A stretch of 64,000 bases of DNA from Aurantiochytrium sp. KH105 (lineage: Eukaryota; Sar; Bigyra; Thraustochytrida; Thraustochytriidae): the NCBI GenBank assembly GCA_003116975.1, contig BGKB01000021.1:558001-622000 (forward strand), read 5' to 3'. Numbering within the stretch: the stretch's first letter is position 1; every line of letters starts with the position of its first letter. The notes beneath the pieces were generated by a model. The model ran no database searches, was not told the DNA's origin, and was given only the letters and a program-made list of their open reading frames with translations. Positions 1-64,000 of the stretch are shown piece after piece. The position numbers and the translations under genes were made by a program.

Positions 1-130
1 TCTGATGGTAGCGGTCCCAGCCTGAGTGATCCGGAGACCGCCCTCAGGTTGGCCGCCCGGGAACTCTCTCTTTCAACGGCCATTTTATTTCTTGTCGTGT
101 CTGACCCACGCTGACGATGAAGTTGCGGGA

Positions 131-1532
131 TCATGCATTTGCGCCCAGGGGGAAGGGATCTTTGGTTTCAAGCACGAGATCGCGCAAGTTGCCGCCCATG
201 AAGTTTTTTACGTCCTTCTGCGAAGAGCTCGTCAAATAGGGAGTTCGTGAGTAAGTGAGCGAGTGAGTGAAATAGAATGGGAAACTTACGTAGCGGACCT
301 TGCCTTTGTGTGTGGCAAAGTTGAGCTCCAAACGAAGCGCATGCAGATACATGCGCGAAGGAAGCATGTAAAATGCGCTGTCTGCGGGGGCGCCGATTGC
401 GCTGCAAAAGACAGGCCTGGATTTCAAAAAGGAAAAGAGAACACGTGAGTAAACCAGAGTCCGACACTCGAAAAAGCGAAAAAGAAACGTACCCATAGGT
501 AGCATCGCCTACAATAGGGAATCCAAGATGCATGCAGTGCAGTCGAAGCTGGTGTCTCCGACCCTGAATGGGGCGCATGATTACCTTGGTCACATCCTCT
601 CCGTGGAGCTGGCCGTATGCAATCGGCAAAATTTGTGTGCGCGCTTCGCGACCGGCCGCATTGTCAATGACCATACGAAAATCATCTTTACTCGGCTCTG
701 CAATGGCTCCCTCAACATCGAAGACCGGGAGATACCCGCTCGAGGCTGCGTCTTCGTACTGATTGCGCAGGAGCCTTTCCAAGAGCGTGCTGCCAGACGT
801 GGAGTCCTCCTCTTGCTCGAGCTCCTTGGTCCGAATCCCGAATGCCTCAGCTCGTTCCCAGCATTCGCGAACACGCACCGAGGATTGCCCTGGCGCAAAG
901 CGAAAAGCCTCATGGCAAACTTCTTGGTCTGCAGTTTGGTCAGTAGGTACGGAGGTTTGCTCTGCGGCGTCGCCTTGCGACAGGACAAAAGGAAGCGGTG
1001 TCTTTGCAGCTGGCTTTGCAGGACGTAGCTTTCCCTTGACAAGGGCCACGTAGTATTTACGCGTGAGACGCTCCTGAAAGAGCTTTGACGCATTTCCCGC
1101 GCCGCGACGGCACAGACCAATGCAAAGCACGCCAGACGTCGCGAAATCGAGCTGATGAACCCAGCGCGGGCGCTTGGCCTCCTCGGGAATGAATTTTTTG
1201 ACAAAGTTTTCGACGGTGACAGGGAAGTCGCCATCGAGCCGAAAATCGGCTGGCTTGTCAATGACCAAGTGATCGTCGCTTTGATGCAGAATGTCCACCT
1301 TGCACTCGTCGAGGCTTGAGACGCCGCCTCGACGGTTCACCGGGCCGTAGATTGCTCGCTGCTTCTTGCTGGCTGGACTTGCATCGCCTTCGCCCTGCGT
1401 TGTTCCTCCCTCCGTCACCTCCTCGCGGTGCTGCTGAGCCCCGGCTTCTTCGTGCCGCACGGGTCTGAGCGCCGCGACCTGAGTGGTGCTGCCGGTGGTC
1501 GCCAGGCCCACATGGGGCGGTCGCTCTGGTTG

Positions 1533-1575
<43 letters not shown>

Positions 1576-1646
1576 ACTTCTGTGTTGGAGACGAGATCTG
1601 TCGCCGACTTCGACGCCGGAGTTTGGTCTTCCCCGCGCGAGGACAT
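131..1646 (-). CDS. RluA-family RNA pseudouridine synthase, RPUSD1-like (three exons)
   Basis: Predicted to isomerise uridine to pseudouridine in RNA. Reading 3' to 5' on the plus strand, exon 1 is 1646-493, exon 2 is 416-290 and exon 3 is 217-131. The introns 492-417 and 289-218 have GT-AG ends and join in frame to give about 455 residues. The catalytic motif HQLDFATSG lies near residue 164 with its active-site Asp. The C-terminal RluA signature [20 protein letters not shown] runs to the first splice site, and [10 protein letters not shown] continues in exon 2. HQLD rather than RLDK resembles the RPUSD1 branch. The N-terminal 100 residues are low complexity with a glutamine tract coded by CAG. 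The start at 1646 is the first in-frame ATG; the frame stays open upstream to about 1850, so an upstream exon is possible. Target RNA and compartment cannot be read from sequence. Confidence 0.85.
1537..1573. repeat. (CTG/CAG)n trinucleotide repeat, coding
   Basis: About twelve CTG units on the plus strand. They encode the polyglutamine tract in the N-terminal part of the pseudouridine synthase on the minus strand. Confidence 0.95.
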
Positions 1647-1916
1647 CCTGCGTCGCAGTCTGCACAGCGCGCCTTTGTACCACAATGCGTGTTCAAGGTC
1701 TGCTGCTGCTTGCTTCGAGTTCAAGAGGTGCTTCAACGCGCGCTTTTTGGCAAGAAAGACGAGCTTAACCTCAGTCAGTCTCCGAGGCAGTCCTTTGTCA
1801 AATCCCGGTCGTCGCGGGCCTAGTAAACGCACATCGCATGCTGATCGCACGAGGTTCTCAGCGGAGTCCTACGACGCGGGCTTTCGAGGTCGCGGGATGG
1901 ATGGGTGACACTGACG

Positions 1917-3200
1917 ATGATGCCACGTGCTGATGCCCTTGTCCTGCGACCGGTTCATCCCGAGGGTTTGGTATACCAGGAAAACCAAAACAGAGCCTGC
2001 CTTCGCGAGCGCGCGTGGGCCAAGATGGAGACGCCTGAGCTGGCGGAGATGCTCGTGGCTCGCGCGTGCGAGGACCTCTCTGCGGCCGTTCGCGCCCTCG
2101 AGGTCCGAGCTGTGCTGCGCGAGGTGGTGGACGAGATCGTGGAAGCCGAAGAGCGCGCCAAGGGCTTGGCGCTTGGCAAGGCGCTTCGCGTAGCGCTCGC
2201 GCAGGCTGATGAGGCGAGGAAGAACGAGATTGAGCTCCGTGAAGAGTGCTGCGCGTGGAGGAAAGGCGCAGCAAAAACAAGGGCTGATGCTGCTGCTCTT
2301 GCGAAGACTTTGGGTCGCGAGTTCGAACAGACTCGCGCCGCGGTGGCCGCCGCGCGGGAACAAGAGCGGGAACTTCATCTCTTGCGAGAGGAGCAAGCTC
2401 TATGGCCAGGGCGACTGCAGGCTACTGAAGCACTTTTACTCGAGAGTCGAGCTCGCGTCGTGGAGCTTGAGGCTCAAGTAGAAGCTCTTCTTGCCGTGCA
2501 GCAAGATCTGCAAGAACAACAGTGGCTCACGGCACCATCTGGACCGAGCAACTCACTTGATGCTGCGGCTCCTGGCGCTGCTACTGCGGAGCGTCCAACA
2601 TCTTCATCGTCTCAGTCCACTGCTGATGCAGGATTGCAAGACACGCAGACACTGACGCGTGGTGTTGGCTGGCGTTTCAGTCTCGGGCGAAAGCGATCAA
2701 TTGGGTCGCAGGGCAGCGCAAGCGACGTAGCTCGCGATCCGCAGCAACACAAGGCCATTTTAGGCTTTGAGAAGAAGCTTGAGAGCGTAAACACGGCTCT
2801 TGCAGCCAGTAAGAGCGCGATTGAGGACCGCGATGCGCAAATCGAGGCGCTTACAGCGGCCAAAGACATCAATGCGCAGCGCGTCAAGGAACTCGAAACT
2901 GCTCTTGACGCAGCTGCAGTTGAGGTGCACCGGCTGCACGATCAGCTTGCTGCGGACAAAGAAGTTATCACCTTTTTGGATGACCGCGTTGGCCAGCTCG
3001 AGAGGGGGGCGCAGGATGTCCAAGCTGGGCGAGACGCCTCGCGCATTGCGCGTGAAGCCTCGCTCGAAACTGACTTGTCTATTGCGCGCTCGCGCGCCAA
3101 CAAGCTTGCAGACCAGCTTCTCGCCGCACAGGCTGCGAAACGCCTTCTCGCTCGCGAAGTCCGTTCGCTGCGCGCTGCCGCAGAGTCCCAGTTGACGTGA
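1917..3200 (+). CDS. Coiled-coil protein of unknown function
   Basis: About 427 residues, uninterrupted, ending in TGA. I do not recognise a named family. Residues 40-220 and 285-427 are rich in Ala, Glu, Leu, Arg and Gln with heptad-like spacing, for example LLAVQQDLQEQQ and REARSLRAAA-like patterns, indicating two long coiled coils. Between them is a Ser/Thr/Pro-rich linker. The first in-frame ATG is 1917, followed at once by another at 1920; a later ATG near 2024 (METPELAEML) is also possible. It is divergent from the pseudouridine synthase, with only about 270 bp between start codons, so the two probably share a bidirectional promoter. No membrane segment or signal peptide is seen. Confidence 0.7.
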   Translation: MMPRADALVLRPVHPEGLVYQENQNRACLRERAWAKMETPELAEMLVARACEDLSAAVRALEVRAVLREVVDEIVEAEERAKGLALGKALRVALAQADEARKNEIELREECCAWRKGAAKTRADAAALAKTLGREFEQTRAAVAAAREQERELHLLREEQALWPGRLQATEALLLESRARVVELEAQVEALLAVQQDLQEQQWLTAPSGPSNSLDAAAPGAATAERPTSSSSQSTADAGLQDTQTLTRGVGWRFSLGRKRSIGSQGSASDVARDPQQHKAILGFEKKLESVNTALAASKSAIEDRDAQIEALTAAKDINAQRVKELETALDAAAVEVHRLHDQLAADKEVITFLDDRVGQLERGAQDVQAGRDASRIAREASLETDLSIARSRANKLADQLLAAQAAKRLLAREVRSLRAAAESQLT

Positions 3201-3397
3201 CTGTCTCGAACCGAATGATCTCTTTGTCAGCCAAGTATGCTGCAGCTGCTTTTCCTCATGCTCACACGATCGTTACTCTTTTTGTTCGCATTGCCGGCTA
3301 CAGCTACAGCTACAGCCACAGCCAGTCACCAAGCACGAACGAACCTGTCATTGCGATGGTCGCGTCGCCGGCACCAGCCAGCCAGGCAGCCAAGCAA

Positions 3398-3398
3398 G

Positions 3399-3461
<63 letters not shown>
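3398..3461. repeat. (CAGG/GGCA)n tetranucleotide repeat
   Basis: An almost perfect array of about sixteen GGCA units in the spacer after the coiled-coil gene. Because the unit is four bases, every frame reads as repeating Ala-Gly-Arg-Gln-like peptides, which are not genuine proteins. Confidence 0.95.
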
Positions 3462-3794
3462 ACAGTCAAAAAAACATCCATCGCCTCGTCGCACGGTTAA
3501 TCTGGCCACGATCAAGCCCCACTACACCCTAAATCGGTGGCCTTCCTTCGTATACGTATAACATCGCGTTCGACAACGACAACGACGATGACGACGATGC
3601 TGCAGCTGATGATGACGAAGGCCCACCCCCGCAGGCTGTGCAAGGCCAGCTTCACGCTTATCACAGGTGGGGTGAGGTGAGCAGGCGTGGGCCACTTGTC
3701 ACCCACCCACCCACCCCCTGACACCGTCTTCTACACCTGCACGCACACCCTCTTCCGCACGCTCGCTCGCTCGAGTCTCCTTCCTGCCCTGTCG

Positions 3795-3836
3795 GCCGAG
3801 CCGAGCCGAGCCGAGCCGAGCCGAGCCGAGCCGAGC
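3795..3836. repeat. (CCGAG)n pentanucleotide repeat
   Basis: About eight tandem copies of CCGAG in the spacer upstream of the PEX11 gene. Confidence 0.9.
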
Positions 3837-4103
3837 AGGGCAGAGTAGAGGCAGAGCAGCACGGCTCAGCGCGGCGCCAACGTGAAGCCAAGTCGCCGCT
3901 GTTATAGAGGGCTTTGCTTTACAGGGTTTTACAGCTTGCGCTTTGCGCGGAGAGGCGGGCGCAGAGTCCGCCCCTGGGCCCTCTCCCTGCTCAGACGGAC
4001 TCGCGATTCCGCGTGAGGCGCGAGGCCGAGCGGAGCAGACCCGAGTCGCGAGACGCGCGGCGCGAGACCCGCGGCGCGAGACCCGCGGCGCGACAGACAG
4101 GCC

Positions 4104-4129
4104 GGCAGGCAGGCAGGCAGGCAGGCAGA
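4104..4129. repeat. (GGCA)n repeat in the PEX11 5' leader
   Basis: About six GGCA units end roughly 22 bp before the ATG at 4152, so they probably lie in the transcribed leader. The same motif recurs in front of the PX-domain gene. Confidence 0.85.
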
Positions 4130-4151
4130 CCCGCGCGGAGGAGCGGCAGGC

Positions 4152-4250
4152 ATGGCGCAGAGCGAGGAGGCCCGCGCGGAGCGGGATGACGAAGAGCGCC
4201 GCGAGGGGAAGAAGGATGGCGGCGAGGAGGCGCTGCCCGAGCAGGACCAG

Positions 4251-4287
<37 letters not shown>

Positions 4288-5780
4288 TGGAGGTGGAGGT
4301 TCATGTGCCGGTGGTGACGGCGACGAGTCCCGGGGGAGGCAGGCGCAAGAGCGTGACCATCAACGAGGACAAACCCGTCACGATCGAGGTCAAACACCCG
4401 CCGCAGAGCGCGGCGTCTAGCAAGTTGCCCGTGAGGTCAGCTCTGAAGAAGCCCGAAGACTTGCAATTCGTCATTCGGAGCGCCGACCCCATCGGCCAAG
4501 ACACCGCCGTGTATGAGTTTAACAAGTACCAAATGCCCATGGGCGACGGCAGCAAGCCGCTCAAAGGCATTTCCGGCTCCGCCACGCGTCTCGAGCGAAT
4601 CGTCGCAACCTACGTGGCCCGCATCTCTGTTCTGCTCGGACGCTCGAGCGGGCGGGATAAAGCCGCCTCTGTGATTCAATATGCTGCCATGTTCTGGGGC
4701 AGTCAGCCCTTTGTGAACCTGACCAAAATCGAGGACTCGGACGAGGCGCCGTGGAAAAAACTTGAAGAGTCCATGAGCAATGGCCGTAAAGTTTTTCGCC
4801 TCGGCAAATGGATCAAAGAGTATGAAAAGGCTCGTGTTGCGCTCACAGCGCCCGACTCCTACCTCGGCGTCCACCCAAACAAGTACAGCGCCCTCGTCAC
4901 CCGGTTCCTCGCGGTGCTCATGAACTCCTTCTCATTTTGGTACTACGTTTTTGACAATATGATCTGGGCGGCGCAGTCCAACCTCATCAATCGATACCCG
5001 CGTCAGGAGGAGCTCAGGCGCTCTCTTTTGGAAGCGTACCCCAAGCTCTCGTACGAGCGGTACATTGAGCTTCAAAATGAACACATTAAATCTCTCGACC
5101 AGCGCGAGCAAGCCGACCAGCGTGTGAAGCGCTGGAAGGACCTCAAGAATTGGTCGTCTCTCGGGCGTCTCATCTTTGCCATTGTCCATTGCTACATCCA
5201 AATCAAATCGCTGCGCACCGAGGACGCCCGGCTTCGCGACCGCTACGCTGACCGCATTCGCCGGGCAGAAATCCAGCTCAGCGATGCTCTCGACGAGGCT
5301 AGCACCTCGAGCGACGAGTCTGCTAGCACGAGCGGATCGGCGCGTCAGCTCGTACGGCGCTACAGCGACCGTTCAGACTCGATCACCAGCGAACGCGGTG
5401 TGCCTTTGCGGACTCCAGCAGATCTCCGCGCCGAGCTCAGCACGCGTCGCAAGGAGGTCAAGGATGCTGTCATCGAGCAGCAGCAAGAGCTTTTCGGTGC
5501 GCTTTGCAATCTTGGCATTCTCTTGAACCGCCTTAAATTCCGCTTTTTCCGCGCCTTCCCGCTCTGGGTCATTGGTGCTCTCGGCATGACCTCGGGCATT
5601 CTTGGCTGTCTCAAGAACTGGCCCAAATTCGTGCCCAAGCCCAAGGCCAACAAGGTGGCCCGCCGTCGTTCCGACAGCCTTGATGACGAGGTACGGAGTG
5701 TTGGCTCGCCCATCTCTTCACCGAAATTCCAGCAGTCTTCACTTCCAGACCCGCAAACGACCATTAACCATCTCATGTGA
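4152..5780 (+). CDS. PEX11-family peroxisome proliferation/fission protein
   Basis: 542 residues in one exon, ATG at 4152, TGA stop. PEX11 proteins sit in the peroxisomal membrane and bend and elongate it before division. The PEX11 hallmark is the stretch from about residue 142: GRDKAASVIQYAAMF, then SNGRKVFRLGKWIKEYEKA near residue 207, matching the family's conserved dimer/lipid-binding segments. The C-terminal region FRAFPLWVIGALGMTSGILG resembles the last PEX11 membrane segment. The first 140 residues are an extra acidic and basic low-complexity extension with a run of about twelve glutamines. A serine-rich loop sits near residues 380-420. Typical PEX11 proteins are 230-280 residues, so this one is about twice the usual length. 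Confidence 0.82.
4253..4287. repeat. (CAG)n repeat, coding polyglutamine
   Basis: About twelve CAG units in frame, encoding polyglutamine in the N-terminal extension of the PEX11-family protein. Confidence 0.95.
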
Positions 5781-6070
5781 ACTTTCGCCTTTTCTCCAGA
5801 GACTCGGCTCCCTTTCCTTATCTATAAGTTTAATGTCAAACTTCACATTTTTACCACAAGAGGTTCTTATTTCGTGATGAGAGTGTGCCAAGGTACATGA
5901 CATCTTGCCTGCGTCGAACTTCTAGCTGGTTTGAACACGTTCTTGGCGCGCATTCCACTCATCACAGTCGTTCCTAGAGCAAGGGATTCATCAATCGTCA
6001 AATTTTTGTTTTACATAGGAATCATACGTGGTCGGTCTACGGCGAGTCCGCCGAGCCACAAAGAGATCTT
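5781..6070. other. Convergent 3' intergenic region
   Basis: 290 bp between the stop codons of the PEX11 gene (plus) and the PX gene (minus). It must hold both 3' UTRs and polyadenylation regions. It is AT-richer than its neighbours and no gene is visible. Confidence 0.6.
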
Positions 6071-8716
6071 CTAGCTCGGCGTGGTTGCACGCGCTCCAAC
6101 GATGCCAATGTGGTCCATCAGCACATCTACGAGCGCTGGCTCAGCATGCTGTACGCTAAGTATTGTGTGCTCCAACCAGCTGCGTCGCTCCTTGACATTT
6201 TGCGGGTCGGTCGAGCTGCCCCCGGAAAACCAGCCGTTCCCACGCGGTAAGGGCAGTGGATCAGCGGGGAGAAGTCCACCTGCGTGATGTTCGCACACCC
6301 ATTTAAAAATGTGCTCGAATTGACGAAAGCGAGTTTGCACCATCCGCCACCCGCCGTGATCATTCTCGACCTGAATCACGTACGTCATGTGCGACTCGCC
6401 ATGGCAAACCATTGTACCCACGCCAATGCGGCGCTTTCGCCTCTCGTCGGCACGAAGACGGAGCCGACTGGAGGGTCTGTCTTCTCTATTGGCGCGCGGC
6501 TCGCGAGGCAGCGTGAGTGGCGGGGGGCGACGCCGTTCCATCATAGGAGTCACTGCCGAAATTTCGTCCACCGTTTGCAAAGGCTCAATCGTTGCTGTGT
6601 CGCGCAAGAGTCGCGCATCCGAGGCATCCGACGCCCCGGTGTCGAGAATAAGTGGCTTGCTCTCGCGCCACAATGATGCCATTGCATCATGGCCACCGCG
6701 ACGACTCACAAAAGTTCGCCGACGTGAGAGCCCACCCGTGAAGATTTCGCACTTGCCAATCGTCGCCCGTCTCGTCTGCTCATACCCGAGTTCCGTGGTC
6801 AATTGGTGCACAGCAAAGTCCACGGCCAGAGTGTACTTTGCATCATTTTGACCCCCTCCGCGCGTGTGACTGAGCATCATGGTAGTCTCGTCGCCGAACC
6901 TACCTCCCAGACCATTGATTCCGACATTAAAGAGTCCGCTGTTGCGTCCAGAGGGACGTCCGCGGGTTCGACGGCGCTCTGCGCGCTGCCGCTGCAATTC
7001 ACACTCCTCCAATAAAGCCTCTACTTCGGCTTGAAGCTGCTGTCTACGCTCACGCTCCTCCTCGTACATTGCGCGAACCTCTTCATACTCTGATTCGTCG
7101 GGCGGAAGCAACGACTCATCTTCCTCGTGATACACATCTATCGCGCCGCAGTCTGGTGCTTGTGACGCAGACGCAAAGTACTCTGTCACATATGACTCGT
7201 TGCAGTCCACCGCGCTTCCCAGAGGACGAAACTCGTGGTCATCGTCCTGATTTAGATCCTGATCATGTCCCAGTGCCTCCTGCTCGCGTTTGAAGCGCCG
7301 CATCTGCTCTACTTGCTGCGCAGCCGTCATGTCCTCGGCAATGTCTCCTCGTGATCCGCGCACGAAGGAAGGCCTTTCTTTTCCGTCAAAGTGCGCGCTT
7401 GCCAAGAGCGTCATCTTTTGCCCGACAAGAGCCGCAGTCTGCGCCAAAACGCGCACGTCATCCGGCTCCTCATTGGCAGGAAGACGCGCACCGCGTTCAA
7501 GCATATGCTGCGAGTCGTATTCGTCGTCGAGAGAAGTTCGTGGGGACATCGACTCTAGATATCTCTTGCGAAGTTCATCGCGGACTTCCTGGCTCGGCGA
7601 GTGTCGCAAAACGGAGCTGGGGTCATGTTCGTATTCCTCGCTCGAGTTGAAAAAGCTCTCGTCGAAAGTTCCTGCGTCAGATCCGGTATGCTCAAATTCA
7701 CTCGCAGCTGAAGCTGTGCCTGCGCGCAGCGAGTCGCGCTCGGAGACGAGAGCACGTAGCTTTTCGATCTCTCGCTCGAGCGCGCGACGTCTTCGCTTCT
7801 CTTCATGTGCAGCCTGCTTCTGCTTGTGCAACGAGTGTTCAAGTTCCTGGGCCTGCTCCTCGAGCTGCTCTAGGTGCGCCTGTTGATGTGTGGCGCGTCT
7901 CCTCAGCCGAGAGATATCTTCCTGCTTCCCGAGAAGATCAGTGTTCATCTTTTGCTCTCGGTCAAGGAGATCCGAGAGAATGCGCGCGCGCCTCGATTCT
8001 TTTTCCAAGAGGTCAAGCAGTGCGCGTCCGTATTCGCCTGCCATGCGCAGATCGTTTCCGTCGGCTTCGTCCGTCGAACTTTCGTCCGAACTCATCGAGG
8101 TGTCTCCCGTCTCTCCGCTATCATCGTCGTCATCATCGTTTTCTTCGATCGCATCGTTTTCTGTGCCACCCTCCTCGTCTTCTTCCTCGTCATCCGTATC
8201 GGAAGCGGAATAGTGTCTGTGTTGCAATGAAGAAGCGCTTTTGGCGTACGAATGTTGTTGCCAAGGCTGATTTAGCTTGACATGAATTGTTGCGCTGTTG
8301 TCACCGGTAGCAGCAGCAGTAGCAGTAGCAGTAGCAGTAGCAGTAGTAGTAGTAGTAGTAGCAGCAGCAGCAGCAGCAGCGCGCTTTGCAGCAGCTTGCT
8401 CATTGTGGTATCTTGCGGTGGAGCTTGCGCCTAAGATCGTCTGCATCCATTGCCTGGAATGTTCGCGAGGACCCGACATGCCCACTGAAGTCATCGCGCC
8501 GCCCTTGAGACCTCCGTAGGCTCCAGACGCGTTGAGTCGGAGCTCTGCGAGCGAGAGTCTCGTCGTGGTTTGCGCCCCGTGGCTTGCTTTGCCATACGCG
8601 GCGTGGCAATCTTCGTCATCGCTCAGCGTCTCATTTTCGGAAGGCAGTTTGGGAAGGACGCTCGTGTGCTGATTGTTGCCCGGGGTCTTCTTGCGAACGG
8701 CGGTGCCGCTGCGCAT
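6071..8716 (-). CDS. PX-domain protein with coiled coil and acidic region
   Basis: About 881 residues from the ATG at 8716; the frame is open further upstream but has no earlier ATG and runs into CAGG-type repeat. A C-terminal PX (phox homology) domain spans about residues 755-875. It starts near RIGVGTMVCHG and has WRMVQTRFRQFEHIFKWV, matching the PX pattern in which the Arg-Phe region contacts phosphoinositides; SWLEHTIL follows as the PX C-terminal helix. Before it come an Ala/Thr homopolymer tract, a strongly acidic Asp/Glu/Ser run (about residues 165-215) and a coiled coil rich in Glu, Gln, Arg and Leu (about 225-345). PX proteins bind phosphatidylinositol 3-phosphate on endosomes, so a membrane-trafficking adaptor is a reasonable inference. 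PX domains are usually N-terminal in sorting nexins, so subfamily assignment is not possible here. Confidence 0.78.
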   Translation of the reverse strand: MRSGTAVRKKTPGNNQHTSVLPKLPSENETLSDDEDCHAAYGKASHGAQTTTRLSLAELRLNASGAYGGLKGGAMTSVGMSGPREHSRQWMQTILGASSTARYHNEQAAAKRAAAAAAATTTTTTATATATATAAATGDNSATIHVKLNQPWQQHSYAKSASSLQHRHYSASDTDDEEEDEEGGTENDAIEENDDDDDDSGETGDTSMSSDESSTDEADGNDLRMAGEYGRALLDLLEKESRRARILSDLLDREQKMNTDLLGKQEDISRLRRRATHQQAHLEQLEEQAQELEHSLHKQKQAAHEEKRRRRALEREIEKLRALVSERDSLRAGTASAASEFEHTGSDAGTFDESFFNSSEEYEHDPSSVLRHSPSQEVRDELRKRYLESMSPRTSLDDEYDSQHMLERGARLPANEEPDDVRVLAQTAALVGQKMTLLASAHFDGKERPSFVRGSRGDIAEDMTAAQQVEQMRRFKREQEALGHDQDLNQDDDHEFRPLGSAVDCNESYVTEYFASASQAPDCGAIDVYHEEDESLLPPDESEYEEVRAMYEEERERRQQLQAEVEALLEECELQRQRAERRRTRGRPSGRNSGLFNVGINGLGGRFGDETTMMLSHTRGGGQNDAKYTLAVDFAVHQLTTELGYEQTRRATIGKCEIFTGGLSRRRTFVSRRGGHDAMASLWRESKPLILDTGASDASDARLLRDTATIEPLQTVDEISAVTPMMERRRPPPLTLPREPRANREDRPSSRLRLRADERRKRRIGVGTMVCHGESHMTYVIQVENDHGGWRMVQTRFRQFEHIFKWVCEHHAGGLLPADPLPLPRGNGWFSGGSSTDPQNVKERRSWLEHTILSVQHAEPALVDVLMDHIGIVGARATTPS
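8307..8381. repeat. (AGC/AGT)n trinucleotide repeat, coding Ala/Thr tract
   Basis: An array of GCA/GTA-type triplets. On the minus strand it encodes runs of alanine, then threonine, then alternating Ala-Thr in the PX-domain protein. Confidence 0.93.
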
Positions 8717-9931
8717 GGTCGCTAACAAGGTTCGTCCGCAAGACCAAGCGCGCACCCCGTCGGGAGCGACGCAGTCCCGTGGTTTGTCTGCCTGCCTGCT
8801 GTCTGCCTGCCTGCCTGCCTGCGCTGCCCTATCCTGCAGGATTCTGCTCGCCTTCAACGAAGCTGCAGCTGCTCGCAACGACAAGCAAGCCCCGAGCCTC
8901 TCGCCCGTCGTTTGGCGCTGTCGTTTGCGCTGTCGTTGGCACCGCCGAGGCGTGCACGTCTCGCCGGCCGTGGGGCGCGTCCGTCGGTTGTATTTAGGAT
9001 TGTGCTGCCCGGCTGGGCTGGGCTGTTGGTCCTGGGCTGGTTGGGCTGGGGCTCGCCGGTCTGGGACTGACGCCGACTCACGTCACGCGGCGCTCGCTCG
9101 TTGTCGCCGCAGACTGTCTGGCTGGCTGGGGCAAAGCCGTTACGCGTGCACGTGCCCTTGGGCCGGCCGCGACTCGTCCCAGATCCTCGACGCCGGCCAG
9201 CCAATCAGCAGCAGCAGCAGCAGCAGCGCGCCCGACGTCGGCCCGAGGCTCTTCCGCGAGGCGCGAGCCGCGCGCCGACAAGGCTTGCGACCGCGACCGC
9301 GACCGCGACCCGAGCGAGCGGCGAGCGGGCGGCCGGGCGAGCGATCGTTGCCCGAGTGGGGAAGCGCGCGAGCGGGCCGCGCCACACCGGACCCGGAGCA
9401 GGCTTTGAACACGGAAAGAAGAAGAAAAGAAAGGAAAGAGAGTAAAAAAAACAGACCACGGGACATTATGGGTTGTGCAGGATATCCTCGATCGCGCGGC
9501 AACGGTCACATGGCGCGGACCGAGCGCGGGTGTCCCGGATGAAGGGAGGGAGAAAGAGGACGCGAGGCAAGACAGGACGCGAGGCAAGCCCTTTCGCTTT
9601 GATCGTGCAGTTGGCCGATCGACGGAGCGGGCCCGTCGCGTCGCGTACGCACGCCGCATCGTGGAGTTCGGCCGGCCGGCGCCTCTGCCGAGCTTTCCGA
9701 AGGTCATCAAACCCATTTTCTGCGCCTTGACTGTCGACCAGCGTTTCCGTCGCGACAGCACAAGAGGCACGAGCATAAACGCGATAAACAAGTGAGCTAG
9801 CGGGCGATCAAACGAACGAGCGAAAGCACGCGCGAGCCTGGTCTTGGCTTTCTAGTTCTACATCCGCAAACACCCGATCGAACGATTGGTCAATTAACGT
9901 GACAACGTCAGACACCTCGGAGACGAGAAAC
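8717..9931. other. Divergent intergenic region between PX gene and CFAP65-like gene
   Basis: About 1.2 kb of very GC-rich sequence holding the promoters of both divergent genes. It contains a CTGC/CAGG tetranucleotide array at 8786-8822 just upstream of the PX start, a short CAG array at 9206-9227 and CGACCG-type repeats near 9280-9310. Open frames in this stretch are arginine/alanine-rich artefacts of GC content. Confidence 0.65.
8786..8822. repeat. (TGCC)n tetranucleotide repeat
   Basis: Imperfect TGCC/GGCA array 70-105 bp upstream of the PX-gene start codon. It is the same motif as in front of the PEX11 gene. Confidence 0.85.
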
Positions 9932-12900
9932 ATGACGAGTCAAAAGGCAAGAGTTCCGCCAGAGGTGTTTGATCGCGAGGAGCGCGTGCGCAGATTTGGG
10001 GTAGACTGCGGTGATGAACTTCTCTGGGAAGATGGGACTTGGACGCCAGGAGGTGAATTTGTCAAGACCCTTGTCCTTAAAAACGTTGGGAACGAAACAA
10101 TAAAAATCAAGTATCGGCCACCAGAGACCTCCTTCTTCAGCATGGACTTTCCCGAAGTAATTGCGCTTAGTCCAGGCATGTCATTCCCTGTCCAAGTCAT
10201 CTTCCGTCCCGTTCGCATCGAGCCGTACGATGACTACATTGAGTTTGTCATTCGCAACAAGAAACTCAAATGGACCTTTTACATTCCCGTCAAAGCAAGA
10301 CTTTCCAACGTCTCCGTCAGCGTTCCTGAAATGCTCGACTTTGGCTTCTGCCCCATCAGTGAAACCTCTGTTCGCTCCTTTGAAGTCCGAAACACCGGTC
10401 AGGTTACGGTCGAGTACGAATGGGAAATGCAGCCCCCCTTTCAGATCGAACCATCTAAAGGAACCATCGAGGACGTCCAAACATTCGAAACAACTTACGC
10501 TCCGATCGATGCCAGTGTGGTTGTCAGTAAAGCTTTGCTACACGTAAGCGGACTGGAAACGAGCCCTGTGGTTTTCAAATTGAGCGGAATCGGAAAATAT
10601 CCGCATGTTTCGCTCTCAGAAACACGTGTAGATTTTGGCGAGGTGCTTCCAGGAGCGTCCACCGACAAAGAAATCATGCTACGCAACCAGTCTTTTGTGC
10701 CGGCCAAATTCTCCATCAGACGCGTCGAGAACGATCTGCCCCCAGTCTTTGACGTGCGCCCAGGGACAGGAGTTGTCGAGCCAGGTCAAATGACCCCGCT
10801 TCGCGTTCGCTACCAGCCAACTGCGCTCGGACAGTTCTCCTGCGATTCGTACCTCATCGAGACCCCGGGAGGCAACGTCGCGCAACTTGATCTCGTTGGC
10901 CTCTGCGTGGGGCCTGAGGTCAGCGCGGGCGAAACCCGTGTTGTTCAGTTTGGCGAATGTGTCATGAAAGCCGGGCCCTCCTCAGCGCCAACGCGTGCTC
11001 TGCACCTTCGCAACAATGCAGAGAAACCAGTTCGCTACCACTTTTTTGCAGACCCTCACAGTGAGTTTGAATTTGTCGATCCAGCCATTGGAGAAATTCC
11101 TGCCAAATTGGAAAAGGCCATCACCGTGCGCTTTCGCGCTTCGCGCCCGGGCAATTACTACCGAAGGCTTTTTTGTGTTCTTCAGGATCAGCTCCCGCTG
11201 TACTTTGACCTGCTCGGCACCTGCTACGATGACAGCATTGAAGGGCGCTCCAATCGCCCGCAGCCTCTCCTCGCTCGTCACATTGTGGCGCACCGTGAAC
11301 GGGAACTTCTCGGCCTCGAAAGAGAGACGCCTGAGCATTTGCTCGAGGTGGAGCACGACCGCGCACTTCGTGGTGAGACGGAACGAGCTTCGCATGCAAA
11401 CGTCTTTCCTGAAGACGACGTCTCGGTCGCATGCAGCGGGGGCATCAGCAAAGGCCAGCTCGAGGTTTGCGAGCAGCTCTTCAAGCGACCAACGCAGGAA
11501 TCGAATGTAGTCGTTCTTGACGCAGACGAGCTTGACTTCGGAGGGAGCTCTTCCCTGCGCGCCAACGCCGACAAAAGAGTCCTCAGAGTTACAAACTATC
11601 ATCACGCCAAAATTACCTGTGGGTGGACTGTGAACTGGCCAAGTCAACCGCAGGGAGCAGACGAAACTGGCAGCAAAGATGCCGTGCAAGCTCCGTTTGC
11701 TATCTTTCCCGACACCCAAGACATCAGTCCTGGCCGCACTGTCGAATTCAGAGTACACTTTCGACCGAACGTAGACAACGCGTATTTTTTCGCCACCGCC
11801 ACCGCCTACGCGCATCTCAAATCAAATCGGACCTTCCGCCTTGTCAAGGACAAGGCCTTTATCCCGCCCTGGTTCCTCAGCGTACGACTTCTTGGCCACA
11901 CTTTTCAGCCCGGCGTCGAGCACTTCCTACCAAAGGTTCGTTTTATCGCTCCAGAACGCACTGATCTCGGAAGCGAGACGGGGTCACAAGTTTCCTCTTC
12001 CAAGCATGCTTTCGATACGACGGAAGCGAAAGGCGAGTACTGGCATCCTATTCAATTTCCCGTGTGTCATCTGGGCGAGTCTGCGCTGCAAACCATCGTG
12101 ATCGAAAACAACGGCGATACTCCCGTCCGATTTGATTTTTCCAACGACCCCAGCGAGTGCTTCGACGTGATGCCTCGTAGCGGGCAGATCGAGCGTGGCG
12201 CTTTCCAAATTGTGGCCCTGAAGTGCACTCCTGCAAGTGTCGGGGAGCGCAAGTTCCAACTCAAATGCAGATTAAATGGCGCCGCGAGCAACACGCACAC
12301 CCTCGCTCTCTCGAGCTTTTGCGCAGTTCCCACAATTCAAGTTGCCGAAGCGCAGGACATTTCAGGCACAGACGGAGCATCTCTTGAAGCGCTTTTCATC
12401 AAGCCGACGTGCCTTGGCTTGCGTTCGCAGCGGCAAGTTTCGGTGCGGAACCGCTCGCGCGTTCCACTGGAGTTCGAGTGGCGCGTACCGAAGCGATTCC
12501 GGTCCGTGTTGAGCGTCGAGCCCTCGCGCGGTCTGCTCCGCGGCAACGAGCGCACCTTGGTGACCTGGGACTTTGCGCCCAGAGCACTTCGAGCTTATGA
12601 AATGGATTGCGTCCTCTTCTCGCGCAGCATTTGGCCGCGCCCGGGCATCGCCACGGAGTCGCGGTCCATCCTTTCGATTCACGGGTCAGGGTCCACTTCA
12701 TGCGTTGCTTTTACCGAGATGCAGGTCGACCTGGGCACCGTGCTTGCTCAAGCGTCCTCGATCCGCGACATTGGCATCACGAATCACGCAGATTGCGAGG
12801 TCGCCGTAAAGTTCGACATTCTTGGCGATCGCGCCGACTACCTCGCAGTCTCCCCAAATTCGCTGACCGTCCCAGCTCGCGCCATGCTCCCCGTGCGTCT

Positions 12901-15256
12901 CTCCTTTACGCCGCAAAAGTGCGGGAATTTCGACTTTAAGGTCGTTTGTACCTGCCTCGACCAGGGCAAGGATTCGGGTAGTGGAGCGACATGTGCAGCT
13001 TCGGGTGCAGCTGCAGACCCAAGCGTTGTTTTTGAGGATGCTCGTGCAACAGCAAGTCCCGCCGCACTCTGGAAACAGCTTGATTTGGGCCGTCTTAATA
13101 CAATTCTTTCATCGCCCGTGACAGATGAAGAAGTCGAATTTGCACAGTGCGCAACGGTTCCTGGGATGGGCCGGTCGCGGAAAGATGAACTTCGCGAACA
13201 GCTCGACACTGTGTGCTTTCGCTTCACGCCAGCCCCGCACATGTCTCCAACGGAGCACATTCATTTGCAGCTCCGAAACTACGGGAAACTACCTGCAGAA
13301 TTTTCTGTGCAATTTCCCAACGATGCGGACATTGACATTGAGCCATGGGCCGATTCACGCGACCCATGCGAGGCCGAAATGAGACAGGCGTTTCTCCTCG
13401 ACCAGCGCGTCTTTGAAATTGTTCCTCGATCCGCTCTGCTTGGACCAGGTGAGGCTGTCACCGTTCGCGTTTCGTACAGGCATCATGTTGCAGAGTATGA
13501 AGGCTTGCACAGACTTGAAGTCCTCTTTGGACTCACCCATGGCAAGCAGGTTCGCGTGAAGCTTGAGGGCCAGACGTTGTCCGGAGCTACACCCTTTGCA
13601 TTCCCCGTCGCACGGCGCTGCGAGCTCTCACGGACGCCGATCGGCCTTCGTGATCCTCTCGTTCAATTTGTCGAGATTCGCAATATGGGCGCCGTTGACG
13701 CACGGTACACAGTGGATGCGGCGCCTCTTCAGCAGCTTTTGCAGGCAAACTATGGCTTTCCCGTACTCAAGTGTCTGACGCTAACAGGAACGATCAGCGG
13801 TGCAGGAGGCACGGCTCGACTAGAGTTCATTTTTGCGCCCCTTGAAGACAAAGTTTACAAGTGCAAGCTTCCCATCACGGTCGAGTCAGCCTTGCCGCAG
13901 GATGCCGGCGAAGCCAGCAGTATCAAAATTGAACTCGAGGCGCGTGGTTTTCATCCCGACCACCCCGAAACGGAATGCGCAATTGAGCCCAAGGGAGCGA
14001 GCTCTCCCGAGCAACAAGCGTTGGCGCTGCCCGGACAACTGGCATCAACCTCGCTCGATGTGCTTGACTTCGGGGCTCTTTCTGTCTCCACACAGACGAC
14101 CCGGGTTGTCTTTCTCCGCAACCATACGGCCAATAACATCTTCTTCATCTGGGACGAATTGCATCCACTCGTAACAAGCGGGGTTGCTAGTATGGTCCCG
14201 CACCGAGGCGAAATTGCGCCCGGAGAGTTTTGCATTTGCAAGCTAACTGTAAGTGCCTCTGATGAAGCGAAGCCCTCCGTGCTCGACACCGACTTCGCTT
14301 GCCTAATTACGTCTTCGCGCGATGTTCCCAGCCGAGAAAGTGGAGCCGTGACGAGGCTTGGCACGAGCGACCCTTTGGGTACCTCCTTCCGCTCCGAGTC
14401 GCGAGCTTCCTCTGTGCGGCGCGACACACGCAAGAAAAGACAGCCCGTTGACCACGAGAGCGTCGTTGGTCGCTCCACCGCCGCTCGCGACCTGCGCATG
14501 AAAGCCCTGGGCAGAGCCCCACCGTCTGATCATGCCCTTATCCTTGACGATGATCTTGACGGGCTTCCAGCCGACTCTTCACTGGCGGATGTGCGCAAGG
14601 GAACGGCGATGCAATCGCCGCGTTCCCCTGGTGGGCCAATGAGCTCCCAGCGCATCTATGTACGGATCCGTGGAAAAATTTACAGCGAAAGAGATGCTAC
14701 GACACAGGGCATCTCGAGTCACCTTTACATGCCGCCACTGCCGTCAAACTTGGCCCCGCAGTCAATGCTCGGCGCTGAGGAAACGAGTCGGCCATCGACA
14801 CGGCAATCCACGTATTCGCTCTCCTCGTCGAGCTCTTCGTCAAGCTGCGGGCGCTCGCGAGGCACATTGTCCTCGGAGGCGACCCGAGCGCAGCTGCCAA
14901 TTGCACCAGAGATGGCGCAGGCTAATCTTCGCTCCGCAGCGTTTCACCCAAGTTTGCAAGCTGCGATCGAAGCGCAGCATGAGGCATTGCCCCCTCGATT
15001 CGTTGACATGCTTGCTGCCGAGGGGCTGCGTGCCAAAGACACCCCCGTGCATGCATTGGGAACACAGCAAGATGCTCTTGAGCGTCGGCGCATTGATGCC
15101 TTGCTCAAGCCCGAGTGCCAGGAGCTGACGCATGTCGTTTTGGAAAGCACTCTGCTCAACCTCATCGAGGAAGCTTCGCGAGGTGAGATTTCGCTCATTG
15201 CGCACAAGACAATGTTGTTTCGCGAGGAGAGCTCGGAAGCCGTTTCGCCTCAGTAA
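9932..15256 (+). CDS. CFAP65: CFAP65-like cilia- and flagella-associated protein (ASH/MSP-type repeats)
   Basis: About 1774 residues in a single exon from the ATG at 9932, close to the roughly 1900 residues of animal CFAP65 (CCDC108). The N-terminus reads FGVDCGDELLW, then GEFVKTLVLKNVG, then IKIKYRPPETSFF, then ALSPGMSFPVQVIFRPV, which follows the order remembered for CFAP65. Throughout, beta-strand-rich ASH/MSP-like repeats recur, marked by DFG or LDFG starts, VRNTG or LRNQS turns and PG..V.F.P ends, for example near residues 140, 240, 620, 830 and 930. CFAP65 is an axonemal central-apparatus protein needed for motility. The C-terminal 250 residues are low complexity with a polyserine run near residue 1630 and a final helical tail. 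Hydin, DLEC1 or CFAP47 relatives are the alternative calls. A convergent IFT121 gene follows. Confidence 0.75.
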   Translation: MTSQKARVPPEVFDREERVRRFGVDCGDELLWEDGTWTPGGEFVKTLVLKNVGNETIKIKYRPPETSFFSMDFPEVIALSPGMSFPVQVIFRPVRIEPYDDYIEFVIRNKKLKWTFYIPVKARLSNVSVSVPEMLDFGFCPISETSVRSFEVRNTGQVTVEYEWEMQPPFQIEPSKGTIEDVQTFETTYAPIDASVVVSKALLHVSGLETSPVVFKLSGIGKYPHVSLSETRVDFGEVLPGASTDKEIMLRNQSFVPAKFSIRRVENDLPPVFDVRPGTGVVEPGQMTPLRVRYQPTALGQFSCDSYLIETPGGNVAQLDLVGLCVGPEVSAGETRVVQFGECVMKAGPSSAPTRALHLRNNAEKPVRYHFFADPHSEFEFVDPAIGEIPAKLEKAITVRFRASRPGNYYRRLFCVLQDQLPLYFDLLGTCYDDSIEGRSNRPQPLLARHIVAHRERELLGLERETPEHLLEVEHDRALRGETERASHANVFPEDDVSVACSGGISKGQLEVCEQLFKRPTQESNVVVLDADELDFGGSSSLRANADKRVLRVTNYHHAKITCGWTVNWPSQPQGADETGSKDAVQAPFAIFPDTQDISPGRTVEFRVHFRPNVDNAYFFATATAYAHLKSNRTFRLVKDKAFIPPWFLSVRLLGHTFQPGVEHFLPKVRFIAPERTDLGSETGSQVSSSKHAFDTTEAKGEYWHPIQFPVCHLGESALQTIVIENNGDTPVRFDFSNDPSECFDVMPRSGQIERGAFQIVALKCTPASVGERKFQLKCRLNGAASNTHTLALSSFCAVPTIQVAEAQDISGTDGASLEALFIKPTCLGLRSQRQVSVRNRSRVPLEFEWRVPKRFRSVLSVEPSRGLLRGNERTLVTWDFAPRALRAYEMDCVLFSRSIWPRPGIATESRSILSIHGSGSTSCVAFTEMQVDLGTVLAQASSIRDIGITNHADCEVAVKFDILGDRADYLAVSPNSLTVPARAMLPVRLSFTPQKCGNFDFKVVCTCLDQGKDSGSGATCAASGAAADPSVVFEDARATASPAALWKQLDLGRLNTILSSPVTDEEVEFAQCATVPGMGRSRKDELREQLDTVCFRFTPAPHMSPTEHIHLQLRNYGKLPAEFSVQFPNDADIDIEPWADSRDPCEAEMRQAFLLDQRVFEIVPRSALLGPGEAVTVRVSYRHHVAEYEGLHRLEVLFGLTHGKQVRVKLEGQTLSGATPFAFPVARRCELSRTPIGLRDPLVQFVEIRNMGAVDARYTVDAAPLQQLLQANYGFPVLKCLTLTGTISGAGGTARLEFIFAPLEDKVYKCKLPITVESALPQDAGEASSIKIELEARGFHPDHPETECAIEPKGASSPEQQALALPGQLASTSLDVLDFGALSVSTQTTRVVFLRNHTANNIFFIWDELHPLVTSGVASMVPHRGEIAPGEFCICKLTVSASDEAKPSVLDTDFACLITSSRDVPSRESGAVTRLGTSDPLGTSFRSESRASSVRRDTRKKRQPVDHESVVGRSTAARDLRMKALGRAPPSDHALILDDDLDGLPADSSLADVRKGTAMQSPRSPGGPMSSQRIYVRIRGKIYSERDATTQGISSHLYMPPLPSNLAPQSMLGAEETSRPSTRQSTYSLSSSSSSSSCGRSRGTLSSEATRAQLPIAPEMAQANLRSAAFHPSLQAAIEAQHEALPPRFVDMLAAEGLRAKDTPVHALGTQQDALERRRIDALLKPECQELTHVVLESTLLNLIEEASRGEISLIAHKTMLFREESSEAVSPQ

Positions 15257-15399
15257 ATGAAGACCAAAGCCTCTGAGCTGTCCGTGTGATGAAAAGCAAA
15301 CGTAAAATTCTATAAAGTTCGTTGTTGCGTATTTTTGTCGAGTTAGGTGATGCGTGACCTCTTTCTGAAATTAGAAACGAGAAAAGGAAGCGAAAAGAC
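15257..15399. other. Short convergent intergenic region between two ciliary genes
   Basis: Only 143 bp separate the stop codons of the CFAP65-like and IFT121 genes. The stretch is AT-rich and must carry both 3' ends, so the two transcripts may overlap. Confidence 0.6.
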
Positions 15400-18300
15400 T
15401 TATACAAGCATCATATGACACAGCGGGCAATGGCTGCATCCACGCAAGTAGCGCTCGAGCATTTTGCGACTGCAGCGACGGCACTTGTAGACCTGTCCAG
15501 CGCTTGCAGCTTCGTCAATCGTCTTTCCAGTCATCATGCAAATTGGACTCTTGTTAGCATGGCCACTGGCAATCTCCTCGACCTGTTCCGCAATGTCGGA
15601 GGGGTCGACGGGGCGGTTGGCTGTGAAGATTTTCAGGGCCAGGGCAGAAAAGGAATCGCGGTCCAACTGCGAGCAAGTCGTGCTCTTGAGGGATTCGAGG
15701 TCAATGAACGCCTTGGAGCACTGTCCCCATGCACCATTGTGATAGGCTGTTAGCGCAATGAGGGAGTGGACATCGCGCGCATCGAGAACGTCATCGTAAG
15801 AACGCAACTGCAGCGCGGTGATGAGGGCATCCTTCAGTCTTCCGTTGTAAAGCTGCCGTTGTGCAAGCATAAACAGATGGTATCCTTCTGCGCCCTTCCA
15901 GGCGTTATCGAGGGACCTATTCTCACCTGTGGCGGCATCGTGCTGCACAAGGCTCTCAAGCGTAGCAGCAGTCGTTTGCGCAGCTGTCATGTTCATGGTC
16001 GCGCGCGTCTTCGCACCCTTGCGCTTTGTCCCAAGCTCAAAGTCTGCATCTGGGTCTTCATTCGCCGTGTCTTGCTGCGTGAGCCCCATGGTACGAAGCT
16101 GAGTATCGAGCACACGCGTGCGCAACTCTTCCATCTCCATGGCAGCCAAGACATGGAGCTTTTTCGCATCGAGAGGGTTGACCTTGGTGCGACCGGCCTC
16201 TTGCGCGAGGCTCGCCAAGAGACTCGCGGCCTGCGTGCTCTTGTGCGCACGACGATAGAGCTCGATGGCTTGAAGTTTCTCGCCCTTTTCGAGGAGGTGT
16301 GAGGCATACTTAGCGAGAAGGCCCTCAATCTGGGGAAACTCGTGCTCTTGTGCGAGCTCGACGGCTTGGTCCCATTGATTCAAGAGCACGCAGCAATCAA
16401 TTGCTGCCTTGACGTCTCCTGCCTTTAGATATGCAGTACAAGCCGCCTGCGACATGCCAACGGCCTGGAATTTTTGCGCAATGTCAACAAGGACGGGCGA
16501 GTTCTCGGGAATGACGCGGACAAGCTTTTCCAGGGAGGCATACTCCTCGAGAAGGTAATAGCATTCCACAAGGGGTTCGGGGTCCTTTGCCGAGGCGTAG
16601 TACTGGACAGCCTTGCTCCATTTTTGCCGCGAAGCGTAGTAGTCGCCAATTTCCCGCCAAGCGCGGCGCATGAGGTCGTCGTCGCCCCCGCCGCCCATTT
16701 GCACAAGCTGTACGACTCGGAACCAGTCACCCAGCATCATGCGGAGGTCGACAGCCAAATCTTTGCGGTCAATGTCGCGGTAGAGTGCCTCTGCTTCGTC
16801 GAAACGCTCGAAATAGGCCGCGACCTGAGCGCGCTGCTTCACTTTGTCATTAAGAAGCTTCAGCGTTTTTACGAGCTGGATGCCTGGGTAATCAGCGCAC
16901 TTGACAAAAGCCTTTTCGGCAATGGGGAATTCCAGTCGCTCGAGAGAAGTTTCTGCAAGGAGACGCCAGAGCTTGGGGTGCGAATGGCTCTCAATGTAGG
17001 TCGCCACGTCCTGAATGCTTTCGGTGCGAAGCATCTCACGCGCATCCCGCAGAGACTTGGTGGGAAAGTCAACCAAGAGCTCGTTGGCTGGCGCGTGAGG
17101 CTGAGCCATAATCTCGTCGAGCATGACGGCCTTGATCTGTAGGTCTGCGTGGCCGCACAGGTATCCCGAACTTAGCACGGGTTCTTCTGGTTCGAGACCG
17201 CGAAAGACGTAGAGCCGCGTCTTTTCCATCACGGCCATTTGGTCGGGGTTATCGTTTGCCCACATCATGTCCCAGGTGTCCTTGCGCTCAAAGTCAAGCT
17301 GTTTGCCACCGCTTTTATTCAGCTCGACGAGCGAAAGGACGCCGTTGATGTCGATGATCGAGATCTTTGAGTTGTCACAATTAAGAGCGATCTGCTGCGG
17401 TCGGCATTTGACCACCATTTTGCTCTCAAGGGTGAGATGCGGCAGCGTGTACTTGCAGATGCTACCCGAGGCGCGGCCTACAACGAGGCAACGATTGTTG
17501 GCTGCAATGCAAGCAATTGGGTCTGATGTGCCGCGGCTGAGCAGGTCAAGCAAGGTCTTGCGCGTCTCGGCGGCCTTCTTTCCGCTTGGCTTGTCGCTGT
17601 CCGACAAGACGGCAAGTCCTGTCACACACGTGCGTGTGGGATCGATGTCAATATGAATGACGCGTTCTCGGCCGGCCTTGGCTGCGCGGCCAGCGCTCTG
17701 TGTGGTGTGGGTCACGTCCAAGAGTGACTCCTGTAGAGACTGGTTGCTCGCACTATTGTTTCCTCCGCCATTATTTTTGCTCGAGTTGCTCGAAGCGCTC
17801 CCTGAGCTACCACCCATTGCAAGCCGGGCGGCCCCCGCAGACTGGTATTGCCAGACGTATACTGCCTTTTCACTAGCGACGACGACAAACTGGGGCGTCA
17901 TGGCCACAAATGTCGGCTCGATGCTAATAAGCTTGGAGTCTACTGCAGACCCGATGGAATTGCAGAGGATAAGACCATACTGCAAAATCGAAGGTGCACC
18001 TGGCTTGGAGGCCGCGACGGCTTCGGAACCTCGAGTGGTAAGCAAGGCATGCTCGCCTGCGCCGCGTACGCCAATGAGGCGTTTGACATACTTGACGTGC
18101 CTCTCCTCTGCGTGCGTGTCCCAAAACACGACAGAGTGATCCTTGCGGTCCGGACGGTTGAACGAGTAGCAGAGCGTATTGGCAAAGTGAGACCAGCGAT
18201 AGTCTGGGCGAATGTTTGCAAAGTAGATGAAAGAGTCGACCGCCAGGGCAATTCTTAGCCCTGCACCTTCCCAGGTGAGTGCCGAGATGCGCGCTCCCGG

Positions 18301-19374
18301 TACCTTGAGCGTGCGCAAGTGCTGACCAAATGGGGTATAGAATTGCACCATGCACATTCGCCGCGAGTCGCCGCTGGGAAGCTTTTGCACTTGCGAACCA
18401 GCAAGTGCGAGTACAGAGCCATCTGCACTCCACGCGGCCTTGCTGAGGAGTAGACCGGTGTCAATGAGCACGGGCTGGGGGCCGCTTCCATCACTGCTAT
18501 CGATCTCTGTGAGGTCCTCATGGCGTGTATCATCCTCCGAGGCGTGCTTGCTCTCGCGCTTAGAGCGATTCTTGGAAGATGCAGCCGCCATGCCAGTGGG
18601 CTTGGCGACCATGAGTCCTTTGGTGATTTGCACGCATCCATTAGCAAAGGCAATGGCGAGATCCGGCGCGTCAATATCGACGTGGCCTCGCAAGCCATCG
18701 TACCAGTCAACGGCAATAATGCCACGATCGCTGTTGGAGCCTGGCTCGCCACCATCATCGTCTTGCTGCTCATGCTTGGCGCCTGCAGCGACAAAAAGAG
18801 GCATGCGACCAAGCTTGTTGCCCTTTTGGTCAAAGATGAAGACTTTGGCCTCTTCCGTGGCAAAAAGAATCACACGGCCATCGGGGGACCACTGCACAAA
18901 TTTGAGGTTGAGACCAGTCTCTTTTGCCCAGAGGCGGTTGCCATCTACTCCTCCAGCGATGACGCCACCATCAGCGTAGCCAATGCAAATGCGCCCACCA
19001 TCAGCAGTCCAGCGCATATCTTTGACCACGCTCTTGTTGCGATTGTTGATCATTTCTTCGAACCACATTTGCCGATGCAGCATCCACACAATGATGAGAC
19101 CATATTGGTCACTTGTCGTCAGCTTGCGGTACGCTTTGTTCCATACGCAGCAGACCACGCCTCCTTGATGACCTTCGAGGCTTTGGTTCATGGACAAATT
19201 GGTCGGAGCCGCAACGCCGCGCGCCTTTGAGTCAGCGCTGACTTGCAGTTTGAGGACCTTGAGCAAACCATTTTCGCCGCCGCACGCAATCCACCCTTGG
19301 GCGGAGTTCCATGCAAGACTGTGAATTGTGGCACCATTCGGGATGGCAATCTTCTTGCTAAGAAAGACAAACAT
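15400..19374 (-). CDS. IFT121: Intraflagellar transport protein 121 (WDR35)
   Basis: 1324 residues, single exon, ATG at 19374. A core component of the IFT-A complex, which carries retrograde cargo and membrane proteins in cilia. The N-terminus is closely WDR35-like: LSKKIAIPNGATI, IACGGENGLLKVLKL, NLSMNQSLEGH, KLTTSDQYGLIIVWML and EEMINNRNKSVV. Two WD40 propellers occupy about residues 1-770, followed by an alpha-solenoid of TPR-like helices (about 780-1210). The C-terminus carries a cysteine-rich zinc-ribbon-like end (YKCRRCSRKM then CSHCPLCH). An Asn/Ser/Gly-rich insert (about residues 520-545) and a charged insert near 270 make it about 140 residues longer than the human protein. Supports a ciliated life stage. 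Confidence 0.93.
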   Translation of the reverse strand: MFVFLSKKIAIPNGATIHSLAWNSAQGWIACGGENGLLKVLKLQVSADSKARGVAAPTNLSMNQSLEGHQGGVVCCVWNKAYRKLTTSDQYGLIIVWMLHRQMWFEEMINNRNKSVVKDMRWTADGGRICIGYADGGVIAGGVDGNRLWAKETGLNLKFVQWSPDGRVILFATEEAKVFIFDQKGNKLGRMPLFVAAGAKHEQQDDDGGEPGSNSDRGIIAVDWYDGLRGHVDIDAPDLAIAFANGCVQITKGLMVAKPTGMAAASSKNRSKRESKHASEDDTRHEDLTEIDSSDGSGPQPVLIDTGLLLSKAAWSADGSVLALAGSQVQKLPSGDSRRMCMVQFYTPFGQHLRTLKVPGARISALTWEGAGLRIALAVDSFIYFANIRPDYRWSHFANTLCYSFNRPDRKDHSVVFWDTHAEERHVKYVKRLIGVRGAGEHALLTTRGSEAVAASKPGAPSILQYGLILCNSIGSAVDSKLISIEPTFVAMTPQFVVVASEKAVYVWQYQSAGAARLAMGGSSGSASSNSSKNNGGGNNSASNQSLQESLLDVTHTTQSAGRAAKAGRERVIHIDIDPTRTCVTGLAVLSDSDKPSGKKAAETRKTLLDLLSRGTSDPIACIAANNRCLVVGRASGSICKYTLPHLTLESKMVVKCRPQQIALNCDNSKISIIDINGVLSLVELNKSGGKQLDFERKDTWDMMWANDNPDQMAVMEKTRLYVFRGLEPEEPVLSSGYLCGHADLQIKAVMLDEIMAQPHAPANELLVDFPTKSLRDAREMLRTESIQDVATYIESHSHPKLWRLLAETSLERLEFPIAEKAFVKCADYPGIQLVKTLKLLNDKVKQRAQVAAYFERFDEAEALYRDIDRKDLAVDLRMMLGDWFRVVQLVQMGGGGDDDLMRRAWREIGDYYASRQKWSKAVQYYASAKDPEPLVECYYLLEEYASLEKLVRVIPENSPVLVDIAQKFQAVGMSQAACTAYLKAGDVKAAIDCCVLLNQWDQAVELAQEHEFPQIEGLLAKYASHLLEKGEKLQAIELYRRAHKSTQAASLLASLAQEAGRTKVNPLDAKKLHVLAAMEMEELRTRVLDTQLRTMGLTQQDTANEDPDADFELGTKRKGAKTRATMNMTAAQTTAATLESLVQHDAATGENRSLDNAWKGAEGYHLFMLAQRQLYNGRLKDALITALQLRSYDDVLDARDVHSLIALTAYHNGAWGQCSKAFIDLESLKSTTCSQLDRDSFSALALKIFTANRPVDPSDIAEQVEEIASGHANKSPICMMTGKTIDEAASAGQVYKCRRCSRKMLERYLRGCSHCPLCHMMLV

Positions 19375-20026
19375 AGTTCTTCTTTGCTTGTCTTGATCCT
19401 CCTTCTCGAGGTCAGCTGATTTATCGCGATATCAAAAAGTCTCTGCGTTCAGGCTTGATGGTGCTTTCTCAAAAATGACTCCCACGACCTCGAGCAGCCA
19501 AACGAGGTACGCTTATCGTCCTGGGACAAGGACCAATGCGCTTCGCTTTTGCGTATAGCGTAGCCCTGCACAGCGCGGCGCAGAGCAGTACAGCACAGCG
19601 AATCTGTGCGCCCTCGCGCGCACGCGGTGGACCTTTCTTGGTGCTTGTTTGGAAAGCGCACGCCTCGCGATCTCAGCAGCACCTCAAGGTCTTGGCATTG
19701 TCGGGCCTTCGACGCCTAGAGAAAGAGAGAGAGAGAGAGAGAGAGACCCACGTACATAGCGAGCGAGCGAACCCCAAGGGCTTCAACGGTCACAAGCGGT
19801 TTCCTCGCCGCGGTGTGGGCTTGGTCTTATGCGCCCATTCATAACTTTCATAACTTTCATAATTTTTTTCCATTTTTTTTCATTTATCGCGTTGCACTCT
19901 CGGTTTGAGTCGTGGATTCAAGACGGTCGATCGGCCAACGCGACTTCGCTGCAAGCGTGAAAAGAATTCTTTGCACAGAGAAAATGATCACGAAATTTCT
20001 TTAGAAAAACAACATTTAGGCTAGGC
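19375..20026. other. Intergenic region: IFT121 upstream / Mei2-like 3' flank
   Basis: 650 bp with a GA dinucleotide array at 19718-19746 and an AT-rich stretch at 19838-19885 with repeated CATAACTTT units and T-runs. It should contain the IFT121 promoter and the 3' UTR of the Mei2-like gene. No gene is seen. Confidence 0.6.
19718..19746. repeat. (GA)n dinucleotide repeat
   Basis: About thirteen GA units, 345-370 bp upstream of the IFT121 start codon on the minus strand. Confidence 0.9.
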
Positions 20027-22537
20027 CTATTGCGAGTTTTGCGGTGGGAAATGGGGACTCGGAGCCGGATTTTGCTCATGCTGTTGGTGTTGTTGTTGTT
20101 GTTGTTGATGTTGCTCCCAATATTGAGGCGGTGCGGACCCTTGCTGCGAGAACTCATACGGGCTGTAGTAAGAATACTGTTGGGAATGAGCCGACGAATG
20201 GTGAAATGGTGCCGCCGCTGCCGCAAAAGGTGCCCCAGCACCGGGGCCGGCACCAGTCGGGGCCGCAATCGCACCATTGCTGGCGCCAAGAGAAACATTT
20301 CTACTGCCGCTACCGATAGAAGCACCTCCGCTCATCCCACGCGACCCAGTTGTCCCCCTTTCGCGATCTCGATCGCGATCGCGATCCCGATCGCGATCCC
20401 GTTCAACACCTGAGCTGTGTCGCGTGGTCCCTCCTCTCGCCCCGCGCCCGCGATTGCGCGACTTGGACTGTGAATAGGCTACGGTCGTGGTGAGATCCTC
20501 GATCATGGAGCCGTCGCGATTGAACATTACCGGCTGATACTCCTTTTCTTGGTCCATGACACATGACTTTTCCAAGCGGCGTAGCAGAGCTTCGCAACCC
20601 TGGATTCGAGCGTACGCAACCTCGCAAATCTTGTCGCTGTTGAACCTATTCCATCTACGCTGGTTAAAGGTGTCGAAGAAGCTCGGAATGGTTTGCGGCT
20701 CATGAAAATTGATAAAGGCGTATCCAAGATTGCAACCAGCTTGAAAATCGATGGGAAGGTAGAAGAAATCGTACGTGCCTTGGAAACCAGTCTCGTCGAG
20801 CTCTTCGAGTACCATCTTTTGCGTGTACTTGTTGGGGATGTTCTTGATCATGACAGAGGCCCGATCATCCCTGCCACTGACAATATTGTGAACGTTGATT
20901 TGAAACTCAGAGTTGTCTCGACCGCGTCCTGTCGTAGCTCCACGGTTGCTGGGCGCCGTGCTTCTCGGACGTCGATCGTTGTTGACGGAACTACCGCTCG
21001 AATTTGTAGCAAGCGTTGCGTGATTCTCTGCGCGCCGAGCGCTTTCTCCACCCGGGGCCCGCGCAAGCGATTGTCCCGGGCGACCGCGCTGGCCGTGAGG
21101 ATTCGGGGATGCCGGAGGGTGGGTACCGCCATGTCTCACCCTGCTGGCGAAACTTTGTGCGCTTCCTATGCTATTCGTGTCTGCATCGTGACTGCTCGAG
21201 GAAGAGGATCTACCGAGTGATTTTGTCGGTACAAAGTTGAGCTCATCAGACGTTGAACGCGTCGCGGCCGCAGTGGCGGCTGCAATCGGGTGCAGCCCAC
21301 TGCCTGCTTTTCCAGCAGCGAGCGGCATTGCGGAGCCACCTCCGCTCTGGGAACCAAATTGTGATGAGGGCCCCGGAGCCGGAGAGCGCGAGCGTGAGCG
21401 TATACTTCGTGTATCCTCAGCTTGGGCTCCTCCTGGGGCGATTCCTAGAGAGTTGATTGGTTTGAAACCAACGTGATGGTCGCAGGACACAAAGTTGAAG
21501 AGAGACGTGTGTTTGCGCTTAAGGCCATCTGAGGCGGGGACGAGGCCGATGCCGAGCTGGTGGCGTGTTGACGCGGACCTCACAGCGTGCTCAAGCGCGC
21601 CGCGGCAGTCTCCGACTTTGTAGAATTCCACAAGGACCTCGTTGTCATTCGCCACCTTGAAACTCGAGATTGTGTCTGGCCGCGCCCCTAGCACAGAAAG
21701 AACAAAGGACTGCTCGAGTTGTGTTTGGTCCTCTTCATGTGTGCGGACCGCAAGCACGTCTTGTCGATAAAGTACACCGTCCGGGCCCTTCCAAAGGACT
21801 CCGGGAACGCAATAGAAAGCTTTGGGTGGGCCCGATTCCTCTGCAAAAAGCTCCATCATGGCCTCGGTGTCGCGCCGGTCGTAAAAAGAGACAAGGACCA
21901 TATCGGGTCCGTAGTGTACAAGCTGCGGATCCCCATAGCTTTTGATGATATCCAGGACCATGGATCGATCAAAAGGCGCACTGTCATCTTGTTCCGTGTC
22001 GTCATCAGCGAAGCTACTGTTTCGAACGAGAAGAGAATTGGACATTGGCAATTCCAGCGTCTTGTACATGAGTCGATGGGAAGTTTTGGGCTTGGCAGTT
22101 TGACCGTCGATTGATTCGAAGTCCTTCGTAGCAGTCACGCGCGCTCCTGGGCTACTAAGCTCAAGATCTTGGGCTTCCTCCATCTCTTGGCCAGAGAGTC
22201 GGCTCCGATCAGACCCGTCCTTTTTGCTTGCTGAAGCGAGAACAGCTTTTTGCTGGCTGGGCGATGAGACACGTTCTCGTTGATACTTTTGCATCAGAGA
22301 CCGGGCAGAGTCTCTGTCCATTGCCGCAGCTTCGTATGGTGGCATGATCAAGAGGAGAAAAGAGTCATCTTTTGTCCACTGCGCCTTTCCATCGGACGAC
22401 TGAGCAAGGCTCTCCGCCTCGATGAGTTCGTGTTCAGACCACTCATAGGCGTTATCAAAGTTTAATAGGTCCCACCCGCCCCAGGATCTCAGTCGAGGAC
22501 GTCCCTCGGCAACCGAGTCCGTATCGTCATCGGTCAT
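20027..22537 (-). CDS. Mei2-like RNA-binding protein with three RRMs
   Basis: About 836 residues from the ATG at 22537 (MTDDDTDSVAEG); the frame is open upstream to 23008 but that part is arginine/alanine-rich leader-like sequence. The C-terminal RRM (about residues 560-660) has the Mei2 signature: SVMIKNIPNKYT, FFYLPIDFQ, NLGYAFINF, FNQRRWNRFNS and CEVAYARIQG. Two weaker RRM-like segments precede it, around residues 165-240 (NSLLVRNSSF, LVSFYDRRDTEAMMELF) and 290-350 (VLVEFYKVGDCRGAL), matching the order RRM1-RRM2-RRM3 of plant Mei2-like proteins. The tail has an Arg-Asp repeat and a polyglutamine run. In yeast and plants these proteins act in meiosis or differentiation; the role here is inferred only by family. 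Confidence 0.85.
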   Translation of the reverse strand: MTDDDTDSVAEGRPRLRSWGGWDLLNFDNAYEWSEHELIEAESLAQSSDGKAQWTKDDSFLLLIMPPYEAAAMDRDSARSLMQKYQRERVSSPSQQKAVLASASKKDGSDRSRLSGQEMEEAQDLELSSPGARVTATKDFESIDGQTAKPKTSHRLMYKTLELPMSNSLLVRNSSFADDDTEQDDSAPFDRSMVLDIIKSYGDPQLVHYGPDMVLVSFYDRRDTEAMMELFAEESGPPKAFYCVPGVLWKGPDGVLYRQDVLAVRTHEEDQTQLEQSFVLSVLGARPDTISSFKVANDNEVLVEFYKVGDCRGALEHAVRSASTRHQLGIGLVPASDGLKRKHTSLFNFVSCDHHVGFKPINSLGIAPGGAQAEDTRSIRSRSRSPAPGPSSQFGSQSGGGSAMPLAAGKAGSGLHPIAAATAAATRSTSDELNFVPTKSLGRSSSSSSHDADTNSIGSAQSFASRVRHGGTHPPASPNPHGQRGRPGQSLARAPGGESARRAENHATLATNSSGSSVNNDRRPRSTAPSNRGATTGRGRDNSEFQINVHNIVSGRDDRASVMIKNIPNKYTQKMVLEELDETGFQGTYDFFYLPIDFQAGCNLGYAFINFHEPQTIPSFFDTFNQRRWNRFNSDKICEVAYARIQGCEALLRRLEKSCVMDQEKEYQPVMFNRDGSMIEDLTTTVAYSQSKSRNRGRGARGGTTRHSSGVERDRDRDRDRDRDRERGTTGSRGMSGGASIGSGSRNVSLGASNGAIAAPTGAGPGAGAPFAAAAAPFHHSSAHSQQYSYYSPYEFSQQGSAPPQYWEQHQQQQQQHQQHEQNPAPSPHFPPQNSQ
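20087..20110. repeat. (GTT)n repeat, coding polyglutamine
   Basis: About seven GTT units on the plus strand, read as CAA glutamine codons in the C-terminal tail of the Mei2-like protein. Confidence 0.88.
20363..20404. repeat. (GATCGC/GATCCC)n hexanucleotide repeat, coding Arg-Asp
   Basis: Tandem GATCGC-like hexamers. On the minus strand they encode an alternating Arg-Asp run just after RRM3 of the Mei2-like protein, resembling the RD/RE domains of RNA-processing factors. Confidence 0.88.
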
Positions 22538-23961
22538 TTTGGTCCCTTTTTCGGCGCGCTGAGCTCGGCTTTTGCCTCGACGCAAAGCGAGAGACAAATC
22601 GATCGATCTTCTTAACCTATATCTCTCAATCTGCCACCGCCGCCGCCGCTCCGCCTTCTTTTTTGTTTGCTCTGCTGCTTGTGCAACTCCTGCTGCTACT
22701 GCTGCTCTTGCTCTCGCCACTGCTCGTGCTCGTGCTCCGTTGCTGGCTGCTTTCCTTGGCCGCCAGGCGTCGCGATTCCCGAGGGCGTCTCGCGCGTCGT
22801 CGCCGGTTCGGCCCGCCTCCTTTTCGGAGCGAGGAATCTGCGGGTCGGCGGGGCGGCGGGAGCCTACCGTTCCAGGGCGGGCGAGGGCGCGGCGCGGAAG
22901 CAAGGCGTGCGCGCGCGCGCGCGCGCTCGGTGCTTGCTGCTCGAGCCCCGCGTCAATTCTGCTCTGAGGAGAAAGCAAGAAGAAAGCAATGATCATGACT
23001 CGGATCATTCACGCAGCTTCCGAAAGAACAGAACATAAGGAACAAATGAGCGCCAAACGTACCTTAAACTCGGGGATCGTTCCCGTTTGGGAAACAGGTT
23101 CTTTAAGGCGGAAGATGTGGTACCAAGGAGAGTGACAATGTGGTACAAATCCGTTTCGGCGACCGGAGAAGACACTGAAGAGTTGGTTGTTGAGGTTGAG
23201 GAATAAAATTTCGGGTCCTGGTTCAGGGGAGACAACAAGAGCGGTGAGTGCAGTGAGACAGAGGATGAGCTCAAATTACGAAAAATGCTGTGCTAAAGGC
23301 TATGCAAGTGCAGCCACGGCCGCGGTGGGGTGCTCCCGGAAACACGGAGGCACGGGAGTTCGTTTTTGAAGCGAACTTCCGCTAAACGGACGCCGCAACT
23401 GCTAAAAGAACTTCGTCACTGTAGAGAACGAGTCTATTCTCATCTAGTTCGCAGTGTCACACCACTCGCCATTTATGGCATGGCGACTGACTTGCACGAA
23501 TAGCGTGCACTCCAAGCGAGTGTGTAGGTTTAGCAAGCAACAATAACGAACGAAAAGGGAAAGAGGGAGGAAAGAGGGGTGTGCGACGCGGCGCACGGCG
23601 CGGAGGCCATCTCATTCCACCTTGTCGAAAGAACACAAGCGTGAGGTGGTAAGCGAGAAAAGCAAGTCAGTCTCGTGCGTCCAGGAGCGAAGCAAAAGCA
23701 CTTGTACGTCTGCCTGTGCGCCCGAAGTGACGGGCGATCGCGTAGCGCAAGCGCAAGCGCAAGTGCAAGCGCGAGCGCCAGATCGCCGCAGCGCCAGCAT
23801 ACATCGAGTCTCCCGGTGGCCGAAGCTGCTGCGAAAGACCGACCTCTTTGCTTGAGTTCAAGGACACTGAAACGCGCGCGCGCGCGCGCCACCCTGTGTG
23901 TTTGTGTCTGTGTGCAAGCCTTGGCAAGAAAGTAAACAAGCACGAACAACAAGCGAGCACC
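22538..23961. other. Divergent intergenic region between Mei2-like and CaMK-like genes
   Basis: About 1.4 kb. The half next to the Mei2-like gene is GC-rich with a (GC)n run at 22909-22926; the middle (23000-23500) is of average composition with no recognisable gene; the right end has another (CG)n run at 23872-23889 and CAAGCG-type repeats near 23745-23770. Promoters and leaders of both genes must lie here. Confidence 0.6.
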
Positions 23962-25263
23962 ATGGGCGGCGGCGCTAGCAAGACGAAAAAGCAGAGCATG
24001 GACACGTTCTACAAGCTTGGTCAGTCGATTGGGCAAGGCTCCTTTGCGACCGTGTACGAGGCCGAGCTCATTGACCCAGACCGCAAGACTGAGTCCGGGT
24101 TTCCCATTCCTTCGCTTGTTGCCATCAAAGCAATCGATAAGTCAAAGATTCCCAATGACGAGATTCCCCTTCTCCAAGACGAAGTGACGATTATGCAAAA
24201 GCTCGACCATGAGAACTGTGTTCGGTTGCTGGAGTTCTTCGACGAAGAGAATTTCTTCTATCTCGTTCTCGAACTCGTCAAGGGTGGAGAGGTCTTTGAC
24301 CAGATCGTGGCCAAGAACTACTACAACGAGATCGAGGCCGCCCATGCTGTGCGCCAGGTGGCAAGGGCGCTGGCTTATCTCGAGGACAGCGGCATTGTTC
24401 ACCGCGACGTTAAGCCCGAAAATCTCATTTACGAGTCGAACGCCACGGACGCAAACATCAAGCTGACCGACTTTGGACTCGCCAAAGACATTTCCGGTTA
24501 TAATTCGAGCAAGCCTCTTAGCGACCCATGCGGAACGCCAGGCTACGTGGCCCCTGAGATCCTCTGCGGAATCAAGTACGGTTGCAAGGTCGATACGTGG
24601 GCGCTCGGCGTGATTCTCTACATTTTGCTCTGCGGCTACCCGCCGTTTTACTCGGAAGACCAGCAAGAGCTCTTCCGCTCCATCAAGTCCGGCAAGTACG
24701 TTTTCGACTCGCCGTACTGGGATGAGGTGTCGGATGCAGCAAAGGACGTGGTGCGCAAACTCCTCGTCCTGGACCAGGATAAGCGTCTTAGCGCCAAGCA
24801 GGTCCTCGAGGAGCCGTGGGTGGCGAACCCGGACGCGCAGCGCAGCGAAAACTTCGGCAAGCACGTTCAGGAAGGTATTGCCGAGGTGCAGAAACGCAAG
24901 TTCAAGCGCGCGGTGCTTCGGGTCAAGGCGATCACGCAGTTTGGCAAGCTTATCAATGCGGAGGGCGGGGCGCAAAACATCTTCGCCGCAGCCCTTGCCG
25001 CCAAGAACGGCGAGAATGGCCAAGCTGCCGAAGGCGCGGAAGAAAAGAATGTCGAAGAAGAGGAAAGCAAAACGGCACGCAACGAGAACCTCGAAGCGGA
25101 AGCTGCATCAAAAGAACCCACAGGCGCCGCCAACCCAGGTGCTGACGCGGATGCAGAGAAACCACTTGACGACAAGAGCGCCCTTGGCAATGTCACCGAT
25201 GCCGAAGAGAGTCCGCGTGAGCCTGGTGACGAAATCAAGGAGCCCGACACATCATCTTCGTAG
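23962..25263 (+). CDS. CaMK-group Ser/Thr protein kinase with N-myristoylation motif
   Basis: 433 residues from ATG at 23962, which has a strong context (ACC before ATGG). The N-terminus MGGGAS fits the N-myristoylation consensus (Gly2, Ser6), so membrane attachment is likely. Kinase domain about residues 17-280: glycine loop GQGSFATV (24-31), VAIK lysine at 56, HRDVKPEN with catalytic Asp at about 149, DFG at 170-172, CGTPGYVAPE activation segment and the CaMK-like VDTWALGVILYILLCGYPPF. After the kinase core comes a basic amphipathic stretch (KRKFKRAVLRVKAI, about residues 310-325) that would suit a calmodulin-binding/autoinhibitory segment as in CaMKI. The last 100 residues are Ala/Glu-rich and probably disordered. 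No EF hands, so not a plant-type CDPK. Confidence 0.88.
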   Translation: MGGGASKTKKQSMDTFYKLGQSIGQGSFATVYEAELIDPDRKTESGFPIPSLVAIKAIDKSKIPNDEIPLLQDEVTIMQKLDHENCVRLLEFFDEENFFYLVLELVKGGEVFDQIVAKNYYNEIEAAHAVRQVARALAYLEDSGIVHRDVKPENLIYESNATDANIKLTDFGLAKDISGYNSSKPLSDPCGTPGYVAPEILCGIKYGCKVDTWALGVILYILLCGYPPFYSEDQQELFRSIKSGKYVFDSPYWDEVSDAAKDVVRKLLVLDQDKRLSAKQVLEEPWVANPDAQRSENFGKHVQEGIAEVQKRKFKRAVLRVKAITQFGKLINAEGGAQNIFAAALAAKNGENGQAAEGAEEKNVEEEESKTARNENLEAEAASKEPTGAANPGADADAEKPLDDKSALGNVTDAEESPREPGDEIKEPDTSSS

Positions 25264-25286
25264 AGTATCAAATGAGAAGTACGTTG

Positions 25287-27584
25287 TTATTCTGTTTTCC
25301 CCTCTGGGGTAAAGTTATCGACAAAAGGAATGTCCGGCAGGATTGTCACATTAAAGCTTGTAGCTGTTGACTTGAGTGGGGTCACAGAGGCCGGGACTGG
25401 AGCCGGAACAGCGCTCGCATCCACAAAGGAGAGCTCCTCCTCTGCATCGTCGTCCCATATCTCAGACTTTTCGATTCGCATACGTTCTTCTTTATTGGTG
25501 GAGGGTGAATGCTGAATTCCTCTTGTATCGAATTCGTCCGCGAGAAGACTTGCAGCTTTGCTCCTATAAAAATTTTGAAGCTTTGTTGCAGCTTTTGTCT
25601 CATGGTAATAGCGCCGTGCCATCTGACCTCGGCGTGCTGATTGAAGTTTTGTAGCGGCGAATGTTGCATTTTGGCTCCAGCCGCCGCTTGCAAGCTCGTA
25701 TCCTTTTTGGATTCTTTGCACGCGCCCACGCGCAAGCTGTCCTCGGCATGCTGCCTGGACTTTGATTGCTGCTTTTGATTCATGAAATTTCTTCCGAGCC
25801 GCCTTACCACGGCAAGCAGATTGTAATTTTGTGGCAGCGAGCGTGGCTTCCAAGCTCACGTCTTCATCTGAAGGAATCGAGTTCTCGCGGATCATGCGAG
25901 CTCGTTTGCGTGCTAGCTGTCCGCGACGTAAAGCTTGCATTTGGGTTGCGGCTCGAGTTTCTTCCTGGACAAGTCGCCGCGCAATTTGTCCGCGTCGCAC
26001 CGATTGCACTTTCGTTGCAGCTTTGGACTCTTGAACATAGCGTCGCACAACTTGCCCGCGTCGCGCTGACTGTAATTTTGTGGCAGCTTTGGATTCTTGC
26101 ACGTTGCGCCGCGCGACCTCTCCGCGACGTAAGGCTTGCAATTGGGTTGCGGCTTTAGTTTCGTTCTGGACGTCTCGCCGCGCAACTTGGCCACGTCTCG
26201 CAGCCTGTAGTTTCGTGGCAGCCTTTGATTCTTGCACATAGCGTCGCGCGACTTGTCCCCGTCGGACTGATTGTACTTTGGTGGCAGCCTTCGACTCTTG
26301 AACATAGCGCCGCGCAACTTGACCACGTCTTGCAGATTGTAGTTTCGTGGCAGCCTTTGATTCTTGCACATAGCGTCGCGCGACTTGTCCCCGTCGCACT
26401 GATTGCACTTTGGTGGCTGCTGCACGCGCAGCTTCGCTACTCGAATTTGATGTCGACTCTTGCACTCGGTGTTGTACTCGGTGCCGCTCAGAGAGCGAAC
26501 TTTCAATGCTCCAGACGAATTGTTGGGGCGAAGCATGGTCAGCGCGTATCATTGATTTCTGCTGACTTGCCGCTTGACGGCTCTTTTGCTGCTTTTGCTT
26601 TCGCTGCTTTGTTTGAAGCCTTGATGTTGGTTGTTTTTCTTGCGAGGCATCCTCGCAAATAGCTTCGGCAAGATCAGCCGCCATCTTGCCTGCTTGCAAC
26701 GCGTCGTCTTCCCGAGCAGCCTCCTCTTCTGGCGTTCCACAGGGCGAGACAAAGTTTATGGGGAAATAGCCTTTTTGGTGTGTGGAAAGATTCTCGCCAT
26801 AGTTCCAGCCGTCTTCAGATTCGCGAAGAACCTTGATAATTTCACCGCGCTGAAATGAAAGGTCCAGAGGCTCGGCTGCATCAAGTGGGTGCATCGCACG
26901 AACAAAGGAATATACTTGTGCTGGTGTCGTGTTTGCTTCTTGGGGTAGACTCTGTAATGATCGTGAAGTTGCAAGTCGCGTGGACGTGAGCCCAAGCCGA
27001 GTGTCCCTTTCTTGGGCCTGGAGGAGACGTTGGCGATTCTTGCTGGTCTTTCCAGGCTCGAGACGTGAACGTTTTCGTGTGTCGGTGGACTGTGTTGAAT
27101 GCGAGCGAACTAACGATCTTGTGCTTGCCTCGATGTGCTGGTTTGCCATTTTTTGCGTCTGTGGAGTACGAGGGCCCTGAACGTTGTTTGACATGGCAGG
27201 AAGCTTTGTTTGCCGGTTGCTTTGTGCACCATCTTTATTCCGCATTCGCTGTCGTTTCTGGTGCTGCAAAAGAGTTTGTTCTTCTGCGAGCTGAGAGCGA
27301 ATTGCTTCCGCACTAAAAGGTCGGTCATCTTCAGCTTGTGATGCCCATGGTCGCGCTTGTGGCTTTGGCAAATTTTCCGCTGACAGACGAAGATAGCTCT
27401 CAATGCGTTCGCGGTGCTCGCGTACCTTTGATCTTGCCTCTTCTTTCTCAGCTGCAGCAGCTTCTTGTTTAGCTTTAAAAGATGCTTCGGCATTCTTGAC
27501 AAGAGCCTCGACGCCATCTGCAAAGGGGTCTACTCTCTTTATTCGATCGAGACGGCGTCGTTGTTGTGCGCCTGTTCTCGTCAT
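25287..27584 (-). CDS. SH3-domain protein with about twelve tandem IQ motifs
   Basis: 765 residues, single exon, ATG at 27584. Residues 1-80 are charged and helical. An SH3 domain lies at about 221-278: VYSFVRAMHPLDAAEPLDLSF, EIIKVL, EDGWNYGEN and KGYFPINFV, with the ALYDY-like, Trp and Pro positions of SH3 folds in place. Residues about 385-660 hold some twelve IQ-like motifs of the form (K/Q)(V/L/M)Q(S/A)xRRGQxARR, mostly 22 residues apart, which should bind calmodulin or calmodulin-like light chains. No myosin motor is attached. SH3 plus IQ array suggests a calcium-responsive scaffold that also binds proline-rich partners; that is inference. It ends only about 24 bp from the stop of the convergent kinase gene (25263). 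I do not recognise a named orthologue. Confidence 0.8.
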   Translation of the reverse strand: MTRTGAQQRRRLDRIKRVDPFADGVEALVKNAEASFKAKQEAAAAEKEEARSKVREHRERIESYLRLSAENLPKPQARPWASQAEDDRPFSAEAIRSQLAEEQTLLQHQKRQRMRNKDGAQSNRQTKLPAMSNNVQGPRTPQTQKMANQHIEASTRSLVRSHSTQSTDTRKRSRLEPGKTSKNRQRLLQAQERDTRLGLTSTRLATSRSLQSLPQEANTTPAQVYSFVRAMHPLDAAEPLDLSFQRGEIIKVLRESEDGWNYGENLSTHQKGYFPINFVSPCGTPEEEAAREDDALQAGKMAADLAEAICEDASQEKQPTSRLQTKQRKQKQQKSRQAASQQKSMIRADHASPQQFVWSIESSLSERHRVQHRVQESTSNSSSEAARAAATKVQSVRRGQVARRYVQESKAATKLQSARRGQVARRYVQESKAATKVQSVRRGQVARRYVQESKAATKLQAARRGQVARRDVQNETKAATQLQALRRGEVARRNVQESKAATKLQSARRGQVVRRYVQESKAATKVQSVRRGQIARRLVQEETRAATQMQALRRGQLARKRARMIRENSIPSDEDVSLEATLAATKLQSACRGKAARKKFHESKAAIKVQAACRGQLARGRVQRIQKGYELASGGWSQNATFAATKLQSARRGQMARRYYHETKAATKLQNFYRSKAASLLADEFDTRGIQHSPSTNKEERMRIEKSEIWDDDAEEELSFVDASAVPAPVPASVTPLKSTATSFNVTILPDIPFVDNFTPEGKTE
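25600..26430. repeat. 66-bp tandem repeat array encoding IQ motifs
   Basis: About twelve units of 66 bp (two of 69 bp), each encoding one 22- or 23-residue IQ motif of the minus-strand SH3/IQ protein. Neighbouring units alternate between KVQSV, KLQSA and QLQAL types, so the array grew by duplication of multi-unit blocks. Units nearest the SH3 domain are almost identical and those nearest the C-terminus more diverged. Confidence 0.9.
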
Positions 27585-28445
27585 AGGAGCGAAAGATTGT
27601 TTGCTCTCGCTTTTGCCTGAGCCTTTGGCCCGAGCCTTTCGCCCGAGCCTTGCCTACAGTCGCGCGCGCGCGCGCGCGCACTCTCTATTTCTCTTTCTCT
27701 CTCTCTCTCTCTCTTTGTCTCTCTTGCGCGCTCGGGCGCGCGCGGTCCTGGCGCCCGCGAGTTCGCAAGTTTGCAGTTGTGACCTATCCGTTGACTTTTA
27801 TCCAGAAAACTTTCGAAACTTGAACGGCCAGGCCTGGGCTAGAATATACGCAGTTCGCACACATATTGTCAGAGGCCGGGATGCCTTCGCCTAGCCCACG
27901 TCATGGAATCGTCCGCACGTGAGCACGTGAGCAAAATCGCACTCGCTGTCGCTCGCTTGCGCGGCCCGCCCGCCCTAACGAGGAAAACCAGCAGCAGGCG
28001 CTCTCACAGACAGCCACTTGCCGTCTCTTCACGATGGACGCCCCGTAGACATGCAGGTCTCTCTCTTTCTTTGTTGCGATCGACCTCGCGGAGCCCAGCG
28101 CCGGCCTCGCCAGCCCGCCCGTTTGGAATAAATGACCGAGGTTGCCGCGTGTGGCCAAGCAGATCTTGCCCCGTGCTTGTCGCTGCGCTCTTGTGCCATG
28201 CTGTGCTGAGCCGGCCGGTGAAGAAAGGCAGGCTTGGCTTCCGAGTCCAGGGTTTGCATTCCGACCGTGGCCTGGAAACCCGTGCAGACTTGGCGGACCT
28301 CGGCTGGCAAAACGCGAACGACGAACCCGGTGAGGACTGGCCGGCGAAACGAAACGAAGCGAAGCAAGAGCAAGAGCAAGAGCGCGGGAGCGCAGAGCAG
28401 GTGTCGTGTGACTCTGAGGAAAAGGTAGAGGAGAAAGGACCCAAG
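27585..28445. other. Divergent intergenic region / long leader of MDR gene
   Basis: About 0.86 kb with a (CG)n run at 27661-27679 and a CT-rich tract at 27680-27725. A frame in phase with the downstream reductase is open from an ATG at 27903, encoding 181 Arg/Ser/Ala-rich residues before the conserved domain. This may be leader or a targeting extension. Confidence 0.6.
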
Positions 28446-29519
28446 ATGGCGCCGCAGAAGCAGCATGTGGTGCGGCTTGAGAAGCGGCCAGCGGCCAAAC
28501 CTATCCCGGGCGAGGACCTCGTGTACCAGACGGCACCCATGCCCACGGAAGAGGATCTCGCTGATGGCGAGGTGCTTGTGAAGAACGTGTACTTGACATT
28601 GGATCCCGCGATGCGTGGATGGATGCGAGACCAAAAGAGCTACGTCCCGCCCGTCAAGCTTGGCGCTGTGATGCGCGGCTCCTCGGTGGGCCAGATTCTC
28701 GCATCGCGTGCGAAAGGTCTGGCCAAGGGCGACTGGGTAAACTGCAACATTGAGCTTGGTTGGTGCGAGTACGGTATCGCCAAGGGGTCCAAGCTGGAAA
28801 AGCTCGAGAATACCGAAGGAGTACCCCCGAGTGTGCATCTGGGCGCTCTTGGCGGAACCGGACTCACGGCGTACTTTGGACTCATCGAGGTTGGGCAGCC
28901 GAAGAAGGGCGACACTGTTGTCGTCAGCGCCGCTGGCGGAGCTACAGGGAGCATGGTTTGCCAGATCGCCAAGCACATTTTCGGCTGCCGTGTGGTCGGC
29001 ATCGCGGGCGGCGCGGAAAAGTGCCAGTGGCTCAAGGACGAGCTCGGCGTGGACGAGGCCATCGACTACAAGTTCGAAGAGGGCCGACAATTCAAGCGCG
29101 ACTTGCGCAAGGCATGTCCCAAGGGCGTGGACGTATTTTTTGACAATGTGGGCGACTGGATTCTCAACGAGGTCCTCAAGCAGATCAACTTTAAGGCACG
29201 CGTTGTGCTATGCGGCGCCATTGCCGGCTACAATGACACCACCTTGCGTCCTGGGCCTTCGGCGTACTTGAATCTCGTCAGCACGAGCTCTCGTATGGAG
29301 GGCTTTATCGTTCTCAACTACGCAGATCGCTTCAAGGAAGCCAAGCGAGAGATCGGCCAGTGGCTTGCCGAGGGCAAGATCAAGTATCAAGAGGAGGTCA
29401 TTCCGGGTCTCTCTGAGGCGCCTCGCGCCCTGCTCAAGCTCTTTGGCGAGTACGGCGGCAACCGCGGCCGTCTCATCATTGACATTCATGCAGGCGCCCA
29501 GCAAACTTCAAAGCTCTAA
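28446..29519 (+). CDS. NADP-dependent MDR-family oxidoreductase (CurA / prostaglandin-reductase-like)
   Basis: 357 residues from the ATG at 28446, the usual length (about 340-350) for this zinc-free branch of the medium-chain dehydrogenase/reductase superfamily, which reduces the C=C bond of alpha,beta-unsaturated ketones and aldehydes with NADPH. The N-terminal substrate half has VLVKNVYLTLDPAMRGWM, typical of CurA and leukotriene B4 dehydrogenase. The Rossmann half has VVVSAAGGATGSMVCQIAK (about residues 158-176), a variant of the AxxGxxG dinucleotide loop, followed by GVDVFFDNVGDWILNEVL and the conserved VLCGAIAGYN. Structural and catalytic zinc cysteines of alcohol dehydrogenases are absent. 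An upstream in-frame ATG at 27903 would add a basic, Ser/Arg-rich extension. Confidence 0.88.
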   Translation: MAPQKQHVVRLEKRPAAKPIPGEDLVYQTAPMPTEEDLADGEVLVKNVYLTLDPAMRGWMRDQKSYVPPVKLGAVMRGSSVGQILASRAKGLAKGDWVNCNIELGWCEYGIAKGSKLEKLENTEGVPPSVHLGALGGTGLTAYFGLIEVGQPKKGDTVVVSAAGGATGSMVCQIAKHIFGCRVVGIAGGAEKCQWLKDELGVDEAIDYKFEEGRQFKRDLRKACPKGVDVFFDNVGDWILNEVLKQINFKARVVLCGAIAGYNDTTLRPGPSAYLNLVSTSSRMEGFIVLNYADRFKEAKREIGQWLAEGKIKYQEEVIPGLSEAPRALLKLFGEYGGNRGRLIIDIHAGAQQTSKL

Positions 29520-30776
29520 ATCATATTATGTCTCAACATCATTTGCGACTACGTCTAGATTCAACTACATGCCTCTAACGAAAATTTTGGCCTTCGCGGA
29601 TGCACAAGCCACTCAGGGCCGGCGGTTCCGACCAGTCGAAAGGTTCCAGCGTAGACCGAGTGGGCATGTTCACCCGCCGCAAACCCTTGCGGTCGATCCG
29701 GTGGCGACCCGTTGGACACGTCCGCTCGTCCCGTGTAAAGTTCCTTCGACCACGGCTTGTGTCACACGCGAGAGAAACATATGTCTGTCTGACGAGCCAG
29801 CTGGGACACTTCAGATCATCCCCACGGTTACTAGTACAAGTTCTAAAGCAAGTTTCATGCGGTCGCACGCTTGCCTGCTCGCTGGCTCGCTCGCTCGCTC
29901 GCTTGCTTGCCTGCTTGCTTGCTTGGCCGCCCGAATCTCAGACGCTCTCTGGCCGGCCAAGAGATGGTCTTTGGAACCAAGGCCAGCAAGACCGGTTCAG
30001 TGTCTGCCCCGCTTCGTCCGCTCCAGTGCGCACAGAAAGTACTACGCTTCCACCACCCCGCACATAGCATGGCCGCTGCCAGCGGCCAGCACCGGCCGAC
30101 GCGCGCCGCTCCCTCTCGCGGCCGCCGAGGTGCACCTTCGCGTCGGTCTCAAGCCAGGTCCGGCGGCCAGCGCCGCGTCTGCTGCTCTCGAGATCGTACG
30201 AGGGACGGCGTCCACCTTGCCGCCCCGACGCCGCTATGATAGGCAGAGGCTACTTCACTTTCTCCATACCTCGCCGGTGTCTGCCTGTCCCTCGCTTGGT
30301 CGGCCAACACCACATTTCTCTCTCCCACCCAGCCTCCCTCCCGCGGTGCACGAGCCTCGCGCTGGGCTCGCACTTGCTCGGCGCGACGGACCGCGAGCCG
30401 GCGGCGACCTTGGCGCCGAAAGGAGGAGAGGGCAGCGCACAGCAGAGACCGCCCTCGCGGCGCCCACGTTGCGCCATTATTTTGATGGCTTGTAGTAAGC
30501 AAGCGAAGTGAGCGTCAGCGTCACCGTCCTCGGTACAGCAGCAGCATTGATCTCAGGAGCGAGAGCAGCAGCAAACCCCGAATTGGAGTGCGAAGAACCC
30601 GGCCTTGAGGAGAGGACGTCGAGAAGAGGACGTCGAGAAGAGCCCAAATCGGATCAACGAAGCTGGGCTGGTCGCCCGCCTCGGGAGAAGGACTCGCAAG
30701 AAGCAGGGAGCGCGAAGAACACCGGCCAGTGCTCATAAGGGGAACAAAGAAGCAGGAAAATAAAACGCAGTCGAGG
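29520..30776. other. Intergenic region upstream of ABCA copy 1
   Basis: 1.26 kb. Contains a GCTC/GCTT tetranucleotide-like stretch at 29878-29925 and GC-rich promoter-like sequence up to the ATG. A frame stays open over 29365-30495 but is Arg/Ser/Pro-rich, overlaps the reductase gene and has no recognisable domain; I do not call it a gene. Confidence 0.6.
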
Positions 30777-33700
30777 ATGACGGCCACCTTTGGAGGCCAG
30801 CTGGTCTCGCAGCTTCGCATGGTGCTCCTACTTAAGCTGCGAAGCCCCCTGCGAGCCATGGCCGAGATTTTCATTCCGGTGGCATTGATGCTCGCGCTCG
30901 TGGGCATCAAAACAATCGCAGATGAGGAAAATATGCCCGTAGAGTACTTTGTCGATGAAGGACAGCAGGTACCCGATATGGAGTCCTTGCTGTCGCCAGG
31001 CTGGTATGTTGCCAACTTTTACGCATTTTATCAGCACGGCATGGGAAACCTGGCGTACGTGTGCGACCCCGACGAAATTGAAAGTGCAAGCAGCGCGGAG
31101 CTCCTCAACCTTTTCTCCGCAGGACTGGGAAGCCTGTGCGAGACGCCCAAATTTATTGTGATCCCGCAGGACGCTGGCAACAGCGAGCAGGTCCAGGCCG
31201 CAGAGGAGTTCTTGAGCTACTGGACGACCGAAAACCCGACACTGACAACGCAGGGTCGATTCGAGGGCGCGCAGGATGTCATTGGCGATAATGAAGACTT
31301 GAACAACTACATTCAATCAGACGACTACGGGTCTGGAGACAAACCCAGGCTCGGTCTGGCCGTCGTGTTTGAGTCTGGAGCCCCAGACTGGTCATATTCG
31401 ATCCGCGTGAATCGATCCTCGTATCGTGACGCTGTCGAGCGGGACAACAATATCCCGAATAGTCTCGATGTTTCCGGGACGACCGATGACCTCGAGCGCA
31501 GCACCACAGATTATACGCAGCAGTATCTAATGTCGGGCTTTCTCACGGTGCAGCAAGAGGTTGATTCGTACATTCTCTCGCAGAGTGCGGGGGGCGCCAA
31601 CGCCACCTTGCGCGTGAATCTTCTTGCCATGCCAACCCCGGCGTACAAGTCGGACACCTTTTGGGCATCAGCAGGCTCATCTTTTGCGATTTTTCTCGTG
31701 CTCAGTCTGCTCTTTCCCGTGGCCATGGTCATTCTCGAGTTTGTCAGCCTCAAGGAAACGGGCCAACGCGAGCTCATGTTCATGATGGGCCTCCATCCGC
31801 TGGCCTACACGCTCGCCAGAGTGATCTTCTACGTCTTTTTTTACATTATTGTTGCAGCGGTGCTCACAGGTGTGTCAATGATCAATGTATTCCAGCTTGC
31901 AGCCCCGAGCGTCATCTTCGTCTACTTTGTGCTCTTTCTCACGTCGTCTCTCGCCTATGCGTTTTTCATCGCGGCAATCTTTGAGCGCACAACACTGGCT
32001 TGCATTGTGGGTCTTCTCGTCTACTTTATCGGCTACTTTCTCTATACGCCACTCAGCGACGCAACCTCACCGGTGGGGGCTCAAATCATTGTCTCTTTGC
32101 TTCCATCGACTGCGTTCTCGCTCGGCACAATTTCCTTTTCGGAATACGAAGGCGCTCTCGTGCCACTGACGTGGGACAATGCCGGCAAATCGAGCAGCGG
32201 AGGCTATACACTGGCTACCTGCCTTGGCATGCTCATTTTCGATACCATTCTCTATTTTGCACTCGCGCTTTACTTTGACGCTGTGTTGCCTTCCAATGCC
32301 GGCGCCGCACGTATACCGTGGTACTGGCCTTTCACGTGCGGCTGCTTGCGTCGTCGGAGCAAGGGCGGTTTCAACGCCAAGCGCTATGCACGGGCTGTCG
32401 AGCATCAGGCCGAGGTGGAGAAAGACCTCGCCGATGACGAGACTGCCAACTTTGAGCAAGTGTCCAAGACAATGCAGGACCTTCGCGCCGAAGGTCGGTG
32501 TGTCATGCTCGGTAACCTGTCCAAGACCTTCAAGTCGGAACGCGGACCCATTCACGCGGTCAATCAGGTCAACTTTACAATGTACGAGGGCCAAATCCTT
32601 TCCTTACTCGGTCACAATGGCGCCGGCAAGACCACACTCTCCAACATGCTTGTTGGCAAGTTGCCACCTTCACATGGCGAGGCTTATATTGGCGGCCGAG
32701 CCGTGAGCACAGACATGGCCGCGATTCGCGGGTCTCTTGGCGTCTGTCCCCAGCACAACATTCTCTTTCCAAACCTCACAGTCAAGGAACACTTTCGCAT
32801 TTATGCCGGCGTCAAGGGCTTGCCCGCTAACGAGGCCGAGACCAAAATCACAGAAATGATTGCCGAAGTTGGCCTCACGCCCAAGACCCACACGCTCTCC
32901 AAGAGCCTCTCTGGAGGCATGAAGCGCAAGCTCCACCTCGGCATCGCGCTGCTCGGCGACAGCAAGCTCGTCGTGCTCGATGAACCCACCAGCGGTCAGG
33001 ACCCGTACAGCCGGACCTTCACGTGGAAGACCATCGAGCGCCATCGTGAGGGCCGTACCATCATTCTCACCACGCATTACATGGACGAGGCGGACCTTCT
33101 TGGCGATCGCATCGCCATCATGTCCGAGGGCAAGCTGAAGTGCATCGGGTCGAGTCTGTTCTTGAAGAAGATCTTTGGCGTCGGGTATCAGATGACGATC
33201 GAAAAGGCGGACGATGGCGACGAGGCGAAGCGACTCGAGGTTGTCTCAATCGTGGCACGGCATGTTCCATCTGCGGAGGTGCTGTCTGATGTGGGCACGG
33301 AGATCATGTTGCAGCTTCCGCTGGCCGCGTCGCCAAAGTTCCAGCGCATGTTGGCAGAGCTCGAAGCCTCTGCAGAGCGTCTAGGGATTGTGAACGTGGG
33401 CATCTCGGTGACAAGTTTGGAGAACGTGTTTCTGCGCGTGGCAGAGGGCGCGGAGAACGTCTTTGAGCGATCCAAGTCAGGCATCAAGGTGAGTCGTTTG
33501 GCTTCGGGCGAAATCGATGAGTCTCCTTTGCATGCCAGTGCGATCAAAGGGGCGGCCCACGACGAGGAAGATAGCGATGCTGTACATGTTCCAATGGATG
33601 ACGCAATGCGTGAAATTCAGGCGAGTCGCGCCGGTTCCAATGCAATTCATGTACGCGCCATTTTGCAAAAGCGCTTGCGTTACGTTCGACGGGATCGTGC

Positions 33701-36517
33701 AGCGTTTTGCTGCCAATGTTTGATTCCTTTGATATTCTTACTCATTGGCCTCGCAGTGATGCAGGCAACCTTTGATAGGACTGCAAAGGCATACACTTTC
33801 AGTGCAACGACGGATGACTGGAACACAGACGAAGACTTGGCAAATCCTGTGCCCTTTAATCTGGGTGAGGGCGAGTCAATCTCTGACGCGGCAACGACGG
33901 CGTGGATGAGCAACTTGACCATGCCACGTTTAGACCGAAGCCAAGGTTTCGACGAAATCGGTGCCACGACAACGTATTGCCGGCCTGCTGCCTTGGATGC
34001 GCAAATTTCCTTTTTTCTTACGACACTTCTAGGCAGCGAACTTCCTGCCGGATCGCTCGATGCGTACATCGGAGGAAGTGTTCCTGCCTCTTGTACGGCG
34101 GGTAGCGAATACAATGGCAGCGCAATGGCTTTTTCGGAGCGTCTACTCGCCACCATGACGGAGTCCCCAGGGTCTCGTTATGGAGGCCTCCTCTTTGACG
34201 TGGTGCCCGACAGCTTGTTTGGATCTGGAAGTGGTGGAAGCGGTTCGGATTTTGATGCGGAATATACAATCGTGTTCAATTTCACGGGTGTGAATGCGGC
34301 TCCGTTGATGATGAATCGAGCAAATGCAGCAATGCTGCAGCGATTAAATGGTGCGGCTAGTTTGACAGCTTCGAGTCTTCCCTTTCCGAACACGAAAGCG
34401 GAGGACCAGATTCGTGCAGGATTCTCTGGCCTGTCTGCCGCTCTCTGCTTGGCCATTGCCTTTTCCTTTGTGCCTTCTTACTATGCAGTCTTTATCGTCC
34501 GCGAAAAGGAGCAGCGCAGTTGGCACCAACAGCTTCTCAACGGCATCAAACCACTCGCGTACTGGACGGCAAATTGGATCTTTGACTTTTGTACCTACGT
34601 GGTGGCCATGGCAGTTGCCTGGGGACTCATCTTTGCCTTTGATGTGTCTGCCTTTACAACAGAATTTGGCGCGGTGGCCCTCATCTTTATCCTTTACGGC
34701 ACGGCCATTACAAGCTTTACATATTGCTGCACATTTCTATTCGACAACTTCAAGTACTCGCAGTTCGGCATGATCGTCATCAATCTTGTGGGCGGCATGG
34801 TTCTCGTGATTGTGGCCTCCATCATGTCTTTTATTGATACCACTTGGGAGATCAACGACAGCCTTGTCTTTGTGTATCGTCTCTTTCCAACCTTTTGCTT
34901 CAGCTATGGCCTCATGGGAATTGCCAACGTGGAGACCACCAATCTTTTGCTCAATACCGCAGCACGAGGTGGCGATCCGCTCAATCCCGTCCAGTACGGA
35001 GTTTTTAGCCCCGAGATTGCAGGCTATGACATGGTGTACCTGGGCGTGGAAACTGTGGTCTTTACGGTTCTGCTGGTGCTGCTGCAAATGCGTTTCCGCA
35101 ACGGCATGTGCTTGCCTCGCGGTTGCTTGAGCGGGACACGGAGTCTGTGTAGTCGTGTAAACTTTTGCAATCGACGGCCCAAGACGCTTCCCCACCAAAG
35201 CGTGTCAACTTCGAATCCTGCTTATGGCGATGAGATTGAGGACGACGACGTCCAAGCTGAGCGCAATCGTGTGGAGCCCATTGATGCAAAGAGCGATGAA
35301 AAGCTCTCCAACGGGGATGATGTCGTCATTCTCCAGCATGCTCGCAAGGTCTACCCCGGCACGGCGCTTACAAACGACAAGGTCGCTGTCAAGGACCTCA
35401 GCTTTGGCATTCGCAAGTTTGAGTGCTTTGGCCTTCTCGGTATCAACGGCGCTGGCAAATCGTCCACCATGCAAATGATCTCGGGCGAGCACCCGCCCAC
35501 CGACGGCCACATCTACGTCAACTCCCACGACATTGTCACCGATACTGTGCGAGCCCAGCAGTCTATCGGCTACTGCCCGCAGTTCGATGCTCTCTTTGAC
35601 CGTCTCACCGGCCGCGAGCATCTCGAGTTCTACGGCCGCGTCAAGGGCATTCCTGAGCAGGCCCTCAAGCCTCTGATCGACAGCACGCTGCGCGAGATGA
35701 GCCTGACCCTGCACGCCGATAAGCTGGCCATGAGCTACTCGGGCGGCAACAAGCGCAAACTGAGCGTGGCGATTGCCAGTCTTGCGACGCCGGCAGTTGT
35801 ATGCTGGACGAGCCAAGTGCGGGCGTGGACCCGGCGGCTCGGCGTTTTCTGCTCGAGGTGATCAACAAGCTGGCCAAGCGCACTGCGGTCTTGCTGACGA
35901 CGCACTCGATGGAGGAGGCTGAGGCAGTCTCTTCGCGCATCGCCATCATGGTGGACGGCCGACTGCGCTGTCTGGGCACGGCGCATCGTCTCAAGACCAA
36001 GTACGGGCAAGGTTTCCAGCTCGAGGTGAATCTTCGCGTCCCGTCCGAGGCCGAGGTGTCCGAGGTCGTGGGCGAGGAGTTCGGGATGACGGACGACGAC
36101 ATGTTGACTCAGGATGACGTTGTGGACGTCATGGACAAGGCCGGGGCGCACGACTTGTACGAGCAAGGCTTTCGTGCCGATGGCAGCGGGTCGACCTTGC
36201 TTCAGCAGCTTACAGTCGGGCGTGGATCGGTACGTGCGAGCAATCTGGGCGAGTGGCTTCTCGTGGAGCGCTCGTTCACGCGTCTTGCTGCGCTCTTGGA
36301 AAGCAAGTTCCCGGGGACCAAGCTGCTCGAGCGCGTGGGTCTCCGCCTCCGGTTCAACCTGCCCTCGCAGGATCACTTGAAGCTCTCGGACATGTTTGGC
36401 ATCATCGAGGGCGCCCGCGAGGAGGCCGGCATTGACGGCTACAGTCTGAGTGTGACTTCGCTGGAGCACATTTTCAACACCTTTGCCGCTCGCCAAGCCC
36501 TCGTCGATGGGGCCTGA
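30777..36517 (+). CDS. Full-length ABCA-family ABC transporter, copy 1 (one-base frameshift near the end)
   Basis: Would encode about 1913 residues. The start at 30777 (MTATFGGQLVSQLR) matches copy 2 downstream. ABCA layout: TM1 near residues 20-40, a large exoplasmic loop, TM2-6 (about 300-500), NBD1 with Walker A GHNGAGKTT at about 612, LSGGMKRKL signature and VVLDEPTSGQDP; then a linker, second membrane half, and NBD2 with Walker A GINGAGKSS at about 1555 and YSGGNKRKL. ABCA proteins move lipids across membranes. Compared with copy 2, one C is missing just before position 35801 (GTTGT-ATG instead of GTTGTCATG), so the frame shifts right before Walker B (MLDEPSAG) and ends at 35861. The correct frame resumes at 35801 and is intact to 36517. 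This is a recent mutation or an assembly error; if real, NBD2 lacks Walker B. Confidence 0.85.
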
Positions 36518-37722
36518 AAGATTGGATAGTTGTAGATCGCAGTATAGAAGTATCTTTTCGTTCCTGAGAGTATGAGCTAGCTAGCTTGCACTGCCCCCCT
36601 CTGTCCTACGCCGTGTGCTTTCGCGCCAAGGTGCCCGGTCCTCGAACCCGCTGCCGCTGCCACACGCACCTGCTGCTGGTGCTGCTGCAGCAGAAGTAAT
36701 TTCCCTCGGCACGCGTCGCACGCCACGCTCCGTGCCGTGCGACCCCAACCACAGCAGCAGCCATGGCAGCTGACATGCGCTCGTGATGATCATGTGCTAT
36801 GTATGTTAAGTTGCTCTTCAAGGGGTTGCGGCGAAGCTGGGTCTCAAGATCGGAGTGCGGTCCAACTCACGCGGCGCGAGGCGGGGCCGGTTCTTTCTTG
36901 CCCTGCGATGCGAGCGGCAAGGCTTGCTTGTGTCGCACGCACCGCGCCATCTTGTTCACTGTCAGGCAGGCATGCAGGCCGCGCCCCGGGCCACGCGGCT
37001 GCAGCTGCGGCTAGCGAGGAGTTCGCAATTTCTGCCCCCGCGCTGTCGCCAGAAGCCGTCGCGCGCCTCGACGGGCTCGCGCCTCGCTTCGCTTTGCTTT
37101 CCTCTCCTCTCGCCCCCGCGCTCGCTGCAGAGCAGCTGCAGCTGCAGCTGCAGCTGGCCGCCGCCGCGCGGATCCGGGGGCGCGTGCAATCAACCGATGC
37201 GCCAGCGCGAGCCGAGTGTCTCTCGGGACTTTGCGCCATTTTCGGGACGGGAAATGCGATGTACCAGCGCGCGTACTACACGGGCGGGGAAAGCAGCCAT
37301 GCGAAGCAGAACAGCCAGAAGCAGGCAAGCAAGTGCAAGCAAGGAGGACCAAGTCCGGACCCGGGACGTCGATAGGCAGATTTGAAACGTGCTTTTGAAT
37401 TCGAATTCTGCAGCCAGCCAGCCAGCCAGCCGGGCGCACTCGCGCAGAGCGGAATCGGCGCGGCCTGCGCGGGCGCGGGCGAGCCGCGGAGGGGGCCACG
37501 GGCGGGCAGACAGCCAAGGCAAGGCAGGGCAGGGAGTGCGGCGAGCGCAGGGAGGGTCTGCGTGTTAGCTAGCTTGTTCGCTAGCTTTTTTGCTAGCTTT
37601 TTTGCTAGCTTGCTTGCTTGCTGGCTTGCTTGCTTGCTGGGCCTTGAAGTTGTTTGCTCAGTTGGACGGGTCCAGATTGGGAGTCTGAAGACGGAAAGAA
37701 AGCAAGGGCAGAGCAATCAACC
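36518..37722. other. Intergenic region between the two ABCA genes
   Basis: 1.2 kb. Includes GCTAGCTAGCTTGC at about 36573-36590, a CTGCAG-rich palindromic patch near 37130-37155, CAGC repeats near 37418 and a GCTT/GCTAGC repeat tract at 37565-37641. Arg/Ala-rich open frames on both strands here look like composition artefacts. The copy 2 promoter must be in the right half. Confidence 0.6.
37565..37641. repeat. GCTAGCTTTTTT / GCTT imperfect tandem repeat
   Basis: Several copies of a GCTAGCTTTTTT-like unit grade into GCTT tetranucleotides, 80-160 bp upstream of the ABCA copy 2 start. A related GCTC/GCTT tract sits upstream of copy 1. Confidence 0.8.
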
Positions 37723-40700
37723 ATGGGGAACTTTGGCGGCCAGCTCGTGTCGCAGCTGCGGCTCGTGCTGCTTCTCAAGGTGAGAAGTCCGCTGCGATCG
37801 CTCGGAGAGATCCTCATTCCCGTGTTGCTCATGTTCGCCCTTGTGGGCATCAAGACAACCGCCGATGAGGAAGACTTCCCCGCCGGCATCTACGCGAACG
37901 AAACGCAACGCGTGCCAGAGATAACCGAGTTCCTCTCCCCCGGATGGTACGTGGCGAACTTGGTGCCGTTTTACGCACACGGCATGTCAAACCTAGCCTT
38001 TGTGTGCGACGCCGAAACCATCAACGATGCGAGCGTCTCGGAGCTTTCGACGGTGATCACGCAAGGACTCGGCAGCGTCTGTGAAACGCCAAAGTTCGTC
38101 GTGATTCCCGGCAACTTTCGCAATGGTGCTGCTGCCATCGCTGCCCAGGAGTTCCGCGAATACTGGCGCGCGCAAAATCCCATTCTTGACGCACAAGGTC
38201 GCTTTGATCAGGTGGAAGACCTCATCAAGGATAACGAACAACTTGAAGAGTACATCGCCTCGGACCAGTACGGAACCGCCGATAAACCGCGCATTGGTCT
38301 CGCCATCGTGATCGAGTCTGGTGCCCCTGACTGGTCGTACTCCATTCGCGTCAACAAAACTGCCACCTATGGAGGATCAGAACCCAAACGCAACGTGCCG
38401 TCCATCCAAAATGGCCGCGATACTCCAACGGATGATCTCGAACGCAGCTCCACCGAGTATACACAACAATACCTCATGTCAGGTTTCCTTACTGTGCAAC
38501 AAGAGGTCGATTCGTACATTCTCTCGCAATCCTCAAGTGGGGCCAATGCCACCCTGCGCGTGAATCTTCTTGCCATGCCAACGTCAGCCTACAAGAGCGA
38601 CACATTTTGGGCTGCAGCGGGGTCCACCTTTGCCATCTTCCTCGTACTCAGTCTGCTCTTTCCCGTGGCCATGGTCATTCTCGAGTTTGTCAGTCTCAAG
38701 GAGACCGGTCAGCGCGAACTCATGTTCATGATGGGTCTCAATCCACTCGCATACACTTTGGCGTGGGTCATCTTCTATTTATTCTTCTACCTCATTGTTG
38801 CGGCAGTGCTCACCGGCGTCTCGATGATCAACGTTTTCCAACTCGCGGCCCCGAGTATCATCTTTGTCTACTTTGTGCTCTTTCTCACGTCGTCTCTCGC
38901 CTACGCCTTTTTCATCGCGGCCATCTTTGAGCGCACAACACTGGCGATCATTGTGGGTCTTCTCGTCTACTTTATCGGCTACTTTCTCTTTATCCCCGTC
39001 AGTGATTCGTCCGCCTCGGTTGGCGTGCAAATCTTCCTTTCCCTTATCCCATCGACTGCGTTTTCTCTCGGCACAATCCCGTTTGCCGAATACGAGGGCG
39101 CTCTCGTGCCGCTGACATGGGACAATGCAGGTTCATCTAATAACGGAGGCTTCACCTTTGCAAACTGTTTGGCAATGCTTCTCATCGACACGCTTCTCTA
39201 CTTTGCGCTCGCGCTTTACTTTGATGCTACGCTTTCTTCGAGCGCTGGCACCGCACGTATACCGTGGTATTGGCCCTTTACGTGCGGCTGCTTGCGTCGT
39301 CGGAGCAAGAACAGCTCCGATTCAAAACAGTTCATCGAGGCAGTTGCGAATCAGACGCAGATCGAAAATGAACTCGCTGCCGACGAGACTGCCAACTTTG
39401 AGCAAGTGTCCAAGACAATGCAGGACCTTCGCGCCGAAGGTCGGTGTGTCATGCTCGGTAACCTGTCCAAGACCTTCAAGTCGGAACGCGGACCCATTCA
39501 CGCGGTCAATCAGGTCAACTTTACAATGTACGAGGGCCAAATCCTTTCCCTACTCGGTCACAATGGCGCCGGCAAGACCACACTCTCCAACATGCTTGTT
39601 GGCAAGCTTGCGCCTTCGCAAGGTGAAGTCTATATCGGAGGACACCCCGTGAGCACCGACATGGCCACGATTCGCGGGTCTCTTGGCGTCTGTCCCCAGC
39701 ACAACATTCTCTTTCCAAACCTCACAGTCAAGGAACACTTTCGCATTTATGCCGGCGTCAAGGGCTTGCCCGCTAACGAGGCCGAGACCAAAATCACAGA
39801 AATGATTGCCGAGGTTGGCCTTACGCCCAAGACCCACACGCTCTCCAAGAGCCTCTCTGGCGGCATGAAGCGCAAGCTCCACCTCGGCATCGCGCTGCTC
39901 GGCGACAGCAAGCTCGTCGTGCTCGATGAACCCACCAGCGGTCAGGACCCGTACAGCCGGACCTTCACGTGGAAGACCATCGAGCGCCATCGTGAGGGCC
40001 GTACCATCATTCTCACCACGCATTACATGGACGAGGCGGACCTTCTTGGCGACCGCATCGCCATCATGTCCGAGGGCAAGCTGAAGTGCATCGGATCGAG
40101 TCTGTTCTTGAAGAAGATCTTTGGCGTCGGGTATCAGATGACGATCGAAAAGGCGGACGATGGCGACGAGGCGAAGCGACTCGAGGTTGTCTCAATCGTG
40201 GCACGGCATGTTCCATCTGCGGAGGTGCTGTCTGATGTGGGCACGGAGATCATGCTGCAGCTTCCGCTGGCCGCGTCACCTAATTTTCAGCGCATGTTGG
40301 CAGAGCTCGAAGCCTCTGCAGAGCGTCTAGGGATTGTGAACGTGGGCATCTCGGTGACAAGTTTGGAGAACGTGTTTCTGCGCGTGGCAGAGGGCGCGGA
40401 GAACGTCTTTGAGCGATCAAAGACGGGTATCAATGTGGCCCGGCTCGCATCCAGCCAGAGCAACGATGCCTTTACGCTTGATAATGCTGATCCAAACATC
40501 AGCATGGCAATTAGCGAGCTTCCTCCGGAGCATCCCCACCCACAAGAGAATGCCCAGCGTGAAGGCGCCACGCCGACGCAAGAGCAAGCAGCGCCATCTG
40601 CGACCGAGCAAGCGCTTACACTTGGTGACACAAACTCTAGCAAAGACGCGACAATCAGAGAGTCGTCTACGGATCATCCTCATGCACAAGCTATGGACCA

Positions 40701-43700
40701 TGCTCAAAAAATTGATCTTGAAGCAGCTCCAGCAGCATTGAAAGCCGAACAAGCTGGTTCTCCGGCTCGCGAGGATGTCGAGGTGCCATTTGCCCAGCCA
40801 AGCGAAGCTACGCAGGAGATCATGGCCACGAGGGGCGCTTCCAGCAAAGTCCATGTGCGGGCCATCTTGCACAAGCGCTTGCGATACGCTAAGCGAGATC
40901 GTTCTGCCTGGTGCTGCCAGTGCTGCACGCCTCTGGCATTTCTTCTTCTTGGTCTTTTGGCCATGAAGGCTGTCTTTAATCCAGACCAGGAGGCCTACAC
41001 CTTTGGCCCAGACACTGACAACTGGAATATCGAGGATTCCCTCCCCAATCCGATTCCTTTCAACCTTGGTGAAGGCGAGTCCATTTCTGCGGAAGCCACC
41101 ACGGCGTGGATGGGGAATCTATCGATGCCAAGACTCGATCGAAGCCAATCATTTGCTGATATCGGTCCGACGACAACGTACTGTCGCCCTGTGGAGCTGA
41201 ATGCACAGCTCGACAGCCTCCTTAACTTTCTCACTGGGGGAGGGTTTGGCTCTTTGCCCGTAGAAAGTCTTTTCCAGGGCAGCGTTCCACCTGCTTGCAC
41301 AGCTGACAACGATTATAATGCCTCGACAACAGCCTTTTCGGAACGTCTGCTCGCCACCAAGGACAATTCTCCCAGTTCCAGATATGCGGGCCTCCTCTTT
41401 GATGTGGTGCCAGACAACTTCTTTGGCTCGGGAGCTGGAGGTGTGGTCGCAGGCCTCGAGGCCGAGTACACCGTTGCATACAATTACACTGGCGTAAATG
41501 CGGCTCCACTGATGATGAATCGTGTCAATTCCGCGTTGCTGCAGCGAATCGACGACTCTGTGACGCTCACAACGTCAAATCTTCCTTTGCCTAGAACCAA
41601 GGCAGAAACGGAGATCAGGCAAGGCTTTTCTGCGTTTTCGGCAACACTCTGCTTGGCCATTGCCTTTTCCTTTGTGCCTTCATACTATGCAGTCTTCATC
41701 GTCCGCGAGAAAGAGCAACGCAGTTGGCACCAGCAGCTTCTTAACGGCATCAAACCGCTCGCGTACTGGACGGCGAATTGGATCTTTGACTTTTGCACCT
41801 ACGTCATGGCCATGCTTGTAGCCTGGGCGCTCATTTTTGCCTTTGACGTGTCTGCGCTCACAAGTGAGTTTCCAGCCGTTCTTCTCATCTTTTTCTTTTA
41901 CGGCACTTCCATCACAAGTTTCACATACTGCTGCACCTTTTTGTTCAGCAACTTTAAGTTTTCACAGTTCGGCATGATTCTCATCAATCTCGTAGGCGGC
42001 ATGGTTCTCGTCATTGTGGCCTTCATCATGTCCTTTATTGAAAGCACGTACGAGGTAAATGAGAGCCTCACGTACATTTACCGGCTGCTTCCGAGCTTTT
42101 GCTTCAGCTACGGGCTCATCAATGTGGCTAATGTGGAGATCATCAACTTTCTGCTAAACAGCGAAGAAAGAGGCGGGGACCCGAGCAACCCCGTATCCTA
42201 CAGCGTCTTTAGCACGAGGGTCGCAGGGCTCGACATTGTGTATCTTATCGTCGAAACCTTTGCTTACACGGCACTTCTCGTTGTCCTACAGTCCCAATTC
42301 CGTAACGGCATGTGCTGTGCCGGTGGACGATCCGGAATCTCTTGCTTTTCTCGATGCAAACGTCACAAATCTGTGGCCGGCAAAGGCTCCGCATCGGGAA
42401 TCATTGATCCCGCTTATGGCGACGAGATCGAAGATGACGACGTCCAAGCTGAACGCGCCCGAATCGAGCCTGTCGACGTGCGAAACCACGACGGCAAAAC
42501 CTCAACAACCAGCGACGATGTTGTCATTCTCCAGCATGCTCGCAAGGTCTACCCCGGCACGGCGCTTACAAACGACAAGGTCGCTGTCAAGGACCTCAGC
42601 TTTGGCATTCGCAAGTTTGAGTGCTTTGGCCTTCTCGGTATCAACGGCGCTGGCAAATCGTCCACCATGCAAATGATCTCGGGCGAGCACCCGCCCACCG
42701 ACGGCCACATCTACGTCAACACCCACGACATTGTCACCGATACTGTGCGAGCCCAGCAGTCTATCGGCTACTGCCCGCAGTTCGATGCTCTCTTTGACCG
42801 TCTCACCGGCCGCGAGCATCTCGAGTTCTACGGCCGCGTCAAGGGCATTCCTGAGCAGGCCCTCAAGCCTCTGATCGACAGCACGCTGCGCGAGATGAGC
42901 CTGACCCTGCACGCCGATAAGCTGGCCATGAGCTACTCGGGCGGCAACAAGCGCAAACTGAGCGTTGCGATTGCCAGTCTTGCGACGCCGGCAGTTGTCA
43001 TGCTGGACGAGCCAAGTGCGGGCGTGGACCCGGCGGCTCGGCGTTTTCTGCTCGAGGTGATCAACAAGCTGGCCAAGCGCACTGCGGTCTTGCTGACGAC
43101 GCACTCGATGGAGGAGGCTGAGGCAGTCTCTTCGCGCATCGCCATCATGGTGGACGGCCGACTGCGCTGTCTGGGCACGGCGCATCGTCTCAAGACCAAG
43201 TACGGGCAAGGTTTCCAGCTCGAGGTGAATCTTCGCGTCCCGTCCGAGGCCGAGGTGTCCGAGGTCGTGGGCGAGGAGTTTGGCACTACGAACGACAACA
43301 TGTTGGCGCAGGATGGCGTGGTGGACGTCATGGACAAGGCCGGGGCGCACGACTTGTACGAGCAAGGCTTTCGTGCCGATGGCAGCGGGTCGACCTTGCT
43401 TCAGCAGCTTACAGTCGGGCGTGGATCGGTACGTGCGAGCAATCTGGGCGAGTGGCTTCTCGTGGAGCGCTCGTTCACGCGTCTTGCTGCGCTCTTGGAA
43501 AGCAAGTTCCCAGGGACCAAGCTGCTCGAGCGCGTGGGTCTCCGCCTCCGGTTCAACCTGCCCTCGCAGGATCACTTGAAGCTCTCGGACATGTTTGGCA
43601 TCATCGAGGGCGCCCGCGAGGAGGCCGGCATTGACGGCTACAGTCTGAGCGTGACTTCGCTGGAGCACATTTTCAACACCTTTGCCGCTCGCCAAGCCCT

Positions 43701-43725
43701 CGTCGATGGGCCGCCGAAAGAGTGA
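37723..43725 (+). CDS. Full-length ABCA-family ABC transporter, copy 2
   Basis: 2000 residues, intact single exon, ATG at 37723 in good context (ACC ATGG). Same architecture as copy 1: TM1, exoplasmic loop, TM2-6, NBD1 (Walker A GHNGAGKTT at about 612, signature LSGGMKRKL, Walker B VVLDEPTSGQDP), linker, second membrane domain (KEQRSWHQQLLNGIKPLAYW before its helices), NBD2 (Walker A GINGAGKSS at about 1639, signature YSGGNKRKL, Walker B VVMLDEPSAGVDP) and a regulatory C-terminal region. It differs from copy 1 by a linker about 85 residues longer after NBD1, rich in Ala, Glu, Pro, His and Thr. A lipid flippase/floppase role is inferred from the family; the substrate is unknown. Confidence 0.92.
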   Translation: MGNFGGQLVSQLRLVLLLKVRSPLRSLGEILIPVLLMFALVGIKTTADEEDFPAGIYANETQRVPEITEFLSPGWYVANLVPFYAHGMSNLAFVCDAETINDASVSELSTVITQGLGSVCETPKFVVIPGNFRNGAAAIAAQEFREYWRAQNPILDAQGRFDQVEDLIKDNEQLEEYIASDQYGTADKPRIGLAIVIESGAPDWSYSIRVNKTATYGGSEPKRNVPSIQNGRDTPTDDLERSSTEYTQQYLMSGFLTVQQEVDSYILSQSSSGANATLRVNLLAMPTSAYKSDTFWAAAGSTFAIFLVLSLLFPVAMVILEFVSLKETGQRELMFMMGLNPLAYTLAWVIFYLFFYLIVAAVLTGVSMINVFQLAAPSIIFVYFVLFLTSSLAYAFFIAAIFERTTLAIIVGLLVYFIGYFLFIPVSDSSASVGVQIFLSLIPSTAFSLGTIPFAEYEGALVPLTWDNAGSSNNGGFTFANCLAMLLIDTLLYFALALYFDATLSSSAGTARIPWYWPFTCGCLRRRSKNSSDSKQFIEAVANQTQIENELAADETANFEQVSKTMQDLRAEGRCVMLGNLSKTFKSERGPIHAVNQVNFTMYEGQILSLLGHNGAGKTTLSNMLVGKLAPSQGEVYIGGHPVSTDMATIRGSLGVCPQHNILFPNLTVKEHFRIYAGVKGLPANEAETKITEMIAEVGLTPKTHTLSKSLSGGMKRKLHLGIALLGDSKLVVLDEPTSGQDPYSRTFTWKTIERHREGRTIILTTHYMDEADLLGDRIAIMSEGKLKCIGSSLFLKKIFGVGYQMTIEKADDGDEAKRLEVVSIVARHVPSAEVLSDVGTEIMLQLPLAASPNFQRMLAELEASAERLGIVNVGISVTSLENVFLRVAEGAENVFERSKTGINVARLASSQSNDAFTLDNADPNISMAISELPPEHPHPQENAQREGATPTQEQAAPSATEQALTLGDTNSSKDATIRESSTDHPHAQAMDHAQKIDLEAAPAALKAEQAGSPAREDVEVPFAQPSEATQEIMATRGASSKVHVRAILHKRLRYAKRDRSAWCCQCCTPLAFLLLGLLAMKAVFNPDQEAYTFGPDTDNWNIEDSLPNPIPFNLGEGESISAEATTAWMGNLSMPRLDRSQSFADIGPTTTYCRPVELNAQLDSLLNFLTGGGFGSLPVESLFQGSVPPACTADNDYNASTTAFSERLLATKDNSPSSRYAGLLFDVVPDNFFGSGAGGVVAGLEAEYTVAYNYTGVNAAPLMMNRVNSALLQRIDDSVTLTTSNLPLPRTKAETEIRQGFSAFSATLCLAIAFSFVPSYYAVFIVREKEQRSWHQQLLNGIKPLAYWTANWIFDFCTYVMAMLVAWALIFAFDVSALTSEFPAVLLIFFFYGTSITSFTYCCTFLFSNFKFSQFGMILINLVGGMVLVIVAFIMSFIESTYEVNESLTYIYRLLPSFCFSYGLINVANVEIINFLLNSEERGGDPSNPVSYSVFSTRVAGLDIVYLIVETFAYTALLVVLQSQFRNGMCCAGGRSGISCFSRCKRHKSVAGKGSASGIIDPAYGDEIEDDDVQAERARIEPVDVRNHDGKTSTTSDDVVILQHARKVYPGTALTNDKVAVKDLSFGIRKFECFGLLGINGAGKSSTMQMISGEHPPTDGHIYVNTHDIVTDTVRAQQSIGYCPQFDALFDRLTGREHLEFYGRVKGIPEQALKPLIDSTLREMSLTLHADKLAMSYSGGNKRKLSVAIASLATPAVVMLDEPSAGVDPAARRFLLEVINKLAKRTAVLLTTHSMEEAEAVSSRIAIMVDGRLRCLGTAHRLKTKYGQGFQLEVNLRVPSEAEVSEVVGEEFGTTNDNMLAQDGVVDVMDKAGAHDLYEQGFRADGSGSTLLQQLTVGRGSVRASNLGEWLLVERSFTRLAALLESKFPGTKLLERVGLRLRFNLPSQDHLKLSDMFGIIEGAREEAGIDGYSLSVTSLEHIFNTFAARQALVDGPPKE

Positions 43726-43801
43726 ATTCACCCCTAGCTAGCTAGCTTGCCTCATAGCAGTGAAAGCAAATCTCGATTCTAGCATTCGCAATTGCATCAC
43801 G

Positions 43802-44830
43802 ATGGACGACGTGCATGCCGTGCCCGCGCCGGCGGCGCCGCCATCAACGTCGCTCGCGTCTACTACCAGCGATAGCGACGAGCTCGCCGCAACCGGATCG
43901 GTACGAGCTCCGAAGATGGAGAAGGCGTCCCCATCGTCCGGCGCCACAGAGGCACCGACGTTAACGCGCGACGAAAAGTGGGCACGGCTGCGCCGCGCAG
44001 TGTTCTCCGCGAGTCGCGCCAAACTCTTCGTTGACGTGCCTGAGCTCGAGGTAGGCCTCTTCGCAAAATCGCGCCAAGTTGTGCCCGAAGGCACCAAACT
44101 CACGTTTGCCGGCTGGGAGACCCTGGCAGAGGCAAGCATTCCGGGTGCTCCAGACTTTGCCGCGGTCGACATTGTGCGACCGCGTTTCGAGGAAGCCGAT
44201 GACGCCGGAGCGCAAGCCAAGGAAGATCAAGTCGATACAACCGGTTTGCTCAAGTTGTATCCCTCGGAAGAGGTTCTTGGCGCGTATCTTCTCTTGAACG
44301 CTGGTGACTTTGCAAACCAGCGGGTACTCGAGCTCGGCGCAGGCTTCTGTGGACTCGCTGGTCTTTTGCTTGCACGTAAAATACCAAAGGGAGCCACAAT
44401 CTGCCTCAGCGACGGAAGTCAGGCATGTCTCGACCTCGCAGACCGCCATATATCGCTCAACAAGCTTGAAAATGTGGTGTCCACCAAACGAATTCTCTGG
44501 GACCGAAAGGCCAACTATGTTGGGCATGAAACATACGACACAATCATCATCGCCGACTGTCTGTATCTGAACAAACTACATGCAGACCTTCTCAATGCCA
44601 TTTTTCATCTCTTAAAGGGTCACGAATCGCGTTGCATCATCGTTTCTCCGCCTCGGTACAGGTCACTCGAGCTGTTTGTTGCGCGGGCGGCAGCGCGCTT
44701 TCATGTTCGCCAGTCCACGCAAGACATTTCGTTTCTCGACGCAGTACGCACGGAGACGACACGCAATTTTAAGCCCATCTTTATCGAGCTGCGAAAAAGA
44801 ACTGAAGCGTGTGCGTCAAAGGTCGAGTAG
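43802..44830 (+). CDS. CAMKMT: Calmodulin-lysine N-methyltransferase
   Basis: 342 residues from the ATG at 43802. A class I (seven-beta-strand) SAM-dependent methyltransferase of the METTL21-like/CAMKMT group; CAMKMT trimethylates Lys115 of calmodulin in animals. Key stretches: LYPSEEVLGAYLL (about 153, matching WPSEEVLAYY of CAMKMT), SAM-binding motif I VLELGAGFCGLAG (about 175), LSDGSQACLDL (motif II acidic residue), and DTIIIADCLYLNKLHADLL (about 246, matching the MCADCLFLD region of the animal enzyme). The first 75 residues are Ser/Ala/Pro-rich. It begins 76 bp after the ABCA copy 2 stop. Its last 30 codons are duplicated just downstream. Confidence 0.82.
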   Translation: MDDVHAVPAPAAPPSTSLASTTSDSDELAATGSVRAPKMEKASPSSGATEAPTLTRDEKWARLRRAVFSASRAKLFVDVPELEVGLFAKSRQVVPEGTKLTFAGWETLAEASIPGAPDFAAVDIVRPRFEEADDAGAQAKEDQVDTTGLLKLYPSEEVLGAYLLLNAGDFANQRVLELGAGFCGLAGLLLARKIPKGATICLSDGSQACLDLADRHISLNKLENVVSTKRILWDRKANYVGHETYDTIIIADCLYLNKLHADLLNAIFHLLKGHESRCIIVSPPRYRSLELFVARAAARFHVRQSTQDISFLDAVRTETTRNFKPIFIELRKRTEACASKVE

Positions 44831-44856
44831 GTTCTAGGTTGCTTTTGTTTTTATTT

Positions 44857-44997
44857 TGTTTTTCGTCGTCCTTTTCGCAGTGCGCACGGAGACAGAAAAC
44901 ACGCAAATTTTCAAGCCCGTCTTCATCGAGCTCGCGAAAATGAAGCAAATCTTGTGTCAAAGGTCGAGTAAATTCTGGTTTGCTTTTGGTTTTTACA
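44857..44997 (+). repeat. Diverged tandem duplicate of the CAMKMT 3' end
   Basis: This segment repeats 44725-44855, the last 30-odd codons, the stop region and the first 3' UTR bases of CAMKMT, at roughly 75-80 percent identity by eye. Shared blocks include CGCACGGAGAC, TCATCGAGCT-like sequence, GTCAAAGGTCGAGTA and TTGCTTTTG. Indels shift its frame near the end so the stop is not in phase. It is preceded by a pyrimidine-rich stretch ending in CAG, so it could be a dead duplicate or an alternative terminal exon. Confidence 0.75.
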
Positions 44998-45009
44998 TCA
45001 TCAATACTT

Positions 45010-46395
45010 TTACTTTCTACCCTCGCCCGCGCCTGAGCCTGCACTTGTCATTGCGTTTGCTTGGTGTGGAGCTAGACTCGCCATAGGAGGCGCCGAGGGC
45101 GATGGAGCAGGTTCTGGGACAGCCTCTGCCAAAGGAATTTCGTCGTGATGCACGCTGACGCTATGACTCGATGTATGATCCGTGGTTTGTGTTTGCTGAG
45201 CCGCCTCATTGTGAGACGATGAGGCCTCGCTTGCGAGAGCAATCTGAATCGGAAGGCGCAAGTGAAAATTTTGTCCAAAAAAAGTGCATGGTTGCAGGGT
45301 AAAAACCACCGCGTGCGTCACGCTTGCCTGATCGAGTGAAAAGCTTTGATGTCGGACATTCAGTGGAATCGTCGCAGAGAATCGAGCACACGTGCTCTTC
45401 TTCTTGGCTCCAAAATCAGCTGCTTTAGGGGCTGGCGAAGATGCAGGCGGCGGCGGTGGAGGTGACGGAGGAGGGGGTGGTGATGTTGGATGATGATTGT
45501 TCTGTGTTCCCACAGCCTTTGCCTCCATTGCCGGGGTCTTGGCTGAATTCTTTGCTGGCTCCGCGCCACGAGCAGTCGCGCCAGTGGCACCGCCTCTCGA
45601 GCCGTCGCCATCGTCTCCGTCATCATTGGGGTCTTTCCACTCTTCCTCCGTCTCATGCGTAGCACTTCGATGCAAAACCCACTTTTGCGAATGCTCTCGC
45701 GCTGCAGTTCTTGTCCGCGCCATGACACGTTGCTCAAGCTTGACATTGCGCAAGATGAAGGCCGCATTCGTATTATTTCGCAAATACACGGTAATAGCGC
45801 ACTTCTCGCCAGGACGCACAGACGAAGGAAGACAAAACGCTCGTGCTTGAATGCTGCCGTGTGTTCGAAAGAGCGAAAAGCCACTATCAACTTTGCTGTT
45901 GAGAGAGCCCGTCGTAATGGTTTGTAGCGTTGGCGTCGCATTCACTTCAAGAGATTGCGAGTGCGCTACTTGTTTGCTTGAAAACCAGCCGCTGCCTCCA
46001 GCCCCACCTCCGCGAACTTCGGCGTGGACTGCATAAGCTACAGAGACTTTCACGACCGCGCCTGCGCTATGGTCCACATTCTCGAACTCTGTTGAAGGCG
46101 GCGCAGAGCGAGGAAGATGAAAGCGAAAGGGAAACTTGTACGAGCCCGGCTCAAGGTACCCAGCATTGAACTTCTTGCAGACAATGTTCTGATCCAGCAA
46201 AGTGGACTTGGACCGATCGGCGTCTACACCGGCAACGAGCGTGCAGCGCAGTCGCGCGTCGAGTTCGCCGAGCCTCGTCCTCGCAATCACGACCGCCGAG
46301 ATCTCGCCGCTCACCACGTCCCCGGGGACCGCGGTTGGCTGGTCCAGGCACACGCGGACGGTGGCGTACTCGCTCACCGACGCTCGCTGGCCCAT
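45010..46395 (-). CDS. Arrestin-domain protein
   Basis: 461 residues, ATG at 46395. The N-terminal arrestin-like sandwich (about residues 8-180) shows VRVCLDQPTAVPGDVVSGEI, KKFNAGYLEPGSYKFPFRFHLP and VAYAVHAEV, the typical beta-arrestin/ARRDC pattern including the LPGSY-like motif. The C-terminal sandwich (about 200-390) starts at IQARAFCLPSSVRPGEKCAI and continues after a long insert of Pro/Ala/Asp-rich sequence with two polyproline runs (about residues 302-320). Arrestin-domain proteins act as adaptors for endocytosis and ubiquitination of membrane proteins; which branch this is cannot be told. The N-terminus MGQRASV fits an N-myristoylation consensus. The proline runs could bind SH3 or profilin-type partners (inference). 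Confidence 0.82.
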   Translation of the reverse strand: MGQRASVSEYATVRVCLDQPTAVPGDVVSGEISAVVIARTRLGELDARLRCTLVAGVDADRSKSTLLDQNIVCKKFNAGYLEPGSYKFPFRFHLPRSAPPSTEFENVDHSAGAVVKVSVAYAVHAEVRGGGAGGSGWFSSKQVAHSQSLEVNATPTLQTITTGSLNSKVDSGFSLFRTHGSIQARAFCLPSSVRPGEKCAITVYLRNNTNAAFILRNVKLEQRVMARTRTAAREHSQKWVLHRSATHETEEEWKDPNDDGDDGDGSRGGATGATARGAEPAKNSAKTPAMEAKAVGTQNNHHPTSPPPPPSPPPPPPASSPAPKAADFGAKKKSTCARFSATIPLNVRHQSFSLDQASVTHAVVFTLQPCTFFGQNFHLRLPIQIALASEASSSHNEAAQQTQTTDHTSSHSVSVHHDEIPLAEAVPEPAPSPSAPPMASLAPHQANAMTSAGSGAGEGRK

Positions 46396-47704
46396 GGCGT
46401 CTGCGAGCTGGCCCGCGGCGAGCGCCTCGCGTCGGAGTCCGCCTTGAGGTTCTGCGAGGAGTTCCGAGCCCGCGTCCGCGTCCGAGCCCGCGTCCGACTC
46501 GTCGATCGACCTGCACGCGCGGCGAGCGCGAGCCCGACGGCGGTCTGCTCAGCAGCAGGCAGCAACGCCGGCGCAGCCAGCGCACGCTCTGCGCCGAGAG
46601 GGCCGAGCGCCAGCCAGAACTGCTTCTTTCTTCTCGTCGCTCGCCGAGTGGTACTGCAGCAGCAGCAGCAGCAGCGGCGCTTGATGCTGTGAGCCGGGTG
46701 AAGAAAAGGGTTGCGCAGAAAGAAATTCACAGTCAAGAAAGCGTTGCGCAGACATCAAGGTTGACCTGGAAGCTCCGAGTCGGGCTGACGACATCAGGGT
46801 CAGGTAAATCGCGCTCGAACTGCACTGCACTCAGTGTCAGGCTGCACTGCGCGGCAGCGGGACCGTCGGCCCTGATAGCTGCCGATTGGCAGGCGCAGGC
46901 GCGCGCGTTCTTCTGATGTGGGCTTTTGGCGGCAAGCTTCTATACGTAGTCGTCTGCCTGTTTGGTGCGCATGACTGCTTGATTGACTAACTGACTGGCA
47001 GTGGCTAGGAGTATAGGCTTCATGGGAAGGCGATCGCTACGAATCTCAGTTTGTCCTGTCAGGCTTTGGTTTTCTTGATTTGTTTGAGCATCGCGCCGGC
47101 GGTTGCTTTCCACTGGCTGGCTGACTGACAGTGCGTTGTAGGCGTAGTACATTTTGTTCTATCGTTTTTGTTTCACAGTCAATTTCCTTTTTCCCCTTGT
47201 CTCTCACTCTTGGAACCCAAACCGATCCGTCGTCGTAGATAGAACACCCGCCTGCACAGAGCACTGCACTGCGCACTGCACTGCGCACTACATGCTGTCC
47301 GAAATGCAAAGACGTGGTAAGTGCTTGCCTGGCCGCCCACACGCACGCTCGGACACTCTCGACTGCTCGCTCGCCCACCCAGGTATGTTTGGTTTGGTCA
47401 CATAATTTTGACCGCCCGCTGGTGGGTTGACGCGCGCGACTCCCTCTCTGCTTCGCTAGTAGCTGGACCAATTGAAGGCGTCAAGCCTGAGCTGCATGGG
47501 CGCAAAATTCCTTCCCCCCCAAGGGCGCCGCGCTTTGCCTTTGGCTGCCCGAGCGGCACCTGGTAGCCACAGAGGCACGCTACGCCGTACAAGGGCGAGC
47601 ACCGTCTCAAGGTAGCGTGGTGTACGAATTCTTTCACAAGCAGAGCACCTTTGGTCCTTGGCGCTTTCCCGCAAGGACCCAAGTGCGACGGGCGCGCCGC
47701 GACG
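46396..47704. other. Divergent intergenic region between arrestin and myosin genes
   Basis: 1.3 kb. GC-rich next to the arrestin start, with a CAG array at 46655-46676; average composition from 46900; a short GCACTGCACTGC repeat at 47262-47290. No gene-like frame is convincing. Both promoters must be within. Confidence 0.6.
46655..46676. repeat. (CAG)n repeat, noncoding
   Basis: About seven CAG units 260 bp upstream of the arrestin-gene start codon. Confidence 0.85.
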
Positions 47705-50700
47705 ATGACAGTCGAGACCTCGCAGCGAAACGTCTGGGTCCTCGTAGAAAATTCGTACCTAGAAGGCCGCATTGCTGTTGATGAGCCCAGCGAAGACTTT
47801 GTCGATGTTTCCGTGGAAACCCTCGGCGTCACCATTCCCATCAGTCGAGAAAATGTCTACGAGACAAACCCTGACGTCTCAAGCTTTTACGACCTCGATG
47901 ATCTCACCAGTCTCAGACACCTCCACGAGCCGGCCATTCTGCACGTCTTGGAAGGGCGATCTTACGAGAATCAGCCGTATACATATCTGAGTGGAATCCT
48001 CGTCAGTGTCAACCCGCTCGAGCGAACGTCAGAAGCTCTTCAAGCGGGATTTAAGGCGGCCCCAGGCACCTACGTCCCCCCCCATCCGTTCGCATTGGCC
48101 GAGACTGCCTTTCAGCAAATGTGTTTTGCGACCAAAAACCAGGATCGAAGCTGCACAAGCGCGCAATCTATCGTCATTGCTGGTGAAAGCGGCGCTGGCA
48201 AGACTGAAGTTGCCAAACGCGTGATCCAGCATCTCATCAAGCGCTCTGGCGCCTCGCCCGCTCAAATCAGTAGCGGCGATGGCTCGCCCTCACTCGAACA
48301 GCAGCTCCTGGGCCTCAACCCGATTTTGGAGTCTTTCGGCAATGCGGCCACTCTACGCAACCACAACTCGTCGCGTTTTGGCAAATTCACAAAGTTACAC
48401 TTTGACTGCGACGGCTCGTCAGAGTCCGGGGCGACTCTGGCTCATGCCTCCATTTGCTCGTATCTCCTGGAAAGGTCACGCATTGTCTTCCACAGCCCTG
48501 GAGAACGCTCCTTTCGTGTATTTTACGAGCTCATCAACGGGGCGGATACAGAGCTGCGCGATAGAGCCAGACTTGGTCCAGTCGATCAGAGCAAAGAGGG
48601 ATACATTTTCAACTTTGTCCGCGACAAAGATGCGGCCGAACGCGATTGCGCGAAACAGCTCGAAAGAGACAAAGCTGCTTTTGCGGGCCTCGTCGAAGCG
48701 CTTCGCGCAGTTGGGCTTGGTAAACGTCTCGACGATATCTTTCTCATGGTCGCCTGCGTCCTACATTTAGGCAACCTCGAGATCGAGGAGGAAGAGAGCG
48801 AGCAAGGGAGCGTGGCTTGTATAAAAAACGAGCAACTCGTGACCGAAGGCGTGACCTCGGACCTGCTCGGCTTGCCGCAAGGATCACTTCAAGAGCTCCT
48901 TTGTGAACGGACCGTCAATTTGCCTGGAGGCGAAAGTGTGAGAGTCCGACGCAAGCTTCTCGAGGCTCTCGAGGCACGAAATGCTCTTGCCAAGAGTCTA
49001 TACAGTGCTCTCTTCGACTGGCTTATTGAACGCATCAACCACAAGCTTGCCCCCGACGCCATGGCAGCCGAGCGCTTTAAAGACTCTTATGTTGGCGTGC
49101 TCGATATTTTTGGTTTCGAAACCTTTGCACGTAATGACTTTGAGCAACTTCTCATCAACTTTGCCAACGAGGCATTGCAGGAAACCTTTCGCGAAAAGGT
49201 CCTCGTGGCCGAGGCATTGTTGTATCGGCAAGAGGGTCTTGTTCTCGACGACGCAACGTCCTCATCGTCCGCTGGGGACGACATTGCCTCTTGCCTTGCG
49301 CTCTTGGAAGGGACAAAGTCTCAACCGGGCATTTTACAAAAGCTTGCCGCCGAGAGCGAGTGTCCCAACCCAAAGGATGATCGATTTGTCAGCACGCTAC
49401 ACTCTTCGTTTGCCAGGCATCCCCAATTTCTCGCGCCTCACCCCAAGGACAAGCGGACCACCTTTATTGTCTCCCATTACGCGTCCGACGTCACATACAC
49501 CGTGGGCAAATTTACGCAAAAGAATCTCGATCGACTGCCCAAGGATGCTCAGGTGGTGCTTGGCCAGTCAACGCGCGAGTTTGTAGCTGACATGCTCGCT
49601 GCGGCAGCGAGCTCTGCAGGTGGCTCAGGCGCCGCTGCGTCCAAGCGCCAGCAGCGGACCATTGCAACACAGTTTTCCAAGCAAATCAGCGCACTGGTGC
49701 GCGACCTCAACGCTACACAATGCTCCTTTGTGCGATGCATTAAGCCAAACCTGACCATGCGTCGCGATCATAGCAATGGCCGTTGGTTCGACAGTAGCTA
49801 CGTGCTTGATCAGCTGCGCTGCCTCGGTATTGCGCAGACTGCGAAGGCACTTCGCGGTGGCGGCTTTCCGACGCGCATTGACTACAAGGACGTCATGGAA
49901 AACTTCAAGGAGCAAATCCCAAAAGAACACTTTGAGGCATGCACCAAGCTTCTCGACGTCGGTGCTGGTGGCTGTGCGGACGACACGGCACGTCGCCGTC
50001 GGCGCAACGCGCGCTTCATCCGCGCTCTTTTTTGGGCATTTGATATCCCACAGGATGCTTACAGGTGCGGGCTCACAAAGGTCTTCTTTAAGCCTGGAGC
50101 GTTGCAAAAGGTCGACGCCATGCTCGCCGCCTCACGCGAGCAAGCAGATGCAAACGTTGGCGATGACGCGGAGATTGCAGAGAGCGCGCGTCTTGCACGC
50201 TTTCGCGAACATTGCGCGCGCTCTGCATGGCGCTCTTGCTGCACCAAGGTTATCGCGGCAAATCGATTCTTGGACGTACTTCAGGCCGCACGCAAGGCTG
50301 CCGAGGCGCGTCGCCGTGCGTCAGAACGTCGAGCAGCTGTGCGTATTCAGGCGACGTGGCGAATGGCCCTTGCCATGGACAATTTTCGCATCATTTTCCA
50401 AGCCGTGCTTTCAGCCCAGAGCTTTTGGCGAATGTGCGAGACACGGAAAGCGTACCTGGAGGAGCAGCAACGTCGCAAAGAGGCAGCTCAGGCCCTTGCA
50501 GAGGCAGAAGCCGAGGCTGCTGCAGCCCAAGCTGCCGCTGAAGCAGCGGCGGCAAAACGGCAGCAAGAAGCTGCTGCTGCTGCTGCGATTGCGGCTGCTG
50601 AGGCTGCTGAGGCTGCTGCCAAGGCCCAGCGGCAGCTAGATATTCGAAAGCGCAGCAACAACAACGACGAGGTAACCAACGACGAGAGGGAAGAGGATGC

Positions 50701-53317
50701 GGATGAAGATGAGGACGTTCAAGATGAAGAAGAAGACGAGGAAGATGAGCACATTGAAGAAGATGATGAAGACGAAGAAGAAGCAGACCGTCTTCGCGAG
50801 CAGGCGATGCGCTGCCAGCAGCAAATGCAGCTCATGATGATCAAGGAAGCCATCTTGGCGGAAAATGAGCGCCGTGAAGCGGCTGCGGATACTGATGGCA
50901 GCATGAGCACTATTCCAGAAGAAAATGAGGACGACGTGTCATCGTGGGCCTCCCGTTCGCGTGCTAGCAGTTTTACTTTGCCAGCAGACTCGAGCAAAAG
51001 CAGCACATTTGTGGGCGTCCCCTCTTCATCGAGAGAACAGCAGCAAACGCAGCAATCGTCGCAACAGCATCTCAAGGGTAATATCAGTAGCGCTCCGAGC
51101 CCCCGTCATCAGTCGCGCGCAAAGACCAAGCTTAAGAACACAGGACCGCCCCCGCCCTTGCCCCCGAAGCCTGAACATAAGCGTGGCACTTCCCTCCATA
51201 CCTTGGAAGGAAATACAGACGTACTCGTTGGAACCGATGGACTACAGTCCCAAGGCAAAGATCGTCCCAGACCAAGCTCGCAATCCTTCAAGAGCGCGCC
51301 AGTAGAGGCAGCATCCTTACGCAGCTTCAAAAAGGCCACAACGCCTGCACGCGCCCCCCAACCCCCGCCACCACCCCCGAAAAGCTCCAAGACACTCCAG
51401 CGTCAATCAGAACGATCGCGATCCTCTTCGGCTAGTGCTTCAGGAGACGAGGGAAGTCATGGTGTCTCAAATGCGAAGCGTGGCACCGGCGAACGAACCA
51501 AAAAGAAAGACGGCGATGCGAACGCGAAGAGCGGCTCCAAGTCGGGTACAACAGCGAGCGGAAGGCAAATGACGGGTCGGAAACAACGTCTCTACTCGCG
51601 ACGGAATCCGTCTTCACAGAAACGCGTCACCGCTGAGCACGACCAAAAGAAACAGCGCACCATCTTTTTACGTCTGCGGCAAGAAGAGAGGTCTTATGTT
51701 GACGCGCTGAGCATTATCAACGGCAACTATTACAAACCCGTGCTCGAGACCCTCATCATCGACGAGCCTGGCTCCACCAAAGGCCTGCTGCGTCAGGATG
51801 CAGAGAGCATCTTCTCCAATCTACCACAGCTTCTCAAGATGCACTTCCAGATGCTTGCAAGCATTGAAGAGGAGCTTGCAAAGCAAAAGCAAGATCCCAT
51901 GTACGCGATGACGTCAACTTTTCTCGGAAAACTTCGAGAATCTCTGCCATTTCTTCGCACCGTCTACTTGGTATATGTGAAGCAGAACTCTACGAGCCTT
52001 AGTATCCTTTCCCGCGCTCGTGCGGAGGTTCCCAAGTTTGCTCGCTTTCTTCGTCTCACTGCGGAGAACAAAACGCTGCCCAGCTACGGCACAGATCTGC
52101 GTGATCTACTCAAGATTCCTATCAACCAGATGGCTCGCTATCACGAGTTTTTGAACATGCTGCTTTCCTGCACGCATCCTGATAGCAGGGAGCACAAGGA
52201 TTTGCGCGAGGTCTGCAAGCGAATCGAAGGAATAACTCGGGAGTTGGACAACGAGCGACGGCTCGCAAGATTGAGAATGCGAGCGTATGAGATCGCCAAC
52301 GAGCTCGAAGGTGTCGGCAAGCCAGCCTGGAAGCGCAAGGGGAAGACTCAGCTGCTCAACAATGTCAACAACCCGCGCAGCCATCACTCGCTCATGGATC
52401 TCTCTGCGGCAGCTGCAGCGAGCTTGCAAAGTAGCCACCAGCGCGAGTCATTTCCGACAGGCTCAAGCCAAGGACAAGCGATATCTGTGCAGCAAGATCA
52501 AGTCAAACAAAAGTCTGACGACCAGCACGCACATCAAGGCTCGCAAGCAAGCAATGTTGACGGAACGAATACGACCTCTGACGCGGAATCAAGCGGCACT
52601 GTGGCACCACAGAGTCATATTCTTGTACCAGGGCGCCAATTTCTTTGTGAATGGACGGCTCCGCTTAGTGTCAGTGAGCGCAAGCTGGACGAGGCGCAAC
52701 CTGCAGACGTCAAGCCCAAAAATCGCGCATTCTTTCTCTTCTCGGATGTCTTGGTGATTGCCAAAAAGGTAGCAACGCGCAAGTACGATTTGCGCATGTG
52801 GATTGACTTGAGCAAAATATGGGTCGACGCCTCACACGTGACTGCAGCGGGGAAGAAGACAGCACGGGTGCGCGAGCAATTTGAAGAGGCCACAACGGAT
52901 CGTCACGAGCGCGTGTACCCGTTGCAGATTGTGTACATTTCCATGGCGAATGGAATCGCGAATACAGGCCACACCAGCCTTGCCATTCGCCTGCTTCAAA
53001 ACGCAAGCGGTGGAACAAGGAAGCGCAAAAATGGGCGTCAGGAGAACCTTTCTCCCCGCGTCGAGAACCTCATGATTTGGTTTCACAGTCCCGTGCAGCG
53101 CCGAGAGGCCTTTCACAATCTCACGGCTGCTTCCAAGGCCCTGAAGAAACGGCGGGAACAGCTCGCGAAAATGCAGACCGAGCTTGTTGGCAAAGGAGCT
53201 GCCGGTGCGGCCGTGGTCAAGGCTGCCAAAGAGCGTCTCGCGCATCTTTCCGAGTCGCCTCTTCAAGGAGAATCGATGGCAGACCTCGCTACGGCTGCGA
53301 GCTCTGCAGTGGCTTAA
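47705..53317 (+). CDS. Unconventional myosin with RhoGEF (DH-PH) tail
   Basis: 1870 residues, one exon, ATG at 47705. Motor about residues 60-800: P-loop GESGAGKTE (160), switch I NHNSSRFGKF (about 219), switch II DIFGFETF (467) with FEQLLINFANEALQETF after it, actin-site RCIKPN, and converter end GLTKVFFKPG. A neck with one or two IQ motifs follows (AAVRIQATWRMAL near 877), then an Ala/Glu/Gln helix, a long Asp/Glu run (about 1000-1030) and two polyproline stretches (near 1146 and 1216). The tail has a Dbl-homology domain (about 1319-1530: RQEERSYVDALSIING, IPINQMARYHEFLNMLL) and a PH domain (about 1637-1810: FFLFSDVLVIAKK). It should couple actin motility to Rho GTPase activation. Dictyostelium MyoM has the same motor-RhoGEF plan; myosin IX carries RhoGAP instead. 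Class assignment needs a tree. Confidence 0.9.
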   Translation: MTVETSQRNVWVLVENSYLEGRIAVDEPSEDFVDVSVETLGVTIPISRENVYETNPDVSSFYDLDDLTSLRHLHEPAILHVLEGRSYENQPYTYLSGILVSVNPLERTSEALQAGFKAAPGTYVPPHPFALAETAFQQMCFATKNQDRSCTSAQSIVIAGESGAGKTEVAKRVIQHLIKRSGASPAQISSGDGSPSLEQQLLGLNPILESFGNAATLRNHNSSRFGKFTKLHFDCDGSSESGATLAHASICSYLLERSRIVFHSPGERSFRVFYELINGADTELRDRARLGPVDQSKEGYIFNFVRDKDAAERDCAKQLERDKAAFAGLVEALRAVGLGKRLDDIFLMVACVLHLGNLEIEEEESEQGSVACIKNEQLVTEGVTSDLLGLPQGSLQELLCERTVNLPGGESVRVRRKLLEALEARNALAKSLYSALFDWLIERINHKLAPDAMAAERFKDSYVGVLDIFGFETFARNDFEQLLINFANEALQETFREKVLVAEALLYRQEGLVLDDATSSSSAGDDIASCLALLEGTKSQPGILQKLAAESECPNPKDDRFVSTLHSSFARHPQFLAPHPKDKRTTFIVSHYASDVTYTVGKFTQKNLDRLPKDAQVVLGQSTREFVADMLAAAASSAGGSGAAASKRQQRTIATQFSKQISALVRDLNATQCSFVRCIKPNLTMRRDHSNGRWFDSSYVLDQLRCLGIAQTAKALRGGGFPTRIDYKDVMENFKEQIPKEHFEACTKLLDVGAGGCADDTARRRRRNARFIRALFWAFDIPQDAYRCGLTKVFFKPGALQKVDAMLAASREQADANVGDDAEIAESARLARFREHCARSAWRSCCTKVIAANRFLDVLQAARKAAEARRRASERRAAVRIQATWRMALAMDNFRIIFQAVLSAQSFWRMCETRKAYLEEQQRRKEAAQALAEAEAEAAAAQAAAEAAAAKRQQEAAAAAAIAAAEAAEAAAKAQRQLDIRKRSNNNDEVTNDEREEDADEDEDVQDEEEDEEDEHIEEDDEDEEEADRLREQAMRCQQQMQLMMIKEAILAENERREAAADTDGSMSTIPEENEDDVSSWASRSRASSFTLPADSSKSSTFVGVPSSSREQQQTQQSSQQHLKGNISSAPSPRHQSRAKTKLKNTGPPPPLPPKPEHKRGTSLHTLEGNTDVLVGTDGLQSQGKDRPRPSSQSFKSAPVEAASLRSFKKATTPARAPQPPPPPPKSSKTLQRQSERSRSSSASASGDEGSHGVSNAKRGTGERTKKKDGDANAKSGSKSGTTASGRQMTGRKQRLYSRRNPSSQKRVTAEHDQKKQRTIFLRLRQEERSYVDALSIINGNYYKPVLETLIIDEPGSTKGLLRQDAESIFSNLPQLLKMHFQMLASIEEELAKQKQDPMYAMTSTFLGKLRESLPFLRTVYLVYVKQNSTSLSILSRARAEVPKFARFLRLTAENKTLPSYGTDLRDLLKIPINQMARYHEFLNMLLSCTHPDSREHKDLREVCKRIEGITRELDNERRLARLRMRAYEIANELEGVGKPAWKRKGKTQLLNNVNNPRSHHSLMDLSAAAAASLQSSHQRESFPTGSSQGQAISVQQDQVKQKSDDQHAHQGSQASNVDGTNTTSDAESSGTVAPQSHILVPGRQFLCEWTAPLSVSERKLDEAQPADVKPKNRAFFLFSDVLVIAKKVATRKYDLRMWIDLSKIWVDASHVTAAGKKTARVREQFEEATTDRHERVYPLQIVYISMANGIANTGHTSLAIRLLQNASGGTRKRKNGRQENLSPRVENLMIWFHSPVQRREAFHNLTAASKALKKRREQLAKMQTELVGKGAAGAAVVKAAKERLAHLSESPLQGESMADLATAASSAVA

Positions 53318-53602
53318 CTTCAAGGTCCACTACTATCGTTTGACGCGATCAAAGAATTGACTGACAAGAGGCTTTAATCTGAAATTGATCACGGTTGGTG
53401 AAGGCGCAAAGCGAGCTCGTGCTTGAGAACTTTGTTCAAGACAACAAGAAGAGAAATAGCTTCAAGAAATCTGTGACGAAAGTTTGCATGTACATGTGCC
53501 AGCACTCGGCAAACACAAGACGCGCCATCTGCGAACTTGAGCAAAAAGAAAGCAACATAATTAAAATATGGTTTTGGTACAGCCTCCACTTGCAAAGGTC
53601 GA
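53318..53602. other. Convergent intergenic region
   Basis: 285 bp between the myosin stop (plus) and the last possible stop of the TIR gene (minus). AT-richer sequence, presumably the two 3' UTRs. No gene seen. Confidence 0.55.
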
Positions 53603-54724
53603 CTACATCTCTCGAATTCGCTTCCGCTTTCGCTTCGCCCAATCTCGATACTCTTCATCGGTGTCACTGTTACTGCTGCACAGGTCGACAACAACTCGGT
53701 CATCTTCCTTATCAAGCCTTCTCCGCTTTCCGCATGCTTCATAAAGCACCTCGTCCTCCTCTTCCGCATTGTCCATCTCTGCTGAGACGATGTTGCTCTC
53801 ATTTTGGTCATCAGATCTGCTCGATGCACTTGCACTCGCGACTGCTATATCTGCCGCTACCGACGTATTCTCAGCATCCTTGTCATCGTCGTTATGTTCT
53901 GCTGCTTCGGGAGGCTTCGTTGCATCCTCTTGCAAGCCAAGAGCCAATCTAATCGACCATACAAGAGCATCCACCTCGTCTGGCTGGCCCCCATTCAGCA
54001 TTCGAACATACAAGGGATTGCCACTTCACGATATCCCGAAACGCCCCGCCCACGTGCTTCTATTCTCCATCTCTTTTTCCAAGACACATGGAATCATACT
54101 CGCAGGATTTTCACGCAGAAGAGCATAACAGAACTCGGCTCGACAATTGTCAAGCTCTGTTTTTCCTTCATTGACCTTCCTCATGTACTCTTGGGTCACG
54201 AAGACCACGCCCGCTTTGCAACGGTCAATGCCATCTGCCATCGAATTGAGAACCTCTGTGCCAATGTCTTTCTCATCGAGCCAACAGCGGATTCCCCGAC
54301 TTTCGAATGCATCCGCGATAGCCCTCACCTTTCCATGGACCTCCTTGTTCTCACCCCAGGCATGCGACAGGAAGACGTCGAAAGGCTTGGCATCACTAGT
54401 GACGGATGAATACGAGCCTCGTGCGCCCTCGCCTCCTTCCACAAATGGTGAGAACAGTGCCAAAGAAAGACGTTTCTCCCTTTGCAATGAGGGAACCTCG
54501 TTGTAAGTAGCATCTGCAAATGCATCGACAGAGGCACATGCATCTTCGCTATCTGAGCCGTCAGAGCTGAGAAAGAGTTTCGGGCCAAGAGATCCCCTCA
54601 TGAAAGACGCGTCGATGCTCTCCAGACAATGCTGGAGAATCTTGACGTGACTCTTCAGACGTTTCTTCGCGGGTTTCTTGAAGTGAAGCGTCACCCGCCT
54701 GCTACTTGTTTTTATGTCCGCCAT
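53603..54724 (-). CDS. TIR-domain protein with in-frame TGA
   Basis: The ATG at 54724 gives 232 residues to a TGA at 54028-54026. The same frame then stays open for about 140 more codons to a TAG at 53603. The TIR domain starts about residue 113: KPFDVFLSHAWGENKEVHG, ESRGIRCWLDEKDIG, AGVVFVTQEYM, NCRAEFCYALL and MIPCVLEKEM, covering TIR boxes 1-3. The domain's usual end, W-x-G-x-x-G then LYV, is split by the TGA: STWAGRFGIS lies before it, and GNPLYVRML and VDALVWSIRLALG after it. The stop therefore lies inside the domain. The tail after it is acidic and ends in a basic KRKRKR stretch. TIR domains signal or act as NADases; the catalytic Glu cannot be placed confidently. It starts 147 bp after the aminopeptidase stop, on the same strand. 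Confidence 0.72.
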
Positions 54725-54870
54725 ACACAATGAAGAGTGCCTCTCTTTTGCGCCAGCCAGACGCAGCGAATTTTTGTCGTGCAGAAACGAGCGGAAGAAT
54801 GGAGCCAATGCGAAAAGCAAGAAGAAGCGAAAAAGATTGGAAAAAAAAAAGGGATCATCTTTACCTTCCA

Positions 54871-57800
54871 TTACAGGTTGCTGGAGGGCGCCTCGAGGGA
54901 CTTGTGGACGATCTCTGCAACGTCCTTGGAAAGATCCTTCTTGGCGGCGATGCGCTCGAGCTCGGCATGCATCTTTGTCGACCAAGGTGCGGTGAAGGAC
55001 CGCCAGGAAGAAAATTGCTTTGCCAAGCGACTTGCGACCTGCGGGTTGATGTCATCGATTTGAATGATTCGATCGGCCACAAAGGTGTAGCCACTGCCAT
55101 CGGCGGCGTGGAAACCAGTAAAGTTTCCGCCAGCAAATGCGTTGAAGACCGCATAGCAGCAGTTGGGGTTCTTGATATCGAAAACTTCAGGCATATCCAT
55201 AATGCTTTTCATGGCGTCCACCGTTGAGGGTAGAGCAGACTGCGCCTGCACCCGAAACCACTTTTGTACAACAAGCTTGTCACTCTTGTACATGTCAAAA
55301 AAGTCCTGCAAGAGACGCGTGCGCTCCGAGCAGTCAATGTCGCGCACGGCAAGAACTGCGCCATAGCGATCCGTCATGTTCTCCGGAGCCTCAAACTGAT
55401 GTACAGCCTTGCGCAGCGCATCTTCGCGCAGCGCCGAGTTCTTCACGAGGTAGCGCAGGCATGAATTCTTCAGCTGACGGCGGGCAACAGCGTCGCCAGG
55501 TGACTCGTTCTTGGCGGGCTCGCGAGTAGCCTCGTAGGTCTCTGCAAAGAGCGGGCCGAGACCTTCTGCAATAAGGCGCCGCAGGGCTGCACAAGCGCTC
55601 GAGATGTGGTCCACGTTTGCAGTTCCCTTTTCCATGGCGTCAGCCATGGCGCTCTCATTGGGCATGGCGAGTGCAAGTGACACGAGGGCGCGATCAAGCG
55701 AGGCGTCGCGAAGCGTATGCTCCAAGCTCGAGAGAAGCAGAGGCGCGTCTTCATGATCGAGGGCATCGGCCTCGACACCCGAAGCAGCCTTTTCAACGAG
55801 CTCGGTAAGAATTTGCTTGGCAAGCTCCTGACCGCTTTCGTAGCGCACAAAAGAGTCCGTGTCGTGGGCAGCGAGGAAGACCAGGTCCCGTCGCGTGAGT
55901 TCGCTGCACGAGAGCTTGACTGGGGCGGAAAAGCCTCGGAGCAACGAGGGCACGGGCTTTTCGGAAACGCCGTGCAAAGTGAACTCTTGCTTGGCCTTGG
56001 TCACGCGAAGCACAGCCGAGTCAACTTCTTCCGCGTCAGCAGCGCCCACCTTGAAGCGCAGAGGACCATTGGAGGATGTACCGACGAGCCCGACGGCAAG
56101 GGGAATGTCAAAGGGCTCCTTCTCCGCCTGACCGGGCGTGGCCGGGCATGACTGCTCAACGGTGAGAGTAAGTTCAGCCGCCTCGGCGTTGTAAGAGGTC
56201 TTGACGCTAACCTCCGGGGTCCCTGCCTGCGTGTACCAGGTGTCGCGGAAAAGAGACAGGTCAACCTCGTTGGCATCCTCCATGGCTTTGACAAAGTCGT
56301 CACAGGTGACGGCCTGGCCGTCGTGGCGCTCAAAGTAGAGGTTGAGACCCTTGCGGAAGCCTTCGGGCGTGACAATAGTCTGGATCATGCGAATAATTTC
56401 GGCGCCCTTTTCATACACAGTGAGCGAGTAAAAGTTGTCGATGGCCTCGTAGGCGTCAGGGCGAATGGGATGCGCCATGGGCCCGGCGTCCTCCTTGAAC
56501 TGATGGTCTCGAAGCAACTGGACATCGGCGATGCGCTTGCTCGCGCGAGAGTTGAGATCACTGCTGAATTCCTGGTCACGGAACACCGTGAGACCCTCCT
56601 TGAGCGTGAGCTGAAACCAGTCGCGGCAGGTGACGCGATTGCCGGACCAGTTGTGAAAGTACTCGTGACCAATGATGCCCTCGATGTTGAGGAAATCAGT
56701 GTCGGTGGCCGTGTCATTGTCAGCCAAAACATACTTGGAGTTGAAAATGTTGAGGCTCTTGTTCTCCATGGCGCCCATGGTAAAATCGCTCACTGCTACA
56801 ATGTTGAATTGACTGAGGTCGTACTCGCGATCGAAACGCTCCTCGTCCCACTTGAAGGCACGCTTGAGGCAGTCCATGGCGTGCGGCGTCTTGCTCAGGT
56901 TGCCCTTCTCGACAAAGATACCGAGACGCACCTCCTTACCGGAGCACGTGGTAAAGCTGTCGGTCAAGACGTCAAAGTCTCCACCAACGAGCGCAAAGAG
57001 ATAGCATGGCTTGGGCCACGGGTCTTCCCAGAGCACGAAATGACGACCGTCGGGCAGATCACCACGTTCCACATCGTTGCCGTTCGACAAAAGATGCGGG
57101 ACGGACTTGCTCGCAATGACCTTGGTTCGGTAGATGGACATATTGTCCGGGCGATCTACAAAGTACATCATGTTGCGGAATCCCTCGGCTTCCATTTGGG
57201 TGCAAAAGTTTCCGCTCGACTTGTACAGTCCGTTCAGAGAGGTATTCTTTTCGGGGACAACGGTCACGTCAATTTGCACAGAAATCTTTTCACCGACCTT
57301 GACCGGAAGCGCCGCGCTCGGAATAGTCATCGTCTCGTCGTCGACCTGGTATGCGTCCGCATCGAGGGACTCGCCGTTGATAAGAACGCTCTGGATTTCC
57401 ATTTGCGCAGGCTTGCGCTCGCCATTAAGCACAAGGTCTGCGCCTTCACGTTGGCGCTCGTACTCGACCTTGCAAGAGATCTTGCTCGTGTCATCGAGCT
57501 CCACCGTGAGGTCCACATCTTTGGCCAAAAAGGCCGGCGGCTCATACTCGAGTCGGAGTACCGGCTGCGCGGCTTTCTGGGTTGCCTCCTCCGACATGCT
57601 CGTGAAGGTTCTTCGCGACTCGGCTTGCTTGCTGGGACGCTGTGCGCGAAAGGGCGAGCTTTGCGTCGCTCGACGTTGCCAACCTGTGCGCAGCGCACCA
57701 AGTGACGCGGCGTTTGCGCTCTGCAGCAAGGTTGTCAAGGATCCGCTTGCTCGCGTTGTCGTTGCGAAGAGGCTTGTCGCGGTTGCCGGCTTCTTCGAGA

Positions 57801-57897
57801 AAGGGTTTTGCTTCTCAGCGGATACTACAATGCTGAGGCCCGAGCCTCCCCTGAGGCGCGGCGCGCGCTGCACCGAATTTGCGAGCGCCCGGCGCAT
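54871..57897 (-). CDS. PepN-type M1 aminopeptidase (aminopeptidase N)
   Basis: Zinc metallo-aminopeptidase that removes N-terminal residues from peptides. GAMEN exopeptidase motif (MGAMENKSLNIFN, about residue 372 from this start), zinc site HEYFHNW (about 409) with the third ligand Glu in LKEGLTVFRDQEFS, matching the HExxH-18-E pattern. The segment RVTCRDWFQLTLKEGLTV is characteristic of the bacterial PepN branch, also found in plants and protists, rather than animal APN. The alpha-helical C-terminal domain continues to the end (FTAPWSTKMHAELERIAAKK). Start options: 57897 (1008 residues, beginning MRRALANSVQRAPRLRGG, Arg/Ser/Ala-rich like a mitochondrial presequence), 57597 (908 residues, MSEEATQKAAQ, cytosolic) and 58197. 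I chose 57897; the catalytic part is unaffected. Confidence 0.92.
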   Translation of the reverse strand: MRRALANSVQRAPRLRGGSGLSIVVSAEKQNPFSKKPATATSLFATTTRASGSLTTLLQSANAASLGALRTGWQRRATQSSPFRAQRPSKQAESRRTFTSMSEEATQKAAQPVLRLEYEPPAFLAKDVDLTVELDDTSKISCKVEYERQREGADLVLNGERKPAQMEIQSVLINGESLDADAYQVDDETMTIPSAALPVKVGEKISVQIDVTVVPEKNTSLNGLYKSSGNFCTQMEAEGFRNMMYFVDRPDNMSIYRTKVIASKSVPHLLSNGNDVERGDLPDGRHFVLWEDPWPKPCYLFALVGGDFDVLTDSFTTCSGKEVRLGIFVEKGNLSKTPHAMDCLKRAFKWDEERFDREYDLSQFNIVAVSDFTMGAMENKSLNIFNSKYVLADNDTATDTDFLNIEGIIGHEYFHNWSGNRVTCRDWFQLTLKEGLTVFRDQEFSSDLNSRASKRIADVQLLRDHQFKEDAGPMAHPIRPDAYEAIDNFYSLTVYEKGAEIIRMIQTIVTPEGFRKGLNLYFERHDGQAVTCDDFVKAMEDANEVDLSLFRDTWYTQAGTPEVSVKTSYNAEAAELTLTVEQSCPATPGQAEKEPFDIPLAVGLVGTSSNGPLRFKVGAADAEEVDSAVLRVTKAKQEFTLHGVSEKPVPSLLRGFSAPVKLSCSELTRRDLVFLAAHDTDSFVRYESGQELAKQILTELVEKAASGVEADALDHEDAPLLLSSLEHTLRDASLDRALVSLALAMPNESAMADAMEKGTANVDHISSACAALRRLIAEGLGPLFAETYEATREPAKNESPGDAVARRQLKNSCLRYLVKNSALREDALRKAVHQFEAPENMTDRYGAVLAVRDIDCSERTRLLQDFFDMYKSDKLVVQKWFRVQAQSALPSTVDAMKSIMDMPEVFDIKNPNCCYAVFNAFAGGNFTGFHAADGSGYTFVADRIIQIDDINPQVASRLAKQFSSWRSFTAPWSTKMHAELERIAAKKDLSKDVAEIVHKSLEAPSSNL

Positions 57898-58205
57898 CGG
57901 CAGTGCGCGAGGACCAGCCACGTGTCTTGCGGCACGCTCGCGGCACGCTCGCAGTACGCACGAGCGTTTGCCTGCGCTCTGCGCTCCTCCGATAGTTTTG
58001 GAGCTTTGCGCTGCGCTGCAGCAAACATGCCTGCCTCCCGTCGACCCATCCGGAACCGCAGCCACGGGAGAGACGGGAGAGCAGACGTGCACAAATGGGA
58101 CGGAGATCGGTCGTCTTGAATGGATGGAGAGCGCAAGACGCGACAGCATAGGCCTAGTTGATCCATGCATCGATCCATGCATCCATCCATTGGCCATTCA
58201 TCCTC

Positions 58206-59175
58206 TCAAGATTTGTAGATTTCGGCGAAGATGGCTTCCCATGCTGCGCGTGGCGGTGGATTGCATTTTTTAAGCCGAAACAAGGTAAAACCCCCACGGA
58301 CCCAAGGTGAATCGATCGATGACGAAAAGACTTGATCACGTCAGCGATTGCACGCATTCTGAACGAAATTTTGCAAACATATTGTTTTCGCACGTACCTG
58401 GGTGATTGGGATCGGCAATGATCGATTCGTCCGGGAGCATCTGAGGTTTTGTCTCTTCTGTCGCAGAAAGTAAGAAACGTTCATCACTCTTGGGTTGCCA
58501 CCCTCGTCGCACGAGCTTTTGCATGATAACGACAATGACGAAAAGGATCAATGACACGACGCAAGGGCCAAGCAACACAGTGTGATCCATGGCTTCACAT
58601 TGCCGCGTGTGTTGTTGTTTCTCTTTTTCGTCTGCCGCGCTGCAAATGTCTGCGTGCAGCGGCATTGGCAATGGTGCTGGTGGCGGAGGGCGATGCAAGA
58701 TTTGAAATTGACCTGATGCATTTCCGTTTCCATGGCGAAGATAAAACGTCAGTCCCGTCTCTTTCCCTTTTTTCTTTTTTCGACATCAAGGTCTTGACTC
58801 ATCTCCTTCCGCAACATCTCCTCAAGTCGTGTAGCCACACTGTTCGCACAACATACCTGCATCCCAGAAGCCAAGTTGAATCGTGGATTGCAGCATACTG
58901 CACCGCTGCTCTGGCATGGTCTGCCATTCGCGTCCGTGGCATTCAATCGAAATGCACCACTCCTCGGGATCAATGTGAGGGCGTCTCGTTCCAACATGGA
59001 GCAGCCGACCCGATCTCTCGAGCTCGTCAACGTGAACACCATTGATGCGTGCGAGCTTGACGCCGTTGATCGTGGAGATTTGAATGTCACAATTTTGCAA
59101 GGTACTACGACTGCTGTCCGCGGGCTGCTCAACAACAACGTGAACGGCCACGAGCGCGGCCCCAGTCATTTTCAT
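58206..59175 (-). CDS. Three-exon single-pass membrane protein of unknown function
   Basis: Exons 59175-58857, 58712-58398 and 58243-58206 join in phase through GT-AG introns 58856-58713 (144 bp) and 58397-58244 (154 bp), giving 223 residues and a TGA. I do not recognise the family. The first 106 residues look like a small soluble domain (INGVKLARINGVHVDEL, HIDPEEWCISIECHG, STIQLGFWDAG). Then comes a short proline-rich run and one clear transmembrane helix (VLLGPCVVSLILFVIVVIM, about residues 153-171) followed by basic KLVRRGW, so the C-terminus is probably cytosolic. The tail ends DPNHPAWEAIFAEIYKS. Exon phases match exactly, which supports the model. It lies between two same-strand genes with 116 bp to the next. 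Confidence 0.68.
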
Positions 59176-59290
59176 GGCCTACGCAACAAGATCGCAAAGG
59201 AAGAACTAATTTGTCTGCTTCGAAATTTTGGCCAAGGCACATGAATGTTTTTCAAGTAAAAAAAGAGCATTCAGTTTTTGCTTACGGTGG

Positions 59291-61324
59291 TTAGATAATT
59301 TGAATGTGTTCACACGCAAAGGGGGTCTCGACGACAATCGCGTAAGCGCAGGTACTCGGCTCGTCCACCGAGATGATTTCATTCTCGATGCCGCACCTGA
59401 AGCGAACGTCCACCGATCGTTTCGGGCCGTTCCAGCACTTGGCACCGTCAGCAAAAGAGAGACTTGCACATCCCTGAAGAGGCATTTCGCCAGTGACTGG
59501 ATCCTCCACACATACAGGCCCGCTCGATGAGGACCAGCCCTTGAATTTTCCAAGCGACGTGGTGCCTTGTTTGGCGGATTTGAAGAGGCATAGAGAATAT
59601 TTGTAACCCATGAGATTTTGTGAAAGACATCGCCCTTCGAGGGCAGCGAACTTCGGATCTGGCCAAGCGGAAGTGTCGATTGGGCCTGCAGACGGACCGA
59701 GTGCGCGCGTCGCGAGTGCCCTGCACCGCGCGATGAGGTCATTGATTTTGTCGTCAACTTGCTTGAGACGACTGAGCTGCGGCGATGATTTGATCATGTC
59801 ATCCCTAAAACTGCTACCTTGCCAAAAATAAAAGTACATGGTCGGTCCTGCGTCCCAGAAACGCAAGCAAAGGTCATAGACTCCATTTTGCACGAACCAA
59901 ATTCGTACAGGCGATAGCGTCGTCAATGACTTTGCGAGTGCCTTTTCGGACCAATAGGTAACGCTACGTGGCAGCAATCGGGAGATCACTTCGTATACGC
60001 CGCGAACGGGAGAAAAAAGGACGCCCAGTCCTTCGGCCAGACTTCGAAACACCCGTCGCCATTCGGCCATCCCTCCGTCCAGGAGTGGAGCGAGCAGCGT
60101 CTGCTGACGCCTCTGTTCCGTCGTTCGGGTCAGAATCGGAGTTTTTCTTGCAGCAATCCCATCTTCTTTGATTTGCAGATATCGTTCGAGCGTAACGATC
60201 GTCGCCCCAGGAGTATCTTCGAGCTGGATTCTGGCGGACTTGAGGAGTTGCAGCGCCTCTTTTATTCCCGCAGCGGTCTCGATATTGTTTCGGATTTTTG
60301 CGAGATTATCTTCGAGATCATCGTTCTTGTTTTCGTTCTCCATCTCCATTTCCTCCTCGTCTGCATTTTCGTTTGCATGTCCAGCCACTGCCGACGCGCT
60401 CATGTGCCTTTCTGGATCGTCTGATCCTGCACCCTCGTGATCAGTCGCAGACTCTGGGCCGATAGCGCGCTGGCCTTGGAGGCGCCATCGCCGGCTCTGT
60501 CTTCGAGCCCAGCCAAGTTGCTTTTCGCGGAAAACGCGACGCTGCTTTTGCTCCTCCACGTCCCAGACCGCCTTTACGCGAGCTTTGAGCGTGCTTTCAA
60601 GAGAACTTGCGAGTTTACGGAGGATCTCGGCGCGCTTTGAGGCATCGTCGCGCGAGTTCGACTGTTCCTCGAGAAGCGCGTCTGCTGCACGGCGGCCCTG
60701 CGCAACGAGCTGTAATGAAGCTGTACGCTGTTTGACCTTTTCCGCCTGCAACGTAGCGCACGTGTTCGAGCAAGGTGCGTTCGCAAGGCGATTCTTGCTA
60801 TTGCTTGCGACCAGTTCGTCGGAGCCATCGCAGCAATCGCAAATCCCATCGCGGACGCGAGAATCAGGAATCGCACGCGGTTCGAAGCCGTCATTGGCGC
60901 ACCAAAACAAGGACGTTTCTTTGCTACTATGGGAGCACGCGCTTGTTCCGACTTCGTCGGAGCCATCATCGCAGTCGCAATAGTCGTCGTTGACTTGGTC
61001 GAGACGCAGCAGTTTGGTGTCGTCGCAGCGGAAACTTGCCGTGGATCCCTCTGAGCATGAGCATTTTGGCGCAGCGACAGCGTCCGGGCGCGGTCGCGAG
61101 AGCAAGAGCGTCTGTGCTCCATCGTCCGGGCAGCACGCCCAGCGACCTTCAGCGGCGTGGCCCGAGACGTCCGCGATAGAGTCCGGCTCGCAGCCTTGCG
61201 CTTGGGCATCCAGCTTGTCGAGTGCCATGACGCACGGTCGACTGCCCGTGGTCAAAGGCACAAGTGACGCGATCCATGACGCAGCGATGACAGTCGCTGC
61301 CGCGCGCCGCGCCGACACGCGCAT
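59291..61324 (-). CDS. PRKCSH: Glucosidase II beta subunit
   Basis: 677 residues, ATG at 61324. Non-catalytic subunit of ER glucosidase II, which trims the inner glucoses of N-glycans in the calnexin cycle. N-terminal signal peptide (residues 1-27). Two Cys-rich LDLa-like repeats (about 85-190) with calcium-site motifs YCDCDDGSDE and ICDCCDGSDE; then coiled coil and an acidic Glu/Asp run; C-terminal MRH (mannose 6-phosphate receptor homology) domain about 558-677: GYKYSLCLFKSAKQ, LGKFKGW, GAKCWNGPKRSVDVRF, CGIENEIISVDEPSTCAY and the final ETPFAC, with the expected Gln, Arg, Glu and Tyr of the mannose pocket. The animal protein ends in HDEL; this one ends CEHIQII with no visible ER-retrieval signal. 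Confidence 0.9.
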   Translation of the reverse strand: MRVSARRAAATVIAASWIASLVPLTTGSRPCVMALDKLDAQAQGCEPDSIADVSGHAAEGRWACCPDDGAQTLLLSRPRPDAVAAPKCSCSEGSTASFRCDDTKLLRLDQVNDDYCDCDDGSDEVGTSACSHSSKETSLFWCANDGFEPRAIPDSRVRDGICDCCDGSDELVASNSKNRLANAPCSNTCATLQAEKVKQRTASLQLVAQGRRAADALLEEQSNSRDDASKRAEILRKLASSLESTLKARVKAVWDVEEQKQRRVFREKQLGWARRQSRRWRLQGQRAIGPESATDHEGAGSDDPERHMSASAVAGHANENADEEEMEMENENKNDDLEDNLAKIRNNIETAAGIKEALQLLKSARIQLEDTPGATIVTLERYLQIKEDGIAARKTPILTRTTEQRRQQTLLAPLLDGGMAEWRRVFRSLAEGLGVLFSPVRGVYEVISRLLPRSVTYWSEKALAKSLTTLSPVRIWFVQNGVYDLCLRFWDAGPTMYFYFWQGSSFRDDMIKSSPQLSRLKQVDDKINDLIARCRALATRALGPSAGPIDTSAWPDPKFAALEGRCLSQNLMGYKYSLCLFKSAKQGTTSLGKFKGWSSSSGPVCVEDPVTGEMPLQGCASLSFADGAKCWNGPKRSVDVRFRCGIENEIISVDEPSTCAYAIVVETPFACEHIQII

Positions 61325-61835
61325 CTTGCCTTGGGTAGACGTAGTCAGCTGCAGCTGGTTTGCTCACCCCAAAATAGCTGAGCCTCCAGAAGCAGTATAA
61401 CAGTATACTGCCATTTGGATCACAAAGCAAGACTGACCACGCTTTGTCTGTATTGCGAGAGCGAGGAAGGAGGGGTTGTCGACCACTGCCACGACCCCAT
61501 GATGTCCGAAGCATCACTCGGACGGTACAGCTTTGATCGCTGCAATCTCACGCGACGAAAGCGAGCCCTTCGTCCTCGCACGCGGGGACCCCAGAGAGGG
61601 TGCGCGAACATAAAGTGTGTACCCCACAGCAAGTCTGCGAACATTGCTTTCGTCGCGCTGCGCGGTCCGCGCCGCATCCAACTTTATTTTATGCACTGTC
61701 AGGTTGAGACGGGCTCGAGTGGGTTCCGGGACGCGAGGAATTCGAGCAGCAGAAAGCGAAGCTCGAAAGCGCGTAAACGGGAGGCTCGTCGCGCGTATGC
61801 GCGCGATCGCTTCTTCGTCGTCTGCTGCGAGCGGC
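61325..61835. other. Divergent intergenic region
   Basis: 511 bp between the glucosidase II beta start (minus) and the start of the last gene (plus); must contain both promoters. A CAGTATAACAGTATACTG inverted repeat lies at about 61392-61409. No gene supported. Confidence 0.55.
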
Positions 61836-64000
61836 ATGGCTGTTGAGGCGGGGCCACGCACCTACGGCCAAGACCTGGAGCTGCTCCGAGACCTGCTTCG
61901 CACGCAAGGTACTGCACGGAGGAAACAGTATCTGCGCAACTTTCTGCGTGATCAAGACGGTTTTGCGCGAGGTATCTGGCGAGAAGCCGTGCGAAACCAC
62001 CCAGACATCTCCGATGATGCCTTTCTCGAAAAGTTCTTTTTAACATTCGAGCAGCACAGACGAAAGGGGCTCAACGTCGTTGCCGTCGCCCGAGACGATG
62101 CCACCTGGTATGGTCCGTATGGTCCGCATTCTCACGAGCCTGAGCTTAGCACGGTCAGTCGCCGTCCAGCCGCGCTCGCCAAACCTTATATTTCTCCCTA
62201 CGAGGTAATTCGTTGGGCCAATCAAGAGGTTGCTGCCAACGACGTGCAGGCGGCATTTGCTCAGCGCCAGGAATCCTCGATGCGAACTGCCTTGCAGCAA
62301 AGTACGAAAGAGCGTCAAGCTCTCGAGGAGCTCGACATTGCTCGAGAAAAGGCGCGTGCACGCGCTCGCCAGAGAGCCAAGGTTCGTCGAATGCTTGTCC
62401 GCAAGGATCAATATATGGACGAGCTCTTGGAAAAGAGGGAATTCGATCGTATTGAGGCAAGGAAAAAGGTGCGTGCCAAGAATCGGAAAGACTTTCGTGA
62501 AGTTCGGAAACGCGTCAAGGATCGCGAGGCAAAACGACTTGCAAAACTCAAGCACGCCATGCAAAGGCGAGGACAAGGTCCAGCTTTTCCTCGCACTGCA
62601 CCCTTGCCTCGCCACCCCCATCAGCCAGTTCAATGCGTCGCCCAAACCCTCGAAAGTGTCACGGGTGCTCCACGGCTTAAATCCAAGTACAGACCATTAC
62701 CGAAGCCGCCTGCAATGTTGGCGAGTGAGAACAACTCGAAGAAGGAAACTCAAAACCACGTCGAAGAGAAAAGGACGAGGGTCAGCGAGGATGATCTTCA
62801 ACGAAAGTCCTCGACTGCTCCGCTGCGGGAACGCTTGCTCCCTGATAAGAAGCTTCCGACGCCGTCATCACCAAAAGCTCCACCAGCGTCTACGGTTTCG
62901 CCAAAACGTATGAGTCCGCCTCCACCTCCAAAGCGGTCCAAGCAAGTCGCTCCGCCGCCACCACCACCGCAGCGAAAGAGTCAAAGTAAACCTCCTCCTC
63001 CAATGTCAGCACCACCACCACCCTCGCTTCAAAGTGAAGATGTGAAAAGCCCAGAATCTCTCGTTCCTTATGCGTCTCAGCCAGCTCATGAGACAAAGCT
63101 TTATGCTGAAAATGATGTAAAGCTCGATGTGAAGCTTGACGATCCGATGGATGATGGTGATGTTGAAGGCAAAGCTGCTGCCGAAGAGGATCCAGTTCGT
63201 TCAGAACTTGGAAATGCCGACTCTATTTCGCCAAGTGATGCAGGTGCCTTTGACGCTGGCGACCAGAAGGAAATATATTATCATGGCCAGGAAGACGAAG
63301 TAGGCCCACGCCAAGGAATTGCTCAGGATGAACAAGGAGAAATCGAGAGTCAGTATCACGAAGAAGTCGAGAATCAGGATCAAGGAGAAGTCGAGAATCA
63401 AGATCATGGAGAAATCGAGAATCAGGACTTAGAAAAAGAAGCTCAGAACCTGGATCAGCAAGGAGACCAAGAGGACATTCAAGATCGAGAAAGCCAAGAG
63501 AAAATCTTTGACACATCGTCGACAGCAAAGGAAGAAATGGACTACGCTCAAGTGCAAGGCAGCGCAAGTGACCATGATCGGGAAGAACTGGAGCTCTCGG
63601 AAGCAGACGCTGTTGGACAGGAGCCAAAGGGGACAAATGAGTTGCCCGAAGAAGGCCCCGTGCTGTCGAAGGATGCAGAAGTCTCTGAAGAAGCGCCCTC
63701 CACATCACCCAAAAATGAGGGCAATGAAGGTGAGACAGAGTATTCGGCTCGTGTTGAGATTGCTGAAAGTCAGGAGCTAAGGGACCAGCAAGATCAGCAG
63801 CTCAAGGTTGACGCGATGAACGAGACGAACTCCAATTGCCTCGACCACGTTGAAGATACCGAAGGGGAAGCGCAAAAGGACACTGATGCCGAGAATTCGG
63901 CAGACGGTGTCGATTCTATCGATGGCGGCGCAGCCATCTCGGCAACGATGCAGCAGGTGGAGATTGAGAACAACGACAAAAGCGCTCTTGCCAATGAAGC
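61836..64000 (+). CDS. Large proline-rich, acidic repeat protein (3' end outside window)
   Basis: From the ATG at 61836 the frame is open to the end of the window, 721 codons with no stop, so the gene is partial. I recognise no family. Residues 1-150 look folded (YLRNFLRDQDGF, ISDDAFLEKFFLTFEQHRR, TWYGPYGPHSHEPE, ISPYEVIRWANQEV). Residues 155-250 form a strongly basic, Arg/Lys/Glu-rich helix (AREKARARARQRAKVRRML, KRVKDREAKRLAKLKHAM). Then polyproline blocks (about 345-400, such as SPPPPPKRSK), and from about residue 410 an Asp/Glu/Gln-rich tail with short 8-residue repeats (GEVENQDQ and variants, 63340-63425). Polyproline near a charged coil is common in cytoskeletal or scaffold proteins; that is only a hint. 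No signal peptide or membrane segment. Confidence 0.75.
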   Translation, partial: MAVEAGPRTYGQDLELLRDLLRTQGTARRKQYLRNFLRDQDGFARGIWREAVRNHPDISDDAFLEKFFLTFEQHRRKGLNVVAVARDDATWYGPYGPHSHEPELSTVSRRPAALAKPYISPYEVIRWANQEVAANDVQAAFAQRQESSMRTALQQSTKERQALEELDIAREKARARARQRAKVRRMLVRKDQYMDELLEKREFDRIEARKKVRAKNRKDFREVRKRVKDREAKRLAKLKHAMQRRGQGPAFPRTAPLPRHPHQPVQCVAQTLESVTGAPRLKSKYRPLPKPPAMLASENNSKKETQNHVEEKRTRVSEDDLQRKSSTAPLRERLLPDKKLPTPSSPKAPPASTVSPKRMSPPPPPKRSKQVAPPPPPPQRKSQSKPPPPMSAPPPPSLQSEDVKSPESLVPYASQPAHETKLYAENDVKLDVKLDDPMDDGDVEGKAAAEEDPVRSELGNADSISPSDAGAFDAGDQKEIYYHGQEDEVGPRQGIAQDEQGEIESQYHEEVENQDQGEVENQDHGEIENQDLEKEAQNLDQQGDQEDIQDRESQEKIFDTSSTAKEEMDYAQVQGSASDHDREELELSEADAVGQEPKGTNELPEEGPVLSKDAEVSEEAPSTSPKNEGNEGETEYSARVEIAESQELRDQQDQQLKVDAMNETNSNCLDHVEDTEGEAQKDTDAENSADGVDSIDGGAAISATMQQVEIENNDKSALANE
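63340..63425 (+). repeat. 24-bp tandem repeat encoding GE(I/V)E(N/S)Q-type octapeptides
   Basis: Three to four imperfect 24-bp units, each reading about G-E-(I/V)-E-(N/S)-Q-x-x, in the acidic tail of the last gene. Confidence 0.82.

Follow-up and report, generated by a model that had tools for sequence, protein, structure and literature searches.

A myosin motor and a RhoGEF (DH-PH) tail encoded in one reading frame of a thraustochytrid genome, apparently a case separate from Dictyostelium MyoM

The stretch of DNA analysed here (64,000 nucleotides, hereafter the window) carries on its forward strand a gene whose translation is a single open frame of 1,870 codons plus stop. Its start at 47705 is the first in-frame ATG, the upstream start given by the ORF caller (47651) being a TTG. 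The features of this gene, in window coordinates and with the evidence for each, are the following:

47705-53317, + strand: complete myosin-RhoGEF (DH-PH) fusion gene, 1870 aa plus stop (one frame; both copies intact, no gap)
47705-47878, + strand: N-terminal extension, residues 1-58, resembling the SH3-like subdomain of other myosins (reading of the sequence; a phmmer match to Dictyostelium myosin II starts at residue 16)
47897-50092, + strand: myosin motor to the end of the converter, residues 65-796 (Pfam Myosin_head; constrained between copies over residues 65-810)
48182-48205, + strand: P-loop GESGAGKT, residues 160-167 (located in the translation; invariant at 7 of its 8 positions in alignment A1)
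48359-48385, + strand: switch I NHNSSRFGK, residues 219-227 (located in the translation; A1 columns mostly invariant)
49100-49126, + strand: switch II LDIFGFETF, residues 466-474 (located in the translation; A1 columns mostly invariant)
50093-50344, + strand: converter-to-IQ stretch, residues 797-880, longer than usual and at the site of class VI insert-2 (spacing of IQ patterns, alignments)
50327-50389, + strand: IQ motif, residues 875-895 (Pfam IQ, below cut-off)
50681-50800, + strand: acidic run in the linker, residues 993-1032 (sequence; linker dN/dS 0.21, copies without indels)
51146-51172, + strand: polyproline 1, PPPPLPPKP, residues 1148-1156 (sequence)
51356-51382, + strand: polyproline 2, PQPPPPPPK, residues 1218-1226 (sequence)
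51680-52246, + strand: Dbl-homology (RhoGEF) domain, residues 1326-1514 (Pfam RhoGEF; no replacement between copies over residues 1316-1545)
52340-52618, + strand: DH-PH linker, low-complexity, 93 residues (alignment A2, mostly missing in the two closest GEFs of the same genome)
52619-53182, + strand: PH region, with low-complexity residues inside it and the Pfam match at 52709-52858 (Pfam, A2, PH-only search; constrained between copies over residues 1646-1870)

Searched against Pfam, the fusion protein matches Myosin_head with 513 bits (E 1.5e-153, profile positions 2-679 of 679), which corresponds to a full motor, and RhoGEF with 79.8 bits (cut-off 27.6, E 3.8e-22, profile positions 7-179 of 180). 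Together with the P-loop, switch I and switch II, these matches bear out the claim of the initial annotation that one uninterrupted frame joins a complete motor to a RhoGEF, and the Dbl-homology domain that it had placed at residues 1319-1530 is significant. A PH match lies C-terminal to the DH (RHG20_PH, residues 1669-1718, 32.1 bits against a cut-off of 27.7); SOS1_NGEF_PH reached 19.7 bits, under its cut-off of 27.7. The announced DH-PH tail is therefore present in both its parts, but the PH match is weak and partial (profile positions 13-61 of 93) and the low-complexity residues separate it from the DH. Likewise, the neck does contain an IQ motif, but at 18.1 bits this best match stays below the Pfam cut-off of 20.3 and no IQ motif of the protein exceeds it. 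The acidic and polyproline linkers were found as described. Class II SH3 ligands have the core PxxPxK and, read as motifs, both polyproline runs (ending KP or K) would fit it. PX, WW, Tub and ankyrin gave no Pfam match in the fusion protein. Single-sequence structure predictions were unusable (mean pLDDT 49.1 for the DH and 37.9 for motor and neck). With motor, neck and DH-PH tail within one chain, the protein has a MyoM-type architecture, as had been recognised at the outset.

The genome assembly comprises 76 Mb in 367 contigs, and most profile matches come in pairs, which evidently represent two haplotypes. A second copy of the fusion (L033) lies on contig C5, with the same 1,870 codons and no gap, and rules out a frame joined by error. 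The two copies differ at 117 silent and 36 replacement codons (overall dN/dS 0.09). This ratio is 0.057 for the motor, 0.054 for the PH end and 0 for the DH, where 230 codons hold 23 silent and no replacement changes. The neck and linkers, at about 0.2, are among the less constrained coding parts, and the first 64 codons reach 0.30 (3 silent, 3 replacement); upstream, the 5' stretch of 49 bases holds 1 mismatch. Since dN/dS is low in both halves and the shared frame is intact in the two copies, the motor and the tail look kept as one protein, and both domains with the linker that joins them look maintained as coding sequence in one frame.

Profile searches of the genome gave at least 56 RhoGEF and at least 83 myosin matches (alleles and split matches counted; for the myosins, scoring covered 65 of 97 candidates, with the window's own copy standing outside that table). 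Among the matches listed, judged by position and by length of frame, only the fusion (C21:609680) and its second copy (C5:76360) pair a RhoGEF with a myosin frame. The myosin set is large, with at least 36 motors once second copies are removed, their motor matches lying in single frames. At all 49 myosin loci of this genome that were examined (both haplotypes counted, second copy of the fusion included) the motor matches fall in one open frame, so that the lack of introns in the fusion is nothing special. The description as a single-exon gene thus holds as far as the frame goes but denotes the ordinary state here, and the same loci rule out reading it as evidence that the gene was retroposed or transferred. 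No viral relative of the motor was found by tblastn among viral_contigs (600 pattern matches scanned).

The relatives of the tail were sought among the GEFs of the same genome. In a DH tree containing one copy per DH pair and omitting the RhoGEF locus C17:441196 (L077), whose match is split over two frames, the fusion DH is the sister of L040 (97/90), then of L041 (98/96), and a reduced tree with L059, L078, L079 and L049b left out gives the same joins at 95/85 and 97/95. By phmmer the fusion DH scores 83.1 and 63.9 bits to its two closest relatives and 37.2 bits to the next DH of this genome. The end branch of the fusion DH is long (2.19). The best match of L040 is L041 (136.7 bits), and its match to the fusion DH (83.6) is almost level with that to L047 (80.3). 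Constraining the fusion DH to join L046 gives a rejected tree (p-AU 0.0047), which is not so for 8zlf or the Vav DH (p-AU 0.095 each); these two are also the closest solved structures, 8zlf being a putative Rho/RAC GEF (29.5 bits), which we take to be an Entamoeba protein, and Vav scoring 28.2 bits. Longer stretches of the L040 and L041 loci (L080 and L081, with stop-to-stop open frames of 744 and 989 aa) contain no motor. A PH-only search found the same two GEFs (39.6 and 38.1 bits for L041/L081, 29.1 and 27.7 bits for L040/L080), the next match being at most 8.7 bits, although some PH domains may be missing from this search because the other loci were fetched a few hundred bases past the DH. 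In alignment A2 homology is continuous from DH into PH, with the extra low-complexity insert between them in the fusion. A spurious DH call is ruled out by the RhoGEF score, the allele comparison and the match to these GEFs. As a separate observation, L049 (C107:14507-15684) has two near-identical DH matches, arranged head to tail and each read in its own frame, which may be a tandem duplication or an assembly effect.

Three positions of A2, in CR1, CR3 and the last helix, are presumably equivalent to the Tiam1-Rac1 GTPase-contact positions E1047, K1195 and N1232; they read E, R and D in the fusion, and E, K and N/D in the two relatives. CR3 also has 'PINQ' in the fusion where both relatives have 'PVQR', and exchange activity may be altered on account of this replacement. 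On the motor side, the TEDS rule concerns the residue 16 positions before the DALAK-type motif, which is E in the fusion. The kept DH contact positions and this E would suggest that both domains work. It could be argued instead that the tail is a scaffold which binds a Rho GTPase or the membrane and has lost nucleotide exchange; the altered CR3, the long DH branch and the weak, partial PH match all speak for it, but the absence of replacements among the DH codons, against 23 silent changes, and the retention of the GTPase-contact residues make such a loss unlikely in our view.

The motor, too, was compared with its counterparts in this genome. In a tree of 36 of its motors (14 second-haplotype motors, the fusion's second copy among them, were dropped beforehand), the fusion motor forms a five-member clade with L034, L036, L037 and L038 (100/100); its stem is long, and the branching at its base lacks resolution. 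The long frames of the four sisters (L072, L073, L074 and L075; 1,495, 1,635, 1,507 and 1,579 aa, counted from the first methionine) contain Myosin_head and no Pfam match to RhoGEF or PH at E up to 1. Read by eye, the tails of L072 and L073 might contain PH-like stretches that Pfam misses. These two tails also contain cysteine pairs resembling a zinc ribbon, the Pfam matches being far under cut-off, and the tails of the five clade myosins differ widely.

Dictyostelium discoideum MyoM combines, like the fusion, a myosin motor with a RhoGEF domain in a single protein; MyoM also has a neck, a linker, a PH domain and Rac1 exchange activity. Compared through its description, the likeness is one of architecture. 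Among the three origins that had been envisaged for the fusion (independent assembly, deep inheritance, transfer), independent assembly from the organism's own parts, separately from MyoM, seems the best reading, because the four other members of the motor's clade, all from this genome, gave no DH match and because the best matches of the DH and of the PH are one and the same pair of GEFs, likewise encoded here. The absence of DH in the sister myosins can also reflect loss, given the lack of resolution at the base of the clade. The other two origins imply either an ancient motor-DH-PH protein common to the fusion and MyoM or a transfer between amoebozoans and this lineage, followed in each case by loss elsewhere. 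Such a history can invoke that MyoM likewise has a putative RhoGEF domain attached to its motor (according to a title cited in PMC1634994), that the DH join with 8zlf is not rejected in the constrained trees, and that transfers of class-4 and class-2 myosins between distant eukaryotes are argued for in the available text of PMC5583752. It has to be set against the placement of the motor, the DH and the PH among sequences of this genome. Moreover, the fusion motor is short near the nucleotide pocket, with gaps opposite class VI insert-1 when aligned to 4pfo, and we take this insert-1 site to be that of the extended loop of MyoM. According to the accessible part of PMC1634994, MyoM is an orphan myosin with an extended loop at one of the class VI insertion sites, so that the two proteins would differ there. 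We consider shared ancestry with MyoM, by either route, unlikely, and favour independent assembly.

A different question is raised by class VI myosins. When reference motors are added, the five-member clade groups with the sole class VI row, at 98/95 with four PDB references and at 98/94 with seven (the long-branch rows L061 and L039 left out of the latter tree); in both trees the class I reference, serving as control, lies within the class-I-like group of this genome. Constraining class VI with class X (p-AU 0.0225) or with class II (0.0248) is rejected, and constraining class VI (0.322) or the five-member clade (0.253) with L071, another motor of this genome, is not. The best solved-structure match of the fusion motor is class VI (346.8 bits against 338.3 for myosin II), as it is for the sister L073 (386.3 against 357.9). 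Since class VI is represented in the trees by one row and the stramenopile classes by no reference, this grouping is to be read as a lead and not as a classification. To its sister position and its structure match the fusion adds a long converter-IQ stretch as a further likeness to class VI; it differs in being short at insert-1, in an insert-2 letter likeness that is not significant, and in its tail, which is a DH-PH one without Pfam match to the class VI cargo-binding tail. The fusion was not assigned to class VI, since two defining features, insert-1 and the cargo-binding tail, were not found in it. Class VI is described, in the available texts of PMC3942036 and PMC5583752, as distributed among Holozoa and their near kin with one disputed haptophyte case. 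Should the link of the clade to class VI hold under wider sampling, the restriction of class VI-like motors to that group would come into question again.

The post-converter stretch was compared across the genome's motors, the converter motif having been located in 25 of the other motors and not found in 6. The first simple IQ pattern occurs 21-22 residues past this motif in 11 of the 25, and later (L017 at 40, L019 at 44, L027 at 66, L003 at 69) or not at all in the other 14; in L003 and L027, inspection by eye shows an IQ-like stretch near 20-24 that the pattern overlooked. Within the five-member clade the pattern appears at 84 (fusion), 65 and 71, that is 44-63 residues later than usual in three of the five, and is absent in two. 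These extra residues fall at the place of myosin VI insert-2, the reverse gear. For the sister L073 the alignment to 3l9i reaches residue 795 of that structure. Comparison of letters with the class VI insert-2 was not significant for the fusion (shuffle fraction 0.29) and modest for its sisters (0.01, 0.004, 0.045 and 0.054), and within the clade 6 of 10 pairs of post-converter stretches agree at a shuffle fraction below 0.02 while 4 do not. It is conceivable, though we give it little credence, that the fusion is a class VI-allied motor outside the accepted range, pointed-end-directed by way of a reverse-gear-like stretch behind the converter, carrying its own Rac activator and evolved separately from MyoM. 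Such a motor-GEF would travel away from the advancing edge of the membrane, opposite to the direction of the usual model, and would activate Rac along actin bundles or at their base, the root of the ectoplasmic net being one such place.

Lastly, that motor and GEF are read separately, from two adjacent transcription units or through a gene-model artefact, would agree with the weaker constraint on linkers and neck but is very improbable, as the 355 linker codons show no stop or indel between copies and replacements in them are still held down, the open reading frame has no gap run in 5,613 bases while the 3' flank, with 11% mismatches, has 6 over 275 aligned bases, and an open frame of 1,916 residues is present on both C21 and C5.

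We consider it probable, on balance, that this gene encodes a working single-chain actin motor and Rho-family GEF, and that a myosin of the organism's own lineage gained its DH-PH cassette separately from MyoM. A member of the five-member clade would have received this cassette from the GEF family still present in the genome. Possible substrates are encoded in two copies each: a first Rac relative has 82% identity over 159 residues to Rac1A, and a second 59% over 194 residues. Both copies of the first have a stop inside the matched stretch, and their C-terminal part gives a match of its own further downstream, so that an intron is suggested. What we infer beyond the parts, their constraint and these Rac-like genes concerns activity, targeting, feedback and site. 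The fusion is likely to be a motor-targeted Rac/Rho activator in actin-rich protrusions. The motor would bind actin and move along it or hold on, concentrating the GEF at actin-rich membrane, with the PH domain helping to bind the membrane; the DH would there load a Rac-like GTPase with GTP, and the new actin could recruit more motor in a local positive feedback. In a thraustochytrid-like cell the site might be the actin-filled ectoplasmic net or other protrusions. The labyrinthulomycete ectoplasmic net has an actin cytoskeleton, according to the available texts of PMC12221091 and PMC6326421, and two studies whose titles concern myosin in Labyrinthula movement are cited in the latter. A Rho-activating motor of this kind would couple the place where actin is to the place where actin is made; a second separate case would suggest that such a circuit evolved at least twice and, in a labyrinthulomycete, would offer a genetic handle on the building of the actin-based ectoplasmic net.

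The nearest parallel with experimental tests is Myo9b, a RhoGAP myosin which, according to the accessible part of PMC7949024, accumulates in lamellipodia by means of its motor and acts there. Both would be actin motors placing a Rho regulator locally, but with opposite sign, the GAP of Myo9b switching Rho off and the fusion carrying a GEF. In stramenopiles and haptophytes, myosin classes XXI, XXX and XXXI have varied tails, class XXX ending in a C-terminal PH in Ectocarpus and in a PX in Phytophthora (available text of PMC3942036). Compared by description, the fusion resembles these classes in the diversity of their tails and in the PH of the Ectocarpus protein, and differs in its lack of PX, WW, Tub and ankyrin matches. 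The word RhoGEF is absent from the main text of PMC3942036 and PMC5583752; it occurs once in the accessible text of PMC2375034, among the abbreviations of a legend on orphan myosins of other taxa, and a RhoGEF myosin is not discussed in that of PMC8305917. In this literature, covered through part of the open-access texts, MyoM is the only RhoGEF myosin named, and an earlier record of the fusion or of a kindred gene is possible. The fusion appears to be a second, apparently separate motor-RhoGEF case beside the known MyoM architecture.

Several neighbouring genes were also observed in the window. The SH3 protein that had been mentioned about 20 kb from the fusion does exist (25290-27584, - strand), with SH3_1 at 41.6 bits and IQ at 81.7 bits for the whole protein; as a partner of the fusion it was rejected, nothing beyond distance supporting the pairing and distance being uninformative in a eukaryotic chromosome. 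Two adjacent ABC transporter genes with ABC2_membrane_3 lie at 30729-35858 and 37654-43722 (+ strand), the second with an ABCA1-like C-terminal domain. Downstream of the fusion, a TIR_2 frame (54029-54985, - strand, 55.2 bits) overlaps the end of an M1 aminopeptidase gene (54874-58197). The window also contains the flagellar genes CFAP65 and IFT121. In the genome assembly, near the end of a contig, there is a PfaA-like PUFA-synthase match of 930.4 bits, below the cut-off of 1010.1; the same model also drew some match from 11 of the 14 genomes used as controls (one archaeon, the others bacteria), none of them over the cut-off. This match and the two flagellar genes would fit a zoosporic labyrinthulomycete, and the stramenopile affiliation considered at the outset is plausible. 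Finally, a frame of 5,708 aa on contig C27 and one of 5,831 aa on C56 match a single part of the PfaA model several times and may encode a large polyketide or fatty-acid synthase.
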